IMG/VR virus record: IMGVR_UViG_3300032245_000936
Coordinates: 1-64,000 of that record
DNA: 64,000 bases
Reading direction: 5' to 3' (one strand)
Source: a virus
The notes beneath the pieces are model-generated. The model saw only the letters and a program-made list of their open reading frames with translations, had not been told where the DNA came from and did not search any database. The translations under genes were made by a program, and so were the position numbers. The stretch's first letter is position 1, and every line of letters begins with the position of its first letter. Below, one piece after another: positions 1-64,000 of this stretch.

Positions 1-1
1 C

Positions 2-574
2 ACAACAGGCATGGTAACCAAACAATGTGTAGCTAAACACCGCAAACATCACAGATACAGAGACTAGCCAGGCGATCCGCACAGTCCTCATGTGTATTGG
101 ATTAAAAGAGTTTTTTTTAAGGGAGCAGTATTATATCATGAAGCATCAAAAGATAAAGCTATGGTTGATTCATATGGTGTTGGTACTCCTGATGATTGGA
201 TGGAGCTTCACGTATACACTCCTCACTCCCGACTTGGCATTGGCATTCTCCTTTTGCTCAACCTCGCTATCTTTGGGTGGATTGGCGCCATAGTATGGGG
301 CATACAAATGATATGGATTCCGTTCTGGGCCGCAGGAGTTATCAACGGTGTTGCACACTGGTGGGGGTATCGCAATGGAGAGACTAGAGACCAAAGTAGA
401 AATTTGGTTCCTTTTGGCATTATCATTGGCGGTGAAGAGCTTCACAATAATCATCATCTTGCGCCTGCTGATCCAAGGCTAAGTCGACGCTGGTTTGAAT
501 TTGATATTGGCTGGCTTTATATCAAAACACTCGAGCACATAGGTTTGGCAAAACTGCGTGTTGCTAATTCCTAA
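2..574 (+). pseudogene. Fatty-acid desaturase, left-truncated, interrupted by an in-frame TAG
   Basis: Membrane fatty-acid desaturase of the acyl-CoA/lipid delta-9 family, entering from outside the window. One frame carries GMVTKQCVAKHRKHH (second His box, 11-52), then TAG at 65-67, then DPHSP and a transmembrane region, and ends with the third His box HNNHH near 450. The family normally reads straight through between HRKHH and DPHSP, so TAG most likely replaces a sense codon (CAG to TAG would be one change). The Cys in KQCVA, where Trp is usual, may be a second lesion. A GTG at 92 could restart translation, but the product would lack the first two His boxes. TAG ends other genes here, so recoding is unlikely. 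A sequencing or assembly error is possible. Confidence 0.75.
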
Positions 575-611
575 AACAAACTGTATAATCAATCAACTGG
601 AGGAAATTCAA

Positions 612-872
612 ATGACAGCACGTATGTTTAGCGGCGATCAAAAGCTGAAACTAACACAACTTATCAATGAAGGCATGCAGGTCATGCGTGAAGTTGAAGA
701 TCTCAGCGAAGGACTCAATGACACAGTCAAGGCCATCGCAGAAGAACTAGAAATCAAACCCGCTGTGCTTAAAAAAGCAATTCGCATTGCACACAAAGCA
801 GAGTTGGGCAAACACAACCAAGACCACGAGGAATTGAATACCATCCTCGAAACAGTGGGTAAAACTCTTTGA
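612..872 (+). CDS. dsbA: DsbA-like double-stranded DNA-binding protein
   Basis: 86-residue, highly charged, all-helical-looking protein resembling the small DsbA-type dsDNA-binding proteins of T4-like phages, which bind near late promoters. The central stretch NDTVKAIAEELEIKPAVLKK looks like a helix-turn-helix DNA-binding segment. The ATG at 612 follows GGAGG with normal spacing; an in-frame upstream codon at 558 lies inside the preceding desaturase and is not preferred. Its stop overlaps the TTG start of the next gene. The neighbouring polymerase and clamp genes fit a replication/late-transcription module. The assignment rests on size, composition and context, without a decisive motif. Confidence 0.6.
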   Translation: MTARMFSGDQKLKLTQLINEGMQVMREVEDLSEGLNDTVKAIAEELEIKPAVLKKAIRIAHKAELGKHNQDHEELNTILETVGKTL

Positions 873-1159
873 CCGAAGTACTGAGTGGAACCCTTAACTG
901 GATCAAGGAAGATTACAAAAGCGATCGAGTTCGCTTTTGTTTTGAGGTCCTTGCTTGGGCTATATCTATTGGCTGCTCTCTCACTATGGCCCTCACCGTG
1001 CCTAATCCACCCCTTCTTTACATGTACCCTGTTTGGATTGCAGGCTGTGCTATATACGCTGGGTGTGCTTATAGTCGGGGTTCCTTTGGTATGCTGGCTA
1101 ATTACATTCTTCTTACCACAATCGACACAGTAGGTTTGGTAAGAATGTTAATGCAATAA
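869..1159 (+). CDS. Small conserved phage membrane protein upstream of DNA polymerase
   Basis: 96 residues with an amphipathic N-terminus (TLNWIKEDYKSDRVRF) and about three hydrophobic segments (roughly 27-45, 50-66 and 72-92), so probably an inner-membrane protein. The start is TTG at 869, overlapping the previous TGA, which indicates translational coupling. A protein of this type sits beside gene 43 in several T4-like marine phages; that link is from memory of the family and its function is not known to me. A late-promoter-like TAAATA lies over its stop codon. Confidence 0.65.
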   Translation: MTEVLSGTLNWIKEDYKSDRVRFCFEVLAWAISIGCSLTMALTVPNPPLLYMYPVWIAGCAIYAGCAYSRGSFGMLANYILLTTIDTVGLVRMLMQ

Positions 1160-1162
1160 ATA
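1155..1162 (+). promoter_or_regulatory. T4-late-type promoter box upstream of DNA polymerase
   Basis: AATAAATA matches the T4 late consensus TATAAATA at seven of eight bases. It overlaps the end of the preceding gene and lies 70 bases before the polymerase ATG, in the only untranslated gap nearby (1160-1232). The rest of that gap shows only the AGGAG ribosome-binding site at its end. Confidence 0.45.
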
Positions 1163-1232
1163 TTTTTGTCACGCCAGACAATAAATGGCATGTAGAGTGT
1201 GTGTGAGCTAGAAGTCGCACAAAAGGAGAAAA

Positions 1233-3893
1233 ATGAGTTACGTCGACGCATTGTTTGACCGTGATAAAGATCGTATTCACGTTGTAGAGCGTGTTAATGG
1301 TCAAAGAGAATATCGTGAATATCCGGCAGACTATATTTTTTACTATGATGATCCACGCGGCAAGTTCCGCACCATATACGGCACACCCGTAAGCCGTTTC
1401 AATACTCGCAACAGCAAAGAATATCACAAGGAACTGCGTGTGAACTCAGGCAAGCGTGTCTGGGAGAGTGATATCAATCCTGTGTTTCGTTGTCTAGAGG
1501 CCAACTACCTAGGTGCTCAGTCCCCTAAACTACAAACAGCATTCTTTGACATTGAGGTAGACTTTGATCCACTGCGTGGATTCAGCAAGCCAGATGATCC
1601 ATTCAATGCTGTTACAGCTATCACTTGCTACATGGACTGGCTGGATAAAACCATTACTCTAGTCACGCCGCCCAAGAGCATGAGTTGGGAAACTGCTGAA
1701 GAGATTGCGGCTAAATTTGACAACTGTTTTTTGTTTGATCGGGAAGCAGATTTAATCAGCACATTCTTAGACCTTATACAAGATGCAGACATTGTGAGTG
1801 GTTGGAACTCAGAAGGTTTTGATATTCCCTACATGGTCATGCGTACCAATCGTGTGCTGAGCAAAGATGATACAAGACGTTTCTGTTTGTGGGGACAACT
1901 GCCCAAGCAACGTACCTTTGAACGTTTTGGTGCAGAGAATCTAACGTTTGACTTGATTGGTCGTGTGCATCTTGACTACATGCAACTGTATCGCAAGTAC
2001 ACATACGAAGAACGTCACAGCTACAGTCTAGATGCTATTGCTGAATATGAACTAGACGAACGCAAGACACAGTATGAAGGCACACTAGATCAACTGTACA
2101 ACAAAGACTTTGAAACCTTTATTGAATACAACAGGCAAGATACCATGCTGTTGGCACGGTTGGATAAGAAACTCAAGTTCCTGGATCTAGCCAACGAACT
2201 AGCACATGAAAACACAGTTTTGCTACAGACCACAATGGGTGCTGTGGCAGTTACAGAACAGGCTATTATCAACGAAGCACACCAGCTGGGCTTGATTGTG
2301 CCTAATCGTACCAATAGAGACAGTCAAGGAGATACTCAGGCAGCAGGTGCTTACGTGGCATTTCCCAAACGAGGTATGCACGACTGGGTAGGTGCAATTG
2401 ACATCAACTCACTGTATCCATCTGCAATTCGAGCCTGTAACATGGGACCAGAAACCATTGTAGGACAACTGCGTCCTATCATGACTGATCGGTACATCAA
2501 GGACAAAATGGACTCTGGTAGTAGTTTTGCTGATGCGTGGGAAAATATGTTTGGCACTCTTGAGTATACTGCTGTAATGGAATGCCAGCCTGGCACAGAA
2601 CTTACCATTGACTGGGAAGGTGGTGATTCAACCATACACTCAGCGGCCGACGTTTGGAAGCTGATATTTGATAGTCGTCAGCCCTGGATCCTCACTGCCA
2701 ATGGCACCATAATGACCTATGAAAAGAAAGGCGTTATTCCGGGCCTGTTGGAACGATGGTATGCTGAACGTAAAGAACTGCAAGCCAAGAAGAAGGAGGC
2801 AGTAACTGATGAAGACAAAGCATTCTGGGACAAGCGACAGCTGGTCAAGAAAATTAACCTTAACAGTCTCTACGGAGCAATTCTCAACCCTGGCTGTCGT
2901 TTCTTCGATAAAAGAATTGGTCAATCAACTACTCTTACTGGACGAATCATTGCCCGGCACATGGATGCTTATGTTAACGAGTGCATCACAGGAGTTTACG
3001 ATCATGTCGGCGAAGCAATTATCTATGGAGACACTGATAGCTGTTATTTTACAGCGTGGCCTGCCATTAAAGATGAAGTGGCCGCAGGACGTATGGAATG
3101 GAACAAGGACACCTGTGTTCAGCTTTATGACTCCATCGCCGAGCAAGTTAACGCCAGCTTCCCTGCGTTTATGGAACGAGCATGTCACTGTCCACGCAAC
3201 ATGGGCGAGCTAATCAAAGGCGGTCGAGAACTCGTAGCAGAAAAAGGTCTATACATTAAGAAGAAGCGTTATGCTGTGTTAATCTATGATCTTGAAGGCA
3301 AACGACTGGACACACATGGCAAGCCAGGCAAGGTAAAAGCCATGGGCTTGGACCTCAAGCGTTCGGACACGCCTAAGGTTGTGCAAGACTTCTTGAGCTC
3401 GTTACTAACAGATGTACTAACCGGCTGTGCCAAAGAGCATGTGTACGATAAAGTTCGTGAATTTAAACTACTGTTCCAAGATCGTCCTGCGTGGGAAAAA
3501 GGCACACCCAAGCGTGTGAACAATTTGACCAAGTTCACCAAGGAAGAAGAACGGCTAGGTCGTGCCAACATGCCAGGACATGTACGTGCAGCCATGAACT
3601 GGAACAATCTCAAGCGTATGTACGGCGACAACTACAGCCAAAGCATTGTGGATGGTATGAAAACCATTGTGTGCAAACTCAAAGACAATCCACTGGGCTA
3701 TACGTCTGTGGGTTACCCAACTGATGAAACACACATTCCCGCTTGGTTTAAAGACTTGCCGTTTGACGATGCACTAATGGAAACAACCATTGTGGATCAA
3801 AAGGTAGAAAACCTGTTGGGTGTGCTGGATTGGAAGATTCCAGAAAACACTGACATCGCAACCACTTTTAGTAACCTGTTTACCTTTGAATAA
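1233..3893 (+). CDS. 43: Family-B DNA polymerase, T4 gp43 type
   Basis: Replicative DNA polymerase of 886 residues, full length for T4-like gp43 (about 900). The 3'-5' exonuclease motifs are complete: Exo I FFDIEVDFD (D106, E108), Exo II WNSEGFDIPY (about 191-200, D197) and Exo III YNRQDTMLL (D303). The polymerase motifs follow in order: A with DINSLYPS (D390), B with KINLNSLYGA (about 540), and C with YGDTDS (D600, D602). The C-terminus ends in LFTFE, a short hydrophobic tail of the kind that binds the clamp in gp43 proteins. The ATG at 1233 follows AGGAG. The clamp gene comes directly after, without the loader genes 44/62 between them. Confidence 0.98.
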   Translation: MSYVDALFDRDKDRIHVVERVNGQREYREYPADYIFYYDDPRGKFRTIYGTPVSRFNTRNSKEYHKELRVNSGKRVWESDINPVFRCLEANYLGAQSPKLQTAFFDIEVDFDPLRGFSKPDDPFNAVTAITCYMDWLDKTITLVTPPKSMSWETAEEIAAKFDNCFLFDREADLISTFLDLIQDADIVSGWNSEGFDIPYMVMRTNRVLSKDDTRRFCLWGQLPKQRTFERFGAENLTFDLIGRVHLDYMQLYRKYTYEERHSYSLDAIAEYELDERKTQYEGTLDQLYNKDFETFIEYNRQDTMLLARLDKKLKFLDLANELAHENTVLLQTTMGAVAVTEQAIINEAHQLGLIVPNRTNRDSQGDTQAAGAYVAFPKRGMHDWVGAIDINSLYPSAIRACNMGPETIVGQLRPIMTDRYIKDKMDSGSSFADAWENMFGTLEYTAVMECQPGTELTIDWEGGDSTIHSAADVWKLIFDSRQPWILTANGTIMTYEKKGVIPGLLERWYAERKELQAKKKEAVTDEDKAFWDKRQLVKKINLNSLYGAILNPGCRFFDKRIGQSTTLTGRIIARHMDAYVNECITGVYDHVGEAIIYGDTDSCYFTAWPAIKDEVAAGRMEWNKDTCVQLYDSIAEQVNASFPAFMERACHCPRNMGELIKGGRELVAEKGLYIKKKRYAVLIYDLEGKRLDTHGKPGKVKAMGLDLKRSDTPKVVQDFLSSLLTDVLTGCAKEHVYDKVREFKLLFQDRPAWEKGTPKRVNNLTKFTKEEERLGRANMPGHVRAAMNWNNLKRMYGDNYSQSIVDGMKTIVCKLKDNPLGYTSVGYPTDETHIPAWFKDLPFDDALMETTIVDQKVENLLGVLDWKIPENTDIATTFSNLFTFE

Positions 3894-3907
3894 TTTTTTC
3901 AATACCG

Positions 3908-3937
3908 TTGACAGGTCTAAATAAAATCATCTACAAT
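3908..3937 (+). promoter_or_regulatory. Sigma70-type promoter with embedded late box before the clamp gene
   Basis: TTGACA (3908-3913) and TACAAT (3932-3937) are separated by 18 bases, a good host sigma70 promoter. Inside the spacer lies TCTAAATA (3916-3923), a T4-late-type box. The same composite occurs before folE and the RNase H gene. Confidence 0.65.
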
Positions 3938-3958
3938 CAACACTATAGGAGAATTTCA

Positions 3959-4693
3959 ATGAAAGATTACTTACAAGACATCGTACAACACACACATAGC
4001 CTGGGAATTATTGACACTATCAAAATCACTGGCACAGATCAAGAAACCACAATTGACACTATTGCAGAAGACCGTAGTGTTATTGTAGAGGCAAAATTCA
4101 AAAGCCCCATGCCAGACTTTGTTGGCGTATTTGGTATGCCTAATCTGGGCAAGCTGAACACCATTATTAACATTCCTGAATACAAAGAAGATGCTAAACT
4201 CAGCATCAACACACAGGATCGCAATGGCACCAAAGTACCAGTGGGCTTGCACTTTGAAAACAAAGCAGGTGACTTCAAGAATGACTATCGCTTTATGACC
4301 AGCGAAGTTATCAACGAAAAAATCAAAAAAGCAGTAATGGTTCGCCAGCTCAAGTATCATGTGGAATTCAACCCAAGCGTTAGTTCTATTCAAAAGATGA
4401 AGTTTATGGCCAGTGCCAATAGCGAAGAAACTACATTTGTTGCCAAGACTGAAAACAATCAACTGAAGTTTTTCTTTGGTGATCACTCCAGCCATGCAGG
4501 TAACTTTGTGTTCCAAGATGGTGTTACTGGTACATTGAGCAAAGGCTGGAACTGGCCAGTGGGTGCTGTGATTGGTATCCTAGGCCTCAGTGGCGACAAG
4601 AGCATGAAGATTAGCGATGACGGCTTGATGCAGATCACTGTGGACAGCGGGCTAATTGAATACACTTACAAATTGCCAGCACAAAGCAAATGA
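3959..4693 (+). CDS. 45: DNA polymerase sliding clamp, T4 gp45 type
   Basis: 244-residue processivity clamp (T4 gp45 is 228) that encircles DNA, tethers the polymerase and, in T4, activates late transcription. The sequence has the alternating beta-strand and amphipathic-helix pattern of gp45 clamps, including the segment MPNLGKLNTIINIPEY and a C-terminal strand ending IEYTYKLPAQ. The ATG at 3959 is chosen because TAGGAG precedes it; an upstream in-frame TTG at 3908 is part of the promoter -35 box. A host-type promoter and an embedded late box lie upstream. The stop overlaps the next start (ATGA). Confidence 0.9.
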   Translation: MKDYLQDIVQHTHSLGIIDTIKITGTDQETTIDTIAEDRSVIVEAKFKSPMPDFVGVFGMPNLGKLNTIINIPEYKEDAKLSINTQDRNGTKVPVGLHFENKAGDFKNDYRFMTSEVINEKIKKAVMVRQLKYHVEFNPSVSSIQKMKFMASANSEETTFVAKTENNQLKFFFGDHSSHAGNFVFQDGVTGTLSKGWNWPVGAVIGILGLSGDKSMKISDDGLMQITVDSGLIEYTYKLPAQSK

Positions 4694-5046
4694 TCAAAGG
4701 CCTAACTCAGTCTGGCAAATACACAGTGGTAACTGGTGGCAACACCAGTATGCCCTATGTTAATCAAAATGCCAATAATCCCATACAAGGCATGATACGT
4801 ATCTGGGGCAATGACATGCAGGTGTTTGATGGCTCGAGCTGGCTCAACATGAGTACCAGTTATGCCAGTGTGGGACTAACACAGGAAGCAGATGAGTTAC
4901 TTGACTGGGCTAGAAAAAAGCGCCAAGAAGAAGTTAATCTCAAGATGCGAATGGCGGAGCACCCTGGCCTAAAAGATGCCTATGAAAAGTTCAAGATAAT
5001 GGACGCACTTACATTAGAAGAAGAGAAGCATGGACAAGAAGCCTGA
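4690..5046 (+). CDS. Conserved phage protein of unknown function
   Basis: 118 residues. The N-terminal half is Gly/Asn-rich and beta-like, with phrases (GMIRIWGNDMQVFDGSSW) resembling the short repeats that present labels on virion proteins. The C-terminal half (about 65-118) is a charged helix, possibly a coiled coil. Similar proteins follow the clamp in other T4-like phages. It overlaps the clamp stop by ATGA and the next gene by 17 bases, so it is translated with the replication block. No function assigned. Confidence 0.6.
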   Translation: MIKGLTQSGKYTVVTGGNTSMPYVNQNANNPIQGMIRIWGNDMQVFDGSSWLNMSTSYASVGLTQEADELLDWARKKRQEEVNLKMRMAEHPGLKDAYEKFKIMDALTLEEEKHGQEA

Positions 5047-6595
5047 ACAAGATGATTTAACCAGCAAGCAGAATGACTATGCTGTGTTCTTGCCAGCTAT
5101 CAGTGGCTTCTATGCTACGTTCATAGGCAAACAACAGGCAACAGGCAACTATGTTGATCCTGCTCGTATGCCAGCAGGTATCCAAGACATGGACATGATG
5201 AACTGGTTGGATAGTCAAAAAGGTCTGTTCCCATACAAGTGGAGCCTTTACTCAGGTGGTCATGCTAACCTGGATCTAAACAAAGTTGACCCAAGCGAAG
5301 ACATGGTACGTAAGCGTGAGCCAGGTACATTCATGCTAGGCGACTCTGGTGGATTCCAGATTGCCAAGGGCCTGTGGGAAGGTGACTGGAAGGCTAACTC
5401 TGGTTGTGCCAAAGCTGAAAAGAAACGCAGTTCTATCTTAAAATGGTTAGACGGTATTGCTGACTATGGTATGATTCTTGATATACCAACTTGGGTTATA
5501 CATGATAAAAATGCCAGCGACAAATGCGGAATCAAAACACTAGAAGAAGCAGTGGCCGCTACCAAGTACAACAACGAGTACTTCATGAAGAACCGCAAGG
5601 GCAAGAATAACGGCGGTGCTAAATTCTTGAACGTGCTACAAGGTGACAATCATCCATCAGCTGATGCTTGGTACCAGGAAATGAAAGTTTTCTGCGACCC
5701 TGCTGTGTACCCAGATACACATTTTGATGGTTGGGCCATGGGTGGTCAGAACATGTGTGATGTACACTTGGTGCTTCGACGATTGGTAGAATTACGCTAT
5801 GATAATCTGTTGCAGGAAGGTGTTCATGATTGGATGCACTTTTTAGGCACAAGCAAACTAGAATGGGCAGTATTGCTCACTGACATCCAACGAGCTGTGA
5901 GAAAATATGTTAACCCTGCTTTTACTATTTCTTTTGACTGTGCTAGTCCTTTCTTAGCCACTGCTAACGGACAGGTATATCACCATATTGATTTGCCACA
6001 CAATGACAAGTGGTGTTATCGTATGAGTCCAATTGTAGATGACAAGAAGTATTCTGCAGATACTCGTGCGTTTGGACCTGCTGTGGTAGCAGATGGCTTG
6101 ATCAATCACTTTGATGAAAGTCCAATCAGCTCTCGCATAACCATGAAAGATGTTTGCGTGTACAAGCCAGGCGATCTTAACAAGATTGGCAAGGAAGGCA
6201 AGACTTCATGGGATAGTTTTAGTTACGCATTACTAATGGGTCATAATGTTTGGACGCACATTGAATCAGTGCAACGTGCTAATCGTGAATACGATGCTGG
6301 TAATCATCCCAAGATGATGCGCTACAGTGGCCCAGGACATGAACGTTTCAAAGACATTGTGGATAGTATTTTTGCCGCACCAGACAAGCAAACAGCATTA
6401 GACATAATCGAACACTACAACAAGTATTGGATGGAAATCATTGGTACTCGTGGGTTCAAAGGAAAGAAAACAGTCAGCGCAAGGCCTGTTTTCAATACAT
6501 TATTCACTTTTGAAGAGGAGCCTCAAGATGAGGAAGTGGAAGAAACTTTGGATGAAAGTGCATTGGAGCAACTTCTCGAAAGAACAGCTAACTGA
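5030..6595 (+). CDS. dpdA: DpdA-like DNA transglycosylase (TGT superfamily)
   Basis: 521-residue homologue of tRNA-guanine transglycosylase. In phages, DpdA-type members exchange guanine in DNA for a 7-deazaguanine base. The conserved MLGDSGGFQIAKG carries the first catalytic Asp (D105), and SFDCASPF carries the likely nucleophile Asp (D303). Between them are a WLDGIADYGMILDIP barrel segment and FLNVLQG, as in TGT barrels. The Cys cluster that binds zinc in bacterial TGT is not evident, which fits DpdA rather than tRNA TGT. folE, queD and queE in the same window supply the base pathway. The C-terminus ends in an acidic tail. A tRNA substrate cannot be excluded from sequence. Confidence 0.85.
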   Translation: MDKKPEQDDLTSKQNDYAVFLPAISGFYATFIGKQQATGNYVDPARMPAGIQDMDMMNWLDSQKGLFPYKWSLYSGGHANLDLNKVDPSEDMVRKREPGTFMLGDSGGFQIAKGLWEGDWKANSGCAKAEKKRSSILKWLDGIADYGMILDIPTWVIHDKNASDKCGIKTLEEAVAATKYNNEYFMKNRKGKNNGGAKFLNVLQGDNHPSADAWYQEMKVFCDPAVYPDTHFDGWAMGGQNMCDVHLVLRRLVELRYDNLLQEGVHDWMHFLGTSKLEWAVLLTDIQRAVRKYVNPAFTISFDCASPFLATANGQVYHHIDLPHNDKWCYRMSPIVDDKKYSADTRAFGPAVVADGLINHFDESPISSRITMKDVCVYKPGDLNKIGKEGKTSWDSFSYALLMGHNVWTHIESVQRANREYDAGNHPKMMRYSGPGHERFKDIVDSIFAAPDKQTALDIIEHYNKYWMEIIGTRGFKGKKTVSARPVFNTLFTFEEEPQDEEVEETLDESALEQLLERTAN

Positions 6596-6614
6596 AGCCG
6601 AAAAGGAGATTGAA

Positions 6615-6800
6615 ATGGGAGATTGGCATAATCGAATCAAACATCTAGAAGAAGCACATCGAGCATGTGAACTTCAACTGACCCAAATGGAAAAACATCC
6701 TCATGTGGAAGAATTAAAGGTTGCGGAACTCAAGAAGAAGAAGTTACAATTGAAGGACGATATACAACGTCTACAACAGCAACACAAAGGTGAAGCATGA
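6615..6800 (+). CDS. Small coiled-coil protein, DUF465/YdcH-like
   Basis: 61 residues, charged and helical throughout; the pattern HNRIKHLEEAHRACELQL followed by LKKKKLQLKDDIQRL matches the DUF465 (YdcH) hairpin of two helices. The ATG at 6615 follows AGGAG (6604-6608). A longer in-frame reading would start inside dpdA and is not supported. It overlaps the next ATG by four bases. Confidence 0.6.
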   Translation: MGDWHNRIKHLEEAHRACELQLTQMEKHPHVEELKVAELKKKKLQLKDDIQRLQQQHKGEA

Positions 6801-7129
6801 ATTGGTTTGATAAATGGATAGCCAAAAAAGTCCTCAAGGCCTGGGACGATGCAAGGAATCCCAGCTTTGCTATCAGCAAAGGAGAAGCTTTGCATCTTAA
6901 TAGTATAGTAGGTGCCAAGACAGCCAGTTTGGTTAGCCAAGACCGAATGGAGTCTAGCCCAGACTTGAACTTTCGAATGTTCCGTGCAGAAAATGGTTAC
7001 ATCATGGAAGTACGCCAATATGACAAACGCACAGATCGTCATACTCACAATCTACATCTCATCCCCGACAGTGCCGATCTAGGCCAAAGCATCGGGCACA
7101 TTATCACAGTTGAATCACTAAAGGTATAG
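6797..7129 (+). CDS. Conserved phage protein of unknown function
   Basis: 110-residue soluble protein. The N-terminus WFDKWIAKKVLKAWDDARN is an amphipathic helix; the centre (about 58-90) is beta-rich with FRMFRAENGYIMEVRQYDKR. Proteins of this layout are common in large T4-like phages, but I know of no function. It is coupled to the gene before by ATGA overlap and ends with TAG two bases before the next start. Confidence 0.55.
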   Translation: MNWFDKWIAKKVLKAWDDARNPSFAISKGEALHLNSIVGAKTASLVSQDRMESSPDLNFRMFRAENGYIMEVRQYDKRTDRHTHNLHLIPDSADLGQSIGHIITVESLKV

Positions 7130-7131
7130 TA

Positions 7132-7647
7132 ATGGATCGTCCGGAGCACGAAGGCGCTGACTTTTTTATCGGCACTGAAGTAGAACACTCTCCTGCGTAC
7201 GGTATGCGTACACTGTTTGTAATTGGATTGCAAGATCCAGCAAAAATTGTGGGCATGGCACAGAAGAACAACTGCGAGCACATTTATTTTGGTGCAAACA
7301 TGAGTTTTCCTAACCCTGCAACCAACGATGCTGACATGTGGCGTGCCTGGGAAACCATGATTGGTAATTGTCTAATGCACGGAGCATGGTGTACTTTGGA
7401 TGTTGATTCAACTGCGGCCGAAGGTCTTTTGGAAGGATCACTTGTGGATCATGCTAGATTTATTCCAATGATTAGTGTAAAATTACCTTACATTAGACTA
7501 TACGGATACAATGCTACAATCAAAATTGATGACAAAGACTTCCAGGCAACCAATCCTGGTGTATGGTGTCATAGCTTACATGACCTATTAAATCGTGACA
7601 GATTTACTGACTGGTCTAAATATACTCAAGACGAGGTAATCAAATGA
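7132..7647 (+). CDS. Conserved phage protein of unknown function
   Basis: 171-residue soluble protein with an alternating strand/helix order. FVIGLQDPAKIVGMAQ, EHIYFGANMSF and WCTLDVDSTAAEGLLE resemble barrel or Rossmann-like units. No catalytic motif was recognised. It lies within the tightly overlapping run after dpdA; a TCTAAATA late-type box sits inside its 3' end at 7615-7622. Confidence 0.55.
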   Translation: MDRPEHEGADFFIGTEVEHSPAYGMRTLFVIGLQDPAKIVGMAQKNNCEHIYFGANMSFPNPATNDADMWRAWETMIGNCLMHGAWCTLDVDSTAAEGLLEGSLVDHARFIPMISVKLPYIRLYGYNATIKIDDKDFQATNPGVWCHSLHDLLNRDRFTDWSKYTQDEVIK

Positions 7648-7847
7648 AAACATTTTTAATTAGAGACGAGAATGCTTTTAAACTACGTGCTAAAGTTTAC
7701 AAGTGCGATGGAATCAAAGATCTCAACTGTATTGAATTCACAGGCGAACAGTACAACAATGATGGTGACTTAACTGACACCAGCACATATCAGTTCTTCT
7801 TAGAAGACACTCATGTCAAAGCCATGGTCGAAGGCCTAACAGCATGA
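7644..7847 (+). CDS. Small protein of unknown function
   Basis: 67 residues, beta-rich, acidic, no cysteine pattern beyond single residues. It overlaps both neighbours by ATGA, indicating coupled translation. A late-type box (7615-7622) lies 22 bases upstream inside the preceding gene. Confidence 0.5.
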   Translation: MKTFLIRDENAFKLRAKVYKCDGIKDLNCIEFTGEQYNNDGDLTDTSTYQFFLEDTHVKAMVEGLTA

Positions 7848-8308
7848 GCGGTACTTACGAAACAATGAATCAAACTCGAGTAAATATGGATGTAGCAGAT
7901 AGATACATCTGGGTTACTTTTGAGAAAGAAGGCATACATTGCTATCCAGCAGCCGCAACAGATCCACAACTGGCCACAGGGGATGAATACGATGTTTCGT
8001 TCCTTGCTAGTCCTCATCGTCACATTTTCCATTTCAGGGTGTGCATCAGTGTGTTCCACAATGATCGGGACATCGAGTTCATTCAATTCAAGCGATGGCT
8101 CTTATCGCTGTATAATGGTCAAAATTCTGTACTAGCTCTTGACTATAAGTCATGCGAAATGATCGCAGACGACTTATATGTCCAAATCAATTCCCGTTAT
8201 CCTGGCAGACATGTTATAATCAGTGTGAGCGAGGACGATGAGAATGGTTGCGAGATAATGTATCGCGATCCTGCAACCCCAACTAAAACTTTTTACCATC
8301 CCGTATAA
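7844..8308 (+). CDS. Conserved phage protein of unknown function
   Basis: 154 residues. The N-terminal half has short beta strands with an HRHIFHFRVCISVFHNDRDI segment; the C-terminal half has LDYKSCEMIADDLYVQI followed by HVIISVSEDDENG. This arrangement of strand, helix and acidic turn recurs in T4-like phages, but I cannot name a fold with confidence. It is coupled to the preceding gene by ATGA overlap. Confidence 0.5.
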   Translation: MSGTYETMNQTRVNMDVADRYIWVTFEKEGIHCYPAAATDPQLATGDEYDVSFLASPHRHIFHFRVCISVFHNDRDIEFIQFKRWLLSLYNGQNSVLALDYKSCEMIADDLYVQINSRYPGRHVIISVSEDDENGCEIMYRDPATPTKTFYHPV

Positions 8309-8320
8309 TAGGAGATAATG

Positions 8321-8626
8321 ATGGCACAACCTAAATGGCTCGAGAAATATTTGACCATGAAACCCGAAGTTGCTCAGATTTTTGAGGACTTAGAACAATT
8401 CCGTGAGTTTTGTGCAGACTACGGCCATGTGTTTAATGAAGGCAACCTCTACAATTGGAAAGCTCCGGCTTTTGTAGACTTCATGAGAAAGCGCGAAGGC
8501 AAGTTTATTCGCAATCAATGGGATCGTCGCGATGGTGACCGCGAGCGTAGAAATTTCAAACCACGTGAAGGTGGCCAGGGCGGCTATCGTGGCAACAACT
8601 ATCGGAGCAACTACCGCAATGCGTAA
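8321..8626 (+). CDS. Small basic protein with an Arg/Gly-rich tail
   Basis: 101 residues. Residues 1-65 are helical with many aromatics (FREFCADYGHVFNEGNLYNW), and residues 66-101 are Arg/Gly/Asn-rich (RRDGDRERR, then RGNNYRSNYRN), typical of RNA- or DNA-binding tails. Two ATGs at 8318 and 8321 are possible; the second has better spacing from GGAG at 8311. The stop overlaps the next gene by eight bases. Confidence 0.55.
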   Translation: MAQPKWLEKYLTMKPEVAQIFEDLEQFREFCADYGHVFNEGNLYNWKAPAFVDFMRKREGKFIRNQWDRRDGDRERRNFKPREGGQGGYRGNNYRSNYRNA

Positions 8627-9809
8627 ACTCTACTACATGGGCTTGGAGTCTTACAAGGCTCGATATACTCTGCAACTCACAGAGTGGAACAAGCGTGTGT
8701 TTGATCGACGTGGCTTGGATGTAGTGTATGTGCCAGGCTTGACTCTAGACAACAGTCAAAAGATTGTTGTGGGTCAAGTGCTAGACGCACATGGTCGCAG
8801 TTATTTCTCTATGAGTCAGATGATGAACCTAGTTCGTTTGATGCAACAAGGCGAAGTAACTGCACAAGATATTATCTACTTTGAAGACATGTTCCAACCA
8901 GGCTTTGAAAGTCTTGGCTATATTATCAACCAAGTTCCAGCAGAACTACGTCCCAAGATTTATGTACGCTGTTTGGCTCAAGCAATTGATCCAGATGACT
9001 TTGTACACGTTTGGGGCATGGGCAAGTGGATGATGGACTATGAGCGCATGGTCAATGACATTGTGACCGCTTCCGGCGGTGCTGTGCTAGCAACCAATGA
9101 AGAGATGGTCATGCACATGAAGGTGGCAGGTTGGACTGCTCCTATCTATAACATCTCCGGACTTGCATTTGGCAAGAGCGAAGTGCGTGAGCGTATTCCA
9201 GGTGAACTGCGTCCATTTACTGAACGCAAACATCGTGTGGGCTTTGCCGCACGTTGGGATCAAGAGAAACAACCAGACTTCTTTATGGATCTGATTGATG
9301 CTTGGCATGAACGTCATCCAGGTACTGCTGTGGAGTTCTGTTTGTTCTCGGGCGCCGCACTCAAGTCAAACAATGACAGTTACATGGCTCGTACTCGTGC
9401 AATGCAGGCCAGTGGCAGACTGGTAATTCATGAGGACTTGGAAAAGAATGATTACTACAATCTACTCACTGATAGCCGTGTACTATTCAATTGTGCTTTA
9501 CAAGACTGGGTATCTAACACAGTATCAGAAGCTGACACTCTTGGTTGCAACGTGCTCTATCCTGCTTATCGCAGTTTTCCAGAGTCTTTTGGCAATGATC
9601 CAGAACGGTTATATATCCCCTGGAGCATAGAGGATGCAATGAACAAGTTGGAAAAACTGTTGCAAAAGCCACATGCCAATCAAGGCAAGATCAGTGACTG
9701 GACCAACGGCACAGTTGATCGCATTGTTGACATCCTTGAAGGCAAAGGCGAACAGTGGTTGCGTATGAGTACAGACTATCGTAAACACACACACGAAAGT
9801 AAGTTTTGA
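8619..9809 (+). CDS. GT-B-type glycosyltransferase
   Basis: 396-residue protein with two Rossmann-like halves typical of GT-B glycosyltransferases. The second half begins HRVGFAARWDQEKQPDFFMD, the usual entry strand and helix of a nucleotide-sugar domain. It continues with a strand GRLVIHEDL, a helix NDYYNLLTDS and VSNTVSEADTLGCNVLYP, where the acidic residue matches the E-x7-E region that contacts the donor. The ATG at 8619 overlaps the end of the previous gene. Substrate is unknown: in T4-like phages similar enzymes may act on DNA bases or surface glycans. Its position between dpdA and the que genes makes a DNA-modification role worth testing. Confidence 0.7.
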   Translation: MRKLYYMGLESYKARYTLQLTEWNKRVFDRRGLDVVYVPGLTLDNSQKIVVGQVLDAHGRSYFSMSQMMNLVRLMQQGEVTAQDIIYFEDMFQPGFESLGYIINQVPAELRPKIYVRCLAQAIDPDDFVHVWGMGKWMMDYERMVNDIVTASGGAVLATNEEMVMHMKVAGWTAPIYNISGLAFGKSEVRERIPGELRPFTERKHRVGFAARWDQEKQPDFFMDLIDAWHERHPGTAVEFCLFSGAALKSNNDSYMARTRAMQASGRLVIHEDLEKNDYYNLLTDSRVLFNCALQDWVSNTVSEADTLGCNVLYPAYRSFPESFGNDPERLYIPWSIEDAMNKLEKLLQKPHANQGKISDWTNGTVDRIVDILEGKGEQWLRMSTDYRKHTHESKF

Positions 9810-9830
9810 ATTTAATGTAAGGAGAATCGC

Positions 9831-10529
9831 ATGTTTGGTACAAGTTATACAGGAAACGATGTTTTAAATTATCGCTCGGCTGAGGAAATCAACAGTGCAA
9901 TGGGTCGTGTTTACGGACACATGAGCCTGGCTGTGGTAGTTTCCATGATTGTGAGTTACTTGGTGGGTACTAGCCCTGAGTTACTACAATTCTTTTTCAC
10001 GGGTGCGTTGAAGTGGGTTGTGATCTTTGCACCACTGGTAGCAATCTTTGGCATTAGCTACGTGCTAGGTAATAATCCCAGCAAAGGTCTAGCACAGTTA
10101 TGTCTACATGGATTTGCGGCACTCATGGGTTTGAGCTTTGCCACAATCTTTGCTGTGTTTACCATGGGCAGTATTGTTAGTGCTTTTATGGGTGCAGCAA
10201 TCTTGTTTGGTGTTATGAGTGGCTATGGTTACTTTACTAAACGTAGCCTAGACAGTCTGGGCAAGTTCATGTTTGTGGGATTGATTGCTATTATCATTGC
10301 CAGTATTGTTAATATCTTTATTGGCTCAACTGTGATGCAAATGGTAATCTCTGCTCTGGCAATCATTATCTTCTTGGGACTCACTGCGTATGACACACAG
10401 CAAATCCGTGAAGAACTAACCATGAACACAGAGCCAGCTACCGAAGTTCGTGGCGCACTAACCCTGTACATGGATTTCATCAATCTGTTCATCAATCTAT
10501 TGCAGTTGTTTGGCGGCAGAAAAGACTAA
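9831..10529 (+). CDS. Bax-inhibitor-1/YccA-like membrane protein
   Basis: 232 residues with about seven hydrophobic helices and the BI-1 family (UPF0005) signatures: an N-terminal RSAEEINSAMGRVYGHM, a membrane pair around GLSFATIFAVF, and a C-terminal GLTAYDTQQIREEL carrying the buried Asp typical of the family's pH-sensing di-aspartyl region. Bacterial members (YccA, YbhL) affect membrane proteostasis and FtsH; the phage role is unknown. Good AAGGAG site before ATG. It ends in a TAATG overlap region before the next gene. Confidence 0.85.
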   Translation: MFGTSYTGNDVLNYRSAEEINSAMGRVYGHMSLAVVVSMIVSYLVGTSPELLQFFFTGALKWVVIFAPLVAIFGISYVLGNNPSKGLAQLCLHGFAALMGLSFATIFAVFTMGSIVSAFMGAAILFGVMSGYGYFTKRSLDSLGKFMFVGLIAIIIASIVNIFIGSTVMQMVISALAIIIFLGLTAYDTQQIREELTMNTEPATEVRGALTLYMDFINLFINLLQLFGGRKD

Positions 10530-10530
10530 T

Positions 10531-10755
10531 GTGTCTTATGAACTATGGAGTACTATCCTAAAGGACGCTGTTCCTTTTAGGATGGACGACAATACCATCA
10601 ACGACATATACTGGCAGGCCGCCACTGCATATGGCTCCGGAAACACTCTCTGGTCACAGATAGGTCCGGAGCCAGTTAATTTGACAAAATTGTTTGAACA
10701 GTATAGAATGTTGGTAGCACTACAAAGGAATAATCATGACGAAGAAACAAACTGA
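10531..10755 (+). CDS. Small protein of unknown function
   Basis: 74 residues starting at GTG 10531, one base after the preceding stop; an upstream TTG (10510) in the same frame lies inside the BI-1 gene and is less likely. Sequence SYELWSTILKDAVPFRMDD and the rest are mixed helix with several Trp residues. It overlaps the next ATG by 20 bases. Confidence 0.5.
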   Translation: MSYELWSTILKDAVPFRMDDNTINDIYWQAATAYGSGNTLWSQIGPEPVNLTKLFEQYRMLVALQRNNHDEETN

Positions 10756-11662
10756 AGCAGAAAAAATTGCAGAACAAGAACAACTAATTGAGCTACTCAA
10801 GTTCACACCACGCACATACAAAATCTGTATGTGGGGCTATGGCGGCGAAAAAGTCATGGGCACAGTGGATCGTAAGATCTATGATTACTTCAAGCAACGT
10901 AGACTGGATCTAAGTGACTTTGCATGGGACAGTGACTACGCAGAAGAAAACAACATTCCAGAAGACATGTGGCCATTCCCGCCAGGCTCATGGTACGAAT
11001 GTGATAATATGGGCCATGCACATGGTGTTAGCCGCAATGCAGGCACACTACAGATCAATGACGAAAACGGTGATACTGTTTACGAACGCAGTCTAGAAGA
11101 TATTACAGGCAGTGGCGAAAACGAACCCGAATGGTCATGTGGTGACGAAGTGTTTATTGGCGAAAAGCCTGATGGCACAGTGGTGTTCATTGGTAACTCA
11201 AATGAAAAAGGCACATTCTTCGAATCCGACATAGAACTCAAAGCACCGTTTGACATCACCAAGCTCACACTGGGCTACGACGAAATTGATGGTGAAGAAA
11301 TGGTCAATTCTGTTGAGTACGATGGTGAAACTATTGACAACTGGGGCGGCAATACAGACGGCAAGAGTTCAGACTTTGGCATGTACATTGCCGGCTCAAC
11401 CAAGCACAATGATGGCAAGTGGGAAAAGTACACCAACATGGATGACATTGTGTATGAAATGACTGAGTGGTTCCCCAAGAAGATTGCACCAGCATACCCT
11501 GGTGTGTACAATATTAAAACTGCCGGCAAGAATGCTTGGACACACCAAGCCAAATGGACTGGTAATCGTTGGATCAGTTCATGGGGCGAAGATGTTCCAG
11601 AGACTGAGGAAGTCAAAGTCAAAGAGTGGCAAGGACTTGCACAGGATCCAGACAATGAATAA
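10736..11662 (+). CDS. Conserved large acidic phage protein of unknown function
   Basis: 308 residues, strongly acidic, with many Trp and Gly residues and repeated short beta motifs (GDEVFIGEKPDGTVVFIGN, EYDGETIDNWGGNTDG). The N-terminal helix is followed by YKICMWGYGGEKVMGTVD. No enzyme motif was recognised. It overlaps the next gene (galE) by eight bases. Confidence 0.55.
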   Translation: MTKKQTEAEKIAEQEQLIELLKFTPRTYKICMWGYGGEKVMGTVDRKIYDYFKQRRLDLSDFAWDSDYAEENNIPEDMWPFPPGSWYECDNMGHAHGVSRNAGTLQINDENGDTVYERSLEDITGSGENEPEWSCGDEVFIGEKPDGTVVFIGNSNEKGTFFESDIELKAPFDITKLTLGYDEIDGEEMVNSVEYDGETIDNWGGNTDGKSSDFGMYIAGSTKHNDGKWEKYTNMDDIVYEMTEWFPKKIAPAYPGVYNIKTAGKNAWTHQAKWTGNRWISSWGEDVPETEEVKVKEWQGLAQDPDNE

Positions 11663-12638
11663 AATACTTGTAACAGGAGCATGTGGTTATATTGGTAGTC
11701 ACGTTTGCAAAACACTCAAAGACGGTGGCTATCAAGTTGTGGGTTTGGATCGTGTAAAACGCGAACATACTTTGATACACATGAACTATTTTGTGCAAGG
11801 TGATTATCATAGCGAAATTGCTCTACAGGCATTAGAAACTCATCGACCGCAAGCAGTAATACACTTGGCAGGCACAAGCCTAGTGGGTCCTAGCATGGAA
11901 GATCCTGCTGAATATTATACCAACAATGTGGCCAAGACCGCGGCTTTCTTAAATGCACTACGTTTGCAAGAGCAGCCACCCGTGGTTGTGTTTTCTAGCA
12001 GTGCCGCTGTGTATGGCGCACCTGAGGTAGATTTAATTGGCGAAGAACAACCATTCAATCCGCTGAGTCCATATGGACAAAGCAAAGCAATGATTGAAAT
12101 CATGCTAGCAGACTATCATCGAGCATATGGTATGTCTGCTATGAACCTGCGTTATTTCAATGCCTGTGGTGCAGACGAGTCTGGAACACTAGGACAAGAA
12201 CCAGGTGCTACACATATCATTGCTCGCTTGTTAGAGAGTGTGCGTGATAAAACCACATTTACACTATATGGCAAAGACTATGCAACACCAGATGGTACTT
12301 GTGTTCGCGACTATGTGCATGTATCAGATCTAGCAGAAGCTCATATGTTGGCCATGCAGTATCTGTTTGCGTTTGAAGGCTGCTTCACGCTGAATCTAGG
12401 CAGTGGTCGAGGACACAGCAATGCAGAGATCATGCAAACAGTAGGACAACTGATTGGCGTGCCAGACATCGAACATGGTGAACGCAGAGTAGGTGATCCG
12501 GATCGTTTGGTTGCCAACAATTTCCTAGCCGGCGTTACACTAGGTTGGCGCCCTGAGCACGATTTAGAATCAATTGTCAACAGTGCGTGGAAGTGGTATA
12601 ATAACCCATCACATACCATTGACAATTCGTCTAAATAA
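11655..12638 (+). CDS. galE: UDP-glucose 4-epimerase-like (GalE) SDR enzyme
   Basis: 327-residue extended short-chain dehydrogenase that interconverts UDP-glucose and UDP-galactose type sugars. The NAD-binding glycine motif GACGYIGSH is at residues 7-15, the catalytic Ser region is VFSSSAAVYG, and the Tyr-Lys pair is in SPYGQSKAMIE. GalE-specific LRYFNACGADESG and the CVRDYVHVSDLA motif are present. Length is normal (about 335). The ATG at 11655 overlaps the previous gene; an upstream in-frame extension lies inside it. It may supply UDP-sugars to the nearby glycosyltransferase. Its last bases hold the folE promoter. Confidence 0.9.
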   Translation: MNKILVTGACGYIGSHVCKTLKDGGYQVVGLDRVKREHTLIHMNYFVQGDYHSEIALQALETHRPQAVIHLAGTSLVGPSMEDPAEYYTNNVAKTAAFLNALRLQEQPPVVVFSSSAAVYGAPEVDLIGEEQPFNPLSPYGQSKAMIEIMLADYHRAYGMSAMNLRYFNACGADESGTLGQEPGATHIIARLLESVRDKTTFTLYGKDYATPDGTCVRDYVHVSDLAEAHMLAMQYLFAFEGCFTLNLGSGRGHSNAEIMQTVGQLIGVPDIEHGERRVGDPDRLVANNFLAGVTLGWRPEHDLESIVNSAWKWYNNPSHTIDNSSK

Positions 12639-12647
12639 ATCTACAAT
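12619..12647 (+). promoter_or_regulatory. Sigma70-type promoter with embedded late box before folE
   Basis: TTGACA (12619-12624) and TACAAT (12642-12647) with a 17-base spacer; the spacer contains TCTAAATA (12630-12637), the late-type box. It overlaps the last codons of galE. Confidence 0.7.
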
Positions 12648-12687
12648 ACAAACAAAGTCATCCACGACTACTAACTCGGAGAATAAA

Positions 12688-13461
12688 TTGGTTTATAACA
12701 AAGTATACGTCAGTCATGACAATAACGATGAAACAGCACTAGACGCCATGGCAGGTGACGGTGGCTATAAAGAAGCATATCTAGGCGATACTATTCGCTT
12801 CAAAATGAAACGTGATAACAAACGCTTCTGGGCTGGTGATAACATCAGTGAGTATGTAACGGAGCAAGACAAAGATCGACTAATCGACGAAGCCGCAGAA
12901 GCTTTTGAAACAGTCCTTGATCGTTTGCTAATTGATCGTGAAAACGATCCTAATTCAAAAGGTACAGCTAGACGTTTAGCCAAGATGTACTTTAATGAGA
13001 TAATGGCAGGAAGATATGAACCAGGACCTGATGCAACAGCATTTCCAAACGATAGTCAAGATAGATATGAAGGCATGCTTGTCGTGCGTAGCGAACTACG
13101 TAGTATGTGTAGTCACCACCATCAGCCTGTTACAGGCGTTGCTTATATTGGCATCATCGCCGCAAATAAACTTATTGGACTCTCCAAATACACCCGTATC
13201 GCTCAGTGGTGTGCTCGACGTGGAACGCTTCAAGAAGAGCTTTGCAACGATATTGCCAGAGAAATCAGTAAAGCAACAGATTCTAGAGATGTAGCAGTAT
13301 ATGTACAAGCAGTGCATGGATGTTGTGAGAATCGCGGCATTATGGCGCATAGCAGTCTAACACAGACAACTGTGCTAACAGGTGCTTTCAAAGAAGACGC
13401 AAGTGTCAAGAAAGAATTCTTTGACAACATCAAACTACAACAGGAGTTTGCCCCAAGATGA
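12688..13461 (+). CDS. folE: GTP cyclohydrolase I
   Basis: Converts GTP to 7,8-dihydroneopterin triphosphate, the first step to 7-deazaguanine (and folate). 257 residues. Zinc and active-site residues are visible: C141 and H143-H144 in MCSHHHQPVTG, IGLSKYTRIAQWCARR, the helix QEELCNDIAREI, and C212/C213 in HGCCENRG. The likely start is TTG at 12688 because GGAG lies seven bases upstream and the promoter is just before; an ATG at 12574 is inside galE. With queD, queE and dpdA in this window it most likely feeds DNA modification rather than folate alone. Confidence 0.9.
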   Translation: MVYNKVYVSHDNNDETALDAMAGDGGYKEAYLGDTIRFKMKRDNKRFWAGDNISEYVTEQDKDRLIDEAAEAFETVLDRLLIDRENDPNSKGTARRLAKMYFNEIMAGRYEPGPDATAFPNDSQDRYEGMLVVRSELRSMCSHHHQPVTGVAYIGIIAANKLIGLSKYTRIAQWCARRGTLQEELCNDIAREISKATDSRDVAVYVQAVHGCCENRGIMAHSSLTQTTVLTGAFKEDASVKKEFFDNIKLQQEFAPR

Positions 13462-13658
13462 ACATAGATATACAACCTAAAGATACCAGTCGTGGACACT
13501 TTTATGTTAGCCTTGGAAAAAGTTTTTTACGTATCATTGCAGGTATTACACTAGCACTAGCAGGGCTTGATCCAGATGTTATGACAGCATGGCTTAAATG
13601 CGCCGGGGCCTTCTTTATTGCCGCTGAAGTACTGGGCATTGTAGAGGAAATAGTATGA
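13458..13658 (+). CDS. Small membrane-associated protein
   Basis: 66 residues with one or two hydrophobic segments (FLRIIAGITLALAG, about 24-37, and CAGAFFIAAEVLGIV, about 48-62). Coupled to folE by ATGA overlap and to the next gene likewise. Function unknown. Confidence 0.5.
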   Translation: MNIDIQPKDTSRGHFYVSLGKSFLRIIAGITLALAGLDPDVMTAWLKCAGAFFIAAEVLGIVEEIV

Positions 13659-13870
13659 GTGATGACTACATAGGTGGGCAACCTCGCGAGTACGTGCGTA
13701 TGCGTATGGAACAACTCATGAAACCTATCGAACAGCAGATTCAAATGACAGACGACCGTTCCGAACTGCTTATGTTAGCCAGTGCAATGCTTGTTGCCTG
13801 CAAAGATATATTTGACAGTGAAATTGGCGAAGCAGGTCGCAATAAAATGTTTAAGGAGTTTACAGAATGA
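13655..13870 (+). CDS. Small helical protein of unknown function
   Basis: 71 residues, predicted mostly helical (RMRMEQLMKPIEQQIQM, then SELLMLASAMLVACKDIF). ATGA overlaps at both ends place it in the folE transcription unit. Confidence 0.5.
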   Translation: MSDDYIGGQPREYVRMRMEQLMKPIEQQIQMTDDRSELLMLASAMLVACKDIFDSEIGEAGRNKMFKEFTE

Positions 13871-14130
13871 ACCCAAGTTTAACAGCGGCCGTAATGGCCA
13901 ATGAGCTTATTGAAAAAGCTCGCACAATGCAGACGTTTCAGATCACACGTCAACTAGATGATGCTGATGTTATTTTCAGCGCAGGTGTTGTGCCATTTGA
14001 TCTTAAAATGAATCGCGAAGGTCGACTCACTGCCACAGTACATGCTATGTCACTGGCTGATGCAGAACAACAAGTTGACTCATGGATTCAACACCTAGAA
14101 CAAGGAGAAGACGATGACTGGAATGCGTGA
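13867..14130 (+). CDS. Small protein of unknown function
   Basis: 87 residues: an N-terminal helix (TAAVMANELIEKARTM), a beta-rich centre with VIFSAGVVPFDLKMN, and a C-terminal helix containing DAEQQVDSWIQHLEQ. Overlaps the following gene by 17 bases. Confidence 0.5.
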   Translation: MNPSLTAAVMANELIEKARTMQTFQITRQLDDADVIFSAGVVPFDLKMNREGRLTATVHAMSLADAEQQVDSWIQHLEQGEDDDWNA

Positions 14131-14671
14131 AAAAGATTCTGCAGACTTTGATCTAGAAGCATTTATCGACTTGTTTGATGAAGCACTTACTAGTGATGAT
14201 CCTAGTGTACAAAAGACACTACAGCACTTAATGGTTATTGCGGCTCTAGCTCGCAATCATGCCAAACACGATCAACGCAATGGTCCTTTGCGTCGACTAT
14301 TTGATGATCAACGAAATATCATTCGGAGGTTGGAAAGACTTGAGACGGGACCCGGGCAGTACCCTGGAGGCGGATATAATCCGGGCACGCCTTATGGCCC
14401 AGTTATCATGCCGCAACCTTACCGTCCTACTACACCTGTCCCCGGAACAGGCACTGGCGGCTGGCCCGGACCTGGACCAAATCAAATCTGGTGCGGTACC
14501 AGTACTTCAGCAACCAGTGTAACAATACCAAATTCTGGTGCTGTTGCAAAAAGCACCACAAGTTATGCGTATGACCCAAGTCCTGCGTCCGAAATGATTG
14601 CAGAGAGAGTAGAAGATCTGTTAAAATCTAACAAGTACAAAGGCTCAACCATTAAACCTCAGGAATGCTAA
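14114..14671 (+). CDS. Protein with a helical head and Pro/Gly-rich linker
   Basis: 185 residues. Residues 1-78 are charged helices (DLEAFIDLFDEALTSDD, RRLFDDQRNIIRRLERLE). Residues 80-125 are a Pro/Gly/Tyr-rich low-complexity linker, and residues 126-185 are Ser/Thr-rich and end in a short helix. Such a layout suggests a tethering or structural protein; no enzyme motif was seen. Confidence 0.5.
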   Translation: MTGMREKDSADFDLEAFIDLFDEALTSDDPSVQKTLQHLMVIAALARNHAKHDQRNGPLRRLFDDQRNIIRRLERLETGPGQYPGGGYNPGTPYGPVIMPQPYRPTTPVPGTGTGGWPGPGPNQIWCGTSTSATSVTIPNSGAVAKSTTSYAYDPSPASEMIAERVEDLLKSNKYKGSTIKPQEC

Positions 14672-14680
14672 GGGTAACTC

Positions 14681-15154
14681 ATGCTACTTAAACTTCTAGA
14701 TCAACTTGGACGTAAACGTATCATCAATGATCGAATCAACAACGAGCCATATCTGGAACGGTATTATCTGTTTCTCAAAGAACGAGAGCGATTCCCGTTC
14801 AATGTTTTCCTACACAAGTTTTTAAAAGGTGATCCAGACGATGTTCATGATCATCCATGGCCTTATGCAACACTTATCTTGAAAGGTGGCTACTATGAAT
14901 GGGTTCCAGTTTTTAATACAATTGGCGAAAAAATCAACGAGATTCGTTACTGGCGTGGGCCCGGACACTTTCGCACTTGCAGTGCTGGCAGTTATCATCG
15001 CATCGAACTGGATCCTGGCGTAACTTGCTGGACCTTGTTCATGCCAGGTCCACACACTCGAGAATGGGGTTTCTTGACAGGTAAGAATCCAAAAACAGAT
15101 TGGGAACACAATGAAGATTATCTCACCCGGCGTAGTGGCGCTAAGGCCGTTTAA
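14681..15154 (+). CDS. Cupin-fold protein
   Basis: 157 residues with a cupin-like metal site: DVHDHPWPYATLIL (H-x-H) and SAGSYHRIEL in the second cupin motif, with strands between. Cupin proteins of this size occur in large phages with unknown substrates. An internal sequence overlaps the next gene by 44 bases in another frame. The start ATG follows GGGTAACTC, a weak ribosome site. Confidence 0.65.
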   Translation: MLLKLLDQLGRKRIINDRINNEPYLERYYLFLKERERFPFNVFLHKFLKGDPDDVHDHPWPYATLILKGGYYEWVPVFNTIGEKINEIRYWRGPGHFRTCSAGSYHRIELDPGVTCWTLFMPGPHTREWGFLTGKNPKTDWEHNEDYLTRRSGAKAV

Positions 15155-15452
15155 GGTTACTTGTCATGAGCTTACACAAGAGATGGTTGACTGGTGGATT
15201 ATGATGGGTGCGGAAGCGCAAGAGATATCCGATACATTTCATAGTCGCAAAGGTCCAGTCACTGCCAAACACTATCGTATTCGCATGCCAGGACTAGGTA
15301 GTAAATGGAGTCATTTGTTCAACGATGGTAGCGGAATTTATCTACTACACTTACTTGAGCAGTATGCGCCAGAAGCAAGTTTGTTTATTCTTAAATGGCC
15401 AGATAATATTATCAATCATGATATCAAAATACTTGAACCTCAACTTAACTAA
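15111..15452 (+). CDS. Small protein of unknown function
   Basis: 113 residues, mixed alpha/beta, with a helix LTQEMVDWWIMMGAEAQEI and a HYRIRMPG strand. The 44-base overlap with the cupin gene is unusually long for this genome; a later start is possible, but the ATG at 15111 is followed by sequence of good coding character. Function unknown. Confidence 0.45.
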   Translation: MKIISPGVVALRPFKVTCHELTQEMVDWWIMMGAEAQEISDTFHSRKGPVTAKHYRIRMPGLGSKWSHLFNDGSGIYLLHLLEQYAPEASLFILKWPDNIINHDIKILEPQLN

Positions 15453-15461
15453 GGAACCAAC

Positions 15462-16022
15462 ATGAAATTGATTCACAGTGACAAACACTTAAGATCATGG
15501 GTACAAAAAATTATTCGAGACATGTCTAAAGATGATTGGCGTCCTGACTATGTGGTAGGTATCACACGTGGCGGACTTGTGCCTGCTACCATGCTGAGCC
15601 ACTATCTTGATGTGCCCATGCACACACTAAACATCAGTTTCCGCGATGCTGATGTTGGACCTGAAAGCAATCTTTGGATGGCCGAAGATGCGTTTGGTTA
15701 TGTGCCATACGAAGGCACTCAGTTACCAGCACCCCCGGATCGTGAGGTAACTGATCCTGCACTACGCAAAAAGATTCTAATTGTAGACGACATCAATGAT
15801 TCAGGTCGCACACTAAACTGGATCAAAGAAGATTGGCCCAGCGGTTGCTTGCCTAGTGCGCCGGCCTGGCAAGCAATTTGGCACGATAGTGTGCGCTTTG
15901 CTGTAATGGTAGATAATTTGAGCAGTGGATTTCAAGATGTAGACTACTGTGGTACAGAAATTAACAAAGAGGAAACACCATGTTGGGTTGTGTTTCCTTG
16001 GGAAAATTGGTGGGAGAACTAA
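15462..16022 (+). CDS. Phosphoribosyltransferase-fold protein
   Basis: 186 residues of the type I PRTase fold. The PRPP-binding loop KILIVDDINDSGRT (about residues 105-118) has the two adjacent acidic residues and the Thr of the signature, and the N-terminal VVGITRGGLVPATMLSHYL is the first phosphate loop. Closest in look to xanthine/hypoxanthine-type PRTases or regulators. It may salvage bases or act on a nucleotide of the 7-deazaguanine pathway; the substrate cannot be read from sequence. AAGGAA precedes ATG 15462. Confidence 0.75.
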   Translation: MKLIHSDKHLRSWVQKIIRDMSKDDWRPDYVVGITRGGLVPATMLSHYLDVPMHTLNISFRDADVGPESNLWMAEDAFGYVPYEGTQLPAPPDREVTDPALRKKILIVDDINDSGRTLNWIKEDWPSGCLPSAPAWQAIWHDSVRFAVMVDNLSSGFQDVDYCGTEINKEETPCWVVFPWENWWEN

Positions 16023-16023
16023 G

Positions 16024-16515
16024 ATGTTAAACGGTAAAAAAGTTGGCTTCACAGCCTCAACATTTGATTTGCTACACGCAGGACACATTGCCATGCTTCG
16101 CGAAGCAAAAGAACAATGCGAGTATTTGATCTGTGCTCTGCAGAACGATCCTACACTAGATCGTCCTCAAAAGAATCGTCCCGTGCAAAGCATTGTAGAA
16201 CGTCAACTGCAACTGGTAGGTTGCAAATATGTAGATGAAGTTTGGGTCTACAACACAGAAAAAGATCTTGAAGACTTGCTTCTAGTACTGCCAATTGACG
16301 TGCGTATCTTGGGTGTTGAATATGAAGGCAAAGAATTTACAGGTCGTGAGATTTGCCACAAGCGAGACATTGACTTGTTCTTCAATGGACGTGACCATAG
16401 TTTTAGTTCCAGTGAACTGCGCCAGCGTGTGGCTAGTGCTGAAGATTTAAAGAAAAAGATTGAATTGTTTTCACCAGTGGGTGCAGATGATACAGGTGGT
16501 CCTAGCCCACGATAA
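16024..16515 (+). CDS. Cytidylyltransferase-like nucleotidyltransferase
   Basis: 163 residues of the HxGH nucleotidyltransferase family, close to glycerol-3-phosphate cytidylyltransferase or the C-terminal domain of HldE. KVGFTASTFDLLHAGHIAML holds the HxGH signature (HAGH), and the C-terminal FSSSELRQRV matches the second signature (SSSxLR). It probably joins a phosphorylated compound to CMP or AMP. With the HldD-like epimerase at 17524 it resembles a fragment of an activated-heptose route, but no kinase is seen. Start ATG 16024 lies just after the preceding stop; the upstream in-frame part is not used. Confidence 0.8.
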   Translation: MLNGKKVGFTASTFDLLHAGHIAMLREAKEQCEYLICALQNDPTLDRPQKNRPVQSIVERQLQLVGCKYVDEVWVYNTEKDLEDLLLVLPIDVRILGVEYEGKEFTGREICHKRDIDLFFNGRDHSFSSSELRQRVASAEDLKKKIELFSPVGADDTGGPSPR

Positions 16516-16518
16516 ATA
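16511..16518 (+). promoter_or_regulatory. T4-late-type promoter box before queD
   Basis: GATAAATA matches the late consensus at seven of eight bases, overlapping the stop of the cytidylyltransferase gene, 84 bases before queD. Confidence 0.45.
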
Positions 16519-16573
16519 TTTCCCCAAGCGGCCTTTTCGGCATTCATCCCGCTATACAAATTCTGCAAGCCTA

Positions 16574-16582
16574 TGCTATAAT
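16574..16582 (+). promoter_or_regulatory. Extended -10 promoter before queD
   Basis: TGCTATAAT: a perfect TATAAT (16577-16582) preceded by TG, the extended -10 form that can work with a poor -35. No convincing -35 box is seen at the expected distance. TAGGAG (16590-16595) then precedes ATG 16602. Confidence 0.6.
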
Positions 16583-16601
16583 TTAACATAGGAGAATAAT
16601 C

Positions 16602-17105
16602 ATGGCAAGAAGATTTAGTACAAAAACTTACGGTAATGACAGAGGCTTTAGTTGCTGTTTTAGACAGCACAAGGCCACACACTCACATTGCTCAACCATC
16701 CATGGATATAGTCTAGGATTCCGCTTTGTGTTTGAAGCAGATGAACTGGATGAAAACAACTGGGTACAAGATTTTGGTGGCCTTAAAGAAGTCAAAGCAT
16801 GGCTAGACAGCATGTTTGATCATACCTTTGTTGTGGCAGAGGATGACCCTCACTTGGATTTCTTCAAGCAGATGAATGATATCAAAGGCGGCTATAACGA
16901 CAACGGTGTTTGTGATCTACGTATTGTTGCCGGTGTTGGTTGCGAAATGTTTGCACAAATGGTCTATGAGCACGTGAGTGAATGGCTGCGTGATCTACCA
17001 AACAACAAATATAAAAACATGCTAGGCGACGAGTACCCTCGTGTAAAACTGGTAAGTGCAGAAGTATTTGAACACGCAGGCAACTCCGCAATCTACGAAG
17101 GATAA
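16602..17105 (+). CDS. queD: 6-carboxytetrahydropterin synthase (QueD)
   Basis: 167-residue tunnelling-fold enzyme that makes 6-carboxytetrahydropterin from dihydroneopterin triphosphate, the second step to 7-deazaguanine. The N-terminal FSCCFRQHKATHSHCSTIHGYS contains the catalytic Cys (C30) three residues before HGY, and metal-binding His candidates (H23, H29, H34). The usual HGH is HGY here. WVQDFGGLKEVKAWLD is the family strand-helix unit and DHTFVV the conserved Asp-His turn. The late AEVFEHAGNSAIY matches the C-terminal Glu region. Own promoter and good ribosome site. Confidence 0.88.
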   Translation: MARRFSTKTYGNDRGFSCCFRQHKATHSHCSTIHGYSLGFRFVFEADELDENNWVQDFGGLKEVKAWLDSMFDHTFVVAEDDPHLDFFKQMNDIKGGYNDNGVCDLRIVAGVGCEMFAQMVYEHVSEWLRDLPNNKYKNMLGDEYPRVKLVSAEVFEHAGNSAIYEG

Positions 17106-17107
17106 TC

Positions 17108-17527
17108 ATGATTGAAAAGATCTTTGAAGGCCCAGATCACATTGAAGACAGTGCCGCACCATGGACAGATACCAAGCGTGACGACTTTCATGTGACTGTG
17201 TTTTATGATCGCTATCCGTGTACAGAAGGACACTTGTTGTTTGTACCCAAACACAACACACTGTCAATACTGTCAGGCGCATTTGAAGATGCTGTTCGTG
17301 AAGGAAAAAAACTAATTGAAGAAGGCAAATGTGAAGGTTTCAATATTGGACTTAATTACGGCGAAGTTGCAGGTCAAACTGTGCCGTGGCCTCATGTACA
17401 TCTTATTCCCCGTCGCAAGGGTGACGTCCCGGATCCGGTGGGCGGTGTACGACATACAATTCCGGGCCGTGGCAACTATAGAACGGCACCGGCAGGAACA
17501 TGGCCTTGGCTGGACGAAGAACAATGA
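17108..17527 (+). CDS. HIT-family nucleotide hydrolase/transferase
   Basis: 139 residues of the histidine-triad superfamily (Ap4A hydrolase/HINT type). GEVAGQTVPWPHVHLIPRRK carries the triad region; the first His is replaced by Trp-Pro while the two following His of H-V-H are kept. The N-terminal DDFHVTVFYDRYPCTEGHLL is the family strand pair, and KGDVPDPVGG the usual tail. It lies between queD and an epimerase with ATGA-type spacing. It may clear adenylylated or nucleotide by-products; the substrate is unknown. Confidence 0.8.
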   Translation: MIEKIFEGPDHIEDSAAPWTDTKRDDFHVTVFYDRYPCTEGHLLFVPKHNTLSILSGAFEDAVREGKKLIEEGKCEGFNIGLNYGEVAGQTVPWPHVHLIPRRKGDVPDPVGGVRHTIPGRGNYRTAPAGTWPWLDEEQ

Positions 17528-18393
17528 TCATAGTAACCGGTGACCGTGGCTTCATTGGAAGCGAACTAAAGCAGTATCTTGTGGATCGCGGCCACAAGGT
17601 GTATAGCATGGACTGGGCGGATCGTGGACGCACCTGGACTGCTGAAGAACCCATTGAGTGGATCTTTCACATGGGTGCAATTAGCGAAACCAATGTTACT
17701 AACTGGGAGGATCTAGTTAGAAAAAACGTTGACGATACCAAGGCCTGGATTGAATTTGCACAAGCTCACAACTGCGGTATTACCTATGCGTCAAGTGCCA
17801 GTATATATGGTCCTTGGAGTGGTAGTCCAGAGTGGGGTCCATTCCAGCCACAACACTACTACGGTGTGAGTAAGATCACAATTGACATGTGGTGTGCCGA
17901 ACAGAAATTCTCTGTACCAGTGCAAGGCATGCGTTTCTTCAATGTGTATGGACGCAACGAAGGACACAAACGCCAGCCTAGTCCTATTCGCCGTTACATG
18001 GAACAAGGCATCACACAACGTAAACTAACAGTATGGCATCACAATGGCCGCTTAGGATCACGTGACTTTATTGCAGTGGATGACTGTATTGATGCTATGA
18101 TGAAACTCAAAGATTCACAAGCATCTGGCGTATTCAATATAGGCACTGGCGTTCAACTTACATTTGAAGATATTGCAAGATTCATGCAAAAGCATTTTGG
18201 CATTGCAAACTGTCAGATTCTGGTTACTCCTATGCCAGAAGAAATGGTCAAGACTTATCAGTGGGAAAGCTCTGCAAACCTAAATAAACTAAAGTCAGTT
18301 ATCTCAGACTGGAATCCACAGACGGTTGAGCAATGGCTAGACAAAAACTTTTTAGATCTATACAATAAAGTAAACAAGGAAATCTTACAATGA
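17524..18393 (+). CDS. NAD-dependent sugar-nucleotide epimerase, HldD-like
   Basis: 289-residue extended SDR. GDRGFIGSEL is the NAD-binding glycine loop, FHMGAISETN and YASSASIYG the active-site strand, HYYGVSKITID the Tyr-Lys pair, and GMRFFNVYGRNE the post-catalytic signature shared with ADP-L-glycero-D-manno-heptose 6-epimerase (HldD). DFIAVDDCIDAM follows. The start at 17524 overlaps the HIT gene stop by four bases, and its own stop overlaps queE. Substrate inferred only from resemblance. A TAAATA at 18281-18286 lies inside the gene and is probably incidental. Confidence 0.82.
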   Translation: MIIVTGDRGFIGSELKQYLVDRGHKVYSMDWADRGRTWTAEEPIEWIFHMGAISETNVTNWEDLVRKNVDDTKAWIEFAQAHNCGITYASSASIYGPWSGSPEWGPFQPQHYYGVSKITIDMWCAEQKFSVPVQGMRFFNVYGRNEGHKRQPSPIRRYMEQGITQRKLTVWHHNGRLGSRDFIAVDDCIDAMMKLKDSQASGVFNIGTGVQLTFEDIARFMQKHFGIANCQILVTPMPEEMVKTYQWESSANLNKLKSVISDWNPQTVEQWLDKNFLDLYNKVNKEILQ

Positions 18394-19289
18394 AATTTAA
18401 AATCAGCGAAATCTTTTATTCAGCACAGGGCGAAGGCCGCTTTGTAGGTGTGCCCAGTGTGTTTATGCGTACTTTTGGTTGTAACTTCAAATGCGAAGGC
18501 TTTGGTTGCAAGCCCGGCGAAAAAAGCACAGAACGAGAAAGCATTATTGAATTAGTAAAGGCTGAACCAGAAAAGTACACAACCTTTGAAAGTCTACCTT
18601 TGGCAAAGACTGGTTGTGACAGCTATGCAAGCTGGGACCCAAAGTTTAAAGAGTTTAGTCCTAACATGGACAATGACGCAATCGTGGACAAGATCAAAAG
18701 CCTACTTCCAAACAATCAAGATTGGCTACAACCAAACGGAAACTTTGTGCATTTGGTTATTACCGGTGGTGAGCCTTTGCTGGGCTGGCAACGCAACTAC
18801 CCAAGTCTACTGGATCATCACAGTATGCGTAATCTTGCTGACATCACTTTTGAAACCAATGGTACTCAAGAGCTTACTGAAGACTTTTATCAGTACATTC
18901 AAGACTGGACCATGGATTCTAACTTTGCACAACAAAACTTTGGCAAGTGGCGCGAAGTTACATTTAGTGTGAGTCCTAAGCTAAGTGTCAGTGGCGAAAG
19001 CTGGGAAGAAGCTATTAGACCAGATATCATTGCACAGTATCAAGAAGTTGGCGTTACATATCTGAAGTTTGTGGTTGACAAAGCAGCCGACTTTGCTGAA
19101 GTTGATCTTGCAGTACAAGCATATAGAGAAGAAGGCTTCCTTGGCAGTGTGTATGTTATGCCAGTTGGTGGCACCACAACCTCATACAACGACAATCGTG
19201 TGGTGATTGCCGATGAAGCACTAAAACGAGGTTACTTCTACAGTCCACGACTACATGTGGATCTGTGGGGCAACGGATGGGGAAAATAA
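18390..19289 (+). CDS. queE: 7-carboxy-7-deazaguanine synthase (QueE), phage type
   Basis: Radical-SAM enzyme converting 6-carboxytetrahydropterin to 7-carboxy-7-deazaguanine (CDG). 299 residues, longer than bacterial QueE (about 220). KISEIFYSAQGEGRFVGVPS is the QueE N-terminal signature. The cluster Cys are C31, C35 and C40 in a CX3CX4C spacing rather than the common CX3CX2C. LVITGGEPLLGW is the SAM-binding GGEP motif and FETNGTQEL the next beta-strand motif. A further Cys-containing insertion near residue 75 (TGCDSYASWDPKF) resembles inserts in other phage QueE proteins. ATGA overlap with the epimerase. Confidence 0.88.
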   Translation: MKFKISEIFYSAQGEGRFVGVPSVFMRTFGCNFKCEGFGCKPGEKSTERESIIELVKAEPEKYTTFESLPLAKTGCDSYASWDPKFKEFSPNMDNDAIVDKIKSLLPNNQDWLQPNGNFVHLVITGGEPLLGWQRNYPSLLDHHSMRNLADITFETNGTQELTEDFYQYIQDWTMDSNFAQQNFGKWREVTFSVSPKLSVSGESWEEAIRPDIIAQYQEVGVTYLKFVVDKAADFAEVDLAVQAYREEGFLGSVYVMPVGGTTTSYNDNRVVIADEALKRGYFYSPRLHVDLWGNGWGK

Positions 19290-19685
19290 ATGGCAACTGC
19301 AAAAAAGCCGGCAGCTAAAAAAGTTGCTACCAAGAAAACTGCGACTCCAAAGGCAGAACCCAAGCTACGAGTCAAGGCCACTAGTCCTAAGGATCTAGCT
19401 ACCAAAAAGAAAGAACCTTATGTGTCAGTGGTATCAGTTGAACTAGATCCTGACAACGTACAGAATGGTGCATTTGAACTAGACTGGAACGAGTACTTTG
19501 TGGCCAAGTTGATCAAGGCTGGTTATGAAGGCAAGGATGATGCACAGATTGTGGATCGTTGGTTCCAGACCATTTGCCGTAATGTTCTAGCCGAAAACTA
19601 TGAACAATGGGAAGCCAATCAGCCCAGCGACCAACGAACCATTGTTCGTAAAGACATCGGCGGTGGACGTACTGAAGTAAGCTGA
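19290..19685 (+). CDS. Protein with a Lys/Ala-rich histone-H1-like N-terminus
   Basis: 131 residues. Residues 1-46 are nearly all Lys, Ala, Thr and Pro (KKPAAKKVATKKTATPKA), as in histone-H1-like and nucleoid-binding tails. The remainder is a compact acidic domain with LDWNEYFVAKLIKAGYEG and YEQWEANQPSD. It starts directly after the queE stop. It may bind DNA or RNA through the tail; function unknown. Confidence 0.6.
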   Translation: MATAKKPAAKKVATKKTATPKAEPKLRVKATSPKDLATKKKEPYVSVVSVELDPDNVQNGAFELDWNEYFVAKLIKAGYEGKDDAQIVDRWFQTICRNVLAENYEQWEANQPSDQRTIVRKDIGGGRTEVS

Positions 19686-19687
19686 GT

Positions 19688-19921
19688 ATGAAACCACTGG
19701 CACCACCCGAGTTCTTGACCATATACATGCTGATGCAACAAAGTACAGGCAGCATGTATTTCTGTCCAACTGGTGTTTCAAGTACTCCTTCAATGGGCTC
19801 GGGCATATATGGTACAAGAGACGAAGCCGAAAAAGCCCGGACCTTGGCCATACTTTCGGACAAAAACAACAGCATCTTCCACGTTTTCGAGTTGGAAGTG
19901 CCCAATCCGGCTCACAAGTAG
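19688..19921 (+). CDS. Small protein of unknown function
   Basis: 77 residues, starts two bases after the preceding stop. Contains a Gly/Ser-rich region (PTGVSSTPSMGSGIYGTRDE) followed by a helix and a short beta strand (SIFHVFELEVPN). Unrecognised. Confidence 0.5.
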   Translation: MKPLAPPEFLTIYMLMQQSTGSMYFCPTGVSSTPSMGSGIYGTRDEAEKARTLAILSDKNNSIFHVFELEVPNPAHK

Positions 19922-19922
19922 G

Positions 19923-19951
19923 TTGACACGGGGTAAATAAAGTGCTATTAT
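19923..19951 (+). promoter_or_regulatory. Sigma70-type promoter placing the start site on the RNase H ATG
   Basis: TTGACA (19923-19928) and TATTAT (19946-19951) with a 17-base spacer containing GGTAAATA (19932-19939). The ATG at 19958 is seven bases after the -10 box, exactly where transcription normally begins, and no Shine-Dalgarno precedes it. A leaderless mRNA is inferred. Confidence 0.7.
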
Positions 19952-19957
19952 TACTCC

Positions 19958-20953
19958 ATGAACTATCTAATCGTAGACACAGCTAACACGTTCTTTCGAG
20001 CACGTCATGCCACCCATCGAGCAAGCACACTGGAAGAAAAAGTGGGCTTTGCAATTCATGTAACCCTTGCTAGTATCAATAAAGCCTGGCGAGACCAACG
20101 AGCCAGTCACGTGGTGATTTGTCTTGAGGGGCGTAGCTGGCGCAAGGACTTCTACGAACCATACAAGAAGAATCGCGACGTGGCCCGTGCCGCATTAACT
20201 GATTCTGAACTAGAAGAAGACACAGCATTCTGGCAGGCATTTGATGACCTCAAAACTTTCTTTGTAGAAAAAAGTAACTGCACAGTTCTACGACACGAAA
20301 ACCTAGAAGCAGATGATCTAGTTGCAGGTTGGATACAAAGTCACCCAGGCGATCATCACACCATTGTGAGTTCAGACACAGACTTCCATCAATTGCTAGC
20401 AGACAATGTAAATCAGTACAATGGCATTAGTGACGAACTTCACACACTAGCAGGTATCTTCGATGCCAAAGGCAAACGTGTGGTGGACAAGAAAACCAAA
20501 GAGCCTAAAGTAATTCCAGACCCTAAGTGGATCCTGTTTGAGAAATGTATGCGTGGCGATCCTAGCGACAACGTGTTCTCGGCTTATCCAGGTGTGCGTA
20601 CCAAAGGCAGTAAGAACAAAGTAGGCTTGCAAGAAGCTTTTGCTGACATGGACAAGCGTGGTTTCAATTGGAACAATCTCATGCTCCAACGCTGGGTTGA
20701 CCATAATGGTGAAGAACATCGTGTGTTGGATGACTACGAACGCAATGTAAAACTTGTGGACCTTACTGCACAACCCGAACATGTTAAAGTATTCATTGCT
20801 GATACTATTGCACAAGGCAGTGCGCCAAAAGATGTTGGACAAGTTGGCGTTAAATTTATGAAGTTTTGTGGCAAGCATCAACTTATTAAAATTGGCGAAC
20901 ATGCAACGTCATATGCTGAGTGGTTAAGTGCCGCATATCCTAAGGCAGAATAA
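19958..20953 (+). CDS. rnh: 5'-3' exonuclease / RNase H, T4 Rnh-like
   Basis: 331-residue FEN-1-like nuclease that removes RNA primers from lagging strands in T4-type replication. Metal-binding acidic residues are visible in order: YLIVDTANTFFRA (D7), SHVVICLEGRSW, LEADDLVAGW with paired Asp, and IVSSDTDFHQLL with further Asp. The H3TH region contains MRGDPSDNV. Full length for the family (T4 Rnh is 305). The leaderless-type promoter is directly upstream. Confidence 0.9.
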   Translation: MNYLIVDTANTFFRARHATHRASTLEEKVGFAIHVTLASINKAWRDQRASHVVICLEGRSWRKDFYEPYKKNRDVARAALTDSELEEDTAFWQAFDDLKTFFVEKSNCTVLRHENLEADDLVAGWIQSHPGDHHTIVSSDTDFHQLLADNVNQYNGISDELHTLAGIFDAKGKRVVDKKTKEPKVIPDPKWILFEKCMRGDPSDNVFSAYPGVRTKGSKNKVGLQEAFADMDKRGFNWNNLMLQRWVDHNGEEHRVLDDYERNVKLVDLTAQPEHVKVFIADTIAQGSAPKDVGQVGVKFMKFCGKHQLIKIGEHATSYAEWLSAAYPKAE

Positions 20954-20973
20954 CAAAAGAATTTGCTGGTAAT

Positions 20974-21111
20974 ATGAATCACAATCTTATACAAGCGGTG
21001 CGAGAGATGTTAGAAAGGCATTGGGACGTATATGAAATGGCAAGTAAATTAAAGTTACACCCACATACTGTGCAGACCATCATTGATACAATAAACGGAG
21101 TTGCAACATGA
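20974..21111 (+). CDS. Short helix-turn-helix-like protein
   Basis: 45 residues, too short to stand out in ordinary ORF calling. It reads MNHNLIQAVREMLERHWD, then a helix pair VYEMASKLKLHPHTVQTII that looks like a DNA-binding helix-turn-helix. It fills the gap between the RNase H gene and the next gene and overlaps its ATG (ATGA). Ribosome site is weak. Confidence 0.55.
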   Translation: MNHNLIQAVREMLERHWDVYEMASKLKLHPHTVQTIIDTINGVAT

Positions 21112-21344
21112 CTGAGAAAAAAGAACCTTTACAAGTAACCTTTGCACCAGGTTGTTTTGACAACTTCGAGGGTACACAAGAAGAGCTTGATGCGTTGATG
21201 GAAGAAATCAAACTCAAGTTTGAAAACATGAGCCCAGAAGAATTAGAGCGTGAAAGTCGTTCAATTGAACTAGACGACGATAATGAAGAAGTACTTGAAC
21301 TCATGCGCCAACTGTCTAGTCTTGATACTCGAAGATTACAATGA
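21108..21344 (+). CDS. Conserved small acidic phage protein
   Basis: 78 residues, highly acidic; VTFAPGCFDNFEGTQEELD followed by long charged helices. The FAPGCFDNFEGTQEEL phrase is familiar from other T4-like phages, without known function. CGGAG precedes the ATG at suitable distance; ATGA overlap with the next gene. Confidence 0.55.
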   Translation: MTEKKEPLQVTFAPGCFDNFEGTQEELDALMEEIKLKFENMSPEELERESRSIELDDDNEEVLELMRQLSSLDTRRLQ

Positions 21345-21568
21345 CCTATACAGTACACAAAAGCATTGTTCGCACTATACAAGCAGGCGAGCCCGACTTC
21401 AACATTATTGATGGCATGGCTGTGTATCCTCGCGCTGAGATTGTGGTCATGCCAGGTGCTCCTGCCAATATTGCCACAACACTGGACTGGGCGATCGCAC
21501 AGGGTTACATTAGATGTGCAGCCAATGTCAAAGACTATGAACTAATGATGGATAGGTTATCAGCATGA
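21341..21568 (+). CDS. Small protein of unknown function
   Basis: 75 residues, beta-alpha-beta order with IIDGMAVYPRAEIVVMPG and TLDWAIAQGYIRC. Overlaps both neighbours by ATGA. Confidence 0.5.
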   Translation: MTYTVHKSIVRTIQAGEPDFNIIDGMAVYPRAEIVVMPGAPANIATTLDWAIAQGYIRCAANVKDYELMMDRLSA

Positions 21569-22131
21569 TTGAATTAGCATCCAGCCCAGATCGCAACACC
21601 TTCCAAAAAGAAGGCTATATCCAACGAGCCCTTGAAGAGGGTAAGACTCTCGACGATCCTGAAGTGCAACGCATGATCAAGTTTTTTGACGACTGGGCGG
21701 CCAATGCTAAAGAACGCGAAGTGGATCCTGCCTGGCGAGAGAACAACCTAGAATGGGACCTGCGTACTACCAAGTGGATTATTGAAAAATGTGGTGCAGA
21801 CTATTACGCACAGAATCTGTATGCCGCACTGTGTAACATACGTTGGCAGAAGCGTGAAGTAATTACAGTCCTCAAGGATGAATATTGGAGCTGTTCTTGG
21901 CGAAGTGCAGGCGGAATCGTGGCAGATCTGCAGGGCAAGGGTGACTACATTGACTGGTACTGCTCTGGTATAGGTAATCACATGAGTGACGATGATCTAG
22001 ACGATGGTAGTGCAAATCTTGAAGCAAAAGGATTCGTACCAGAAGGTACTGTAACGGAGGAGATCGAAAATGATCTCTATGTGTTGGGATGGGTCCACAG
22101 CGAGTGGCCCGATGACGATAAGGGAGTATAA
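21565..22131 (+). CDS. Conserved phage protein of unknown function
   Basis: 188 residues, Trp-rich and helical in the first two-thirds (MIKFFDDWAANAKEREVDP, LRTTKWIIEKCGADYYAQN). The centre has CSWRSAGGIVADLQGKGDY and the C-terminus is an acidic, possibly winged region. Nothing catalytic is recognised. It ends two bases before the cytochrome c start codon. Confidence 0.5.
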   Translation: MIELASSPDRNTFQKEGYIQRALEEGKTLDDPEVQRMIKFFDDWAANAKEREVDPAWRENNLEWDLRTTKWIIEKCGADYYAQNLYAALCNIRWQKREVITVLKDEYWSCSWRSAGGIVADLQGKGDYIDWYCSGIGNHMSDDDLDDGSANLEAKGFVPEGTVTEEIENDLYVLGWVHSEWPDDDKGV

Positions 22132-22132
22132 A

Positions 22133-22441
22133 ATGAACAATTTATCAATGTTATTACTAGCACTAGCACTATCCAGCGGCGCACATGCTGAGCCTAGCGG
22201 CCCTGCACTTGCACAAACTAAAGGCTGTTTGAGCTGCCACAATGTGGAAGCCAAGGTTGTTGGTCCTGCATACAAAGATGTTGCCAAGAAATATGCTGGC
22301 GATAAAACAGCCGAAGACCGGTTGGTTAAGAAGGTTGTTGCTGGTGGTAGCGGTAACTGGGGTGCCATTCCTATGCCAGGCGGTATGGCCAATGAAGCTG
22401 AAGCTCGTGTACTGGTTAAATGGATATTGGGACTGAAATGA
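22133..22441 (+). CDS. Periplasmic class I cytochrome c (c-551/c-552-like)
   Basis: 102-residue electron carrier. Residues 1-19 form a signal peptide with a long hydrophobic core and an AHA cleavage site, although the n-region lacks Lys/Arg. Haem-binding C32-x-x-C35-H36 (CLSCH) follows, then VVGPAYKDVAKKYAGD, and the axial Met ligand M81 in AIPMPGG, ending with WILGLK. Spacing and mature length (about 83) match c-551/c-552 cytochromes of beta- and gammaproteobacteria. AGGGAG precedes the ATG. It is embedded in a run of coupled small phage genes, so it travels with the phage. Host maturation (Ccm) would be required. Confidence 0.93.
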   Translation: MNNLSMLLLALALSSGAHAEPSGPALAQTKGCLSCHNVEAKVVGPAYKDVAKKYAGDKTAEDRLVKKVVAGGSGNWGAIPMPGGMANEAEARVLVKWILGLK

Positions 22442-22659
22442 GCGGACTTGAAATACCATTTGAAGTTGTTGACGGTATTGTTCTTGCAGCATTGCAAGAC
22501 CAACGCAAGTACCTAAAGAAAGAATTAAAGCAATGGACCAAGAATCCAAAAACTGATAATAATCCCGATGGTTATTGGTTGCATCCAGAAGATGTGGTCA
22601 AGAACACAGTATTGATCAGATCTATGGACGAAATTATTCAATACTACGGAGGTGAGTGA
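22438..22659 (+). CDS. Conserved small phage protein
   Basis: 73 residues, helix-rich (IVLAALQDQRKYLKKELKQW) with a YWLHPEDVVKNTVLI motif recurring in T4-like phages. Start ATG 22438 overlaps the cytochrome stop by four bases. Function unknown. Confidence 0.55.
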   Translation: MSGLEIPFEVVDGIVLAALQDQRKYLKKELKQWTKNPKTDNNPDGYWLHPEDVVKNTVLIRSMDEIIQYYGGE

Positions 22660-22868
22660 TGACAAAGAAATTTAAAGAAGAAACATACGGAGCGGCTGTA
22701 CCGCAGGTTATTAAACTGAGTCGTAAACAGATTGAACAAATGAATGAGATGATCAGTCACTTCAAAGATGTAAATGATTTTGAATTGCACATCTCTAACG
22801 AAAGTGGTATTGGGGCTAGTATGAACTTTAAGTTTTCGCTGGATCTAACTGATGTGGAGAAATGGTAA
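22659..22868 (+). CDS. Small protein of unknown function
   Basis: 69 residues; GGAGG precedes ATG 22659. The sequence has one long helix (KLSRKQIEQMNEMISHFKD) followed by two beta strands (FELHISNESGIGASMNFKF). Overlaps the next ATG. Confidence 0.5.
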   Translation: MTKKFKEETYGAAVPQVIKLSRKQIEQMNEMISHFKDVNDFELHISNESGIGASMNFKFSLDLTDVEKW

Positions 22869-23056
22869 TGACTAAACTATCAGGTCTATGGTTTACAGTT
22901 GCGGCAGTGGCTGTTGTTGCGGCATTTATTGCTGTGTTGTTTTTTATGCCGCACCCAACCACTCGTGTAGTAAATTGCGGTATAGCTGAGATTTCACCGG
23001 ACATTACTCCCAAAGAACGTGAGCAGTGTAGATTACTTAGGGCTACAAAATTATGA
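22868..23056 (+). CDS. Small single-pass membrane protein
   Basis: 62 residues with one strong transmembrane helix (about 5-28, VAAVAVVAAFIAVLFFM) and a short extracytoplasmic part containing two Cys (residues about 38 and 55). Start chosen at the TAATG overlap with the previous stop; an ATG six bases earlier is also possible. Confidence 0.5.
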   Translation: MTKLSGLWFTVAAVAVVAAFIAVLFFMPHPTTRVVNCGIAEISPDITPKEREQCRLLRATKL

Positions 23057-23496
23057 AACAAGAACTAGACTCACTGTTGTGCGAGAAGTATCCTGCAATG
23101 ATGGTTAACCGTCATGGTGCTGTAACCAAAACTGCTATGTGCTGGGGATTTGAATGTGGTGACGGTTGGTACAATATCTTGAACCTGCTAATGAGCAATA
23201 TCCAAAGTCACATTGACTGGAAGAACAAAAAAGAACAAGTTGTTCCGCAGGTGACCTTGGACCAAGTTAAAGAAAAGTTTGGCACACTGCGTTTCTATTA
23301 CAGCGGCGGCGATGATTATATTCGTGGACTGGTCAGCATGGCAGAAAGCATGAGTGCAATAACTTGCGAAACCTGTGGCAACCCAGGTAAGCAACGTAGC
23401 GGTGGATGGATTAAAACACTATGCGAAGAACACGCAAAACCCAAACAAGTGACAGATTACAGATTTGTAGAAGAGGACGACGGACATTATGACTGA
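23053..23496 (+). CDS. Conserved phage protein with a zinc-ribbon end
   Basis: 147 residues of a widespread phage family. MCWGFECGDGWYNILNLL and KEKFGTLRFYYSGGDDYI are its hallmarks. The C-terminal CETCGNPG and, after a short spacer, LCEEH form a probable zinc site (C-x2-C...C-x2-H). Function unknown; perhaps nucleic-acid binding. ATGA overlap with the preceding gene. Confidence 0.65.
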   Translation: MKQELDSLLCEKYPAMMVNRHGAVTKTAMCWGFECGDGWYNILNLLMSNIQSHIDWKNKKEQVVPQVTLDQVKEKFGTLRFYYSGGDDYIRGLVSMAESMSAITCETCGNPGKQRSGGWIKTLCEEHAKPKQVTDYRFVEEDDGHYD

Positions 23497-23968
23497 ACTA
23501 AAAGCAACACCAATTATCAAAGACAAATTTTGGATTGTACAAGAAGGTGACCAAAAGGTTGCCACTATCCAGGCGATCGAAGAAGGTGGGTTTGCCTACG
23601 TACACGATGACTCAAGAGAAAAGTTTGCCACAATCAAATTGTTGAAAAACAAACTGAACATCACTTTTGTAAAAAAGTCTCCACCGAAGCAAACCAAAGA
23701 AACAGAAGACTATCAGGTATATGGTTGGCCTACTGCACATCGACCCCATAACAGTCTCTATGACGTTTCAAAGAAACTGCCTATCTTTACCAAGAGTTCA
23801 AAGAGCAAGAGCTACTTCTGTGCTGGGTACTACATTGTAAAGTTTAGCAATACCTGGACCAAGGCTTATTGTCCTAAACTGATTACTTTACAACGTTATG
23901 AATTTGCAGGTCCATATCATACCAAAGAAGCAATGGCCGAACAACTAAGGATTGCAAATGGCGAATAA
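23489..23968 (+). CDS. Conserved phage protein of unknown function
   Basis: 159 residues. The N-terminal half is a small beta domain (WIVQEGDQKVATIQAIEEGG). The C-terminal half carries YQVYGWPTAHRPHNSLYDVS and GYYIVKFSNTWTKAYCPKL, a very conserved-looking aromatic region seen in other T4-like phages. No function known. Confidence 0.55.
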   Translation: MTELKATPIIKDKFWIVQEGDQKVATIQAIEEGGFAYVHDDSREKFATIKLLKNKLNITFVKKSPPKQTKETEDYQVYGWPTAHRPHNSLYDVSKKLPIFTKSSKSKSYFCAGYYIVKFSNTWTKAYCPKLITLQRYEFAGPYHTKEAMAEQLRIANGE

Positions 23969-24179
23969 TATAACCTTGCACATCAGCAACTTCAATGATC
24001 GAGTCAAGGCAATGAATCAAACCAAGTCTCAAGACCTACGTCTTACTGCTGTGGAAGCAAACAATTTGGTAGCAGATATATTTGCTGTTCTAGCACATAA
24101 CACCCGCATACAAGCCGAAGGCCTTGTTGATCCCAATGCTGTAACATCAGTGGTTGTTGATGGAGGCAATTTTAAGTAA
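23958..24179 (+). CDS. Small helical protein of unknown function
   Basis: 73 residues; helical middle (LTAVEANNLVADIFAVLAHN). Start ATG 23958 overlaps the previous gene by 11 bases. A gap of 47 bases follows, holding a late-type box. Confidence 0.5.
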   Translation: MANNITLHISNFNDRVKAMNQTKSQDLRLTAVEANNLVADIFAVLAHNTRIQAEGLVDPNAVTSVVVDGGNFK

Positions 24180-24195
24180 TATGCCCAGATTAAGA

Positions 24196-24203
24196 GATAA
24201 ATA
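24196..24203 (+). promoter_or_regulatory. T4-late-type promoter box
   Basis: GATAAATA in the intergenic gap, 23 bases before the ATG at 24227, followed by AGGACGAG as ribosome site. Confidence 0.5.
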
Positions 24204-24226
24204 ATATATTAGATTAGGACGAGAAG

Positions 24227-24520
24227 ATGTCAAGACCAAAGCCAACGGTGCTACTGGAACATGTAAACAAGACCAACTACAAGAGTGAGCAAGTACTCAA
24301 CTCCGAAGGTATATGGGCGGTGTTTTACGATTCCAAGCCAATTAACTTAAAGAATCAGAACATCTTGGTTAGCTATCCCGGACCCAAGTACAAAAAGGTG
24401 AGCTTTAGTAATCCTGGTCACGCTATCAATCTGGCCAAGAAACTGAACACCCTGTTTAAAACTGATAAGTTCTCAGTGGTAATTTTGAAACAAGGTGATC
24501 AAATCTACCCAAAATCATAA
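24227..24520 (+). CDS. Conserved phage protein of unknown function
   Basis: 97 residues, basic, beta-rich, beginning SRPKPTVLLEHVNKTNYKS and containing YPGPKYKKVSFSNPGHA, a pattern familiar from other T4-like phages. Preceded by its own late-type box. Function unknown; the Lys-rich surface would suit nucleic-acid binding. Confidence 0.55.
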   Translation: MSRPKPTVLLEHVNKTNYKSEQVLNSEGIWAVFYDSKPINLKNQNILVSYPGPKYKKVSFSNPGHAINLAKKLNTLFKTDKFSVVILKQGDQIYPKS

Positions 24521-24869
24521 TACCCAAGCAGAGTGGGAACAGCGGCTGTTAGAGTCCGCAGGCCTACCTACAGGCGGTAAAGAACAACTGCGCTACAAAC
24601 TCTGGCGCAATCCTACAAATCCAAACAGTTTGAGATTAACCAAGCAAGGTTACATCTGGGCCATTGAAATCTGTAAACAAACTGCATACCAATTTGAAGC
24701 AGACAAAGTGATAAGTAATCAGGTGCTACTCAATTTAGAGCGCCTGTTCGAAGCCCCATATTTTGTACGTGATCGAAAACATATAAGTTTGTTCAGTGAG
24801 CAAGATTCAATCATGTTGGAGTTGTGTGGCCAAAATCTAGAACAGTACTTGAACAACCTAAAAAGTTGA
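24495..24869 (+). CDS. Conserved phage protein of unknown function
   Basis: 124 residues from GTG 24495, overlapping the previous gene by 26 bases. Helical, with LRYKLWRNPTNPNSLRLTKQGYIW near residue 32, a phrase resembling winged-helix phage proteins in which a Tyr or Arg follows RLTKxGY. Its final bases carry the -35 box of the next promoter. Confidence 0.5.
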   Translation: MIKSTQNHNTQAEWEQRLLESAGLPTGGKEQLRYKLWRNPTNPNSLRLTKQGYIWAIEICKQTAYQFEADKVISNQVLLNLERLFEAPYFVRDRKHISLFSEQDSIMLELCGQNLEQYLNNLKS

Positions 24870-24894
24870 CTTTTAACAGAAAAGCAAATATACT
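24866..24894 (+). promoter_or_regulatory. Sigma70-type promoter placing the start site on an ATG
   Basis: TTGACT (24866-24871) and TATACT (24889-24894), 17-base spacer. The ATG at 24901 is seven bases past the -10 box, the usual transcription start; an ATG at 24895 directly abuts the -10. No Shine-Dalgarno is present. Leaderless translation is inferred. Confidence 0.65.
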
Positions 24895-24900
24895 ATGAGA

Positions 24901-25164
24901 ATGATAGATACAGATTTAGATCGCACTGAAGACGAAGCTGGTATTGCACAAGCACACCAAGCTACCATGAACATGAATGCTATTGCAGAGCATCAGCGTA
25001 GGATGGCCGCGGCAGGTCCAAGTCTAAGCCATTGCGAGGAGTGTGGTGATGCAATTCCTGAAGCTCGACAAAAGCATGTGATTGGATGCCGCACTTGTAT
25101 TGAATGCCAGAAGATGCTGGAGCGATATAAAAAAATTCACGGTTACAACAAGGGAAATGAGTGA
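24901..25164 (+). CDS. DksA/TraR-family zinc-finger protein
   Basis: 87 residues of the short TraR/YbiI type. The C4 zinc finger is CEECGDAIPEARQ...CRTCIEC (Cys pairs at about 45/48 and 66/69). These proteins bind RNA polymerase through the secondary channel and alter promoter choice. An N-terminal helix rich in Asp/Glu (DTDLDRTEDEAG) carries the acidic tip residues. Start chosen at ATG 24901 because it coincides with the predicted transcription start; ATG 24895 in the same frame would add two residues. Likely an early regulator. Confidence 0.85.
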   Translation: MIDTDLDRTEDEAGIAQAHQATMNMNAIAEHQRRMAAAGPSLSHCEECGDAIPEARQKHVIGCRTCIECQKMLERYKKIHGYNKGNE

Positions 25165-25167
25165 TAT

Positions 25168-25656
25168 ATGAAAATTGGGTTCAGCTTCGGTCGTTGTGTT
25201 CGTAGCATTGTGCGTGGTGACGTAGCACTAGATGATGTACTGGTTATTATTGCACGTACTCGTATGCCCGACGAACATTCTGTTAAATGGGTAATCGACG
25301 AATACATGTATCGCGACGACTATTTGTACGGATTAGATCAAGCTGAATGCGAGCGTGTGGGACTAGAACTGTTCAACAGCGGGCGTATACTAGAACCACG
25401 AGCCAATGGTATCAGTGCTGGCATGAGTGTGCCACGTGACTATATCTGGATGGACCTGTTTCCCACTGCACCAGATGGTGTAGCCAGCGATGCTGTTAAA
25501 ATGGCCTGGAACCATTACCGCATGTTGATCTCGCTGACTGAACAACTGCCAGAGGAAGGCTTTGTGCCACAAAGTGGACCAAAGCTCAAACCTATCACTG
25601 AAGAAGAAAAACTTGAACTTCAACGTGCGGCGCAGATGTTAGCGAACTCTATCTAG
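25168..25656 (+). CDS. Conserved phage protein of unknown function
   Basis: 162 residues, starts three bases after the preceding stop. KIGFSFGRCVRSIVRGDVALDDVLVII and VKWVIDEYMYRD are strand-helix units; the C-terminal helix is EEEKLELQRAAQMLANSI. Recurs in T4-like phages; function unknown. Ends TAG, overlapping the next gene's ribosome site TAGGAGG. Confidence 0.55.
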   Translation: MKIGFSFGRCVRSIVRGDVALDDVLVIIARTRMPDEHSVKWVIDEYMYRDDYLYGLDQAECERVGLELFNSGRILEPRANGISAGMSVPRDYIWMDLFPTAPDGVASDAVKMAWNHYRMLISLTEQLPEEGFVPQSGPKLKPITEEEKLELQRAAQMLANSI

Positions 25657-25664
25657 GAGGTACT

Positions 25665-25832
25665 ATGACTTTTAGACACTGGTTGCAGGAAATGTGGATG
25701 CAACACAAGGACGAACTTGAACTGTTCAGCCAACGACGTGACTATGAAGTAAAAGACTATTTCAACAGATACAAGTATTGGCTTAGACGTGAATATAGGC
25801 ATCAATATGGCAAAGAGAAAATCAAAACATAA
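25665..25832 (+). CDS. Short basic helical protein
   Basis: 55 residues, below the length usually called. TAGGAGG sits six bases before ATG 25665. The sequence begins MTFRHWLQEMWMQHKDELEL and ends in an Arg/Lys/Tyr-rich helix (FNRYKYWLRREYRHQYGKEK). Similar short proteins occur in related phages. It overlaps the next gene by 26 bases. Function unknown. Confidence 0.55.
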   Translation: MTFRHWLQEMWMQHKDELELFSQRRDYEVKDYFNRYKYWLRREYRHQYGKEKIKT

Positions 25833-26202
25833 CTTGTTCTTGCTCAGCTGGGACATGACTGGGTTAGAAACTGTATTGGATCTAACCACCTTAGACAAAC
25901 TTCACGAGGATGCTGAGAAAAAGCGCATGTGGGCTATTCTATCAGATCCGGAACTTCGAGACCCTGGAAATCAGACTGGATCAATGATGAGTCAAATTGT
26001 GCAGAATATTTTGCTTCGAGCACGAGTCAACAGTCAGCGTCATTATGAAGTCTATACCATTCAAACATCTCCAAGTATTACCGAAAAAGACATGTGGGAG
26101 TTGTTCAATGGCAATCCGCAGGTGGCCGCTGATCTAATTCGTGAGAATGGGAACAAACTATACAGCGACCGTGTGGATCAGCGAACACAGGTGATTGTGT
26201 GA
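25807..26202 (+). CDS. Conserved phage protein of unknown function
   Basis: 131 residues. The N-terminal part (KHNLFLLSWDMTGLETVLDL) is beta-alpha, followed by charged helices including PGNQTGSMMSQIVQNILLRARV. No motif recognised. Start ATG 25807 rather than the in-frame GTG 25789. Its stop overlaps the GTG start of the next gene. Confidence 0.5.
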   Translation: MAKRKSKHNLFLLSWDMTGLETVLDLTTLDKLHEDAEKKRMWAILSDPELRDPGNQTGSMMSQIVQNILLRARVNSQRHYEVYTIQTSPSITEKDMWELFNGNPQVAADLIRENGNKLYSDRVDQRTQVIV

Positions 26203-26735
26203 CCGAATATGAGCTACGTGATGGCATCTTTGCCTTGAACACTCGACGCTTTGGTACCGTGGCCGAGATCATGGTCAAAAAGCTCAAAGGTTTAGGTAAA
26301 AGTAAAAACATGTTTCATGATTTGTTTGATAACTCAGACAGCAAACGTATTGAAGTCAAATTCAGTCGTGTAGGGCAGAATCTAGACAAGCTCACTGAAC
26401 ACAATCTACTAGAATGTATTCTCAAAGAACAGGGCACAGATCGTCGTGTGAAGTTTGCTAATTGGGAACAGCACAAGTTTTTGTGCAATATCCAACAGGT
26501 CAAGAAAACAGAGTTTGATGGTCTCTACTATGGCATGTTCTTTGATGACTGCATTAAAATCTTCTACATCGAACCCAAAGACATCAATGAAACCATTGGT
26601 TATGGGGACAAACAGCACAAGGGCAACGTGGGTGAAGGTCAGTTCCATATCACAGAAAAAAACCTTCAAATACATCTTACCCGCCATCTTGTTAACACAT
26701 TAACATATCAACAACTGCTAGACCTAGTAAAATAG
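26199..26735 (+). CDS. Possible PD-(D/E)XK-fold nuclease-like protein
   Basis: 178 residues from GTG 26199. SDSKRIEVKFSRVG has the E-x-K strand seen in PD-(D/E)XK nucleases and restriction enzymes, preceded by an Asp about ten residues earlier (LFDNSDS). ECILKEQG and a C-terminal helical region complete a small alpha/beta domain. Type II restriction-like proteins of this size occur in large phages, but the active site is not fully convincing. It ends a transcription unit: a hairpin follows the TAG. Confidence 0.4.
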   Translation: MTEYELRDGIFALNTRRFGTVAEIMVKKLKGLGKSKNMFHDLFDNSDSKRIEVKFSRVGQNLDKLTEHNLLECILKEQGTDRRVKFANWEQHKFLCNIQQVKKTEFDGLYYGMFFDDCIKIFYIEPKDINETIGYGDKQHKGNVGEGQFHITEKNLQIHLTRHLVNTLTYQQLLDLVK

Positions 26736-26780
26736 CGGGTTTTGCCCGTGTTGTTTTTATGCAACACCCGTTTATTTTTG
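26736..26780 (+). terminator. Probable rho-independent terminator
   Basis: Just after the stop are CGGG...CCCG (26736-26748) and a second stem GTGTTG/CAACAC (26748-26753 with 26762-26767), followed by CCGTTTATTTTT. It separates the nuclease-like gene from the promoter of the ParB-like gene. The stems are short, so strength is uncertain. Confidence 0.55.
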
Positions 26781-26781
26781 G

Positions 26782-26810
26782 TTGACCAAAAGCCCATTTG
26801 GTGCTATACT
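26782..26810 (+). promoter_or_regulatory. Sigma70-type promoter of the ParB-like gene
   Basis: TTGACC (26782-26787) and TATACT (26805-26810) with a 17-base spacer; the transcript would have a leader of about 43 bases ending in TGGAGAAG before ATG 26860. Confidence 0.75.
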
Positions 26811-26859
26811 TGTATTTGTGCTGATATTAGCACGTTCAACAATTTAATGGAGAAGCTCA

Positions 26860-27915
26860 ATGACCAAGCGAATTTCGCGTCTTGTAATTGAGGTCGCTCA
26901 AGAAGTTCATGCTGAACTGAAAGAGAAATACGGCCTTACTGACAAGGAACTTGACAAACACAAGGCACGTATTAAAGCAAGCGGCTACAATTTCCCAATT
27001 GGGCTTGCTCTGTTAAAACTAGCCGACATTCATATTGACTATGAAGTGCAACGTGACGTTATTGTCAAGCACGTTCTAAACATCATCCGCAAGTTTGACC
27101 CACGCATTGTTGGTGCGGCATCTTGTGTGCGACTGCCTAAAAGTAAATTTCCTAATCGTTATTATGCGTATGATGGCCAACATCGTACCATTGCAATGGC
27201 GATCCTAGGCTTCACTGAAATCCCTGCATGTTATGTAGAAACAGAAGACGAGCGTTTTGCTAGCCATGCGTTTGAAATTCTCAATGACAGTGGTGTTAAG
27301 AAGATTGGCAAGCCAGACCTGCATCGCATTCGTTTAAATCTGTTTGCAAAAGGCAGTGAAGACAAAGCCAATATAGAGGCTCACAAACTACAAGAGCAAT
27401 TTGATGCACTAGGCATCGACTTGCAAGAAGCGGCAAAGCGCAACAACCCTGCACAATGTGGCAACAACAAGTACTGGTTCAGTCACTTTGATTATGCTTA
27501 CAAAGGTATCAAGCAAGATGCCAGTGGCAAGACACTGTACGAGATACTGAGTGCCATTAAGGCAGCTTGGCCCAATGAGGAAGAAATTGACCAAGGTGTG
27601 TTTATCGGTATGTGGCAGTTGAATAACTGGAGCAAAGAAATGTGCATTGACCAACCGGAAGGCTGGATGAAGTCAGTGCTCAAAGAAGTTGCCAAGACAT
27701 TTGGTAATAGCCACGTAGTACATGCAATGGCCAAGGCTCAGTGGGAACACGTAGTGGGTAACTGGAGTGCGCCCGATGGTGCGGCCAAGTTCATCCGCGA
27801 GATCTACAAACTGCACAAAGGCACAATCACTTTGCCTTTCAAAGGTTATGAGATTGGTATCGCTGACAAGAGCAATGTGTGCGATGCAGTTAAGCCTGCT
27901 GTGAAAGGACTGTAA
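26860..27915 (+). CDS. ParB/sulfiredoxin-like domain protein
   Basis: 351 residues. After an N-terminal helix bundle (residues 1-50), residues 55-130 form a ParB-like nuclease domain: LADIHIDYEVQRDVIVKHV, then YYAYDGQHRTIAMAILGF, the DGQHR box that binds nucleotide in ParB/Srx folds. The C-terminal half is helical with SHFDYAYKGIKQDASG. Related phage proteins (often ParB-N-domain annotated) have unknown roles, possibly DNA nicking or segregation. It has its own strong host-type promoter, so it is probably expressed early. Confidence 0.75.
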   Translation: MTKRISRLVIEVAQEVHAELKEKYGLTDKELDKHKARIKASGYNFPIGLALLKLADIHIDYEVQRDVIVKHVLNIIRKFDPRIVGAASCVRLPKSKFPNRYYAYDGQHRTIAMAILGFTEIPACYVETEDERFASHAFEILNDSGVKKIGKPDLHRIRLNLFAKGSEDKANIEAHKLQEQFDALGIDLQEAAKRNNPAQCGNNKYWFSHFDYAYKGIKQDASGKTLYEILSAIKAAWPNEEEIDQGVFIGMWQLNNWSKEMCIDQPEGWMKSVLKEVAKTFGNSHVVHAMAKAQWEHVVGNWSAPDGAAKFIREIYKLHKGTITLPFKGYEIGIADKSNVCDAVKPAVKGL

Positions 27916-28469
27916 TGAGCAACCTACAACAACTGGTAGAAAGCTTTAGTCCTGTTACATACAGTCGTGTGCAACGTGGCGACAAGGCTTATAAGGAAAC
28001 TTATGAGCTCACAGTAAGCGAACTGGATCGTTTGGTCAAGATGTACAAAGAGATTCAAACTGTAGGACAGACTGCACGTTTGATCCGTGACAGCATTGAT
28101 CACTGGATCCGTAGATATCACGGCTATGCAATCGAAGGTAGCATTGGTAGTCACTATACAGAAGTAGGCGTGGACAAGGCCAATTGTGTGTTTGAGCACG
28201 TTATTCCTGCCGCTAAAGTGCGCGATATGCTACTGCAAGGTATCTTGACTGTGAAGCAGGCTCTTAATACACCCACGTGTCTTATCAGCAAACGCAACGA
28301 CGATATCCTGCGTGAAGAAGGACATGTTAGTTCAAGTCCTGACTATTGGAACTTCTTCAAACGCTATGAAATGTTTGATGATGCAAAATTTGTAACCTAT
28401 AATGGCGAAGAGATTACCGATCCAAGTACATGGACACTTGGCAATCACTTTGAGAAGTTTGGAGTTTGA
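27915..28469 (+). CDS. Conserved phage protein of unknown function
   Basis: 184 residues starting at the ATG that overlaps the previous stop (TAATG). Helical, with YELTVSELDRLVKMYKEIQ and HWIRRYHGYAIEGSIGS. Unrecognised; co-transcribed with the ParB-like gene. Confidence 0.55.
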   Translation: MSNLQQLVESFSPVTYSRVQRGDKAYKETYELTVSELDRLVKMYKEIQTVGQTARLIRDSIDHWIRRYHGYAIEGSIGSHYTEVGVDKANCVFEHVIPAAKVRDMLLQGILTVKQALNTPTCLISKRNDDILREEGHVSSSPDYWNFFKRYEMFDDAKFVTYNGEEITDPSTWTLGNHFEKFGV

Positions 28470-28513
28470 TCTGTTGCACAAAAACTACACAGAAAAAATA
28501 TCCAAAAAACAGT

Positions 28514-28542
28514 TTGACTGAATCTGCATGTTATACTATACT
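28514..28542 (+). promoter_or_regulatory. Sigma70-type promoter of the MoxR gene
   Basis: TTGACT (28514-28519) and TATACT (28537-28542) with a 17-base spacer, in a 107-base gap. AAGGAG precedes ATG 28577. An overlapping second TATACT at 28532 has poor spacing. Confidence 0.72.
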
Positions 28543-28576
28543 AACCCTGTAATCACAATTTTTTAAGGAGTCCTAA

Positions 28577-29689
28577 ATGGCATCAGCAACCGAATCCCGT
28601 ACAGTAACCGCAACCGGTGCTCGTAAAAGTATTTTAAAATGCTTTAATACCAAACGCCCAATCTTCCTTTGGGGTCCTCCTGGTATTGGCAAGAGTGAAC
28701 TCGTAGCAGGCATTACCGACGAACTTGGTGGACACATGATTGACCTGCGCCTAGGTCAAATGGAGCCCACAGACTTGCGTGGTATTCCGTTCTTCAACAA
28801 AGAAAAAGGTGTAATGGATTGGGCTCCTCCTATCGACTTGCCCGATGAAGAACTGGCTAGTCAGTATCCAGTGGTGGTGTTGTTCTTGGATGAAATGAAC
28901 AGTGCGGCACCTGCTGTGCAAGCGGCTGGTTATCAACTTATTTTGAACCGCCGTGTGGGTAAGTACCGCCTGCCAGACAATGTGGTAATTGTTGCCGCAG
29001 GTAACCGCGAAAGCGACAAGGGTGTTACATATCGTATGCCTAGCCCACTGGCTAACCGTTTTGTTCACTTGGAAATGCGTGTGGATCATTCTGCTTGGGA
29101 GACCTGGGCTACTATGAATGGTGTTCACAAAGACGTGGTTGGTTATATTGGCTTCTCTAAACAAGACTTGTTTGACTTCGACCCACGCTCTCCTAGCCGT
29201 GCATTTGCTACTCCACGTTCGTGGACTTTTGTAAGCGAACTGCTTGATGACAACATGGATGTGGCTACCCTTACTGACCTTGTGGCAGGTACTGTGGGTG
29301 AAGGCATTGCTATTAAGTTTATGGCACACCGCAAGATTGCAGGCAAGATGCCCAAGGCGTCAGAAGTGCTGAGTGGCAAGGTTACTACTTTGGATACCAA
29401 AGAAGTTTCTGCACAATACTCACTTGCAGTTAGCCTGTGCTATGAGCTCAAGGAAGAAATGACCAAAGCCACTGCGGAAAAGAAGATGGATGAATGGCAT
29501 CCCAAGGCAGATAACTTCCTGGCATTTATGATGAACAACTTTAACACAGAGTTGGTTGTTATGGGTGCTCGTACTGCACTTACTACATTCAACCTGCCGT
29601 TGATTCCTACCAAGCTCAAGAACTTCGACGAGTTCCACAAGAAGTTTGGTAAGTACATCCTGGCCGCAAGTGCCAAGGACAGCCGCTAA
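28577..29689 (+). CDS. MoxR-type AAA+ ATPase
   Basis: 370-residue AAA+ ATPase of the MoxR class, which works with VWA proteins to remodel or activate targets. Walker A is GPPGIGKSEL (about residues 34-43), Walker B VVLFLDEMNSA (about 100-110), sensor 1 VVIVAAGNRESD, and the arginine-finger region follows as SPLANRFVHLEM. The lid domain is C-terminal. The gene directly after is a VWA partner. It has its own host-type promoter. Confidence 0.9.
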   Translation: MASATESRTVTATGARKSILKCFNTKRPIFLWGPPGIGKSELVAGITDELGGHMIDLRLGQMEPTDLRGIPFFNKEKGVMDWAPPIDLPDEELASQYPVVVLFLDEMNSAAPAVQAAGYQLILNRRVGKYRLPDNVVIVAAGNRESDKGVTYRMPSPLANRFVHLEMRVDHSAWETWATMNGVHKDVVGYIGFSKQDLFDFDPRSPSRAFATPRSWTFVSELLDDNMDVATLTDLVAGTVGEGIAIKFMAHRKIAGKMPKASEVLSGKVTTLDTKEVSAQYSLAVSLCYELKEEMTKATAEKKMDEWHPKADNFLAFMMNNFNTELVVMGARTALTTFNLPLIPTKLKNFDEFHKKFGKYILAASAKDSR

Positions 29690-29696
29690 AACGGAC

Positions 29697-29725
29697 AGGG
29701 AGGGCTTGACCAAAAAGCTCTCCCT
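29697..29725 (+). promoter_or_regulatory. 11-bp stem-loop overlapping the VWA-gene promoter
   Basis: Arms 29697-29707 and 29715-29725 pair over 11 positions (one G-U) around a seven-base loop. The -35 box TTGACC lies in the arm and loop. No T-run follows, so it may act as an operator or mRNA processing/stability structure more than a terminator. Confidence 0.5.
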
Positions 29726-29734
29726 ATGTATAAT
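29706..29734 (+). promoter_or_regulatory. Sigma70-type promoter of the VWA gene
   Basis: TTGACC (29706-29711) and a perfect TATAAT (29729-29734) with a 17-base spacer. AAGGAG (29748-29753) precedes the TTG start at 29760. Confidence 0.78.
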
Positions 29735-29759
29735 TACATAAAACTTCAAGGAGCATACA

Positions 29760-31046
29760 TTGTCTACTGCAACTACTACCGTAACTGAAAAACTCAAGCC
29801 CGCAGAACGCAAGCCTACTGACCCTAAAGTAGATGCCGTTGTGCGTGAAAAACTTATTACTGCCCGTGTTGCTCTGTTGCTCAAGGCCCCTTTCTTTGGC
29901 AACCTAGCCACTCGTATGAAGTTAATCAATGCCGATGACTGGTGCCCTACTGCGGCAACTGACGGACGTAACTTCTACTACAATACTGAATTTGTACAAA
30001 AACTTCCACCCAAGCAATTGGAGTTCTTGGTTGGACACGAAGTGCTACACGCTGTTTATGACCATATGGGTCGTAGAGGCGATCGTAATCCTAAAATCTT
30101 TAACATTGCAAACGACTATGCTGTTAACGCAGACTTGATTGACCAAAAGGTTGGCGAGCGCATTACTGTGGTTGGTATGCTGTATGAGCCAAAATATCGC
30201 GGCATGACTTCAGAAGCTATCTACGATGAGCTGATGAAGAATGTAAAAGAAGTCACACTAGATGAGTTGGCCAAGATGTTGTTGGACGAACACTTGGATG
30301 GCGACGGTGACGGTGACGGTGACGGAGATGGCGATGGCAACAAAAAAGGTGGCCGTCCTAAACTAAGCAAAGAAGAAAAAGATGCTATTCGCGACGAGAT
30401 TCGCGAAGCAGTACTCAATGCCGCTAATGCCGCAGGCGCAGGTAACTTGCCCGCAGGTGTCAAACGCATGATCAAAGACTTAACTGAAAGTGTGATTGAC
30501 TGGCGCTCGCTGTTGGAGCAACAGATTGAAAGCACTATCAAGAGCGACTTTAGCTGGATGAAGCCTAGCCGTAGAGGCTGGCACATGGATGCTATCATGC
30601 CAGGTATGTTACCAGGCACACAGATTGATGTGTGTATTGCTATTGACACTTCTGGTTCAATCAGTGAGAAAGACATCAGAGATTTCATGACAGAGATCAA
30701 AGGTATCATGGAAGCCTACGATGAATACAAGATTCATGTATGGAGTTTTGATACTGAGGTTTATAACCCGCAGGTGTTTACAAGTGAAAACCTTGAAGAC
30801 ATTGCCAGCTACGAACCCGATGGCGGTGGCGGTACTGACTTTATGGCCAATTACGAGTTTATGAAAGAAAACGATATTGTGCCCAAGAAGTTTATTATGT
30901 TTACCGACGGTATGCCGTTTGGTGAGTGGGGTATCGAAGAGTACTGTGACGTATGCTGGATTATCAAAGGTAACCCAGACGTTGAGCCTCCATTTGGTGT
31001 GTGGGCACATTACGAAGAAGCCGCACGTGGATCAAAAGGCAAGTAA
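29760..31046 (+). CDS. VWA-domain protein with N-terminal metallopeptidase-like domain (DUF2201 type)
   Basis: 428 residues from a TTG start with good ribosome site. The N-terminal domain has VGHEVLHAVYDHMGRR with an HExxH zinc-protease-like motif. Residues about 181-198 are a (GD)n repeat followed by a basic stretch. The C-terminal VWA domain has the MIDAS motif IDTSGSIS, and later the Thr and Asp residues in GGGGTDFMAN and MFTDGMPFG. Such proteins pair with MoxR AAA+ ATPases, which precede it here. Role in phage infection unknown; related pairs occur in bacterial conflict systems. Confidence 0.88.
   Translation: MSTATTTVTEKLKPAERKPTDPKVDAVVREKLITARVALLLKAPFFGNLATRMKLINADDWCPTAATDGRNFYYNTEFVQKLPPKQLEFLVGHEVLHAVYDHMGRRGDRNPKIFNIANDYAVNADLIDQKVGERITVVGMLYEPKYRGMTSEAIYDELMKNVKEVTLDELAKMLLDEHLDGDGDGDGDGDGDGNKKGGRPKLSKEEKDAIRDEIREAVLNAANAAGAGNLPAGVKRMIKDLTESVIDWRSLLEQQIESTIKSDFSWMKPSRRGWHMDAIMPGMLPGTQIDVCIAIDTSGSISEKDIRDFMTEIKGIMEAYDEYKIHVWSFDTEVYNPQVFTSENLEDIASYEPDGGGGTDFMANYEFMKENDIVPKKFIMFTDGMPFGEWGIEEYCDVCWIIKGNPDVEPPFGVWAHYEEAARGSKGK
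30301..30341 (+). repeat. Short tandem repeat encoding Gly-Asp
   Basis: Seven-fold GGY-GAY six-base repeat within the VWA gene, giving an acidic flexible (or Ca-binding-like) linker between the peptidase-like and VWA domains. Prone to length variation. Confidence 0.75.
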
Positions 31047-31204
31047 TGAATAATGAAATGAAATGGGTGGCGTTGGCTTTTATGTTTATAATTGGTATTC
31101 CAATGGTAGGCCTAGCTCTTACCGAATACCAAAAAAGCCAATGCCGTATCGAAGCAATACGAGCTAACATGGAGCCTGAGAAGATTTCTCAAGTGTGCAA
31201 ATAA
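31046..31204 (+). CDS. Small single-pass membrane protein
   Basis: 52 residues, one transmembrane segment (about 6-26, WVALAFMFIIGIPMVGLAL), then a cytoplasmic or periplasmic helix with two Cys. Start overlaps the VWA stop (TAATG). Confidence 0.55.
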   Translation: MNNEMKWVALAFMFIIGIPMVGLALTEYQKSQCRIEAIRANMEPEKISQVCK

Positions 31205-31461
31205 TGAAGATACTGCATTTTTTACAATGGCAATGGCGTCAATTTGACGCTTGGCAAAAATGGTGGATGGTGGGCATGTTCTTTTTTGGCGCTGGCGTAG
31301 GCGCAAGCGATCCGTACCAACGTTATCTACTAGCGATACCGTTTTTGATAATAACGCTGTCTCTACTTAAATGGATACTCTGGGACGGCATCAAGCATCA
31401 ATGGGCACAGTTTAACCAAGAACAGCAAAAGATTGTAGACATCATGAAAGGTACAGAATAA
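31204..31461 (+). CDS. Small two-pass membrane protein
   Basis: 85 residues, Trp-rich N-terminus (FLQWQWRQFDAWQKWWMVG) with two hydrophobic segments (about 25-40 and 45-62) and a charged tail. Start overlaps the preceding stop. Confidence 0.5.
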   Translation: MKILHFLQWQWRQFDAWQKWWMVGMFFFGAGVGASDPYQRYLLAIPFLIITLSLLKWILWDGIKHQWAQFNQEQQKIVDIMKGTE

Positions 31462-31463
31462 GC

Positions 31464-31634
31464 ATGATGGCCTGGGAGTATAAAATTTTGCCTATTGTGC
31501 AACAAGATCGTTCAGAATTAAACGAGTTTGTTGAACAATCGCTGGTGCTAGATGCCATGGGCATGGCCGGTTGGGAATTGATTACTATCTATAAAGAATG
31601 TTTTATTTTCAAACGCCATGCTGAAGTTTCTTGA
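31464..31634 (+). CDS. Short DUF4177-like protein
   Basis: 56 residues, below common calling limits. MAWEYKILPI at the start and GMAGWELITIYKECFIFKR at the end are the two conserved ends of the DUF4177 family (WEYKvv...GWELv...FKR). Function unknown. ATGs at 31464 and 31467 are both possible. It overlaps the next gene by 17 bases. Confidence 0.6.
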   Translation: MMAWEYKILPIVQQDRSELNEFVEQSLVLDAMGMAGWELITIYKECFIFKRHAEVS

Positions 31635-31905
31635 AGTAAACCCATTGAACGTATTTGGACTGCGGCGCACAGAGCATTGTCCACCGCACTTCCAAGACAT
31701 CAAATTTGATCTACGTACCAGCGAGAAAGAACTTGCTGACTGGATCTACGAACACCTGCAGGGTCGTTTTTACATAGGCGATCACTATAGTCCAAAAGAG
31801 CAAGGTGGTTTGATCATGTGCAAAAAAGTGGCTTTTGAAATCCCTGCAGAACTCACATACTTTGCAATGTTTTTGGACACCATTAACAAGCCCTACTACG
31901 AATAG
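31618..31905 (+). CDS. Small protein of unknown function
   Basis: 95 residues with NVFGLRRTEHCPPHFQDI, then a helix ELADWIYEHLQGRFYIGD, ending in a strand-helix pair. Unrecognised. Followed by a 65-base gap containing a late-type box. Confidence 0.5.
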   Translation: MLKFLEVNPLNVFGLRRTEHCPPHFQDIKFDLRTSEKELADWIYEHLQGRFYIGDHYSPKEQGGLIMCKKVAFEIPAELTYFAMFLDTINKPYYE

Positions 31906-31936
31906 TCCAAGAAATTTTTTCCGTCCACAAATAGGT

Positions 31937-31944
31937 AGTAAATA
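31937..31944 (+). promoter_or_regulatory. T4-late-type promoter box
   Basis: AGTAAATA in the 31906-31970 gap, 26 bases before ATG 31971; TGGAGGA then provides the ribosome site. Confidence 0.45.
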
Positions 31945-31970
31945 AAACTGTCTATTATGGAGGATATCAA

Positions 31971-32243
31971 ATGTCTGAGGACACACAAGCACAATCCACA
32001 TCGCCAAATATCAGTATCGGCGATCTAGTACTCACTGCACAAATTGTTCAGTTGGGTGCATCACGTGGTATTTTTAAACCTGAAGAATTCGCACAAATAG
32101 GCGATTTTTATACTCGCCTGGTAGGCTTTTTAGAAGCCTCAGGTGCCGTCCAACGAGCACCTACACAAACCGAAGCCGCGGCCGAAGAGCCTGCCGCTCA
32201 ATCCAAGGAGAAAGCAAATGCTAAAACACGTCGGAAAGCATAA
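31971..32243 (+). CDS. Conserved phage protein with Ala/Lys-rich tail
   Basis: 90 residues. ISIGDLVLTAQIVQLGASRG and FAQIGDFYTRLVGFLEASGA are two helices recognisable in T4-like phages of marine origin. The C-terminus is Ala/Glu/Lys-rich. Function unknown. Overlaps the next gene by 26 bases. Confidence 0.55.
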   Translation: MSEDTQAQSTSPNISIGDLVLTAQIVQLGASRGIFKPEEFAQIGDFYTRLVGFLEASGAVQRAPTQTEAAAEEPAAQSKEKANAKTRRKA

Positions 32244-32877
32244 CGACCGCAAGACTGTGGTATTGTACCGTCAGGTACCAAACGAGGATCATATGTGCTT
32301 GGTAGTATACAGTGATCTATTACCGCGTCTAGTGCATGACGATATCATGCGAGTACTAGAAAGCCCAAGTGGCCAAGCCGCGGAGAATCTTGCTGATGCA
32401 CTATTCCGTAACATTATGCCAGATGGTCGTAATACCTTGGAAGTGTTGCATCGGGAAAGTTTTATCAAGAAGGTTGCAACCAATCAGGTTATCATGACCC
32501 CAACTACCAAGAGCAATGTTCGCTTGGATGAACTGAACAGCATTCTAAACGAAATGTCTCAAGGTGAGCAAGCAATCAAACGATTAGCTGAGCTTGATGC
32601 AGATGCTGGTATGAGTGGTAAGACACGTCGAAACAACGACGTTAAAGAAGTTGGAGCACCACGTAACTCACGTTCTACTCCTGCTGTTGTTCCATCTGGT
32701 GAAGCATTGACTGACGAGCTACTGGCCGAACAACGTATCGACCAAGCTGAAAAAATGAAGTTGTCTGCACAGCAATTACTTGCTGAAGCAGAACGTCTAA
32801 TGGCTGAGGCTGCTAGTCTTAACCCTACTGTGAAAGTCAAGTCCAATGCCAAGAAAAAAGTCGTCAAAGCGAATTAA
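32218..32877 (+). CDS. Conserved phage protein, unknown function
   Basis: 219 residues. The N-terminal half (KHVGKHNDRKTVVLYRQVPN and VLESPSGQAAENLADALF) is well known in T4-like marine phages next to the gene above. The C-terminal half is a long helix rich in Ala/Glu (EAERLMAEAASL), likely a coiled coil, with a Lys-rich end. AAGGAG precedes ATG 32218. Possibly a virion or transcription-associated protein; no direct evidence. Confidence 0.6.
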   Translation: MLKHVGKHNDRKTVVLYRQVPNEDHMCLVVYSDLLPRLVHDDIMRVLESPSGQAAENLADALFRNIMPDGRNTLEVLHRESFIKKVATNQVIMTPTTKSNVRLDELNSILNEMSQGEQAIKRLAELDADAGMSGKTRRNNDVKEVGAPRNSRSTPAVVPSGEALTDELLAEQRIDQAEKMKLSAQQLLAEAERLMAEAASLNPTVKVKSNAKKKVVKAN

Positions 32878-33169
32878 CATTGATACTAGAGAGCGTTGGA
32901 AAAGTATTTTGAAAACTGTTAGCAAAGACGAAGTTCCTGTTGAATTGCTACAAACAGTAACCGTTAACCTAGTTGACGGAACAAGAGTTGATATTGACAT
33001 TATTCAATTACTAGCAGAAGGCCATGAACCAGACGATGTGAAGTATATGCTAAACACTCGTCTGGATAAATTAGATTCAATTATTAAAGATGTAGATTTT
33101 TACATCAACGTTGATTCTGTAGCCAAGACTGTCCAACCCGTCACTGACGAGATTCTCAAGCATTTATGA
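32846..33169 (+). CDS. Small protein of unknown function
   Basis: 107 residues, basic start (PRKKSSKRINIDTRERW) then alternating helices and strands with GTRVDIDIIQLLAEGHEPDD. Overlaps the preceding gene by 32 bases and folA by ATGA. Confidence 0.5.
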   Translation: MPRKKSSKRINIDTRERWKSILKTVSKDEVPVELLQTVTVNLVDGTRVDIDIIQLLAEGHEPDDVKYMLNTRLDKLDSIIKDVDFYINVDSVAKTVQPVTDEILKHL

Positions 33170-33687
33170 TAGCCGCTATATTTTCAATAGACCAAGTCGG
33201 GGGAATGGGTACCAATGGTACCCTTCCTTGGGCACATCACCAAGAAGACATGACATGGTTCAAAGAACTAACAGAAGGTCATGTTGTTATTATGGGTCGC
33301 AAGACCTGGGATGATCCAAAAATGCCCAAACCTCTTCCTAACAGAATCAATTACATTATCACCACACGACCCAGGCAAATTACCAATGCGTTTACACTAG
33401 GGGACGATTGGTTATCGCAAATTCCTAAGATACAAGCAAGGCATCCAGGAAAAAAGATTTTTATAATCGGCGGTAGCAACGTACTAGAGTCCAGTAGATC
33501 CTTGATAGACTTTGCCTATGTTACACATCGTAAAGGCAATCATAGATGCGATGTTCGGTTGAATTGGAGTGATTATACCGTGGGGCTAAGAGCTCTAAGT
33601 GCTAGACCTAGCACAGATAAAGTGTTAAACTTTATGGTATACAGAGATATAGAAAGTGATATTCCATTACATGAAGGCTTACATTGA
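33166..33687 (+). CDS. folA: Dihydrofolate reductase
   Basis: 173-residue DHFR that regenerates tetrahydrofolate used up by thymidylate synthase. Conserved elements: MIAAIFSIDQVGGMG and NGTLPWAHHQEDMTWFK (substrate loop with Trp), VVIMGRKTWD (NADPH-binding), NYIITTR, and IFIIGGSNVL. Full length. It overlaps thyA by 17 bases, a usual phage nucleotide-metabolism pair. Confidence 0.92.
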   Translation: MIAAIFSIDQVGGMGTNGTLPWAHHQEDMTWFKELTEGHVVIMGRKTWDDPKMPKPLPNRINYIITTRPRQITNAFTLGDDWLSQIPKIQARHPGKKIFIIGGSNVLESSRSLIDFAYVTHRKGNHRCDVRLNWSDYTVGLRALSARPSTDKVLNFMVYRDIESDIPLHEGLH

Positions 33688-34582
33688 TGCTCTCAAAACT
33701 ATACTATCAAACGGGGCCGAACGTAGCGACCGCACTGGCACTGGTACTATCAGTGTATTTGGTATGCAACAACGTTATAACCTGGGCGATGGATTTCCTG
33801 CTATAACTGAAAAGAAGTTAGCATGGCGAGCAGTTGTATCTGAGTTGCTGTGGTTCATTGAAGGTTCAGGGGACGAAAAGCGGCTGCGAGAGATATTACA
33901 TGGTAGCGCCGATTCTAGCAAGAAGACCATCTGGACTGACAATGCCACAGCATCATACTGGGCACCCAAGGCCAAGTACCCAGGTGACCTAGGTCGCGTA
34001 TACGGTGTGCAATGGCGCAAGTGGCGCACACCAGAAGTAGTAGAAGGTGGTAGCTTTACCAATGACTTTGGGCACTCATTCAGCCTAGAAGGTGGAGTTA
34101 CTATTAGGGAAGTTGATCAACTTATAGAACTGATCAACGGAATCAAAGCAGATCCGTACGGACGAAGACATATATTATCAGCATGGAACCCAGGCGAATT
34201 ATCAAGCATGGCGCTCCCACCGTGTCACTGCTTTGCCCAATTCTATGTTGCAGATGGCAAACTATCATGTCAGATGTATCAAAGAAGTTGCGACATGTTT
34301 CTTGGAGTCCCCTTTAACATCGCAAGCTACAGCCTGCTAACGGCCATGATAGCTCAAGTGTGCGGCCTTCGGGTCGGGGAGTTCGTTCACGTACTCGGCG
34401 ATGCACACATCTACTTGAATCATGTGGACCAGGTAAAAGAACTAATTTCACGTGAGCCATTACCTGCGCCAACTCTTTGGTTAAATCCTGATGTCATGGA
34501 TATCACCAAGTTTACCATGGATGATATTCAACTGGAAAACTACCAATGTCACGACGCCATTGCAGCCCCAATGGCCGTATGA
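33671..34582 (+). CDS. thyA: Thymidylate synthase
   Basis: 303-residue ThyA making dTMP from dUMP. Catalytic C185 lies in LPPCHCFAQFYV; the phosphate-binding RSDRTGTGT is near the N-terminus, RRHILSAWNPGEL and QRSCDMFLGVPFNIASY follow, and HVLGDAHIYLNH is C-terminal. Start chosen at ATG 33671 (MKAYIDALK) rather than the upstream in-frame codon. Overlap with folA and with the next gene indicates coupling. Confidence 0.95.
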   Translation: MKAYIDALKTILSNGAERSDRTGTGTISVFGMQQRYNLGDGFPAITEKKLAWRAVVSELLWFIEGSGDEKRLREILHGSADSSKKTIWTDNATASYWAPKAKYPGDLGRVYGVQWRKWRTPEVVEGGSFTNDFGHSFSLEGGVTIREVDQLIELINGIKADPYGRRHILSAWNPGELSSMALPPCHCFAQFYVADGKLSCQMYQRSCDMFLGVPFNIASYSLLTAMIAQVCGLRVGEFVHVLGDAHIYLNHVDQVKELISREPLPAPTLWLNPDVMDITKFTMDDIQLENYQCHDAIAAPMAV

Positions 34583-34821
34583 TCTTATTCAAAGAACTGC
34601 GACTGGGTGACTGTGAAGATCCTCAGTTGTATGCCGCTGTTCCTATCATGGAATGGGAAAAGAGTGAGGAAGGTAACTGGGTTATGAATCACGCCACTGA
34701 TATCCCAGAATGGCGTATTACTACAGATCCAACAAGTTATGGATTCAAGGTTCAGATCTGGGGTAGCTTAAAAGAAGCAGACGAAATCATTTATCGTCTG
34801 AAGTTTGGATTCCAAAAGTAA
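34579..34821 (+). CDS. Small protein of unknown function
   Basis: 80 residues, starts at the ATGA overlapping the thyA stop. Acidic, with MEWEKSEEGNWVMNHATD and a terminal helix. It is the last plus-strand gene before the strand switch; its end overlaps the 3' end of the convergent DUF2061 gene by 35 bases. Confidence 0.5.
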   Translation: MILFKELRLGDCEDPQLYAAVPIMEWEKSEEGNWVMNHATDIPEWRITTDPTSYGFKVQIWGSLKEADEIIYRLKFGFQK

Positions 34822-35005
34822 TTTTATTCCATACACGCTCGTGTATGTAGTATGCAATAGTATTCACCACTATCTGCACTGCGGCAATGGTGCTGGCAAT
34901 AAACCAATTACCACTTATTAAAAAAGATATTACAAAGGTAAGCGAGGTGCCTAGTATACGCCAGCTGATTGTTTTAACAAGAGTACGTTTACGCAGTTCA
35001 CTCAA
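34787..35005 (-). CDS. DUF2061-family membrane protein
   Basis: 72 residues with the family hallmarks: RTLVKTISWRILGTSLTF at the start, two membrane helices, and YYIHERVWNKI at the end. The TTG at 35005 overlaps the preceding stop and gives the usual family N-terminus; GTG 35035 is an alternative that adds ten residues. In bacteria and phages DUF2061 proteins sit beside CysC-like kinases, as here. Function unknown. Confidence 0.72.
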   Translation of the reverse strand: MSELRKRTLVKTISWRILGTSLTFVISFLISGNWFIASTIAAVQIVVNTIAYYIHERVWNKITFGIQTSDDK

Positions 35006-35789
35006 GGCCCATCTCTTTGCGAATTTTTGTAGCACTGATGCTGGTTATTGTTTCGTCAAAGCTCTCTTGTTCTATTTTGTATCCAACATCTCTACCGTAG
35101 GTGATGTTTACAATGTTAGGTACTAGCATAACTGTAAACTGTCCTTGATACAGTGGCTCAAGATCTCGTTTGATTGCATTAACTACTTGAGCAAAAGTAA
35201 AAGGATTTGTGCCTTGCCAGCCTTGGCAATCACGTACTTGTATAATGACCTGACCAGTCTTGGCAATAGCACGTTCAAACAGCGCACGGTGCCCGGGATG
35301 CCATGGTTGCCAACGTCCTAGCATCTGCACAGTCTCTTTACGATTATCCCATTGGGGGCGGCGACGATTGTCAATAATATGATCTGCAATGAAGTCAGCC
35401 CAGATTTTAGCATCCTGTTTGTTTATGCGGAAATCGTAAATTTCTGGTTCAATGAACATCTTGTTAGTGTCGGCGTATCGACCTTCACTGATAGTATCCA
35501 TCCATACAGTCCAATCAGCTTTGAAGTTATTACGCATCTCTGCCAGTGGTGCTACAAAGTCACATAGTGCGTAGTCAGTGTTACAGGTAGCAGCCAACTC
35601 GTACATACGTTTACTTTGACGTATGCGACCAGCTTCGCTAAAATCCCAATCGTTAAATTGTTTGCGAACTTCGTCAGCATTAAACCATGTTACAGTTTTA
35701 CCACAATCCTCTAAGAGTTTTTTTAGTTCGTCTGCCTGAGTTGTTTTCCCGGAGCCAGGCAAGCCCATGATTAGAATACGCTGTGTCAT
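34998..35789 (-). CDS. Fusion: APS-kinase-like domain plus nucleotidyltransferase domain
   Basis: 263 residues with two parts. Residues 1-155 are CysC-like: Walker A MGLPGSGKTT (about 8-17), FNADEVRKQFNDWDFS, and RIRQSKRMYELA as in adenylylsulfate kinases. Residues 160-263 are an HxGH nucleotidyltransferase: LGRWQPWHPGHRALF and the second signature TSISATKIRKEM, as in NMN adenylyltransferases of the NadM/NadR type. The N-terminal domain could make PAPS for the neighbouring sulfotransferase-like protein; the C-terminal substrate is unclear. The kinase-first order is opposite to NadR. Confidence 0.8.
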   Translation of the reverse strand: MTQRILIMGLPGSGKTTQADELKKLLEDCGKTVTWFNADEVRKQFNDWDFSEAGRIRQSKRMYELAATCNTDYALCDFVAPLAEMRNNFKADWTVWMDTISEGRYADTNKMFIEPEIYDFRINKQDAKIWADFIADHIIDNRRRPQWDNRKETVQMLGRWQPWHPGHRALFERAIAKTGQVIIQVRDCQGWQGTNPFTFAQVVNAIKRDLEPLYQGQFTVMLVPNIVNITYGRDVGYKIEQESFDETITSISATKIRKEMGLE

Positions 35790-35792
35790 GAT

Positions 35793-36119
35793 TTAAACCG
35801 CAAAACTTGATCCGCAACCGCATGTGGTTGATGCGTTGGGATTCTCAATGCTGAACGCGGCGCCCATGATATCGTCTTTGAAATCAATCGTGGCACCAGC
35901 AAGATATTGATAGCTCATGCTGTCTACTAGCACAGTTACCTTGTCTTTGACAATTTCAAAATCATCGTCTGCTGTGGGATTTTCTTCTAGGGTGAATCCG
36001 TAGCTGAATCCAGAACATCCACCACCTTGAACAAAAACACGTAGCCTGGCGTCTGTATTTTCTTCTAGCAGTATCTCGTGTATACGTTCTGCCGCACTGT
36101 CTGTTATTGTGATATCCAT
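35793..36119 (-). CDS. erpA: A-type iron-sulfur carrier, ErpA/IscA-like
   Basis: 108 residues of the HesB/IscA family, which hold and deliver Fe-S clusters. The three cluster Cys are present: C35 in [11 protein letters not shown], and C100 and C102 in the final [28 protein letters not shown] is the normal N-terminus. A GGAGA ribosome site precedes the ATG. Unusual cargo for a phage; its location beside a block of radical-SAM genes suggests it supports their [4Fe-4S] loading. Confidence 0.92.
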
Positions 36120-36128
36120 ACTGTCTCC

Positions 36129-36839
36129 TTAGAATTTGTACTGGTATTGTTCAATCATGCGATTAGCTGATGTAGCTACCCATTGTTGCATTTCATGTGT
36201 ATAAAAAGTTCTGTAGTCAACCAAGCGACCTGTGTTCACTGGTGCTAGTGCATCAATTTTATTTGCTACTGTGTCTGTTAGATCGCCAACTGATTGTAGC
36301 ATACATTTGAGGTCATATGCTAGTGTTTCGGTCTTGCCCACTTGATGTGCTTTTGCAGTATAGACATCAACCGCAAGTTGAAACATTCCTTCAGCTGATT
36401 CTTGCCACATATTAAATAACTCATATGTATGATTGCCAGATATTTGTTCTGCAACCAAAGATTGTTTATTTGCAAACTTTAGTTTCATCATCATTTCTAA
36501 CTTGTCTACCACAAGCATTTTCTTTTTAAACTCAGTGGTAGGATGAGTAATATTAAAAAGGAATTCTTCAAACGAAGGTTCACGTGTTGAAAATGCTCCT
36601 AATAAATGGCTTCCTTCACTTAGATAGTTGTATAGGCTAACATGCCATGCCCACGGATTGCGTACAAATACAAAAACTTTTCTGTCCAATAATTCAGTTG
36701 GAATAGACAAACGATGGTCAGCATCTGCAGACCCTGCTCGTGCAAGTTTTGCATTCTCGTCGGATTCGATCGCACGGCGTACCCATATTCCGCCAGTCTT
36801 GGGAATGTGTAGGAACACGGCGTTATTTGAAACTATCAT
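36129..36839 (-). CDS. Sulfotransferase-like P-loop protein
   Basis: 236 residues. AVFLHIPKTGGIWVRRAI is the 5'-phosphosulfate loop of carbohydrate sulfotransferase-like proteins and VFVFVRNPWAWHVSLYNYL the 3'-phosphate-binding motif. The rest is helical and divergent. It may transfer sulfate from PAPS to a glycan or lipid; the CysC-like kinase two genes downstream could provide PAPS. Its ATG is preceded by a perfect TATAAATA late box only eight bases away and no Shine-Dalgarno. Confidence 0.75.
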   Translation of the reverse strand: MIVSNNAVFLHIPKTGGIWVRRAIESDENAKLARAGSADADHRLSIPTELLDRKVFVFVRNPWAWHVSLYNYLSEGSHLLGAFSTREPSFEEFLFNITHPTTEFKKKMLVVDKLEMMMKLKFANKQSLVAEQISGNHTYELFNMWQESAEGMFQLAVDVYTAKAHQVGKTETLAYDLKCMLQSVGDLTDTVANKIDALAPVNTGRLVDYRTFYTHEMQQWVATSANRMIEQYQYKF

Positions 36840-36847
36840 AATGCAAT

Positions 36848-36855
36848 TATTTATA
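36848..36855 (-). promoter_or_regulatory. Perfect T4 late promoter box, minus strand
   Basis: TATAAATA on the minus strand, exact T4 late consensus, eight bases before the sulfotransferase ATG (36839). Transcription would start about three bases before the ATG. Confidence 0.65.
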
Positions 36856-36863
36856 GGTAAATA
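36856..36863 (+). promoter_or_regulatory. T4-late-type promoter box, plus strand, divergent
   Basis: GGTAAATA with ATG 36869 after a five-base gap, directly adjacent to the opposite-strand box. Predicted transcription start is the A of the ATG. Confidence 0.55.
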
Positions 36864-36868
36864 TCAGC

Positions 36869-37450
36869 ATGAAGCCGGTTTTAATGATACATGAAATTCG
36901 GGAAGAGATGTTTGATCTTCCACTGGAAGATTACATTCTAACCTTCGATGACGGTCTATACAGTCAGTACTATTATTACCCACGGTTTCGTGACATAAAC
37001 ACTGAAAAAATCTACTTTATCTCCTCAAATATTGTATGTTCAGGCCCTCAAAGCACAGAGTTTCCTACGTGTAGGGTAGCACATACAAAAGCGCGACAAG
37101 GCGTATTTGAAGACTACATGACCCTGGCACAGATCAAAGAGCTTGCAAAAGATCCATTGGTAACCATTGGAGGCCACGGACACAATCATGTGGATCTATC
37201 TGAAACAGATAAACTAATTGATCGAGTAAAAATTGTCAGCAATGATCTACGCAGTATGATGGCTTGGTTTGCGTTTCATCTAGGACGAATTCCTGATTCA
37301 TTTTGCTATCCATATAACAACGATCTACAAGGAATGTATAGGGCACTTTTGATTAGAAACGGATTTTCTAAATTCTATGGTAGCGAACGAGTGGCAATTG
37401 AAAGTTTGTTGCCATTGCATTCACCATCACCAAGTACCACGGTCATGTGA
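36869..37450 (+). CDS. Polysaccharide-deacetylase-like protein (NodB fold)
   Basis: 193 residues. YILTFDDGLYSQYYYYPRF is the first catalytic motif (TFDDG) and VTIGGHGHNHVDLSE the second (H-x-H-x-H type zinc site); SFCYPYNNDLQGMY is motif 3 (family RxPY/YPY). These enzymes remove acetyl groups from N-acetyl sugars in capsule, O-antigen or peptidoglycan. The only plus-strand gene among minus-strand neighbours here, driven by a leaderless-type late promoter. It converges on the PIG-L gene with a 24-base overlap. Confidence 0.75.
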   Translation: MKPVLMIHEIREEMFDLPLEDYILTFDDGLYSQYYYYPRFRDINTEKIYFISSNIVCSGPQSTEFPTCRVAHTKARQGVFEDYMTLAQIKELAKDPLVTIGGHGHNHVDLSETDKLIDRVKIVSNDLRSMMAWFAFHLGRIPDSFCYPYNNDLQGMYRALLIRNGFSKFYGSERVAIESLLPLHSPSPSTTVM

Positions 37451-38080
37451 ATACACTAATTGAAATGCTTCTGCAAACACGCAACCTATTTGAGCTCCAC
37501 GGCGCATGGCCTGTGCTTCCATGCTTATCACAGATCTAGCGTCTGGAAATTCATACGTTTCTGTATGGTACATGGACAACACCTGTTTCTTTACTGCAAT
37601 GTATTCACTTACATCAATGAATGTGTTGGGATTGAACTGCGGAGATATTGTACCAAAACTCCAGTCTGGGCCAATCTCACACATGAACAACGAATTAACA
37701 TTACAGTCTGGTTTGGGTCTAGCCGCTACCAAACACGCCTCGGCTGCGGTTCTATGATCTTTGTGCAGGTCTGACATACAGTGAGTGTACACTATGTCAA
37801 TATCAAACTCTTTTATTTTAGATTCAATCTCAGACACTGCATAATGATAGTCTAGATGCACATCGTTGCCTGTACCAAGCATACCAGTGGCGCCAAGTAG
37901 ATTGCACACATTAAAAAACGCTTCTTGGCGATCGTTCATCACATGTTCTGCGCCAGGACGATTGCCGCGGCATAGACTTAGAATCCAAACATTGTGTCCT
38001 AGGTCCACAAGTTTTTTAATTGTGCCAGCTGGGCCGTAGGCTTCATCGTCGGGGTGTGCAAAAGCAAACAGTATGTTCAT
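37427..38080 (-). CDS. PIG-L-type N-acetylglucosamine deacetylase
   Basis: 217 residues of the LmbE/PIG-L family (GlcNAc-PI, mycothiol or bacillithiol-type deacetylases). The zinc motif AHPDDE is at residues 8-13, IVYTHCMSDLHKDHRTAAEA carries the second zinc His, and a GRYPxx-like loop is replaced by SLCRGNRPG. Overlaps the epimerase upstream (ATGA). Together with the NodB-like neighbour it points to glycan amine chemistry. Confidence 0.85.
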   Translation of the reverse strand: MNILFAFAHPDDEAYGPAGTIKKLVDLGHNVWILSLCRGNRPGAEHVMNDRQEAFFNVCNLLGATGMLGTGNDVHLDYHYAVSEIESKIKEFDIDIVYTHCMSDLHKDHRTAAEACLVAARPKPDCNVNSLFMCEIGPDWSFGTISPQFNPNTFIDVSEYIAVKKQVLSMYHTETYEFPDARSVISMEAQAMRRGAQIGCVFAEAFQLVYSHDRGTW

Positions 38081-38961
38081 AGCAGGTCCTGAATAATATT
38101 GTCAAGACCATATTGATTTACATAGCCAGTGAATCGTTGATTCTTGCTGAGATCTGGCACTCTGTGATTGATATCTTCAAAGGGTATGTCAACATAACGA
38201 ATCCTAGAACTTGACCCACTTAGTGTTATCACACGCTCTGCTAGTTCACTTATGGTTACTGGTTCATTGTTACCAATGTTGAAAATTTCATTGTTTGCTT
38301 GTTCAACTAACAATAGCTGTTCTACTGCATCATGCACATGACAGAAGCTACGTATTTGTTTGCCACCATACACCACAAGATCTTGTCCTTGCTTTGCTGC
38401 CTGTACAAAACGTGGCAATACCATGCCATAGTCAGGCAGTTGTCCTGGGCCAACTACATTAAAGAATCTCACTATCACATAAGGAAAGTCGCCGGTTGTG
38501 ATCATGAATTCTGTTGTTAGCTTGGCACTGGCATAGCTCCAGCGTAGCTCTTTGGGGTTGCCAATGTTCAATGCACTGTGTTCAACAAATGGCCCTTCAC
38601 CGTACACTTCACTGGTACTGCTGAACACTACTTTTTTCTTGTGCTTGTTAAACACTGGCCCAAGATGTTGCATGAGCTGTACATTGTTCATTAGTGTTTG
38701 ATGCGGGTGATCCATGACATTTTGTACTCCTACACTACCAGCCAGGTAGTACACAACATCTGCGTTTTTAACATACAAATCTAGATCTATATTTTGTATA
38801 TTGTCTTGAACAAAAAGTTTAATGTTATTGAGTTTGCTCGGAGGAGACGAAGTTGTGCATGAATCAATTATTGTGACTTCATGAGCATCTAGACTCAAGC
38901 GTTGAGCCAGATGCTTGCCAATGAATCCAGCACCCCCAAGCAAAAGATATTTCATGGTCAT
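38077..38961 (-). CDS. NAD-dependent sugar-nucleotide epimerase/dehydratase
   Basis: 294 residues, extended SDR. LLGGAGFIGKHLAQRL is the NAD loop, VFSSTSEVYGEGPF the catalytic Ser/Thr strand, WSYASAKLTTEF the Tyr-Lys pair, and VIVRFFNVVGPGQ the next signature. Similar to UDP-glucuronate decarboxylase/4-epimerase-type enzymes but substrate unproven. It lies in an ATGA-linked run with PIG-L and the unknown 38958-39776 gene. Confidence 0.85.
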   Translation of the reverse strand: MTMKYLLLGGAGFIGKHLAQRLSLDAHEVTIIDSCTTSSPPSKLNNIKLFVQDNIQNIDLDLYVKNADVVYYLAGSVGVQNVMDHPHQTLMNNVQLMQHLGPVFNKHKKKVVFSSTSEVYGEGPFVEHSALNIGNPKELRWSYASAKLTTEFMITTGDFPYVIVRFFNVVGPGQLPDYGMVLPRFVQAAKQGQDLVVYGGKQIRSFCHVHDAVEQLLLVEQANNEIFNIGNNEPVTISELAERVITLSGSSSRIRYVDIPFEDINHRVPDLSKNQRFTGYVNQYGLDNIIQDLL

Positions 38962-39776
38962 TCATTTGCTACGATCGGAACCAATGTGTTGCCCAGGCTT
39001 ACGATTGTATGGTTAAGTATATCAACAATTGGACTTTCCTGAGTCAGCTGGAAATAATAAACAGTGCCTGGTTCAGTTGGTTCTTGAAATAGGAATCCTC
39101 GACCACGAACTGCAATGCAATCATTAGGCGCCCAACGCAGTGGATCTGTCCAATAAACTTCCCCATTCTTTTCGTAGAAACAGTTGTGTTGTGTAGTGAA
39201 AGGAACTGTGTAGTCTGTCTTGAACATCTCAGCTAGTTTTTTTAGTATTGGTTTTGAAAAACCATAACGGCTGGTAATCAAATTTGTTCCTACATCTTCA
39301 AATTGATAAAAATGCGGAGTCTCAGCAACAAATTTTGGCATACCCATTGGAGCTCGATCAATCATAGCTCGTACATCAGCTAGTGATTCTATCAATGGAT
39401 AGTATCCATTGAACCCACGAATAATTTCTGCAACTCTATTATAGTGTCCGGTCATTTCACCACTTGCTATGTCTTCAGCGCGAATTTGTTTTCTATCGTT
39501 AATTTGTACTTCTAGATATGGTTTGTAATAATAGATATAGCCAGCCTGTGCAAAAAACTGATCCTGGGCGCCCCAGTAAAGTTCTGGGCTTACAAAACTG
39601 TTGAACTCTGCTTCAAAGGCCAGGATAGTATCATTACGTCTGCAACCAGCGGCACCATCGCCGCAGGCTCCATCGTGTGAGCACAAACGATATGGAGTGC
39701 CACGACTGGATTTTGAGGACGGACGAATTGCTGTGCCCAACTCAAGTTCTTCTTTTGTAAAAATAGTATCGCTCAT
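38958..39776 (-). CDS. Unrecognised protein, paralogue of 41467-42144
   Basis: 272 residues. Segments ELYWGAQDQFFAQAGYIYYY, MGMPKFVAETPHFYQFE and NGEVYWTDPLRW correspond to matching segments of the protein at 41467-42144, so the two are a duplicated family. Four Cys occur in a short N-terminal stretch (CSHDGACGDGAAGC), which could bind a metal. No known catalytic motif was seen. It is sandwiched between sugar epimerase and kinase-like genes. Function unknown. Confidence 0.6.
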   Translation of the reverse strand: MSDTIFTKEELELGTAIRPSSKSSRGTPYRLCSHDGACGDGAAGCRRNDTILAFEAEFNSFVSPELYWGAQDQFFAQAGYIYYYKPYLEVQINDRKQIRAEDIASGEMTGHYNRVAEIIRGFNGYYPLIESLADVRAMIDRAPMGMPKFVAETPHFYQFEDVGTNLITSRYGFSKPILKKLAEMFKTDYTVPFTTQHNCFYEKNGEVYWTDPLRWAPNDCIAVRGRGFLFQEPTEPGTVYYFQLTQESPIVDILNHTIVSLGNTLVPIVANE

Positions 39777-39784
39777 GATTATTC

Positions 39785-40423
39785 CTATAGGTTGTATATT
39801 ATAGCAGAATCTACTGGATAGTCAACACGCAGATGCTCAAACACTGCCATGCAGTTGGATTCATTGTCTAGATATAAGCTATTTATGTTGTTTTCTTTGT
39901 TGTAAAAGTACACAAAAAATGGCAAGGATTTGGCTTCAAAGTGTTTAAGGTCCACTAGTTTCAGTTGGTCTGCACGTACTAGATTATAGGTCATGCTATT
40001 GGTAAAAGGTGTGTGGCTTAGTTTATTGTGTTGTTCTTTGATCCAAAAAAATTCTTCCGCTGTGATATCTGTAGCTGGAGTGCCTTGTACATATTCGTAG
40101 ACCAAAAATTTATCATTGGATTCTATCAAGGGCGGAAATAGCTCACTGGTTGTGGTTTCTAAAAATTCAATTACATCAATTGGATTGATTTCTTTTACCA
40201 GTGGACAACAATCTGGTTCACGCTCATGCGAGTATGTGTCTGCGTTGGTGTACACAAATCTCAGTGCATCTTTGTGTACATATTTTTTTCCCCGGTGCTC
40301 AAAAAAGTAGAAGAAGTTTTTTCTGGTCCAAGGCAAATGCTCGATTCCAGATATTTCTTTAAAGTCTTTGCAAGCCCTGCGTATCCACTGGGCTTTGGAA
40401 TTAGTAATATATGTATTGGTCAT
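39785..40423 (-). CDS. Protein with kinase-like (APH/Kdo-kinase type) features
   Basis: 212 residues. KFLVYEYVQGTPATDIT looks like the hinge of aminoglycoside-phosphotransferase/Kdo-kinase folds. EEFFWIKEQHNKLSHTPF could be the catalytic loop helix, MTYNLVRADQLKLVDLKHF the N...D metal region, with Asp in LVDL. The N-lobe Lys may be in GKKYVHKDALRFV. Motifs are weak and the protein is short, so this could be a degenerate kinase fold. Lies beside the amidinotransferase gene, overlapping it by 23 bases. Confidence 0.4.
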   Translation of the reverse strand: MTNTYITNSKAQWIRRACKDFKEISGIEHLPWTRKNFFYFFEHRGKKYVHKDALRFVYTNADTYSHEREPDCCPLVKEINPIDVIEFLETTTSELFPPLIESNDKFLVYEYVQGTPATDITAEEFFWIKEQHNKLSHTPFTNSMTYNLVRADQLKLVDLKHFEAKSLPFFVYFYNKENNINSLYLDNESNCMAVFEHLRVDYPVDSAIIYNL

Positions 40424-41474
40424 CTCTAACTAGATCCAGTGTGGAGCAGTGTATGCCACCCGCAAAGATTTCGCCATGTTCTAGAGTGACTTCAATAACA
40501 TCAAACCCATTTTTATCTAATATGTCTTTGACTCCGTGTGCGCGGTTAGTACACATAACAGTGTTTTCATCTAGACTGAGCACGTTCACATCCATGCCAC
40601 GCGAGCTTGCAAGTCTAATATCAATGTCAGTCATGCCAGTTACATCAATGTTTGCCGTTAGGTCTTGAGGATACAGATAAGTCCAGTTGCGGAACTTGGC
40701 AGGCAAGAGATCACGTATGTTTGGGTACAATGGGTTGACCAAAAACACGCCAGGTTTTAGGCATATTAAACAACCATCAATATGATTGTCTGCAACATGT
40801 AGCACATGAAAGTCTGTGTCTGGAAAAAAGCTCTTGACCCATTCATACCCCAAATACTGATTATAGCTGTTAATGTTTACAATGCAATCTCTGCCTATGC
40901 GTAGGAATTGTGCGCCATCCACTGCCATTACAAAATTATCTGGAATGTTGTTGTAGTCGCGAGTGTCGCCCCAATGTCCTAGATCAATGGTGCGTTCAGT
41001 TAGTTCAGTATGCGGTGCTTTAATCCACTGACCTCCACGACCTCTGTCCCATGCACTGCTGTACACATCGTGTAGCAGTGTGTTTTCATAATAACGATTG
41101 CGAACAAATGTAGGAGTTTCAATCAGCTTGTTACCGTATACCAGTGTTAGATCACGTACATTACTAGCACTGCTTAGTTCACTTTTGAAACTAGGTGTGT
41201 TAAAAGGAACAATCTTGTCTAGTACCGCAGGTCGATGCACCACAACACCACGTGACTCTAGTGTGCTAGCCAAATTGTCCAACTGTTGATTTCGTTGCTC
41301 AATCAACGCCATGCTAACTTGATAACTGTCAAATGGCGATTCATATATTCTTTCGTCTAGAGCTTCGCGGTAAAACTGTTTAAATGTAATGTCACTGATG
41401 CGTTTGGCCAGTTGTAGTTCGCGGCCCACAACAATTTCTTTTAGCTTGCCAAAACTCGTGTTACTGTTAATCAT
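40401..41474 (-). CDS. Amidinotransferase (AGAT / StrB-like)
   Basis: 357 residues, full length for arginine:glycine or scyllo-inosamine-phosphate amidinotransferases. The nucleophile Cys is C343 in GGIHCSTLDLVRD, preceded by VADNHIDGCLICLKPG with the catalytic His, and FGKLKEIVVGREL at the N-terminus. DTRDYNNIPDNFVMAVDGAQ corresponds to the Asp-containing region. It transfers an amidino group from arginine to an amine, making a guanidino product. In streptomycin-type pathways such enzymes act on aminocyclitols, so an amino-sugar or modified side chain is a plausible acceptor here. Confidence 0.88.
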   Translation of the reverse strand: MINSNTSFGKLKEIVVGRELQLAKRISDITFKQFYREALDERIYESPFDSYQVSMALIEQRNQQLDNLASTLESRGVVVHRPAVLDKIVPFNTPSFKSELSSASNVRDLTLVYGNKLIETPTFVRNRYYENTLLHDVYSSAWDRGRGGQWIKAPHTELTERTIDLGHWGDTRDYNNIPDNFVMAVDGAQFLRIGRDCIVNINSYNQYLGYEWVKSFFPDTDFHVLHVADNHIDGCLICLKPGVFLVNPLYPNIRDLLPAKFRNWTYLYPQDLTANIDVTGMTDIDIRLASSRGMDVNVLSLDENTVMCTNRAHGVKDILDKNGFDVIEVTLEHGEIFAGGIHCSTLDLVRDDQYIYY

Positions 41475-42144
41475 GTATTGTCAACGGCTTGTTGCCGTAC
41501 TCCCAGATACTCAACCATTGCACTTGTTTGCGATGCAGTTCGTCCAGTACCATGTGCGGGAAGAAATTTACATGCGTGTCAGTTTCATGTTCTATGAATA
41601 TACCCAGCTTGTAGTTCAATGGACGAGCTCTGTTGTAGTGTACCCAGCGATTCAGCAAAGTCCAATATACCTGGCCAGTTTCATCAATGTATAGACCTTT
41701 TGCCATGTTGTTGTAGTACGGACCAAAATCAAAATCAAAACTGTTTTCAATTTGACTCAGAAGTTCTACGGTGATATCACCTATGCCAATGGACCTGCGG
41801 GTTGGAAATTCAAAAACAAAAAAGTGTTTGGTCTCTTCGACAAACTTAGGCATGCCCTTGGGTGCGCCAGAGATCACTCTGCGTATCTGGGCCAGACTCT
41901 GTTGTCCACATGGACTACCTTGCCAACCTGGAATATCCACGGCCATAGCTTTTATCAATTCTTTACGTTCTGGCTTTTTCATTTCAGCCATGATCTCTTT
42001 GACATCACCTAATACACTTAGTTCTAGTGCAGGCTTATGATAGTAAATGTTGTCATTGTGCCAAAAGAAATAGTCTAACGCACCCCATTCAAGTTTGTCA
42101 GGCAAATCAATATCAAAATCTTGTTTAAAGTCTGTGTGGATCAT
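41467..42144 (-). CDS. Unrecognised protein, paralogue of 38958-39776
   Basis: 225 residues; shares LEWGALDYFFWHNDNIYYHK, KGMPKFVEETKHFFVFE and GQVYWTLLNRW with the 38958-39776 protein but lacks its Cys-rich N-terminus. Overlaps the amidinotransferase and desaturase genes by eight and four bases, so it is part of the same coupled run. No function known. Confidence 0.6.
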   Translation of the reverse strand: MIHTDFKQDFDIDLPDKLEWGALDYFFWHNDNIYYHKPALELSVLGDVKEIMAEMKKPERKELIKAMAVDIPGWQGSPCGQQSLAQIRRVISGAPKGMPKFVEETKHFFVFEFPTRRSIGIGDITVELLSQIENSFDFDFGPYYNNMAKGLYIDETGQVYWTLLNRWVHYNRARPLNYKLGIFIEHETDTHVNFFPHMVLDELHRKQVQWLSIWEYGNKPLTIHD

Positions 42145-42896
42145 TTTTTAATCAATCTAATAACCCAGCTCGGAGGATCAAATTCCCACCACTTTTCGCC
42201 CTGACACCACTGGTATGGTTTAGCATGATGATTGTTATGCCAACCCTCACCTAGCGATAGCAGATGTGTGATCCAACTGTTACGAGCTTGATCGTGTTTG
42301 AGTTCATATGTCTTGTATCCATGATAGTGTGCAATCACAATCACAGCACTAGTAGTAAACAGACTCAAACAAGCAGGAATAGCAAACACAAACACAACCA
42401 ACAATGGATTGATCAGTGCCAGTATCAACACATAGATTGCAATAATTTCAATGTAATAATTGTGCAAGAATTTTTGAAACTTGCTACGGCGCATGTCGCG
42501 AACCAACTTGAGATCTAGTATAGCATAGTTCCAAAACCCCACCCAGGCATTGAACTTGCCCAGCACATAAGGGCTATGCGGATCTCGATTGGTTTCTGCC
42601 GCACGATGGTGCTGTCTGTGTACTGCGGTCCAGGCCATTGGGCTACCAATAATGGTCAGCACTCCCAGCACCGACAATAGATATTCAATGGGTTTGTGTG
42701 TTTCAAAACTACGATGGCTCAGCAGTCTATGGTAGCCAATATTAACACCCAGCATACACACAAACACATAGGTAAAAAAACTAACTGTTAGCCAGTGATA
42801 TTGTTCAGTGGCAAAAACATAATAAAGTCCAAATAATAAAACTAGGTGGTTGACAACTTGCAACCCTCTTACAAATTGGTTGTGTGTGATGCTCAT
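42141..42896 (-). CDS. Fatty-acid desaturase (delta-9 acyl-CoA type)
   Basis: 251 residues with all three His boxes: HRLLSH (about 55-60), HRQHH followed by DPHSP (about 93-108), and HNNHH (about 219-223). Four to five hydrophobic helices flank them, matching bacterial membrane desaturases that introduce a double bond into membrane acyl chains using di-iron and O2. The gene has an AGGA ribosome site and an AATAAATA late box on the minus strand (42925-42932). Intact, unlike the copy at the left edge. Confidence 0.92.
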   Translation of the reverse strand: MSITHNQFVRGLQVVNHLVLLFGLYYVFATEQYHWLTVSFFTYVFVCMLGVNIGYHRLLSHRSFETHKPIEYLLSVLGVLTIIGSPMAWTAVHRQHHRAAETNRDPHSPYVLGKFNAWVGFWNYAILDLKLVRDMRRSKFQKFLHNYYIEIIAIYVLILALINPLLVVFVFAIPACLSLFTTSAVIVIAHYHGYKTYELKHDQARNSWITHLLSLGEGWHNNHHAKPYQWCQGEKWWEFDPPSWVIRLIKK

Positions 42897-42924
42897 AATG
42901 GGAGTCCTGTTAAAAGTACATACA

Positions 42925-42932
42925 TATTTATT
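42925..42932 (-). promoter_or_regulatory. T4-late-type promoter box, minus strand
   Basis: AATAAATA on the minus strand, 28 bases before the desaturase ATG at 42896; an ordinary leader with AGGA is possible here. Confidence 0.5.
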
Positions 42933-42937
42933 GCCTA

Positions 42938-42945
42938 GTTAAATA
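42938..42945 (+). promoter_or_regulatory. T4-late-type promoter box, plus strand
   Basis: GTTAAATA, four bases before ATG 42950. Divergent from the minus-strand box at 42925-42932. No Shine-Dalgarno for the plus-strand gene. Confidence 0.5.
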
Positions 42946-42949
42946 CAAA

Positions 42950-43657
42950 ATGAAATATTCAAAAACTTTGATTTCCTGGATGTTTTACCTGTTCCTGTTG
43001 ACCGTTCCACTGTGGGCAATTGGTGCCAGCTGGACTCAATTTGTCGCATGTTATCTCATGTTCTATTTGTTGTTAAATGGCATTCAGAGTTTGTTTTTGC
43101 ATCGCTGGGCCGCACACGGATCCTGGAATCCACCTGTATGGCTGCAGAACATCTTGGCTACCATTGGTGTGGCTGCATTACTAGGCACACCTATTTCATG
43201 GGCCGCATGGCATAGAACACACCATGCACACAACGACACAGAAAAAGATCCTCATAGTCCTGCCCACAAAAGTTGGTTTTACATTGTGTTTAGGCATCAC
43301 TATCACAGTGCAGAACTCAGACGAGGTATTGATCGTGCGGCTAACAAATATTTCAGATGGCTAGGCAAACACGAAATTGATATTGCTATTGGTGTGTCTT
43401 TAGTACTGTTGGTGCTACTAGGGCCAGTCTGGTTTGCAACACTCTGGGCTGTGCCTGTGGCACTTACTACATTTTGCACTAACTTAGGTGTGAATGTTCT
43501 ATGCCATACGCATGGCAAAGTTAAGAATTATCCACTGCTGTGGCCTGTGGTGTTTGACGAGTGTATGCACAAAGATCATCACGACAATCCTTCGTTGGTA
43601 AACACACCTGTTGATATTATGGCCAAAAGTGTTGTTGCACTAGGTTTGGGCAAATAA
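42950..43657 (+). CDS. Fatty-acid desaturase, second intact copy
   Basis: 235 residues; His boxes HRWAAH (about 47-52), HRTHH with DPHSP (about 88-102) and HKDHH (about 209-213). Hydrophobic helices lie at about 8-45, 65-83, 140-175. It is divergent in sequence from its neighbour at 42141-42896 and from the left-edge copy, so these are not recent duplicates. Transcribed in the opposite direction from a late box without Shine-Dalgarno. Confidence 0.9.
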   Translation: MKYSKTLISWMFYLFLLTVPLWAIGASWTQFVACYLMFYLLLNGIQSLFLHRWAAHGSWNPPVWLQNILATIGVAALLGTPISWAAWHRTHHAHNDTEKDPHSPAHKSWFYIVFRHHYHSAELRRGIDRAANKYFRWLGKHEIDIAIGVSLVLLVLLGPVWFATLWAVPVALTTFCTNLGVNVLCHTHGKVKNYPLLWPVVFDECMHKDHHDNPSLVNTPVDIMAKSVVALGLGK

Positions 43658-43660
43658 ATA
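43653..43660 (+). promoter_or_regulatory. T4-late-type promoter box with start on the ATG
   Basis: AATAAATA with a five-base gap before ATG 43666; overlaps the desaturase stop codon. No Shine-Dalgarno. Confidence 0.55.
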
Positions 43661-43665
43661 TTATC

Positions 43666-44196
43666 ATGAGCCAACAACAATTCATTGACAATCTAGTAAA
43701 CAATGTAGACCAGCTGATTGAGGAATATCAGCACAACAAAGCGCAGGGTAGGAAAACATTTGCACTACCCGACTGGAGTCCAGAAAGTGTACCTGTACAA
43801 GAATGGCAGGCTGTTGCGCTCTGGTGGAAATACAAGCCCTGGGCTGTTTATCAAAAGTGGTATCCGTTTACCACTTCATTGGTCAAAGATGGTCCCACAC
43901 ACCGTGCAACAGGTCACTTGATTCTTAAACCGCAGTCCAAGACTCCTAAGCACCGGCACCTAGACTGGGGCAACAAGATTATCCTACACATTCCACTGAT
44001 CATTCCCAAAGGTGATGTTGGATTCTGGATTGATGGTAAAATACATCGATGGAAAGTAGGCGAAGCCTTCGCCTTTGACATTACCAAGGAACACTATGGT
44101 TTCAACAACACTGATCAAGAACGTGTGTTGTTGGTTATGGAATTTGATGCAGAGCTATGGGGCGATACTCTTAGGCAGTACCAGACTCTAGATTGA
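43666..44196 (+). CDS. Aspartyl/asparaginyl beta-hydroxylase-like dioxygenase
   Basis: 176 residues. The cupin-like region has KHRHLDWGNKIILHIPLI with the first metal His, GKIHRWKVGEAFAFDITKEH with second-shell residues, and HYGFNNTDQERVLLVMEFD with the last His and the Arg binding 2-oxoglutarate. This matches the Asp/Asn hydroxylase family used in lipid-A (LpxO) and peptide hydroxylation. It sits directly after a desaturase. Substrate unknown: lipid A or an acyl chain is plausible. Converges with the next gene by 26 bases. Confidence 0.75.
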   Translation: MSQQQFIDNLVNNVDQLIEEYQHNKAQGRKTFALPDWSPESVPVQEWQAVALWWKYKPWAVYQKWYPFTTSLVKDGPTHRATGHLILKPQSKTPKHRHLDWGNKIILHIPLIIPKGDVGFWIDGKIHRWKVGEAFAFDITKEHYGFNNTDQERVLLVMEFDAELWGDTLRQYQTLD

Positions 44197-45016
44197 TTTT
44201 TCGCATACGATTAAAGTATTCAACTTTTTCACGTATTTTGTTGTACTTAGGGTCGCTGATCAAGTGCTCGTGCCAGAAGTAAACATTCTTTAATTCATCA
44301 TCAGTAAACTTGGCAACAGGCGTGTACCATTCACCAATTTGATATTTTTGTACAGGGCGAATAGCACCAGTATCCTCGTGGTAGATTTTGTCTACAATAT
44401 ATTCTTCTAGATAGTATTCGCCTGTTTGCGCTCGCACAGCCAACCAATCTGGATCATGTGCTCCGTTTAGAATCTCTGCAACACCTTTCCACCAGCGTTG
44501 ATAAAATCCACTGTCTTTGCGGGTGATCATGAATCCTGTGTCAAACGGATTGTCCCAACCAGGTTCCAGTGTGCGTTGTTGTTTTGTACAGTAATCATCA
44601 TATTGACCGCAAACTGTTTGTCCACAGTTTACCAACGCCTCGGGCAATGGCTGAATAAGATTCATGTCTAGATCAATCTTAATAAGAACATCAACATCCA
44701 ATCGTTGTTCAAACAACATGCCCACGTAGGGAATGTTTAAAAAACCACTGGTAAAAGTTTCAGTGACAGGATGATATTCTTCAATGTATTCTACATTTAT
44801 TGCTTTGAGTTGATCAATGGTATCTTGACTAATAGTGTTGTGTGTTGGGCACAGAACATATATTGGAATGTCTTTTAACCATCCACCATTTTTGCGCCAG
44901 GCCTCAAAACACAAAATAGCTTCGTCTTCGAACTTTCTTTCAAACTGTACAATGTTCAATTGATTATTCAAGTTCCTGTTGTTGCCTTCAATGGCTGCTA
45001 CCAGTGCATACTTCAT
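44171..45016 (-). CDS. GT-A-fold glycosyltransferase-like protein
   Basis: 281 residues. VLIKIDLDMNLIQPLP provides a DxD-type metal/nucleotide motif within a Rossmann-like fold, after an N-terminal KYALVAAIEGNNRN and a strand IPIYVLCPTHNT. FDTGFMITRKDSGFYQRWW resembles the acceptor-side helix of GT-A enzymes. Start ATG 45016 uses AAGGAG and overlaps the DegT-like stop. Probably adds a sugar to an unknown acceptor. Confidence 0.65.
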   Translation of the reverse strand: MKYALVAAIEGNNRNLNNQLNIVQFERKFEDEAILCFEAWRKNGGWLKDIPIYVLCPTHNTISQDTIDQLKAINVEYIEEYHPVTETFTSGFLNIPYVGMLFEQRLDVDVLIKIDLDMNLIQPLPEALVNCGQTVCGQYDDYCTKQQRTLEPGWDNPFDTGFMITRKDSGFYQRWWKGVAEILNGAHDPDWLAVRAQTGEYYLEEYIVDKIYHEDTGAIRPVQKYQIGEWYTPVAKFTDDELKNVYFWHEHLISDPKYNKIREKVEYFNRMRKINLESGTA

Positions 45017-45627
45017 ATAGAGTACTCCTTGAGACAAGGAATATCTCTGGCATCAGGGTATGCTTGCCATGCCCCAATCTTGTAGTCCTGCGTTAGCTGA
45101 TTCAACAGTAATATACCTTTGGCTGCTTCGTCGGGGCTCATGTTCATATGATATCCTAGAGTGATATGCTCCATCTCACTGGCAACTCCTAGCGAGCTAT
45201 CTCTACCATCATGTCGCATACGCTTTAGTGCTTGGTACATTGTATGATCGTCAAGCAGTATTGCTCCACCTTTACCAATTGGCAAACTTTTCTTCTGCTG
45301 GAAACTCAAGCACTGAACTTCGCCAGCACGATACATATTGGGTCTAAACCCCACAGCGTAGTCATACACGTTGGTATTGCCAATTTGATAACTGCCAACC
45401 CATTCTTTATATTCTAACCACACATTGTAGCCATAGTTAATCAGTGTCATGGGAACACTGATGTATGTGTGTGCAGGCAATACTATTTTGGCTTTGCGTT
45501 TCTTTTGATATTCCAATGCCAACAGTATTGCATTGGTACAGCGATCCACTGCCACAGCATAAGGAGCCCCTGTGTACTCGCATAAACGTTGTTCAAATAG
45601 TTCAATAAAATCGTTGTTGTTTTTCAT
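45013..45627 (-). CDS. Short DegT/DnrJ/EryC1-like aminotransferase
   Basis: 204 residues, about half the usual size (370-400). APYAVAVDRCTNAILLALEY is the typical PLP-enzyme entry with a Thr-Asn phosphate contact. VLPAHTYISVPMTLINYGY is the next conserved stretch, and SFQQKKSLPIGKGGAILLDD contains the likely PLP-lysine. The Asp-x-x-His/Asp cofactor strand and the C-terminal domain are much reduced. Either a minimal active enzyme or a decayed one. It overlaps both neighbours. Confidence 0.7.
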   Translation of the reverse strand: MKNNNDFIELFEQRLCEYTGAPYAVAVDRCTNAILLALEYQKKRKAKIVLPAHTYISVPMTLINYGYNVWLEYKEWVGSYQIGNTNVYDYAVGFRPNMYRAGEVQCLSFQQKKSLPIGKGGAILLDDHTMYQALKRMRHDGRDSSLGVASEMEHITLGYHMNMSPDEAAKGILLLNQLTQDYKIGAWQAYPDARDIPCLKEYSI

Positions 45628-46535
45628 ATGATGTAACGTAGGTCCTTTTTGTTGCAGAGGTCAACTACTGCTCTATCACAATACTTACACACATCATACT
45701 GCATGTTCAAAATTTTATCATAGTCCCCGTCCCAGGGTTTACCCTTGCTGGCTTCTAAAAATAGATAGCATGGATACACCTTGCCATGAATGTCCACTTG
45801 TTGACTTTTGTTTTCCCAGCTCATGCAATAGGCTTTGCCTTTCACTGGACTAGCATACTTGGCTCGAGCAAATTTGTCCATTTGTTCGTAGTCTTGTAGT
45901 TTATGCGGGTTTGGGCGCAGACGTTCAATACCAGAAGTGTCCACGTAGTTGCTTTTGTCTTTGAGCAAAAAGGTTTCAGTCCAATACACATGACTAAACT
46001 CGCTTACCATTTGTTGAAACTCAGGTCCATCAAAATCATCACTGTTGTAATGAAAGCGAATACATTGTGCATAATCGTTTTTGTTTGCGCCACGGAACGC
46101 ACGAGCATTGTCAAGTATGTTTTTTAATTTGGTGTTCTTGCGATACACCTCATGCAGTTCTTGTGTGCTACCGCAGATGCTAAAGTAAACTCTATCATCA
46201 TCTCTCATAAGGGTTGAAAGTTCTGCCCACCATTCAGGCTTGTGCGTATCTCCATTGGTACAAATTTCAATTCGTACATTACGTGCCTTGATGTATCGTA
46301 CAAGCTCAAAAAAATGTTTATACAATGTTGGCTCGCTTATGGTGCCAACAAGCCTGACCCATACTAGATCTGGAAATGTTTCCAACTGTGCAATTACGTC
46401 AGCAATAGGACGCACCAGGTTGTCTGGATAATGCTCTTGGTATACAGTATAGTTTCTGTAACATAACTGACATTGTGCATTACAGAGAGTGGTGAGCTCT
46501 AACTCAATGTCTTCAACTCGAGGCATGGTCAGCAT
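45624..46535 (-). CDS. Radical-SAM enzyme, family A (copy 1)
   Basis: 303 residues. The [4Fe-4S]-binding CX3CX2C is C18, C22, C25 (CNAQCQLC). TICTNGD-like strands and FSICGSTQELHEVYR are strongly shared with copies at 46529 and 47440. Cys residues near the C-terminus (CMSWENKSQ, YPCYLF, CKYCDRAVVDLC) suggest an auxiliary cluster of the SPASM/twitch sort. Start overlaps the previous stop. Substrate unknown. Confidence 0.85.
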   Translation of the reverse strand: MLTMPRVEDIELELTTLCNAQCQLCYRNYTVYQEHYPDNLVRPIADVIAQLETFPDLVWVRLVGTISEPTLYKHFFELVRYIKARNVRIEICTNGDTHKPEWWAELSTLMRDDDRVYFSICGSTQELHEVYRKNTKLKNILDNARAFRGANKNDYAQCIRFHYNSDDFDGPEFQQMVSEFSHVYWTETFLLKDKSNYVDTSGIERLRPNPHKLQDYEQMDKFARAKYASPVKGKAYCMSWENKSQQVDIHGKVYPCYLFLEASKGKPWDGDYDKILNMQYDVCKYCDRAVVDLCNKKDLRYII

Positions 46536-47443
46536 ACAAAATCCAGTCCCATTTTTTCTATAAAAGTGCGTGTTCGTTTTTCACACAAGAAACAGTCAGG
46601 AAACTTGAATTTCAAGATGTCGCTATAATCAAAGTCTTCTTCTGCAAAGTAATCTTGTTCAAACTCTGCATGTACATAACAAGCACTTACTTGTCCATAC
46701 TGGTTGATATACACTTTCTTTTGTTCTAGACTGCGGCACTGAATATCATAGGTGTTGCCATCGTCTGGTAGTGGACGATTTGCAAACAGTTGTTTAATAG
46801 TCTTATCTCGCACTGCCATTGGTTTTACATTGATAGGGAATTTCTTTTCATAGTCATTCTTACGTCGGACCCCTTCAGTTTCAACATACATTATGTTAGA
46901 GAACTCGTTGATTATTTGTTGCATTTCAGCTGACTTTAAGTCTTCGCTATTATACTCAAATCGTATATGTTGCATCCAGTCGTTACCTAGACCATTTTTA
47001 CGCACTGCTCTTGCATGTTCAATAATTTGTTGTAGATCACTGCCCACACGATATATTTCATGTAGCTGTTGTGTGCTACCACAGATGGTAAATGCTACCA
47101 TACATTTTTTAGGTATGCGTTTACCCAGTGCCTCCCACCATTTTGCATCGTGAGTGTTGCCGTTGGTAAACAACTCGTAGTAAATATCACGACTGTTCAG
47201 GTAATCAATGAACTCATCAAAGTATTTGTACATTGTGGGCTCGCTTACTGCACCTGCAATAAAGAAACGTTTGAGTCCTGTATATTGATCTAATTGTTTA
47301 ATTACTTCCTCAATTGGTCGTATATTCTTGCCAACTAGATGTTGTGCGTGTGAATAATTGCGAGTGCATAACGGACACTCTAAATTGCACAGACCAGTCA
47401 GGTCCATTTCAATTTCTTCAATCTCAGACTTCTTAACTATCAT
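46529..47443 (-). CDS. Radical-SAM enzyme, family A (copy 2)
   Basis: 304 residues; CX3CX2C at C19, C23, C26 (CNLECPLC). Shares FTICGSTQQLHEIYR and IRFEYNSEDL with its neighbours. C-terminal Cys (CRSLEQKK, SACYVHAEFE, CFLCEKR) match the auxiliary-cluster pattern of copy 1. The start is ATG 47443, overlapping the previous TGA; the in-frame extension to 47497 lies inside copy 3. Confidence 0.85.
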   Translation of the reverse strand: MIVKKSEIEEIEMDLTGLCNLECPLCTRNYSHAQHLVGKNIRPIEEVIKQLDQYTGLKRFFIAGAVSEPTMYKYFDEFIDYLNSRDIYYELFTNGNTHDAKWWEALGKRIPKKCMVAFTICGSTQQLHEIYRVGSDLQQIIEHARAVRKNGLGNDWMQHIRFEYNSEDLKSAEMQQIINEFSNIMYVETEGVRRKNDYEKKFPINVKPMAVRDKTIKQLFANRPLPDDGNTYDIQCRSLEQKKVYINQYGQVSACYVHAEFEQDYFAEEDFDYSDILKFKFPDCFLCEKRTRTFIEKMGLDFVC

Positions 47444-48354
47444 ACCATTCGCTCCATACCGTTGCGTTCTAGTATACTGGTTGTCATGCTTTCGCACTCG
47501 TAACAGAAGTCAAATTCAAACTTGTGAATCTCAGAGTAGTCATTGTGATCAAACGGGGTCTTCTTGTACACCCGATACAAGAAGCAAGGAAACTCTTCTC
47601 CAAATTGGTTTATGCTCAAAAACTTTGTTTCGTAACTTTTGCAACGCATCTTACAACTTGCACCATTGGCATGTCTTTTTAAGATGCTGTTTTTTATTGT
47701 GTTATATTTTTCGCCGAGCTTGCCGTGCATCTTGATTGCTGTGTCTTCTTTGATAATTCCAAACCGCTCTTGGTATGGACTAGAATCAATCAACCATGGA
47801 TTGCTAAACTCTGCGATAATTGCCTTCATTGCATCAGACTCAAGATCTTTTGCATTATATTCAAATCGTATATGCTGGCACCAATCATTACACTTGCCGC
47901 TTTGACGAAATGCTGTTGCATGATCACGTATCTGTTGCAGACTACTGTTAACACGATATACTTCATGTAGCTCTTGTGTGCTACCACAGATAGTAAAGTA
48001 AACTCTATCTGTTGCCGCAAAGATATCACCCAATGCTTTCCACCACTCTGGCTTGTGCGTATTACCGTTTGTATACAGTTCAATTTTAATACCTCGGCCC
48101 ACTAGATATTTTACCAGTGGAACAAAGTCTTTGTACATGGTAGGTTCGCTAACGCTGCCGGCCATGCAAACAAATTTCAGGTTAGGAAATGTGTCAAGTT
48201 GGGTTATCCATTCATCAACAGGTCTGATATTCTTCTGCACTAGATGTTGTGCATTTTCATATGATCGTAGACAGAGAGGGCAGTCTAGGTTACAGGTGCC
48301 TGTAAGCTCTAGCTCAACTTCAAGTATTTCTGCTCTGTCTAATCCTAGTTTCAT
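47440..48354 (-). CDS. Radical-SAM enzyme, family A (copy 3)
   Basis: 304 residues; CX3CX2C at C21, C25, C28 (CNLDCPLC). FTICGSTQELHEVYR and IRFEYNAKDL again identify the family. C-terminal Cys are in CKMRCKSYETK, FPCFLYRVYK and CYECESM. It is the first of three tandem family-A genes; the three share the same length and likely arose by duplication within the phage or donor. Confidence 0.85.
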   Translation of the reverse strand: MKLGLDRAEILEVELELTGTCNLDCPLCLRSYENAQHLVQKNIRPVDEWITQLDTFPNLKFVCMAGSVSEPTMYKDFVPLVKYLVGRGIKIELYTNGNTHKPEWWKALGDIFAATDRVYFTICGSTQELHEVYRVNSSLQQIRDHATAFRQSGKCNDWCQHIRFEYNAKDLESDAMKAIIAEFSNPWLIDSSPYQERFGIIKEDTAIKMHGKLGEKYNTIKNSILKRHANGASCKMRCKSYETKFLSINQFGEEFPCFLYRVYKKTPFDHNDYSEIHKFEFDFCYECESMTTSILERNGMERMV

Positions 48355-48965
48355 AGATAAATTATGCTGTTAAAATCTTTTTCTTTAAAAACACGCTTGA
48401 TTGAGTCTGGCGTCATGCGTTTATGATACATGGTCAACATGCGATGCTTGTTACTATTACTTAACGTCGGACCTGATATACCCAATGGCATTGTAGCGGC
48501 AACCAAATTGAACTGTATGTCAGGGTACTTATCCAAAAATGTGCCCAAACGATCAAAGTTTAAATCTGTGACAATCAGTAGGTACTGCAAATTTATAGTA
48601 GCATCAATGATAATATCGTCATCTAAATTGATGTCTTCACTGCAATGATATAGTATGGTATCAAAACGAGGCAGTAAATCGCGATAGCGTTTGATAAACA
48701 ATCCGTTGGTATTGATACTAGGGCGGCAACCTTTTGCCTCCAATGCGTCTAGTATGTAAACAATGTCCTCACGTTTCATTGTACCAACTTCGCCACCGCT
48801 GAGTGTTACATTATAGCCAGGTATTATTTTATCTATTTTTTCTTTAACCTGATCCATGCCAAGTTTAGGACGATTGTGTGTGTCCACACAGCAATAGTTA
48901 CAATGCCATTGGCATACCCATGTAACCACAAGTTCAATTTCTTTTTCTTTTGCTTGTATTGCCAT
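48351..48965 (-). CDS. Short radical-SAM enzyme, family B (copy 1)
   Basis: 204 residues; CX3CX2C at C18, C22, C25 (CQWHCNYC). NVTLSGGEVGTMKRED is the GGE SAM motif, INTNGLFIKRY the next strand. LYHCSEDINLDDD is shared with copies 2 and 3. The protein is the size of a bare radical-SAM barrel, without auxiliary-cluster Cys. ATG 48965 overlaps the previous TGA. Confidence 0.85.
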   Translation of the reverse strand: MAIQAKEKEIELVVTWVCQWHCNYCCVDTHNRPKLGMDQVKEKIDKIIPGYNVTLSGGEVGTMKREDIVYILDALEAKGCRPSINTNGLFIKRYRDLLPRFDTILYHCSEDINLDDDIIIDATINLQYLLIVTDLNFDRLGTFLDKYPDIQFNLVAATMPLGISGPTLSNSNKHRMLTMYHKRMTPDSIKRVFKEKDFNSIIYL

Positions 48966-49546
48966 CAGTGCCACCTTGCCACAACTGTAACAAACTCATC
49001 CAGGCTATATGGATGAACCTTGTGCCCGTGTTGGTTGAAGAAGTCCATCATTAGATTCAAACTAATCTTGCGTTGACTACGTACATCAGGCAACAACAAG
49101 AACTTGATATGAGGATACTTCTCTATCATTTTATGTATGCTTCCATCCAGGAAGTTTGTATTGGTTACTACCAATGCGTAGAACACATGATCTAATTCTA
49201 AATTAGGAAACTCTATGTCGTCGGGCAGATACTCCACGCAATGATAATGTATCTTTCCAAACTCATGTACCAATGGCATGTGTTGCCTGAAGAACAACCC
49301 GTTTGTCAACAGGTCAATTATACAGTTCTTGTCCTTGAGCAGTTTTATTATCAACTCCAACTGCTCACGTTTCAGTAACCCAGGCTCTCCTCCGCCAAAC
49401 GTGACCTCTGTGTCGGGTTCAATGGCCTTTACCCTGCGTAGTACTTCTTCAAAAGGCAGCTCTGGTTGGTTGTGTATATCTGCAACACAATAGTCACAGT
49501 GCCAGTTGCACTTGTTGGTTAAAGGCAATTCAATTTCTTTTTTCAT
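48965..49546 (-). CDS. Short radical-SAM enzyme, family B (copy 2)
   Basis: 193 residues from ATG 49546; CX3CX2C at C13, C17, C20 (CNWHCDYC). VTFGGGEPGLLKRE carries GGEP, and HYHCVEYLPDDI corresponds to the family-B signature. Compact, no auxiliary Cys. The longer in-frame reading to 49588 lies inside the next gene. Confidence 0.85.
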   Translation of the reverse strand: MKKEIELPLTNKCNWHCDYCVADIHNQPELPFEEVLRRVKAIEPDTEVTFGGGEPGLLKREQLELIIKLLKDKNCIIDLLTNGLFFRQHMPLVHEFGKIHYHCVEYLPDDIEFPNLELDHVFYALVVTNTNFLDGSIHKMIEKYPHIKFLLLPDVRSQRKISLNLMMDFFNQHGHKVHPYSLDEFVTVVARWH

Positions 49547-50217
49547 CTCAATGCCTTTAACTTGCGGATATTGTTTACTTCCCAGCAACTGGTAATCAAA
49601 TGTAGATAGCTGTCAGGTGCAATACGATCTTTATACTGATTATATACTTTGAATCCATTGGCTCTGCTCAATCCTTTGCCAATTACATTATCTGCTCCAA
49701 ATACTAAAAATCTGATATCCGGATATTGATTGATATAAAAGTCCAAACGGTGCATGGTATCATCTGTGATTACCAATTGAAAATCAATTTTGGATATATC
49801 AACGTGCTCAGGAATCCAAATGTCATCATTGTCTAAATGTTCACTACAGTGATATAAAAAACTGTCTGGGATATGGCATAGATTTTTGTGTTTTTTAAAA
49901 AATGTTCCATTGGTGTTTACATTAACAAAGCATCCTTTATTCTTTAACTCTGTTAACACCCATTCCATAACAGCATGATCAATGAGCCCTGGCTCGCCAC
50001 CAGTTAATGCAACATCACTGTTTCCTGGTATTGCTTCAACTTTTTGTTTTATGTCATGATAGGTTACATCAGCTCTGTTGTGTGTGTCCTCAGAGCAGTA
50101 GTCGCAGAACCAATTACACTTATAGGTTAGGTACAAGGTATAACTGTTAGCTCCATCAAGTCCTCCTTGAAAGAATTCATAGTTGTCGTGCTTTACTCTT
50201 GGCAATTGATTGCTCAT
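49543..50217 (-). CDS. Short radical-SAM enzyme, family B (copy 3)
   Basis: 224 residues with a 25-residue N-terminal extension; CX3CX2C at C34, C38, C41 (CNWFCDYC). VALTGGEPGLIDH holds GGEP; VNTNGTFFKKH and LYHCSEHLDNDD place it with copies 1 and 2. Overlaps the next upstream gene by ATGA. Confidence 0.85.
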   Translation of the reverse strand: MSNQLPRVKHDNYEFFQGGLDGANSYTLYLTYKCNWFCDYCSEDTHNRADVTYHDIKQKVEAIPGNSDVALTGGEPGLIDHAVMEWVLTELKNKGCFVNVNTNGTFFKKHKNLCHIPDSFLYHCSEHLDNDDIWIPEHVDISKIDFQLVITDDTMHRLDFYINQYPDIRFLVFGADNVIGKGLSRANGFKVYNQYKDRIAPDSYLHLITSCWEVNNIRKLKALR

Positions 50218-51239
50218 TTGTAAAACCCTTTTCTATAAAAATTTACCTGTGTGATTTTTTCACCCGGAGCCGGAGTCAGTACCACATCTTTGATCTGTTT
50301 CTCAACACCATCACAGATGTAATAATGTTTACACTCTAAGCAGTCCTTGGTTTTATAGTATGTGCGGTTGCGTTTGAATGCGGCTGCATCATACATGGCC
50401 TTGAGTGGATCAGCGCGATATGTTTCAGGATCGATGTCACCATTGTATACCGCAATATTCCAATCATATACATCATAGATATGTTGATAATAATTGCAAA
50501 CGTATTGTTCATAGCCTGTCATGAAGCAATAAGGTGTGTACCTTACGTTGATTTTTTTAACTTGATCTTTTAACAAATCAATGGCCTGATGTACATAAGG
50601 TGTAACTTCAGCGTAGTTGATAGTGTCTTGTTTGCCAGCATCGTCCCAATAGTTGAGAGTGAGAAAGTTCACTTCAAAGGGTTGTAGTTCTTGCATCAGT
50701 GCCACAAACTTTGTGGGCAAGGATTTGTAGTTCCGGTGAGTCACTGTGCAATTAACACGAACCAAAATGCCTAACTCATGTGCATTGTGTATGGCCTGGA
50801 CAATATTTTCAAAGCCCTTGCGATGACCTACTAATATGTTGTGAGACTCTTTGTCATAACCATGTACACTAAATAGGATTTCTTCTAGTCCGTGTTCTTT
50901 TGATTTTGCTAAGAATTCTTTATTGGCAAATTTGTACCCATTGCTCAGTGTACTGATTTTCAATCCATGCCCGCGGCAGTAGTCTAGTATATCAAACCAT
51001 TGCTTGTGAATACTGCTTTCTCCACCACTAAGGTCTACTTCTTTAATTCCACAAGCAATCAAATAATCAATGCGTTCTTTTATTTTTTCAAACTCAGTTA
51101 CTTCATCAAGCTGTGTTTTGTAATAGCAGAACTCACAACGATAGTTGCAATGTGTGCCAGTGTCTAGTTTGGCACGATTGCACATAGGCTCGTTACTATC
51201 AATCTGTAACTTATTGCTCAGCTCGTTGTATAGTCTCAC
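50214..51239 (-). CDS. Radical-SAM enzyme with C-terminal Cys cluster
   Basis: 341 residues from the GTG at 51239 (TTG 51266 is an alternative). CX3CX2C at about C31, C35, C38 (CNYRCEFC). VDLSGGESSIHKQW gives GGE, STLSNGYKF the next motif, FSVHGYDKESHN the barrel strand. The C-terminal CLECKHYYICDG is a short SPASM-like Cys set (C-x2-C-x4-C). MoaA/SPASM-like overall. The overlap with the next gene is 29 bases. Confidence 0.82.
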   Translation of the reverse strand: MRLYNELSNKLQIDSNEPMCNRAKLDTGTHCNYRCEFCYYKTQLDEVTEFEKIKERIDYLIACGIKEVDLSGGESSIHKQWFDILDYCRGHGLKISTLSNGYKFANKEFLAKSKEHGLEEILFSVHGYDKESHNILVGHRKGFENIVQAIHNAHELGILVRVNCTVTHRNYKSLPTKFVALMQELQPFEVNFLTLNYWDDAGKQDTINYAEVTPYVHQAIDLLKDQVKKINVRYTPYCFMTGYEQYVCNYYQHIYDVYDWNIAVYNGDIDPETYRADPLKAMYDAAAFKRNRTYYKTKDCLECKHYYICDGVEKQIKDVVLTPAPGEKITQVNFYRKGFYK

Positions 51240-52056
51240 GTTCAATCTCTTGGTATTGTTGGTCAATTGGCTCTGGATCAGCCTGATATTTCTTTTTACT
51301 TGCCACCATCAATTTAAATGATGACACCGATTCTTTATAACAAGTCCTACTAAAACTACTGCAATGATTTAAACATATACTTTGGCTATCAAAGAACTTG
51401 TATCTAATAGGGTGCTCTAATGCTTCCTTTAGTGACACTGTGTTTAGATTTGCAAAGGCCAACTTATCATTATAAGGAACATTGTCTTTTACGAACTTAC
51501 AAAACATCACATCACCATTGGCCAATATCTTGGGCATACTGTGAAAATGGCATTTGAGTTTAGAGTTGAATTCTTCGTTTATTTTTGTGCCGGTGTAATT
51601 GAAAACATAGTTTCGATCGCGGCGCTCTAGGTTGTAACGTATACCGGCTGCATCAAGTTCATCAATTCGACGATGCACAATATCAAATAAATTTTTATCC
51701 ATGCCGGTTAGCTCTTTGAACTTTTCTGGAGTGTCACCATAATAACTGATACAGAATTTAATATTGGTCATACCAATTTTTTTCAGCTTCTCTACATTCA
51801 CTGCGGTTACATTGGTAAACACAATGGTGTATTTCATATGCGTGTTTACAAAATCAAGCATTTCATAAATGTCAGGATGCAGGAATGGTTCGCCTTTTGC
51901 AGGAATCAAATCAACTTCTGTTATGCCCATTGCCTTTGCTTCTAAAATAATTCTTTTGAATAATTCTAGATCCATATACTGCGGCTCGGTGATATCTTTG
52001 GCTTTGCAAAAATAGCATTTGAAATTGCAATACTCAATGATTTCTACCACTATCAT
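51211..52056 (-). CDS. Radical-SAM enzyme, MoaA/SPASM-like
   Basis: 281 residues; CX3CX2C at C10, C14, C17 (CNFKCYFC). DLIPAKGEPFLHPD contains GEP; VFTNVTAVN the following strand. Later Cys occur in FCKF and in CLNHCSSFSRTCYK (C-x3-C-x6-C), likely binding an auxiliary cluster. It begins the run of eight consecutive radical-SAM genes (minus strand, transcribed first). Confidence 0.82.
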   Translation of the reverse strand: MIVVEIIEYCNFKCYFCKAKDITEPQYMDLELFKRIILEAKAMGITEVDLIPAKGEPFLHPDIYEMLDFVNTHMKYTIVFTNVTAVNVEKLKKIGMTNIKFCISYYGDTPEKFKELTGMDKNLFDIVHRRIDELDAAGIRYNLERRDRNYVFNYTGTKINEEFNSKLKCHFHSMPKILANGDVMFCKFVKDNVPYNDKLAFANLNTVSLKEALEHPIRYKFFDSQSICLNHCSSFSRTCYKESVSSFKLMVASKKKYQADPEPIDQQYQEIERETIQRAEQ

Positions 52057-52946
52057 ATTATGCCTTTAAGGATGTCCACTATCTCATCATTGGGCTTTAG
52101 ATGGATGCTGTCAAACTTATAGTCAATATCCCAGCGTCTCCAATACAGTCCTAGATCTTCTGCCCAGTAATCTATATCATGATAAATTACCTCTTTGCTG
52201 TAGTATTTACATTCGGCTATGAAACGAGGCGAACAATCCCACTTTCTTTCAACTGGAGTGTACACATACGTGGTAAACTGTTCAAACAGATTGTCTACTG
52301 GTGGAAGTATAAACGTAATTCCAGTCACTGGAGTTGGTTGATTTTCTGCATTGGTAATTGCAACAATAGGTTTATTGTATCTTGCAAAGTCTGCCCAATC
52401 TTTTATATTGCGGCAGTTTTTGGTGGCATACAGCAATATTTGATTTTTGCTTTCGCCAATGGTTTTTAGTCGACTAAAGAGTATTTTCTTTTTATAGTTG
52501 ATTCCGTTGGTTTTGACAGGATCATACACACGGTCGTCTTGTAAGATGTAGACGTTGTGTTTATCATTGTCTTTGATCTCTTTGTTTCCGCAAGCAAAGA
52601 AGATGATGTTGTCAAATAACAGCGTGTACTCTTGTGCATTTACAATACCTCCGTCTGTAAATAAAATATTACGGCCACGTAACAAACTAGGGCGATTGCC
52701 GAACACAGTATGTGCGCGAATATCGGCAATTTCATGATCTGTAAAATCATACTTGTTTCTAATACTTCTCTCAACGGTTTGCCAATCAATATCTTCTCCT
52801 AAAAAAATTCCCACTTTAAAATGATCTTTGAGTACGTGATAGTAGTCAAATACTTCAAAGGTATGTCCACACACGCCGTGATTGTTGTTGCTCCAGGTAT
52901 AGCTGAGCCAGAGATCGTACGAAGGATCTAATTGTATTATTTTCAT
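52053..52946 (-). CDS. Unrecognised protein, possibly glycosyltransferase-like
   Basis: 297 residues, alpha/beta, with strands (NILFTDGGIVNA, KPIVAITNAENQ) alternating with helices. Its C-terminal YHDIDYWAEDLGLYWRRWD recalls the end of nucleotide-sugar enzymes. No clear DxD or EX7E is found. It overlaps both neighbours by ATGA in the operon before the radical-SAM block. Confidence 0.45.
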   Translation of the reverse strand: MKIIQLDPSYDLWLSYTWSNNNHGVCGHTFEVFDYYHVLKDHFKVGIFLGEDIDWQTVERSIRNKYDFTDHEIADIRAHTVFGNRPSLLRGRNILFTDGGIVNAQEYTLLFDNIIFFACGNKEIKDNDKHNVYILQDDRVYDPVKTNGINYKKKILFSRLKTIGESKNQILLYATKNCRNIKDWADFARYNKPIVAITNAENQPTPVTGITFILPPVDNLFEQFTTYVYTPVERKWDCSPRFIAECKYYSKEVIYHDIDYWAEDLGLYWRRWDIDYKFDSIHLKPNDEIVDILKGII

Positions 52947-53731
52947 CTGAGCATTGCCTTTACCATTACATCATCTTGTGTCAGTGTGTAATTAGTCAGT
53001 CCGTTTTGTTTGATATCATTGTAGCGTAGCATGATTGAATCTACACCTGTATAGACTTCTTCTACTGTGACTTGTTTATTGTAATAAAATCCCTCAGGGA
53101 TGATTCGATTGTTGCTGTCTCGTACCACATGTATATAATGCACTGCATCAATCAATTCAAACAAGTTGCCTACTCCAGTGTGTTGCTTCTTTAGTATAAT
53201 TGGTCGATTGAACTGTTTCTTTAATCGTTCATATTCAAATCGAATAAACTGTGGGTCCAGACAACTCACAAACACGCCAGGTGCTGAAGTTGTTAGCTGT
53301 GGGAATATTTCAAAGTTTAATTTTAGATAGCAGAACACATCGTAGTATTGAAAATCATAGCTTCCGTAGTAGGTTACAGATCTTTGATTGCGGTAGCGGA
53401 ACCATTCGTGTTCTTCGTTGCTAAAACAATGTACTTCGTTGGTGAAAAACTCTCGGCATTGACGAAATGTATCAACATCCAGTACCAGAGTTCTGTCTAG
53501 ATCAAGTTGATAGAGTTCGGTGAGTTTGATTGGAACAATGCCGTCTGTGAAAATTTGATATTTTTGAGAAAGTATGTTTGCGACGAGGCGAAGATCGCCT
53601 TCTGTTATGCCTATAACATAAAATTGAACATCAGTATATTTTTGTAAAAACTTAAAATATTCAAAGCAGTAAAACAGAGTTCCGTTGATCTTGTTATGTG
53701 GTTTGTGTTTGTACACCACTCCAAGTTTCAT
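52943..53731 (-). CDS. Unrecognised protein of the same operon
   Basis: 262 residues, alpha/beta. The start MKLGVVYKHKPHNKINGTLF and the strand DVQFYVIGITEGDLR suggest a Rossmann-like N-terminal domain as in GT-B enzymes. RPIILKKQHTGVGNLFELID could contact a phosphate group. It may pair with the protein at 52053-52946. Function unproven. Confidence 0.45.
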   Translation of the reverse strand: MKLGVVYKHKPHNKINGTLFYCFEYFKFLQKYTDVQFYVIGITEGDLRLVANILSQKYQIFTDGIVPIKLTELYQLDLDRTLVLDVDTFRQCREFFTNEVHCFSNEEHEWFRYRNQRSVTYYGSYDFQYYDVFCYLKLNFEIFPQLTTSAPGVFVSCLDPQFIRFEYERLKKQFNRPIILKKQHTGVGNLFELIDAVHYIHVVRDSNNRIIPEGFYYNKQVTVEEVYTGVDSIMLRYNDIKQNGLTNYTLTQDDVMVKAMLR

Positions 53732-53732
53732 A

Positions 53733-54347
53733 TTAAAATCTTGCGTAGAAGTCTTCTAAAAAGTTTTGTTCTATTGTTTTAACTTCTTCTTGTGTGTTAG
53801 ACAATTTAATTGCAGTGCGGAATGCACTGAACTTTCTTTCTAGCTGTGCCACAGATTCAATTTCATCTTTGTAGTTTAGATAATCTTCTAACTTGGTAAT
53901 CAGTTTCTCGTCGCCGGTTTCAAGTATTTCCAAATACTTTTCTTCACGGTTGTCATTGGTGATGAAATATCCAGCATTGGCTAGATCGTTGTTGAGCATG
54001 ATAAATCCATACATGGTCAGCCCAGCAATCTTGGAAAGCTCTGGTGTAATCAACATGCGAATTTTTATCATGGCTGCATTTCTTGCTTCCTGGAGAGGGT
54101 CTGTTTCCATAAGGTCAATGACCTCAAACTCCCCGGGCAATACTTCCGTGGTTCTGAGAGTTTTACTGATATGAATAGTTTTGTTTTCAACCACTGCTTT
54201 TTTCATCATCTCAGCACTCATGTAACTGAGTTTGAGATATTTTTCTTGGTGGTCCGCCGGGGCATCTAATGTGTTGTTGACCACATTAGTTACCCGGTAG
54301 TAAGTGCCGCAGTCAATGACGTGGGCCAGATCGTAAAGCATTGTCAT
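53733..54347 (-). CDS. Unrecognised helical protein next to the Cys-rich tail fibre
   Basis: 204 residues; charged helical sequence with a short N-terminal beta part (VIDCGTYYRVTNVVNN). Start ATG 54347 follows GAGGA; an in-frame ATG at 54371 has no ribosome site. It lies between the cysteine-rich tail fibre and the 52943 gene, so it could be a fibre partner or an accessory to modification. No motif recognised. Confidence 0.5.
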   Translation of the reverse strand: MTMLYDLAHVIDCGTYYRVTNVVNNTLDAPADHQEKYLKLSYMSAEMMKKAVVENKTIHISKTLRTTEVLPGEFEVIDLMETDPLQEARNAAMIKIRMLITPELSKIAGLTMYGFIMLNNDLANAGYFITNDNREEKYLEILETGDEKLITKLEDYLNYKDEIESVAQLERKFSAFRTAIKLSNTQEEVKTIEQNFLEDFYARF

Positions 54348-54373
54348 AATTGATTCCTCATTGTATACCAAAT

Positions 54374-55042
54374 TCAGATTGGTAAGAGTTTATAGTTCAC
54401 CATGTAAAATCCGCGAGCATCCTTCTTTAATGCTTGTTCATGTTTGGTTCCAACTAGTTCTTGAGCAATAACGCCAACATACTCTGTGGCTTTGTCCCAG
54501 ATATATGTCCAAGAATAGATATTCAGACCATTGCGTGTTTCAATGAACTTGATGTTTTCTTTGAGACGTTGATCACTGTAGTTACAACCGCAGTCGTTGT
54601 GACAACTACAAACGTTGTTACAGGAGCAGTCTGAATTACAAATACAATCTTGGCGAATTACATCGTAACGTGCTTTGAGCTCCGTCCAATGAGTAATCTG
54701 TACCTTTGTGCCTGCGGCCAGCGAAGCCGGAACTGTGGTCAGATATGCTACCATAGTACGAAGATTGTTGTATTGTCCTGACGTGGCTGTGGTTGCGCCC
54801 GGTGAAAATGCAGTTCCCTCATACAATGTGTATGGGCCGTAATCGCCATGAGAATCATAACGAGCAATCTCGTCACGAATACTGCTACGTAATAAATTTA
54901 TATCTGCGGCTGTTACCTTACCACCTTGAGCCCATTCATTACTCATGGTAATGGCTCTGTTAGTAGAGCAGCCAGGACGGTGATTTGAACAGGATGATGT
55001 GCCTGTTCCGTGGTCAGTGCAGTGTGAACCAGAGCATGCCAT
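54374..55042 (-). CDS. Cysteine-rich short tail fibre with S74-type chaperone end
   Basis: 222 residues. Cys at 3, 8, 18 and 25 form an N-terminal set rich in His and Gly (CTDHGTGTSSC). Residues 133-153 contain eight Cys in a strict C-x-C-x3 repeat (133,135,139,141,145,147,151,153). Immediately after, SDQRLKENIKFIE marks the intramolecular chaperone (peptidase S74) domain of trimeric phage fibres, with WDKATEYVGVIAQELV and the VNYKLLPI end. The middle (about 35-130) is a fibre shaft domain. Two SPASM radical-SAM genes follow upstream; the Cys array is a plausible substrate. Disulfide or metal binding are alternatives. Confidence 0.85.
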   Translation of the reverse strand: MACSGSHCTDHGTGTSSCSNHRPGCSTNRAITMSNEWAQGGKVTAADINLLRSSIRDEIARYDSHGDYGPYTLYEGTAFSPGATTATSGQYNNLRTMVAYLTTVPASLAAGTKVQITHWTELKARYDVIRQDCICNSDCSCNNVCSCHNDCGCNYSDQRLKENIKFIETRNGLNIYSWTYIWDKATEYVGVIAQELVGTKHEQALKKDARGFYMVNYKLLPI

Positions 55043-55046
55043 TTGG

Positions 55047-56222
55047 TTAAGTTCCTTCCATTTCTAATTGTTTTGCTTTTTCAGTAACAACTTGTAATTC
55101 GTTGTCAAGGTAGGATTGAACGGTTCTATCAATTTCACCAAATGCCTTAAAAAAGCCACACATGTTGTTTACCCAACGATCAGTCCAACGATCGAAGTAA
55201 TCTTCTTTTTTGCTATTGTCTAAACTGGACACTGGGCAAATCATACAAGTCGTAGCAACACAGCCTTTGCAAATATCTGAAACTGTACGAATTGGAATGC
55301 TGTATGTTTCACTCATCTTGGCTACGTCGTCAACAAAACTGTCTTGGTCAATACTACTGCCTCTCATGAGTTCTTTGTTTGGACTGTACAAAGATCCATG
55401 GCAAGCATAGCTTTGTCCATCAACGTCAATGGCGTGCATGTTGGCACCAGACGCACAGTGTACTTTTGTGTCGCCGCCGTCAAACCATGACATCAAATGA
55501 TGATTGTGCTCACGATAGAATTTGATTTCTTCTCGCGCAACCATTAACATTTCTTTTCTAAAATCTTCAATCATCTTAGGCAAGTCGCCAGATGGAATCT
55601 CATTCACATAATCAATTGTAGGAGCATAGGTCACTGTGATATTTCTACCAATGCTGTTTAGACGTTGGTGTAAATCACGGAAGTCTAACCAAGTCTTGTA
55701 AAGACCAGTCATGCTCTTGAGAGGAATGGTGCTTTTCAATGAGATGTTAATACCTTTACGTGCAAAGTATTCAATGTTCTCTACCACTGTGGAGCTGGTT
55801 GGTTTACCAGTGTGAGTTAAACGGAATTTGTCATTGATGTCTTTTCCGTCGTAACTGATTTGAATCTGTAGTTTGCTAGTATCTACTGCATCAAAAATAT
55901 CTTCTAGGCGCTTGCGGTTATAACCATTGGTGTAGATATGAAATTCAATCTCAGGATACTCATTGAATTCATTCATTACATCAATAATCATTTTACCATT
56001 TAGTGTTGGCTCACCACCCCAGAAGCTGATGTTCAAGCTGTCATATTTGTTGCGGAACCAAGGTGACTTTCTTAGTTCGTGAATACGCTGTTTAACTAGA
56101 TCTAGTTTGTCGTCTAGACGTTGTTTGTTGGTCTTCACACCCTCAAAGCAATAGGTGCAACCCAAGTTGCACAAAGCAGTGGTGGTGATTTCGATAGTAA
56201 ATTGTCCTAAACGTTCATTCAT
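55047..56222 (-). CDS. SPASM radical-SAM maturase-like enzyme
   Basis: 391 residues. CX3CX2C at C18, C22, C25 (CNLGCTYC), SFWGGEPTLNGK with GGEP, HIYTNGYNRKR, and SYDGKDINDKFR as in SPASM peptide maturases. The SPASM region has C-ASGANMHAIDVDGQSYAC, then CKGCVATTCMIC and a final Cys in NNMCGFF. That full set for two auxiliary clusters matches anSME/ranthipeptide/sactipeptide maturases that alter Cys or Ser/Thr side chains. Its stop is four bases before the Cys-rich fibre start, the strongest clue to a substrate. Confidence 0.9.
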   Translation of the reverse strand: MNERLGQFTIEITTTALCNLGCTYCFEGVKTNKQRLDDKLDLVKQRIHELRKSPWFRNKYDSLNISFWGGEPTLNGKMIIDVMNEFNEYPEIEFHIYTNGYNRKRLEDIFDAVDTSKLQIQISYDGKDINDKFRLTHTGKPTSSTVVENIEYFARKGINISLKSTIPLKSMTGLYKTWLDFRDLHQRLNSIGRNITVTYAPTIDYVNEIPSGDLPKMIEDFRKEMLMVAREEIKFYREHNHHLMSWFDGGDTKVHCASGANMHAIDVDGQSYACHGSLYSPNKELMRGSSIDQDSFVDDVAKMSETYSIPIRTVSDICKGCVATTCMICPVSSLDNSKKEDYFDRWTDRWVNNMCGFFKAFGEIDRTVQSYLDNELQVVTEKAKQLEMEGT

Positions 56223-56452
56223 TGTGTGTCTTTCCCCATGGTCATAATTTCATCTAAAATGCTCATCATACGATCATCTGAAACTTTTTCTTCTTCAGGT
56301 TGAATAATCAACGCCATTTCAGCTGCCATGTGTAAAAGTTTATCGGATTCGTCCTGAAATTCTTGCACATTTGACAAGTGTTTGGATGCTTCCAGTAGAT
56401 GATTGCTGGCATAAAACAGCGCCTTGTTCATCTTTTTAATGCTAGTTGACAT
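56219..56452 (-). CDS. Small helical protein between the SPASM genes
   Basis: 77 residues, helical: KKMNKALFYASNHLLEASKH and LLHMAAEMALIIQPEEEK. Start ATG 56452 has GAGGA at good distance; 56458 would be closer to it. Overlaps the SPASM gene by ATGA. It could be a precursor-recognition or adaptor protein for the maturases, but no evidence beyond position. Confidence 0.5.
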   Translation of the reverse strand: MSTSIKKMNKALFYASNHLLEASKHLSNVQEFQDESDKLLHMAAEMALIIQPEEEKVSDDRMMSILDEIMTMGKDTQ

Positions 56453-57449
56453 TCTCAATTTCCTCTTTAAGTTGTTGTATAAAGTACGGATTGCTACCTA
56501 GCTCTTGTGACATCCTACTTACTTGCCTGTAAGTGTATTTATATATGCTACAGAGCTCCACGATAGGACCTTTGTTTTTGATTTGCTCAAATAAACAGCC
56601 TTTTTCGCAGTAGTTTTTTACTTCGCAGGATTGACACTCGGGCATTTGTGCATATTTGGGTATTTCTGCAATCAGCTCGGGTGCTTTGGTAAAACGTGTG
56701 CAGGGCACAATCTTGTTGTCGCTGAACATGAATATGTCTGTTCCTGCGCCGCAGTTGTGTTTTTCTAATCCTTTAACTTTGTAATTTAAAAAATGGCGAA
56801 GATAAAATGTGATGAAAAACGGCATCTGCTCATGCGGATTTGCGATGTACCAATCAAACAGTTCTTCGATACCTGCTTTGAGTTTTTCCACACTAGCAGA
56901 ATCCCATACATCAACGTCACGTACCAGCGTAAGCTCTGGATTCACTCCAAAGTGCTTTTTTATAAACAAATGATTTTCCAATAGGTTATAGCAACCCTTG
57001 TAAATCATTGTGTGCATACGTAGGTTGGGTATCTGTTTGAATAGATCTGCTTTTTCTAAAAATCTATGTGAGGTTTTGCGACCGTTTAACTGTAGCCTAT
57101 ATTTGTCTTGCCACAGTCCGTCAAAACTCACAGATGTTTCAATTTGTTCTTTAACTAGGTACTCCAGTATTTCATCTGTTAACAACAACCCATTCGTGGG
57201 CATGAATAATTTTACATTGCCATCTTCACGTACACCATCTACTATACGCTGAATCAAATCAAATTGCAACAGGGGCTCACCCCCAAAAAAATCAATCTTG
57301 ATACGTTCAGTCGGGTGTTGTTCCCGCATCTTTCGAAACTCATCAAGATACATGTCTACATCAATGGCTTTTTTGCTCCATTTATCCACGTCACAGTAGG
57401 TGCAATTTAGATTGCACTTTTCTGAAAGGACCACAAGCAAGGTTTTCAT
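56442..57449 (-). CDS. SPASM radical-SAM maturase-like enzyme, second
   Basis: 335 residues. CX3CX2C at C12, C16, C19 (CNLNCTYC), KIDFFGGEPLLQFD, FMPTNGLLLTDE and SVSFDGLWQDKYR. The SPASM domain has CGAGTDIFMFSDNKIVPC, CQSCEVKNYCEKGC and CSIYKYTYRQVS. It differs from the enzyme at 55047, so the two may act in sequence or on different residues. Overlaps the small helical gene and the dehydrogenase gene by 4-11 bases. Confidence 0.9.
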   Translation of the reverse strand: MKTLLVVLSEKCNLNCTYCDVDKWSKKAIDVDMYLDEFRKMREQHPTERIKIDFFGGEPLLQFDLIQRIVDGVREDGNVKLFMPTNGLLLTDEILEYLVKEQIETSVSFDGLWQDKYRLQLNGRKTSHRFLEKADLFKQIPNLRMHTMIYKGCYNLLENHLFIKKHFGVNPELTLVRDVDVWDSASVEKLKAGIEELFDWYIANPHEQMPFFITFYLRHFLNYKVKGLEKHNCGAGTDIFMFSDNKIVPCTRFTKAPELIAEIPKYAQMPECQSCEVKNYCEKGCLFEQIKNKGPIVELCSIYKYTYRQVSRMSQELGSNPYFIQQLKEEIENVN

Positions 57450-58183
57450 TTTCTATAGATCTCGTTTAATTTTAATACAGTATTTAAGAGCTCTATGTCA
57501 AACATATCTGCTAGTGCTTTTGTATCTTTAGGCAAGCACGGGCCACCAAAGCCTCGCTGGCCATCTGGGCCCGGAACTTGAAAATGATGTGTGCCCATCC
57601 ATGGCTGCATTTTTAACACATCAACGATACTGTTGTAGTCAGCGCCCAGCTCATTGGCAACATCATATATGGCATTCATGTATGTTACTTTGAGTGCATA
57701 AAAACTGTTCATTGTGTATTTGGCCAATGCCGCAGTTTTTATGTCTGTGAATTTTACTGTGCTCATGTTCACATCAGAGTATTTGCGATACAGATCTGCC
57801 ACACGCTGAGTTTTGTCTGTGTCACCACCTAGTAGTACAAAAGGCGGGTTAATAAAATCATCTGCGGCTGTTGCACGGCTTAAAAACTCGGGGTTGTAAA
57901 CAATGTCGTATTGTTCTAGCACATGTGGAAGTGCTGTGCTTTTTACAACAACAATTCCTTGGTAATTGGTACTTTTAATACGTTCCAATGTTTCACGTAG
58001 TATTTGATAGTTGCTATGATCAGTAGGAGTAGGCACACATACAAAAACAGCGTCAGGATTTTCCCCACACATATATTCTATGCTGAGATCGTTGTATGCA
58101 GGGTCAGAGAGCATCACTGCGGTTTTACTAAACCCAGTTGCCACCGCCTTGCCAACCATTCCGTAACCAATTATTCCGATCAT
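57446..58183 (-). CDS. UDP-glucose/GDP-mannose dehydrogenase-like, short
   Basis: 245 residues against about 430 for UDP-glucose 6-dehydrogenase. GIIGYGMVGKAVATGF is the NAD loop, VFVCVPTPT and VVVKSTALP the following strands, YNPEFLSRATA, AALAKYTMNSFYALKVTYMN and the catalytic Cys in GFGGPCLPKDT. The C-terminal UDP-binding domain is missing. Such truncated forms occur in phages. Preceded by its own host-type promoter. It may be active on a smaller donor or as a partner. Confidence 0.8.
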   Translation of the reverse strand: MIGIIGYGMVGKAVATGFSKTAVMLSDPAYNDLSIEYMCGENPDAVFVCVPTPTDHSNYQILRETLERIKSTNYQGIVVVKSTALPHVLEQYDIVYNPEFLSRATAADDFINPPFVLLGGDTDKTQRVADLYRKYSDVNMSTVKFTDIKTAALAKYTMNSFYALKVTYMNAIYDVANELGADYNSIVDVLKMQPWMGTHHFQVPGPDGQRGFGGPCLPKDTKALADMFDIELLNTVLKLNEIYRK

Positions 58184-58199
58184 GAGTTCTTTCGTAGAA

Positions 58200-58233
58200 A
58201 CAGGTGTTATTGTAGCAAAACAACAACACCTGT
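58200..58233 (-). repeat. 9-bp inverted repeat over the dehydrogenase promoter
   Basis: ACAGGTGTT (58200-58208) and AACACCTGT (58225-58233) are exact inverse copies with a 16-base centre, spanning the -10 and spacer of the minus-strand promoter. It could be an operator for a repressor, or a terminator for the tail-fibre gene upstream; the T-run after it is short. Confidence 0.5.
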
Positions 58234-58238
58234 GTCAA
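58209..58238 (-). promoter_or_regulatory. Sigma70-type promoter, minus strand
   Basis: TTGACA (58238-58233) and TACAAT (58214-58209) on the minus strand, 18-base spacer, in the 68-base gap between the tail-fibre gene and the dehydrogenase. Confidence 0.6.
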
Positions 58239-58251
58239 GTACTATTTTAGA

Positions 58252-60315
58252 TTATCGAATTGTAACAGCGGCTTCAACTAGTTCTTCGCCTGATGTTACT
58301 TTTTCTTGCAGAGTACGTCCAATTACATTAAATGCTGTGGCTTCACCGGGTTTGGCAGCACGGGCCACTCCATTTCCTGCACTTACCAAACGGCCATTGC
58401 GTTCTACTGGGCCAACCACACGCACAGGAACTCGTCCTGCTAGTGCAACTGGAAGACCATCTGAACCTGCATTCAGCACATGTCCTGGATTGGTAGAAAT
58501 TACGCCAAACACATTTTCACTTGCATCGTCGTTCTCTTGAGTAATTTCAGCTGAGCCGCCAATTCTTACTAGTGTACCTGGTGCGTAGTCTATGTCACTT
58601 GCATAACGTTCTGCCAAGTCAGCGTATCTTGCTTGAATTGACACACCGTAGATGTTGTTCCACCATGCGCCTGAGCTACCTAGGTTAACTGCGGCATTAC
58701 CAGCTGGCAATGGAGCAGAAACAAATGTTGCTGTACCGCCAACTGTCAATGTGGTTAACTGTGCTCCACTGGCATAAATTACACCAAAACGACTTGTGGA
58801 TTGACCAATGTCGCCTGACAGGTTAGCACCAAAGTGTGGAAGGCTAGTAACAGTCACCGCACCAGAGTAGATGTTGGCAAAAGTACGCAATGGAGTTCCA
58901 AGTTCGTACTGGTTATCTGTAGATGGCTTGAGCGTACCTGTTAGGTCCAATGAGCCATCTCTGTTTAACTTGTTTGCAGTATGGTTACTGACTTCACCTT
59001 GTAGAGCATATACGTTAGAGAACATACTGCCAGCTGGACCTGGTACTGCACCAGCACCTGGTTGTCCAAGGTTACTTAGTACGTTGGCATGAATTGCAGA
59101 AACGTTTGCCCATAAAGTCAAAAGGTTTCCTGCAAATGTATCGTTGGTTGTGAAACGTGCGTATGCGTTTGCGGTATATCCGCCTTGAGCAATCGCTAAC
59201 AACGTTGGGTTATTAAAGCCCAACTGTGATTGTAACAAACGAACGTTACCATACATGGCTGTGTATGAACCAGTTGTGGTCAATACGTTAGCAACAATAG
59301 TACCAATACTGGTATTCAATGTGTTAACGTTTGATGCCAAGTAGGTTTGTAATGTGCTTGCTAGGTTGTCAACATAGTTCTTGGTTGCAACACCTAGACC
59401 AGTTTGTGGGTCGGCCAACACTGTGATCAAACCAGATGATTTGTCAACTGTTAATACGTTAACTGTGGCACCAGCCGCGTTGTCAGGTTTGGATTGAATT
59501 ACTAAACCGTTACCACGTACACGACTGAATAGGTTAACGTTTTGACCAGCGACTGTGATTGTGAAGTCTGTCACTGTACCGCCAAGTTCTTGAATGGCCA
59601 AACCGTCTGGTGTTTGAATAACCAATTGGTTATTCAAAACTGCATTGGTCTTGGTTAAGAACTGGTTAGCTGGGACTCCGCCTAGATAAGCAGAGTTGTT
59701 GGCATTTTCATAATACAACAACGATGGAACGTTGTCAGAATTTAGGTTAAAGCCCGGCTTAACAGTTGCAAAGCCTGGCAATGTTGTTTGTGGTGTAAAT
59801 GCAGAGTCTTTTGACAAGATAGCAACCAAACGGTTCTGCACATAGAACTTGACAACCACGTGCGGAAATAGTGTGGTATCAATGATTGTGTCAGCAACCG
59901 CACCAGATGTACCAGTGGTTGTGGTAAAGCTAGGGCCAATAATAACCCAGGCTGCACCAGAGTATACTTTTAACTGCTGATTAACTGAGTCAAACCACAA
60001 GTCACCAGCAACTGCATTGGTTGGTTGATCTGCTAGACTCTGGGCACCAGAAATTGACTTCCACGTACCATATGTGTCGTAGACTTGTAACACTCGTGTG
60101 TCTGATTTCCACCATAATTGTCCTACTAGCGGATATAATGGTGCGCTTCTGTTAGAGAAGTTTTCTAGCAGTTTTACAAAATTCTCGTTCAGGAACGTGC
60201 CATAACCAGCATAGTTCTTTCCGATCAGTGTTAGACTGGTAGTGATGTTATTGGTCTGACCGTCTGCGACCACTGTCAACGGCGTTCCGTCTGATTTTAC
60301 TATGTTATAGCTCAT
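58252..60315 (-). CDS. Large tail-fibre/virion protein, paralogue of 60355-63126
   Basis: 687 residues. The N-terminus SYNIVKSDGTPLTVVADGQT and LVGQLWWKSDTRVLQVYDTY is shared with the next protein, a module repeated three times in the first 150 residues (QLWW..., GDLWFDSVNQQLKVYSG...). The centre is beta-rich repetitive shaft. The C-terminus has YADLAERYASDIDYAPGTL, VFGVISTNPGHVLNAG and LAGRVPVRVVGPVERNG, a conserved terminal domain of T4-like distal fibre or collar proteins. Probably host-recognition. Confidence 0.8.
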   Translation of the reverse strand: MSYNIVKSDGTPLTVVADGQTNNITTSLTLIGKNYAGYGTFLNENFVKLLENFSNRSAPLYPLVGQLWWKSDTRVLQVYDTYGTWKSISGAQSLADQPTNAVAGDLWFDSVNQQLKVYSGAAWVIIGPSFTTTTGTSGAVADTIIDTTLFPHVVVKFYVQNRLVAILSKDSAFTPQTTLPGFATVKPGFNLNSDNVPSLLYYENANNSAYLGGVPANQFLTKTNAVLNNQLVIQTPDGLAIQELGGTVTDFTITVAGQNVNLFSRVRGNGLVIQSKPDNAAGATVNVLTVDKSSGLITVLADPQTGLGVATKNYVDNLASTLQTYLASNVNTLNTSIGTIVANVLTTTGSYTAMYGNVRLLQSQLGFNNPTLLAIAQGGYTANAYARFTTNDTFAGNLLTLWANVSAIHANVLSNLGQPGAGAVPGPAGSMFSNVYALQGEVSNHTANKLNRDGSLDLTGTLKPSTDNQYELGTPLRTFANIYSGAVTVTSLPHFGANLSGDIGQSTSRFGVIYASGAQLTTLTVGGTATFVSAPLPAGNAAVNLGSSGAWWNNIYGVSIQARYADLAERYASDIDYAPGTLVRIGGSAEITQENDDASENVFGVISTNPGHVLNAGSDGLPVALAGRVPVRVVGPVERNGRLVSAGNGVARAAKPGEATAFNVIGRTLQEKVTSGEELVEAAVTIR

Positions 60316-60339
60316 GTGCCTTAAACTCCAAGTTAAAGT

Positions 60340-60347
60340 TATTTATT
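60340..60347 (-). promoter_or_regulatory. T4-late-type promoter box, minus strand
   Basis: AATAAATA on the minus strand, 24 bases before the tail-fibre ATG 60315, with TTGGAG as the ribosome site. Confidence 0.55.
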
Positions 60348-60354
60348 TTCATAA

Positions 60355-63126
60355 TTACGGTAGGTATTGGAACCATATATCGTTGTCTGCTCCGTCGCCA
60401 GATCCAGGTGCGGCTGTAGAAATGTATTTTCTGCTACCACTCCAATATGGCACGCTTGCATAGGTTGTTGCCCAGGTTTGTACCCATCCAGTACTAGCTG
60501 CCTTAGCAGTGTTATCAGTAGCAGGCGCGGTATTACCCAGTGTCACTATCCCTGTAAATGTTGGATTGTTAATTGGTGATTTTGTGTTAGCAACAGTCAT
60601 AACAAATGCTGTGCTGGCAATCTGCAGGTTTGCTGTGCCTGCAGGCGCTGTTGGGACTGCAGGAACTCCACTAAATGCTGGACTTGCAATTGGTGCGGCG
60701 CCAGTGATATCTCCAACAACCAGAGCTACATTGCCTATTTTGCCTGCTACACTCAGTACAGGTGATGATGTTTTAACAAACTGTGTTGTGGCAATCATTG
60801 AGTTAGATGTTGTACTTGGTGCTGTGGGTGCCTCTGGTACACCAGTTAAAGTTGGACTTGCCAAGTTAGCCTTGATGCTCATCAAATTGTCGGTAACCGA
60901 CAGCATCAATACATTTGCCGCTGTTACTTTATTGTGAACATACTGGGTCGTGGCAATCATTGTACTAACATTACTGTCAGTTGGTGTCACTGATTGCGGA
61001 ACGCCAGTTAGTACAGGGCTTGCAAGCGGAGCTTTTAGTGCTAACTGTTGATCTGTATAGTCTCTGAGAGTTGTTACTAGGTTACCAACAAACCAAGTAT
61101 GTGCAATTTGCAGAGTGCGTGTTGCGTCACCGCTGGCTGGACTTGGTACTGTTGGAATACCAGTGAACTCTGGGCTGGCAATGTTGGCTCTTAATAAGAT
61201 CTGAGCATCTTGTGTTAGTGCATTGGCAGTGAATTTGTTGTCTAGATCATCTAGTCCGGTTGTAACAAACTCTGTTGTTGCCAATAGTGTTGAGCTGTCG
61301 CCTTGATTTGCAGTTGGTGCTCTTGGGAATCCAGTAAATGTTGGATCAGCAATGTACGCTTTGAGATCAACATCTACTCGCAGAGCATCGGCAGTGGCAA
61401 TAATTGTATTGGCCAATGCACTTATGTTGCTAAAACTTCGTCTGTTAACAGGTGCGCTTGGACCAATCAGTGTGTTTACATTGTTTTCAAGATTAAGTGT
61501 TACCGCTGCGTTTGCTTGGTCAACATAATTTTTAGTAGCAACGCCCAATGATGATGTTGGATCCATACGAACTTCAACATTACCGTAGCCGCCATTGATG
61601 TATAAACTGCGTACACGATTTCCAGCAAGTGTAAAAGTCTCGCCTAGTCCAATGTTAGCAGGACTGCTTAAAAGAATTTGACTATTGCCGCTGAATATAT
61701 CTGCTACAACAATTCTATCTTGTGCGCTGACATTTCCGCTAACAATAATATCGCCAACGAATACATTACCTGTACTCTGCACTGAGATCAAATTTGATAA
61801 CACTGCCCCAATAGAAGCTGTGGCACTACGAGGTGTTGTTGTGGCAACACTGGTATAGACGCTGATATCGTGCCCGAAGCCATTGCTATCAATTTGAATA
61901 TCGCCACCAGCTGGCGGTGCTTTGATGCTAAAGTTGTTGTCTGCACCAACATACAAGTTGCCAGTGGCCAGACTTACATCTCCTAAGAATGTTTCATCTC
62001 TGTCTCGACGTGCATAGTTGTCAGGAGTAACATTGTTTAATTTTAGTGCATTTGACACTGTGCCATTGAACATGTAATCTTTGTCGACGCCACCTTGTAA
62101 TTCTACCAGCTCGCCTGTTGCAACTGCTGTAGTTGTGTTAATAGTTACAGTTGAATTTGCTGAATCAATTGACCCAACTGTGATTCCTGATGAAAACGCT
62201 ACATTGCCACTGATAAAATAATCGCCAATTCTTATATTTTCAGTGCTGGATAGTTGTATTGTGGTCTCACCTGATGAACCTTGTGCTGTTGCTGTAACTG
62301 TTTTGACCACTCTGCCTGCGGTAGTACTGTGTAATGTTATACCTGGGCCAATGATTCTGAATCCTTCGATTGCAGAAGCAACTGCTAGAGTAAATTCTGC
62401 GTCCTTGCTGGTAACGCCAAGTACCTTGCCGTTGGTATAAATTAAACCAATGGTATGAACAATTCCGTTTGTGTCTGTTACTGTGCGTGGAGATATGCTG
62501 GTATTGCGTTGTGATCGTGTCCAACTTGGTCCAACTATGTACCACCCGGATCCATTGACAAATGTAACTGTCTCACCGTATCCAATGGTATAAGGATTAG
62601 TAATGCGAACGGTTGTTCCACTGGTAATTTGCTCAACTACTGCAAAGTCAACAGGTCCAATATTAGCGTGTTGTACTATGTCACCTACTTGAATACCGGT
62701 TGTGGTGTTTACTGTTACCACATTGCCAGTGCTAGGCAATGTTGAAGTCAATACGTTTGTGGTTTGACCAGACCAAACTTTCATTTGATACTCAGTAGTG
62801 TCCCACCATAGGTCGCCTATACGAGCACCTGCTGTTGCTGGTGTGCTACCGGAACTGATTAAAAATGCCAGTGGTTTCCAGTTTGTGCCTTCCCATGCGC
62901 TTAGTAACTTGGTTGTGGTGTTCATCCACAGTTGGCCAACCAATGGTAAAATTGGTGCCGCGCTGTTGGCAAAATTTTCCATCAAGTGGACAAAGTTGTC
63001 GTTGATGAATACGCCGTAACCAGAATAATTTCTACCAACTAGCGTAATACCGTAATCAGTATTAAGCTGGGTATCTGGTACTGGAACCAGTGTGTCACCG
63101 TTTGTTTTAATTATTGTATATGACAT
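60355..63126 (-). CDS. Large tail-fibre protein with C-terminal repeats
   Basis: 923 residues. The N-terminus SYTIIKTNGDTLVPVPDTQ and LVGQLWMNTTTKLLSAWEG is shared with the protein at 58252. Between about residues 600 and 890 there are six copies of a 40-45 residue fibre repeat, with phrases such as SPTLTGVPEAPTAP, then TTQFV: adjacent units are PTFTGFPRAP, PEFTGIPTVP, PVLTGVPQSV, PTLTGVPEAP, PAFSGVPAVP and PTFTGIVTLG. These are typical of phage long-tail-fibre/lambda Stf-type shafts. The end (PGSGDGADNDIWFQYLP) may be a tip. Confidence 0.85.
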   Translation of the reverse strand: MSYTIIKTNGDTLVPVPDTQLNTDYGITLVGRNYSGYGVFINDNFVHLMENFANSAAPILPLVGQLWMNTTTKLLSAWEGTNWKPLAFLISSGSTPATAGARIGDLWWDTTEYQMKVWSGQTTNVLTSTLPSTGNVVTVNTTTGIQVGDIVQHANIGPVDFAVVEQITSGTTVRITNPYTIGYGETVTFVNGSGWYIVGPSWTRSQRNTSISPRTVTDTNGIVHTIGLIYTNGKVLGVTSKDAEFTLAVASAIEGFRIIGPGITLHSTTAGRVVKTVTATAQGSSGETTIQLSSTENIRIGDYFISGNVAFSSGITVGSIDSANSTVTINTTTAVATGELVELQGGVDKDYMFNGTVSNALKLNNVTPDNYARRDRDETFLGDVSLATGNLYVGADNNFSIKAPPAGGDIQIDSNGFGHDISVYTSVATTTPRSATASIGAVLSNLISVQSTGNVFVGDIIVSGNVSAQDRIVVADIFSGNSQILLSSPANIGLGETFTLAGNRVRSLYINGGYGNVEVRMDPTSSLGVATKNYVDQANAAVTLNLENNVNTLIGPSAPVNRRSFSNISALANTIIATADALRVDVDLKAYIADPTFTGFPRAPTANQGDSSTLLATTEFVTTGLDDLDNKFTANALTQDAQILLRANIASPEFTGIPTVPSPASGDATRTLQIAHTWFVGNLVTTLRDYTDQQLALKAPLASPVLTGVPQSVTPTDSNVSTMIATTQYVHNKVTAANVLMLSVTDNLMSIKANLASPTLTGVPEAPTAPSTTSNSMIATTQFVKTSSPVLSVAGKIGNVALVVGDITGAAPIASPAFSGVPAVPTAPAGTANLQIASTAFVMTVANTKSPINNPTFTGIVTLGNTAPATDNTAKAASTGWVQTWATTYASVPYWSGSRKYISTAAPGSGDGADNDIWFQYLP

Positions 63127-63132
63127 AATTTA

Positions 63133-63804
63133 TTATCCTATCGAGCTCAGGTTTGTCAAGGTTTGTATACGCACTGTGTAATCAACCTGTACCAGTCTGT
63201 TCAATGATTTTTGAACAGGGTGAAAGATCACGTGTGTTAGCAGTTTTCCGGCGCCAAGAACACCATCAGGTGATCTTGCCTTGATACCCAGTTCGTCGAA
63301 AGTAAATGCGTCATTTAATGTTGAGCTGTTGTCGAAAACACTTTGAGTAGCTGGCTCACCGTAGTCTAGCAGGCAGGTTATTTTGATATCAGTAAAAGCA
63401 TTTCCTGGTATGTGGCGTACCTCCATTTTATTATGGAAAGGATCAGGATTGTTTGCTGTGTCTGTATCGTCAATTACCTTGAAATATGTTGGGTTGTACA
63501 AATTAGCGTTTTGGCTGTTGGTATTAGGAATCAAATAAGTGATAACTCCAGTGGAATCCACTGCACTGCCCCCGTTGCCAAAGTGCATTTCGTACATGAA
63601 TAGCTGATCACGGTGGCTTAAACTGTAGGCCAATGCTTCACTCATGTTTTCGTAGTGAATTGCATTTGGCTTGTCTACGTACACTTCGCCAGATTCTGGA
63701 TCGTGAATTTTAATATGCCCGCGAACATACACTCCTCCCACGTCGTTTGGACGTTGTGACTGAGTTACGGGCTGTTCCTGTGGATTGTCTGTATTTTGAT
63801 TCAT
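63133..63804 (-). CDS. Probable structural/baseplate-associated protein
   Basis: 223 residues from ATG 63804 (an ATG at 63819 adds five). VYVRGHIKIHDPESGEVYVD and FGNGGSAVDSTGVITYLIPN give a beta-sandwich-like pattern familiar from T4-like virion proteins located before tail-fibre genes. No known name assigned. The start lies five bases after a TAAATA box, without a well-placed Shine-Dalgarno. Confidence 0.6.
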   Translation of the reverse strand: MNQNTDNPQEQPVTQSQRPNDVGGVYVRGHIKIHDPESGEVYVDKPNAIHYENMSEALAYSLSHRDQLFMYEMHFGNGGSAVDSTGVITYLIPNTNSQNANLYNPTYFKVIDDTDTANNPDPFHNKMEVRHIPGNAFTDIKITCLLDYGEPATQSVFDNSSTLNDAFTFDELGIKARSPDGVLGAGKLLTHVIFHPVQKSLNRLVQVDYTVRIQTLTNLSSIG

Positions 63805-63809
63805 ATCCT

Positions 63810-63817
63810 TATTTAGC
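63810..63817 (-). promoter_or_regulatory. T4-late-type promoter box with start on the ATG, minus strand
   Basis: GCTAAATA on the minus strand with a five-base gap (AGGAT) before ATG 63804. Predicted transcription start is at the ATG. Confidence 0.5.
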
Positions 63818-63830
63818 ATGTTGCATTATC

Positions 63831-64000
63831 CTAAGATGTAAGAGTACGTATACCCAGGCTGGTAATTAAGTTTCCTGCTGTGATATTGCCTGAAATTGTG
63901 GCGCTGGGTGTATCGCAAAAACTTCTGGTAAGCCCGGTTAGAGTACTATTTGACTCCCAGGCTTTTTCGTATAAAATAACTTCTTCTCTAACCCTAACAG
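63831..64000 (-). CDS. C-terminal part of a further virion-type protein (runs off window)
   Basis: 55 residues of a minus-strand frame open to the window edge, ending in TAG at 63831. Sequence contains REEVILYEKAWESNS and ATISGNITAGNLITSLGIRT, beta-type Thr/Ser-rich sequence like tail proteins. It stops 14 bases before the late box of the next gene. Confidence 0.5.
   Translation of the reverse strand, partial: VRVREEVILYEKAWESNSTLTGLTRSFCDTPSATISGNITAGNLITSLGIRTLTS

Follow-up and report, generated by a model that had tools for sequence, protein, structure and literature searches.

Cysteine-array fibre proteins paired with SPASM-type radical-SAM enzymes in phages: a candidate module for virion-tip maturation

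Why should a phage place a fibre gene with a regular cysteine array directly behind genes for radical-SAM enzymes? The question arises from the window, the whole 64,000-nucleotide stretch that was analysed (positions 1 to 64,000 of IMG/VR record IMGVR_UViG_3300032245_000936), in which all the genes considered here lie on the minus strand. The fibre protein (222 aa, 54374..55042) consists of an N-terminal four-Cys segment, a helical middle, a (C-x-C-x3)x4 array and an S74 chaperone domain. Its 12 cysteines are found at residues 3, 8, 18, 25, 133, 135, 139, 141, 145, 147, 151 and 153, and the last eight follow the (C-x-C-x3)x4 pattern exactly over residues 133–153 (CICNSDCSCNNVCSCHNDCGC; 54584..54646), which was reproduced in 0 of 300,000 shuffles of the protein. 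The preliminary description of this locus had reported both the eight-Cys repeat ahead of an S74 domain and the four N-terminal cysteines, and the open reading frame and Pfam bear this out.

The Cys-array protein is conserved in survey loci L001–L010 and L131–L149. Within the array, identity to relatives is 71–96%, against just 14–41% in the middle of the protein, and the invariant positions are chiefly cysteines, whose codons vary between TGT and TGC with Cys itself kept. This difference in identity, together with the codon variation, indicates that purifying selection acts on the array.

The S74 domain (residues 156–196) scores 30 bits with Pfam PF13884, above the cut-off of 22, and a search of BFVD with the AlphaFold model of the fibre protein gives matches annotated ‘intramolecular chaperone auto-processing’ (E 6e-7). 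A Ser156...Lys161 dyad (SDQRLK; 54560..54577) predicts self-cleavage between Tyr155 and Ser156, and its Lys+5 spacing, shared by S74 fibres such as K1F endosialidase, is that of Ser1264/Lys1269 in T5 pb1, where cleavage exposes a tip for which receptor binding has been proposed (PMC4690869). The array runs exactly to the predicted cut, ending in CNY immediately before SD. In some relatives S74 is a separate second ORF or is absent, and homologues without it end at CNY, CNYS or CNYTQ, just where cleavage is predicted in the forms that have S74. Since the array ends at this site and the S74-less homologues stop there, the prediction is that the mature protein has the array as its C-terminal tip, in support of the ‘tip’ proposed earlier. 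Here, in contrast to T5 pb1 and K1F endosialidase, cleavage would expose a Cys array, and putative modification genes adjoin the fibre gene. No structure is claimed for this tip because the model has a pLDDT below 50 over residues 136–152, as it does at residues 1–17; a PDB fold search with the model returned no significant match.

The fibre gene closes a run of four genes in the order rSAM1 (335 aa, 56442..57449), a small helical protein (79 aa, 56219..56458), rSAM2 (391 aa, 55047..56222) and fibre. Both upstream junctions overlap and the fibre gene starts 4 bp past the rSAM2 stop, so that the coupled run described earlier is confirmed. Both enzymes belong to the radical SAM superfamily, with CNLNCTYC at position 12 of rSAM1 (PF04055, 1e-14) and CNLGCTYC at position 18 of rSAM2 (PF04055, 9e-14), and each contains CX3CX2C, GGEP and seven SPASM-type C-terminal cysteines that are invariant over eight relatives. 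Their earlier assignment as SPASM enzymes stands by motif, with departures: compared with the defining seven auxiliary-cluster cysteines (CX9-15GX4C, then CX2CX5CX3C, then C), rSAM1 keeps CX2CX5CX3C but has N in place of G, and rSAM2 has CX2CX4CX2C, whereas the Pfam SPASM model PF13186 matches neither.

The best matches of both enzymes are peptide maturases. These are NF047865 PapB, described in the NCBIfam family text as a Cys-thioether maturase (rSAM1, 5e-29 and 101 bits; rSAM2, 3e-25 and 89 bits, its best NCBIfam match; curated cut-off 340), and PDB 5wgg (4e-23 and 4e-15, respectively), the SCIFF maturase CteB. Against the CXXX-repeat maturase TIGR04115 the scores are 53 bits for rSAM1 and 52 for rSAM2, with a cut-off of 350, and neither enzyme reaches any curated maturase cut-off in NCBIfam. 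The earlier term ‘RiPP-like’ is apt as an analogy, with the NCBIfam scores placing the enzymes in no named RiPP family. With PapB-type ranthipeptide maturases and CteB they share the radical-SAM plus seven-Cys SPASM architecture and a Cys-rich candidate substrate encoded beside the enzyme, but in place of a short precursor peptide the candidate here is a structural protein, larger and with its array at the C-terminus. The window enzymes also differ in having no N-terminal recognition domain; their alignments begin at CteB residue 97–103 and neither has an N-terminal extension. Scanning 84,980 genomes by alignment turned up no cellular relatives and so gave no sign of a bacterial origin for the window's form.

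The Cys-free 79-aa protein is modelled as three helices with no strands (AlphaFold pLDDT 87.8). A PqqD-like RRE was considered and rejected, as the all-alpha model is unlike that fold and gave no match at E<=0.001 in a PDB search; the protein may still be an adaptor of another kind. Some RiPP systems do without an RRE.

Around these genes the region is crowded. A short UDP-glucose/GDP-mannose dehydrogenase-like gene (57446..58183) precedes rSAM1 in the window and in its closest relatives, and further upstream are a tail-fibre-like gene (58252..60315; phrog_19602 tail fiber protein, 2e-11) and a 923-aa tail-fibre gene (60355..63126; phrog_2631 tail fiber protein, 1e-30). In most relatives the next gene after the array protein encodes the 212-aa protein (phrog_25260; 53733..54371), whose homologue in phage CP220 adjoins a baseplate hub gene. 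Conserved proteins of 262 aa (52943..53731) and 297 aa (phrog_24441; 52053..52946) follow; as candidate glycosyltransferases both were set aside, having no Pfam match and no credible PDB relative. Eight further radical-SAM genes, absent from the preliminary description, occupy 45624..52056 (starts 51211, 50214, 49543, 48965, 48351, 47440, 46529 and 45624) and bring the region to ten, so that the module is larger than 54374–57449. The phage also encodes an Fe-S cluster biosynthesis protein (35793..36119; PF01521, 4e-21), which could help load [4Fe-4S] clusters.

Is the array tied to the enzyme elsewhere? Arrays were sought in IMG/VR by DNA-pattern scans that were blind to the enzyme; most raw matches arose by chance in the wrong frame and were set aside, leaving 19 genuine 6-mer arrays. 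All 19 lie in records with the same rSAM2-type SPASM enzyme, a count that includes L119 and L128, whose enzyme was found through their contigs, and also L138/L142. Conversely, a Cys-array gene accompanies 37 of 38 rSAM2 homologues (near-duplicates included), down to 26–30% identity; it usually adjoins the enzyme gene and nearly all lie within 75 bp, the exception being L156 with no array in view. Array and rSAM2 stay together where other neighbours differ (L009/L145, L144, L146). Cys-array fibres in phages lacking SPASM genes had been named earlier as the counter-evidence to seek, and the check came out mostly in favour of pairing, as the 6-mers and the rSAM2 homologues show; the exception is the 7/8-mer class, in which five contig fragments of 13–60 kb carry an array but no PF04055 match. 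The unit varies by clade between 6-mer, 7/8-mer and C-x3, and array type tracks the enzyme tree, changing 4 times on the rSAM2 tree against 17.0 in shuffles. The genetic pairing of SPASM enzyme and array is an observation, to be read with the caveat that linkage in one module can conserve it without enzyme–substrate contact, array type and enzyme sharing one DNA segment.

The pairing extends to three groups of cultured phages. Firehammervirus CP220/CPt10 carry homologues of rSAM1, rSAM2, the radical-SAM protein at 50214–51266 and the 212-aa protein, and in the Campylobacter CP220-type phages a 534-aa protein with 35 cysteines in CDCNYCT repeats is encoded 2.2–2.6 kb from the rSAM2 homologue. 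The radical-SAM genes of CP220/CPt10 have been interpreted as metabolic, and one intragenic 21-bp repeat was listed for these phages without being connected with them (PMC2853527); this repeat is the Cys array. A tblastn search of cultured phages with the array alone returned no match and missed even the CP220 one, probably owing to the low-complexity filter, so it carries no weight. In Cronobacter CR5, Salmonella SPN3US and Erwinia pEa_SNUABM_9, two CSGx-repeat proteins (20–21 cysteines each) are encoded just upstream of two radical-SAM genes. The SPASM enzyme of CR5/SPN3US is only distantly related to those of the window, and this constitutes a second pairing. The CR5 repeat proteins exceed NCBIfam TIGR04114 ‘tSAM_targ_Cxxx’ (31.5 and 33.7, cut-off 20), one SPN3US protein reaches 19.6, and the CR5 enzyme resembles the TIGR04115 ‘CXXX-repeat target’ maturase (2e-32; 113 bits, below its cut-off). 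Like these systems, the window combines a SPASM enzyme with Cys repeats in tandem, but its repeats are C-x-C-x3 and its fibre protein has no match to TIGR04114.

The reading preferred here, with a probability of about two in three, is that this operon works as a maturation module for the virion tip, its SPASM enzymes acting on the cysteines of the array, with thioether crosslinks as the most likely product. The array protein would be a fibre-like structural protein that ends in the array after S74 self-cleavage. One or both SPASM enzymes, with rSAM2, encoded directly upstream, as the prime candidate, would modify the array in the host cytoplasm during infection, probably introducing thioethers of the ranthipeptide or sactipeptide kind. 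As both enzymes lack an N-terminal domain for recognition, the 79-aa protein may present the substrate. The outcome would be a covalently locked tip, made before assembly and independent of the oxidising environment that disulfides need; the purposes suggested earlier, a stiffer fibre or one that resists proteases or redox change, may apply. Counted for this reading are the conserved pairing, the array type that follows the enzyme tree, the second pairing in CR5/SPN3US, the likeness to peptide maturases, the conservation of the array, its coincidence with the cut site and the Fe-S biosynthesis protein; counted against it are the five 7/8-mer fragments, L156, the missed maturase cut-offs, the PF13186 miss and a helical protein that, as modelled, is not a PqqD-like RRE.

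Might the cysteines serve another end? The long-fibre tip of T4, gp37, holds iron through HxH motifs, and the array resembles it in having ligand pairs at regular spacing at the presumed tip of a trimeric fibre, but with Cys rather than His and with an enzyme pairing. By analogy the array could bind metal, a trimer giving six thiolates per C-x-C step, with the linked radical-SAM genes acting elsewhere. Metal could plausibly be held by C-x-C steps where a protein with a trimeric-chaperone domain ends, an Fe-S protein is among the phage's own genes and the five fragments bear arrays with no radical-SAM gene; yet metal binding, considered decidedly unlikely, leaves unexplained why pairing with a single SPASM enzyme clade is nearly strict, as well as the second pairing and the shift in Cys spacing from 6 to 7, 8 or 4 residues. 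Alternatively, ordinary disulfides could form in the array after lysis, with the SPASM enzymes directed at another target, such as a host factor, a nucleotide or a glycan, and a shared host-recognition module behind the linkage. With ten radical-SAM genes and several sugar-related or other genes in the region, the dehydrogenase-like neighbour among them, the enzymes may have some other substrate, and radical-SAM cassettes have been reported within the host-recognition cluster of pelagimyophages (PMC7029224). This account is nevertheless just as unlikely as metal binding, since rSAM1 and rSAM2 resemble peptide maturases best and array and rSAM2 persist together amid changed neighbours.

The SPASM enzymes may also act on the array without forming thioethers, for example by C-C or C-O crosslinks, epimerisation or Cys conversion. 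NCBIfam matches at similar scores include cyclophane formers and sulfatase maturases (Cys to formylglycine) as well as thioether formers, but the invariant residues are chiefly Cys and the top matches, PapB and CteB, are Cys-thioether maturases, which makes such chemistry unlikely, if worth keeping in mind. A chance neighbourhood in a single phage lineage has a negligible probability and is refuted by the survey, the pairing being kept in dozens of diverse contigs and in the cultured phages.

Elsewhere, radical-SAM/SPASM crosslinking is known to act on small peptides and in the maturation of a few cofactors or enzymes. If the maturation-module reading is true, this chemistry builds part of a virus particle, and it would account for the batteries of radical-SAM genes in some phages so far interpreted as metabolic (PMC2853527). 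In the literature searched, largely without subscription journals, no paper was found that joins phage radical-SAM genes to cysteine-array structural proteins, and a virus that modifies its own particle with Cys-crosslinking enzymes appears, as far as found, to be new. The chances are about even that this is a widespread class of viral modification, in which phages of several distantly related groups use their own SPASM enzymes to crosslink tandem Cys arrays in a virion structural protein, the unit (6-mer, 7/8-mer or CXXX) evolving with the enzyme and S74 cleavage exposing the crosslinked tip.

The prediction is directly testable in the cultured phages SPN3US, CP220 and CR5. The main texts of the SPN3US virion papers, as far as these go, do not mention gp163, gp164 or gp167. 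Such arrays are easily overlooked by standard trypsin proteomics, given that lysine and arginine are missing from long stretches of the two SPN3US repeat proteins (85 residues with 21 cysteines and 69 residues with 16). The survey suggests a large family of protein repeats that may be crosslinked, with as many as 90 cysteines in 346 aa (L201).

The module lies on the minus strand of the window, whose source virus record has 112,657 bases. It begins with a UDP-glucose-dehydrogenase-like gene (58183-57446), followed by genes for the SPASM radical-SAM enzyme rSAM1 (57449-56442), a Cys-free helical protein of 79 aa (56458-56219) and a further SPASM radical-SAM enzyme, rSAM2 (56222-55047). Overlaps of a few bases join these four, and the gene for the 222-aa Cys-array protein (55042-54374) starts 4 bases after rSAM2. 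Checking the ORFs in the window confirmed the gene positions of the preliminary description as exact. Four Cys stand at the N-terminus of the array protein; a helical middle leads to eight more Cys, spaced exactly as (C-x-C-x3)x4, after which comes an S74 chaperone domain (PF13884, scoring 30 bits where the cut-off is 22). When the protein was shuffled 300,000 times, the array never arose. Across eight aligned relatives it retains 71-96% identity, with the middle falling to 14-41% and the S74 domain to 27-62%. Its Cys codons swap synonymously between TGT and TGC, the sole loss of Cys being at the first array position of one distant relative, and a near-fixed pattern extends beyond the Cys (CICNSDCxCNxVCxC..(D/N)CxCNY). 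Judged by these comparisons, the array is not due to chance and is under selection.

An enzyme-blind search, in which DNA patterns were scanned over IMG/VR and out-of-frame chance matches removed, left 19 genuine array proteins, every one in a record with rSAM2. The enzyme is inside the retrieved locus for 17 of these, and the contigs of L119 and L128 recur with rSAM2 as L138 and L142 in the rSAM2 profile scan. That scan found a Cys-array gene for 37 of 38 rSAM2 homologues (window and near-duplicates counted in; 31 arrays called by regular expression and six imperfect ones, in L143, L146, L149, L161, L162 and L165, by eye), the remaining one being the fragment L156, with no array in view. No more than 75 bp separates the rSAM2 end from the start of the array gene, save in the Campylobacter phages, where the array gene is 2.2-2.6 kb upstream, in L146 (upstream) and in L167 (431 bp away, with a broken rSAM2 frame). 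Other array units found beside rSAM2 homologues are 8-mers (CxCNYxCT), 7-mers (CxCNYCT) and C-x3 types. On the rSAM2 tree of 43 rows the array type changes four times (minimum 3), against a mean of 17.0 with shuffled labels. Among the homologues compared, this shows array and enzyme staying together across deep divergence; the two lying on the same piece of DNA could by itself account for the agreement.

Searching for 7/8-mer arrays yielded 54 loci, and nearly all of the records concerned also have radical-SAM genes. The preliminary description had held that many Cys-array fibres without SPASM genes would speak against modification of the phage's own fibre. The 6-mer (C-x-C-x3) records give no such case (19 of 19 have rSAM2), but five array-bearing 7/8-mer fragments of 13-60 kb (L189, L229, L230, L232 and L234) have no PF04055 match. 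These may be incomplete sequences, and are the main contrary evidence. Some array proteins of the same five contain CNCNFCP units. Extreme arrays, with 83-90 Cys in 346-364 aa and adjoining radical-SAM genes, occur in L195, L196, L201 and L215.

Cultured phages also have such pairs. The CP220-group Campylobacter phages encode homologues of rSAM2 (27-29% identity), rSAM1 (24-25%), the downstream radical-SAM protein at 50214-51266 (47-52%) and the window's 212-aa protein, together with a 534-aa protein containing 35 Cys and CDCNYCT repeats. Their genome paper counted 11-12 radical-SAM proteins, interpreted as metabolic, and listed one intragenic 21-bp repeat (PMC2853527), which by the repeat annotation of the genome record is the Cys array. 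CP220 also has a homologue of the UDP-glucose dehydrogenase-like gene, annotated some 1.5 kb ahead of its counterpart of rSAM1. Cronobacter phage CR5, Salmonella phage SPN3US and Erwinia phage pEa_SNUABM_9 encode two adjacent CSGx-repeat proteins (127-147 aa, 20-21 Cys each) just upstream of two radical-SAM genes. The CR5 repeats pass the NCBIfam threshold for TIGR04114 ('tSAM_targ_Cxxx'); the CR5 enzyme resembles the TIGR04115 'CXXX-repeat target' maturase at 2e-32, under its cut-off. A long, fully supported branch divides the CR5/SPN3US enzymes from the rSAM2 clade. In these phages, then, Cys repeats and a SPASM enzyme are paired a second time. The CR5 repeat ORFs (L013:5142-5947) are unannotated, a small hypothetical gene being annotated over the region on the opposite strand.

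rSAM1 and rSAM2 share the motifs CX3CX2C and GGEP, and the C-terminal part of each contains seven Cys that do not vary among relatives. Their top family match is to PapB-type ranthipeptide maturases (NF047865; 3e-25 for rSAM2, 5e-29 for rSAM1) and their best PDB match is 5wgg, the SCIFF maturase CteB. In the NCBIfam search neither enzyme's scores reached any curated maturase cut-off, and therefore no named maturase family is claimed. Since the CteB alignments start at CteB residue 97-103, the N-terminal part of CteB, which holds the peptide-recognition domain, is missing from both, and recognition might fall to the 79-aa protein instead. Its model, however, has three helices (pLDDT 87.8) and does not show a PqqD fold. 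An Fe-S biosynthesis protein encoded at 35793-36119 (minus strand; PF01521, 4e-21) would suit a need for many [4Fe-4S] clusters. Its gene is flanked, within 34998-36839 (minus), by an APS-kinase-like gene (PF01583) and a sulfotransferase-like gene, the latter likeness judged by eye at the start of the gene, with no Pfam match.

S74 domains cleave themselves off in front of a conserved Ser, which is activated by a Lys five positions further along. T5 pb1 has Ser1264 and Lys1269 as this dyad, and its cut uncovers the distal end, the proposed receptor binder (PMC4690869). Ser156 and Lys161 of the array protein match this spacing, Ser156 coming directly after the array (CGCNY, then SDQRLK), and S74-less relatives stop at the same place, with NY, NYS, NYA, NYTA or NYTQ. 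Because the array abuts Ser156 and these relatives end there, the array is predicted to form the C-terminus of the mature protein in either case. The 69 distinct array proteins comprise 23 with a complete S74 domain, 16 with no more of it than a short stub, 15 that terminate at the array or close to it, and 15 with some other ending. Several of the stub-bearing genes are directly followed by an ORF that supplies what is left of S74. In L146, L193, L204, L208, L209 and L210 the array protein halts after the stub SDxRLKxxIxYM and a remainder ORF of 86-103 aa lies 0-27 bp downstream, L193 having four tandem stub-bearing array proteins before one remainder ORF. Such splitting suggests a chaperone acting in trans.

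With a probability of roughly 0.68, the array would be a substrate of the SPASM enzymes; most likely one or both modify its cysteines before the fibre tip matures, probably through thioether crosslinks, the likeliest bond though unproven. A different bond type made on the array would be a variant of the same explanation. The basis is sequence and gene linkage, both observed, from which we infer the chemistry. The array cysteines might instead bind metal, a reading in favour of which the five fragments with arrays and no PF04055 match count, or form disulfides whilst the enzymes have another target; each of these two is improbable. The enzyme class and the notion of Cys-repeat substrates are already known. 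Apparently new are the use on a phage structural protein, the S74-exposed tip position and the spread over several phage groups, none of which turned up when an open-access library was searched.

The UDP-glucose dehydrogenase-like protein has only 245 aa, with a shortened N-terminal domain, the central domain present and no match to the C-terminal domain in the domain search. A run of eight more radical-SAM genes occupies 45624-52056 (minus), several with extra C-terminal Cys and three of only about 205-225 aa. The DegT/DnrJ aminotransferase (45013-45627, minus) has only 204 aa and matches its family in two stretches, and is therefore probably truncated or internally deleted.
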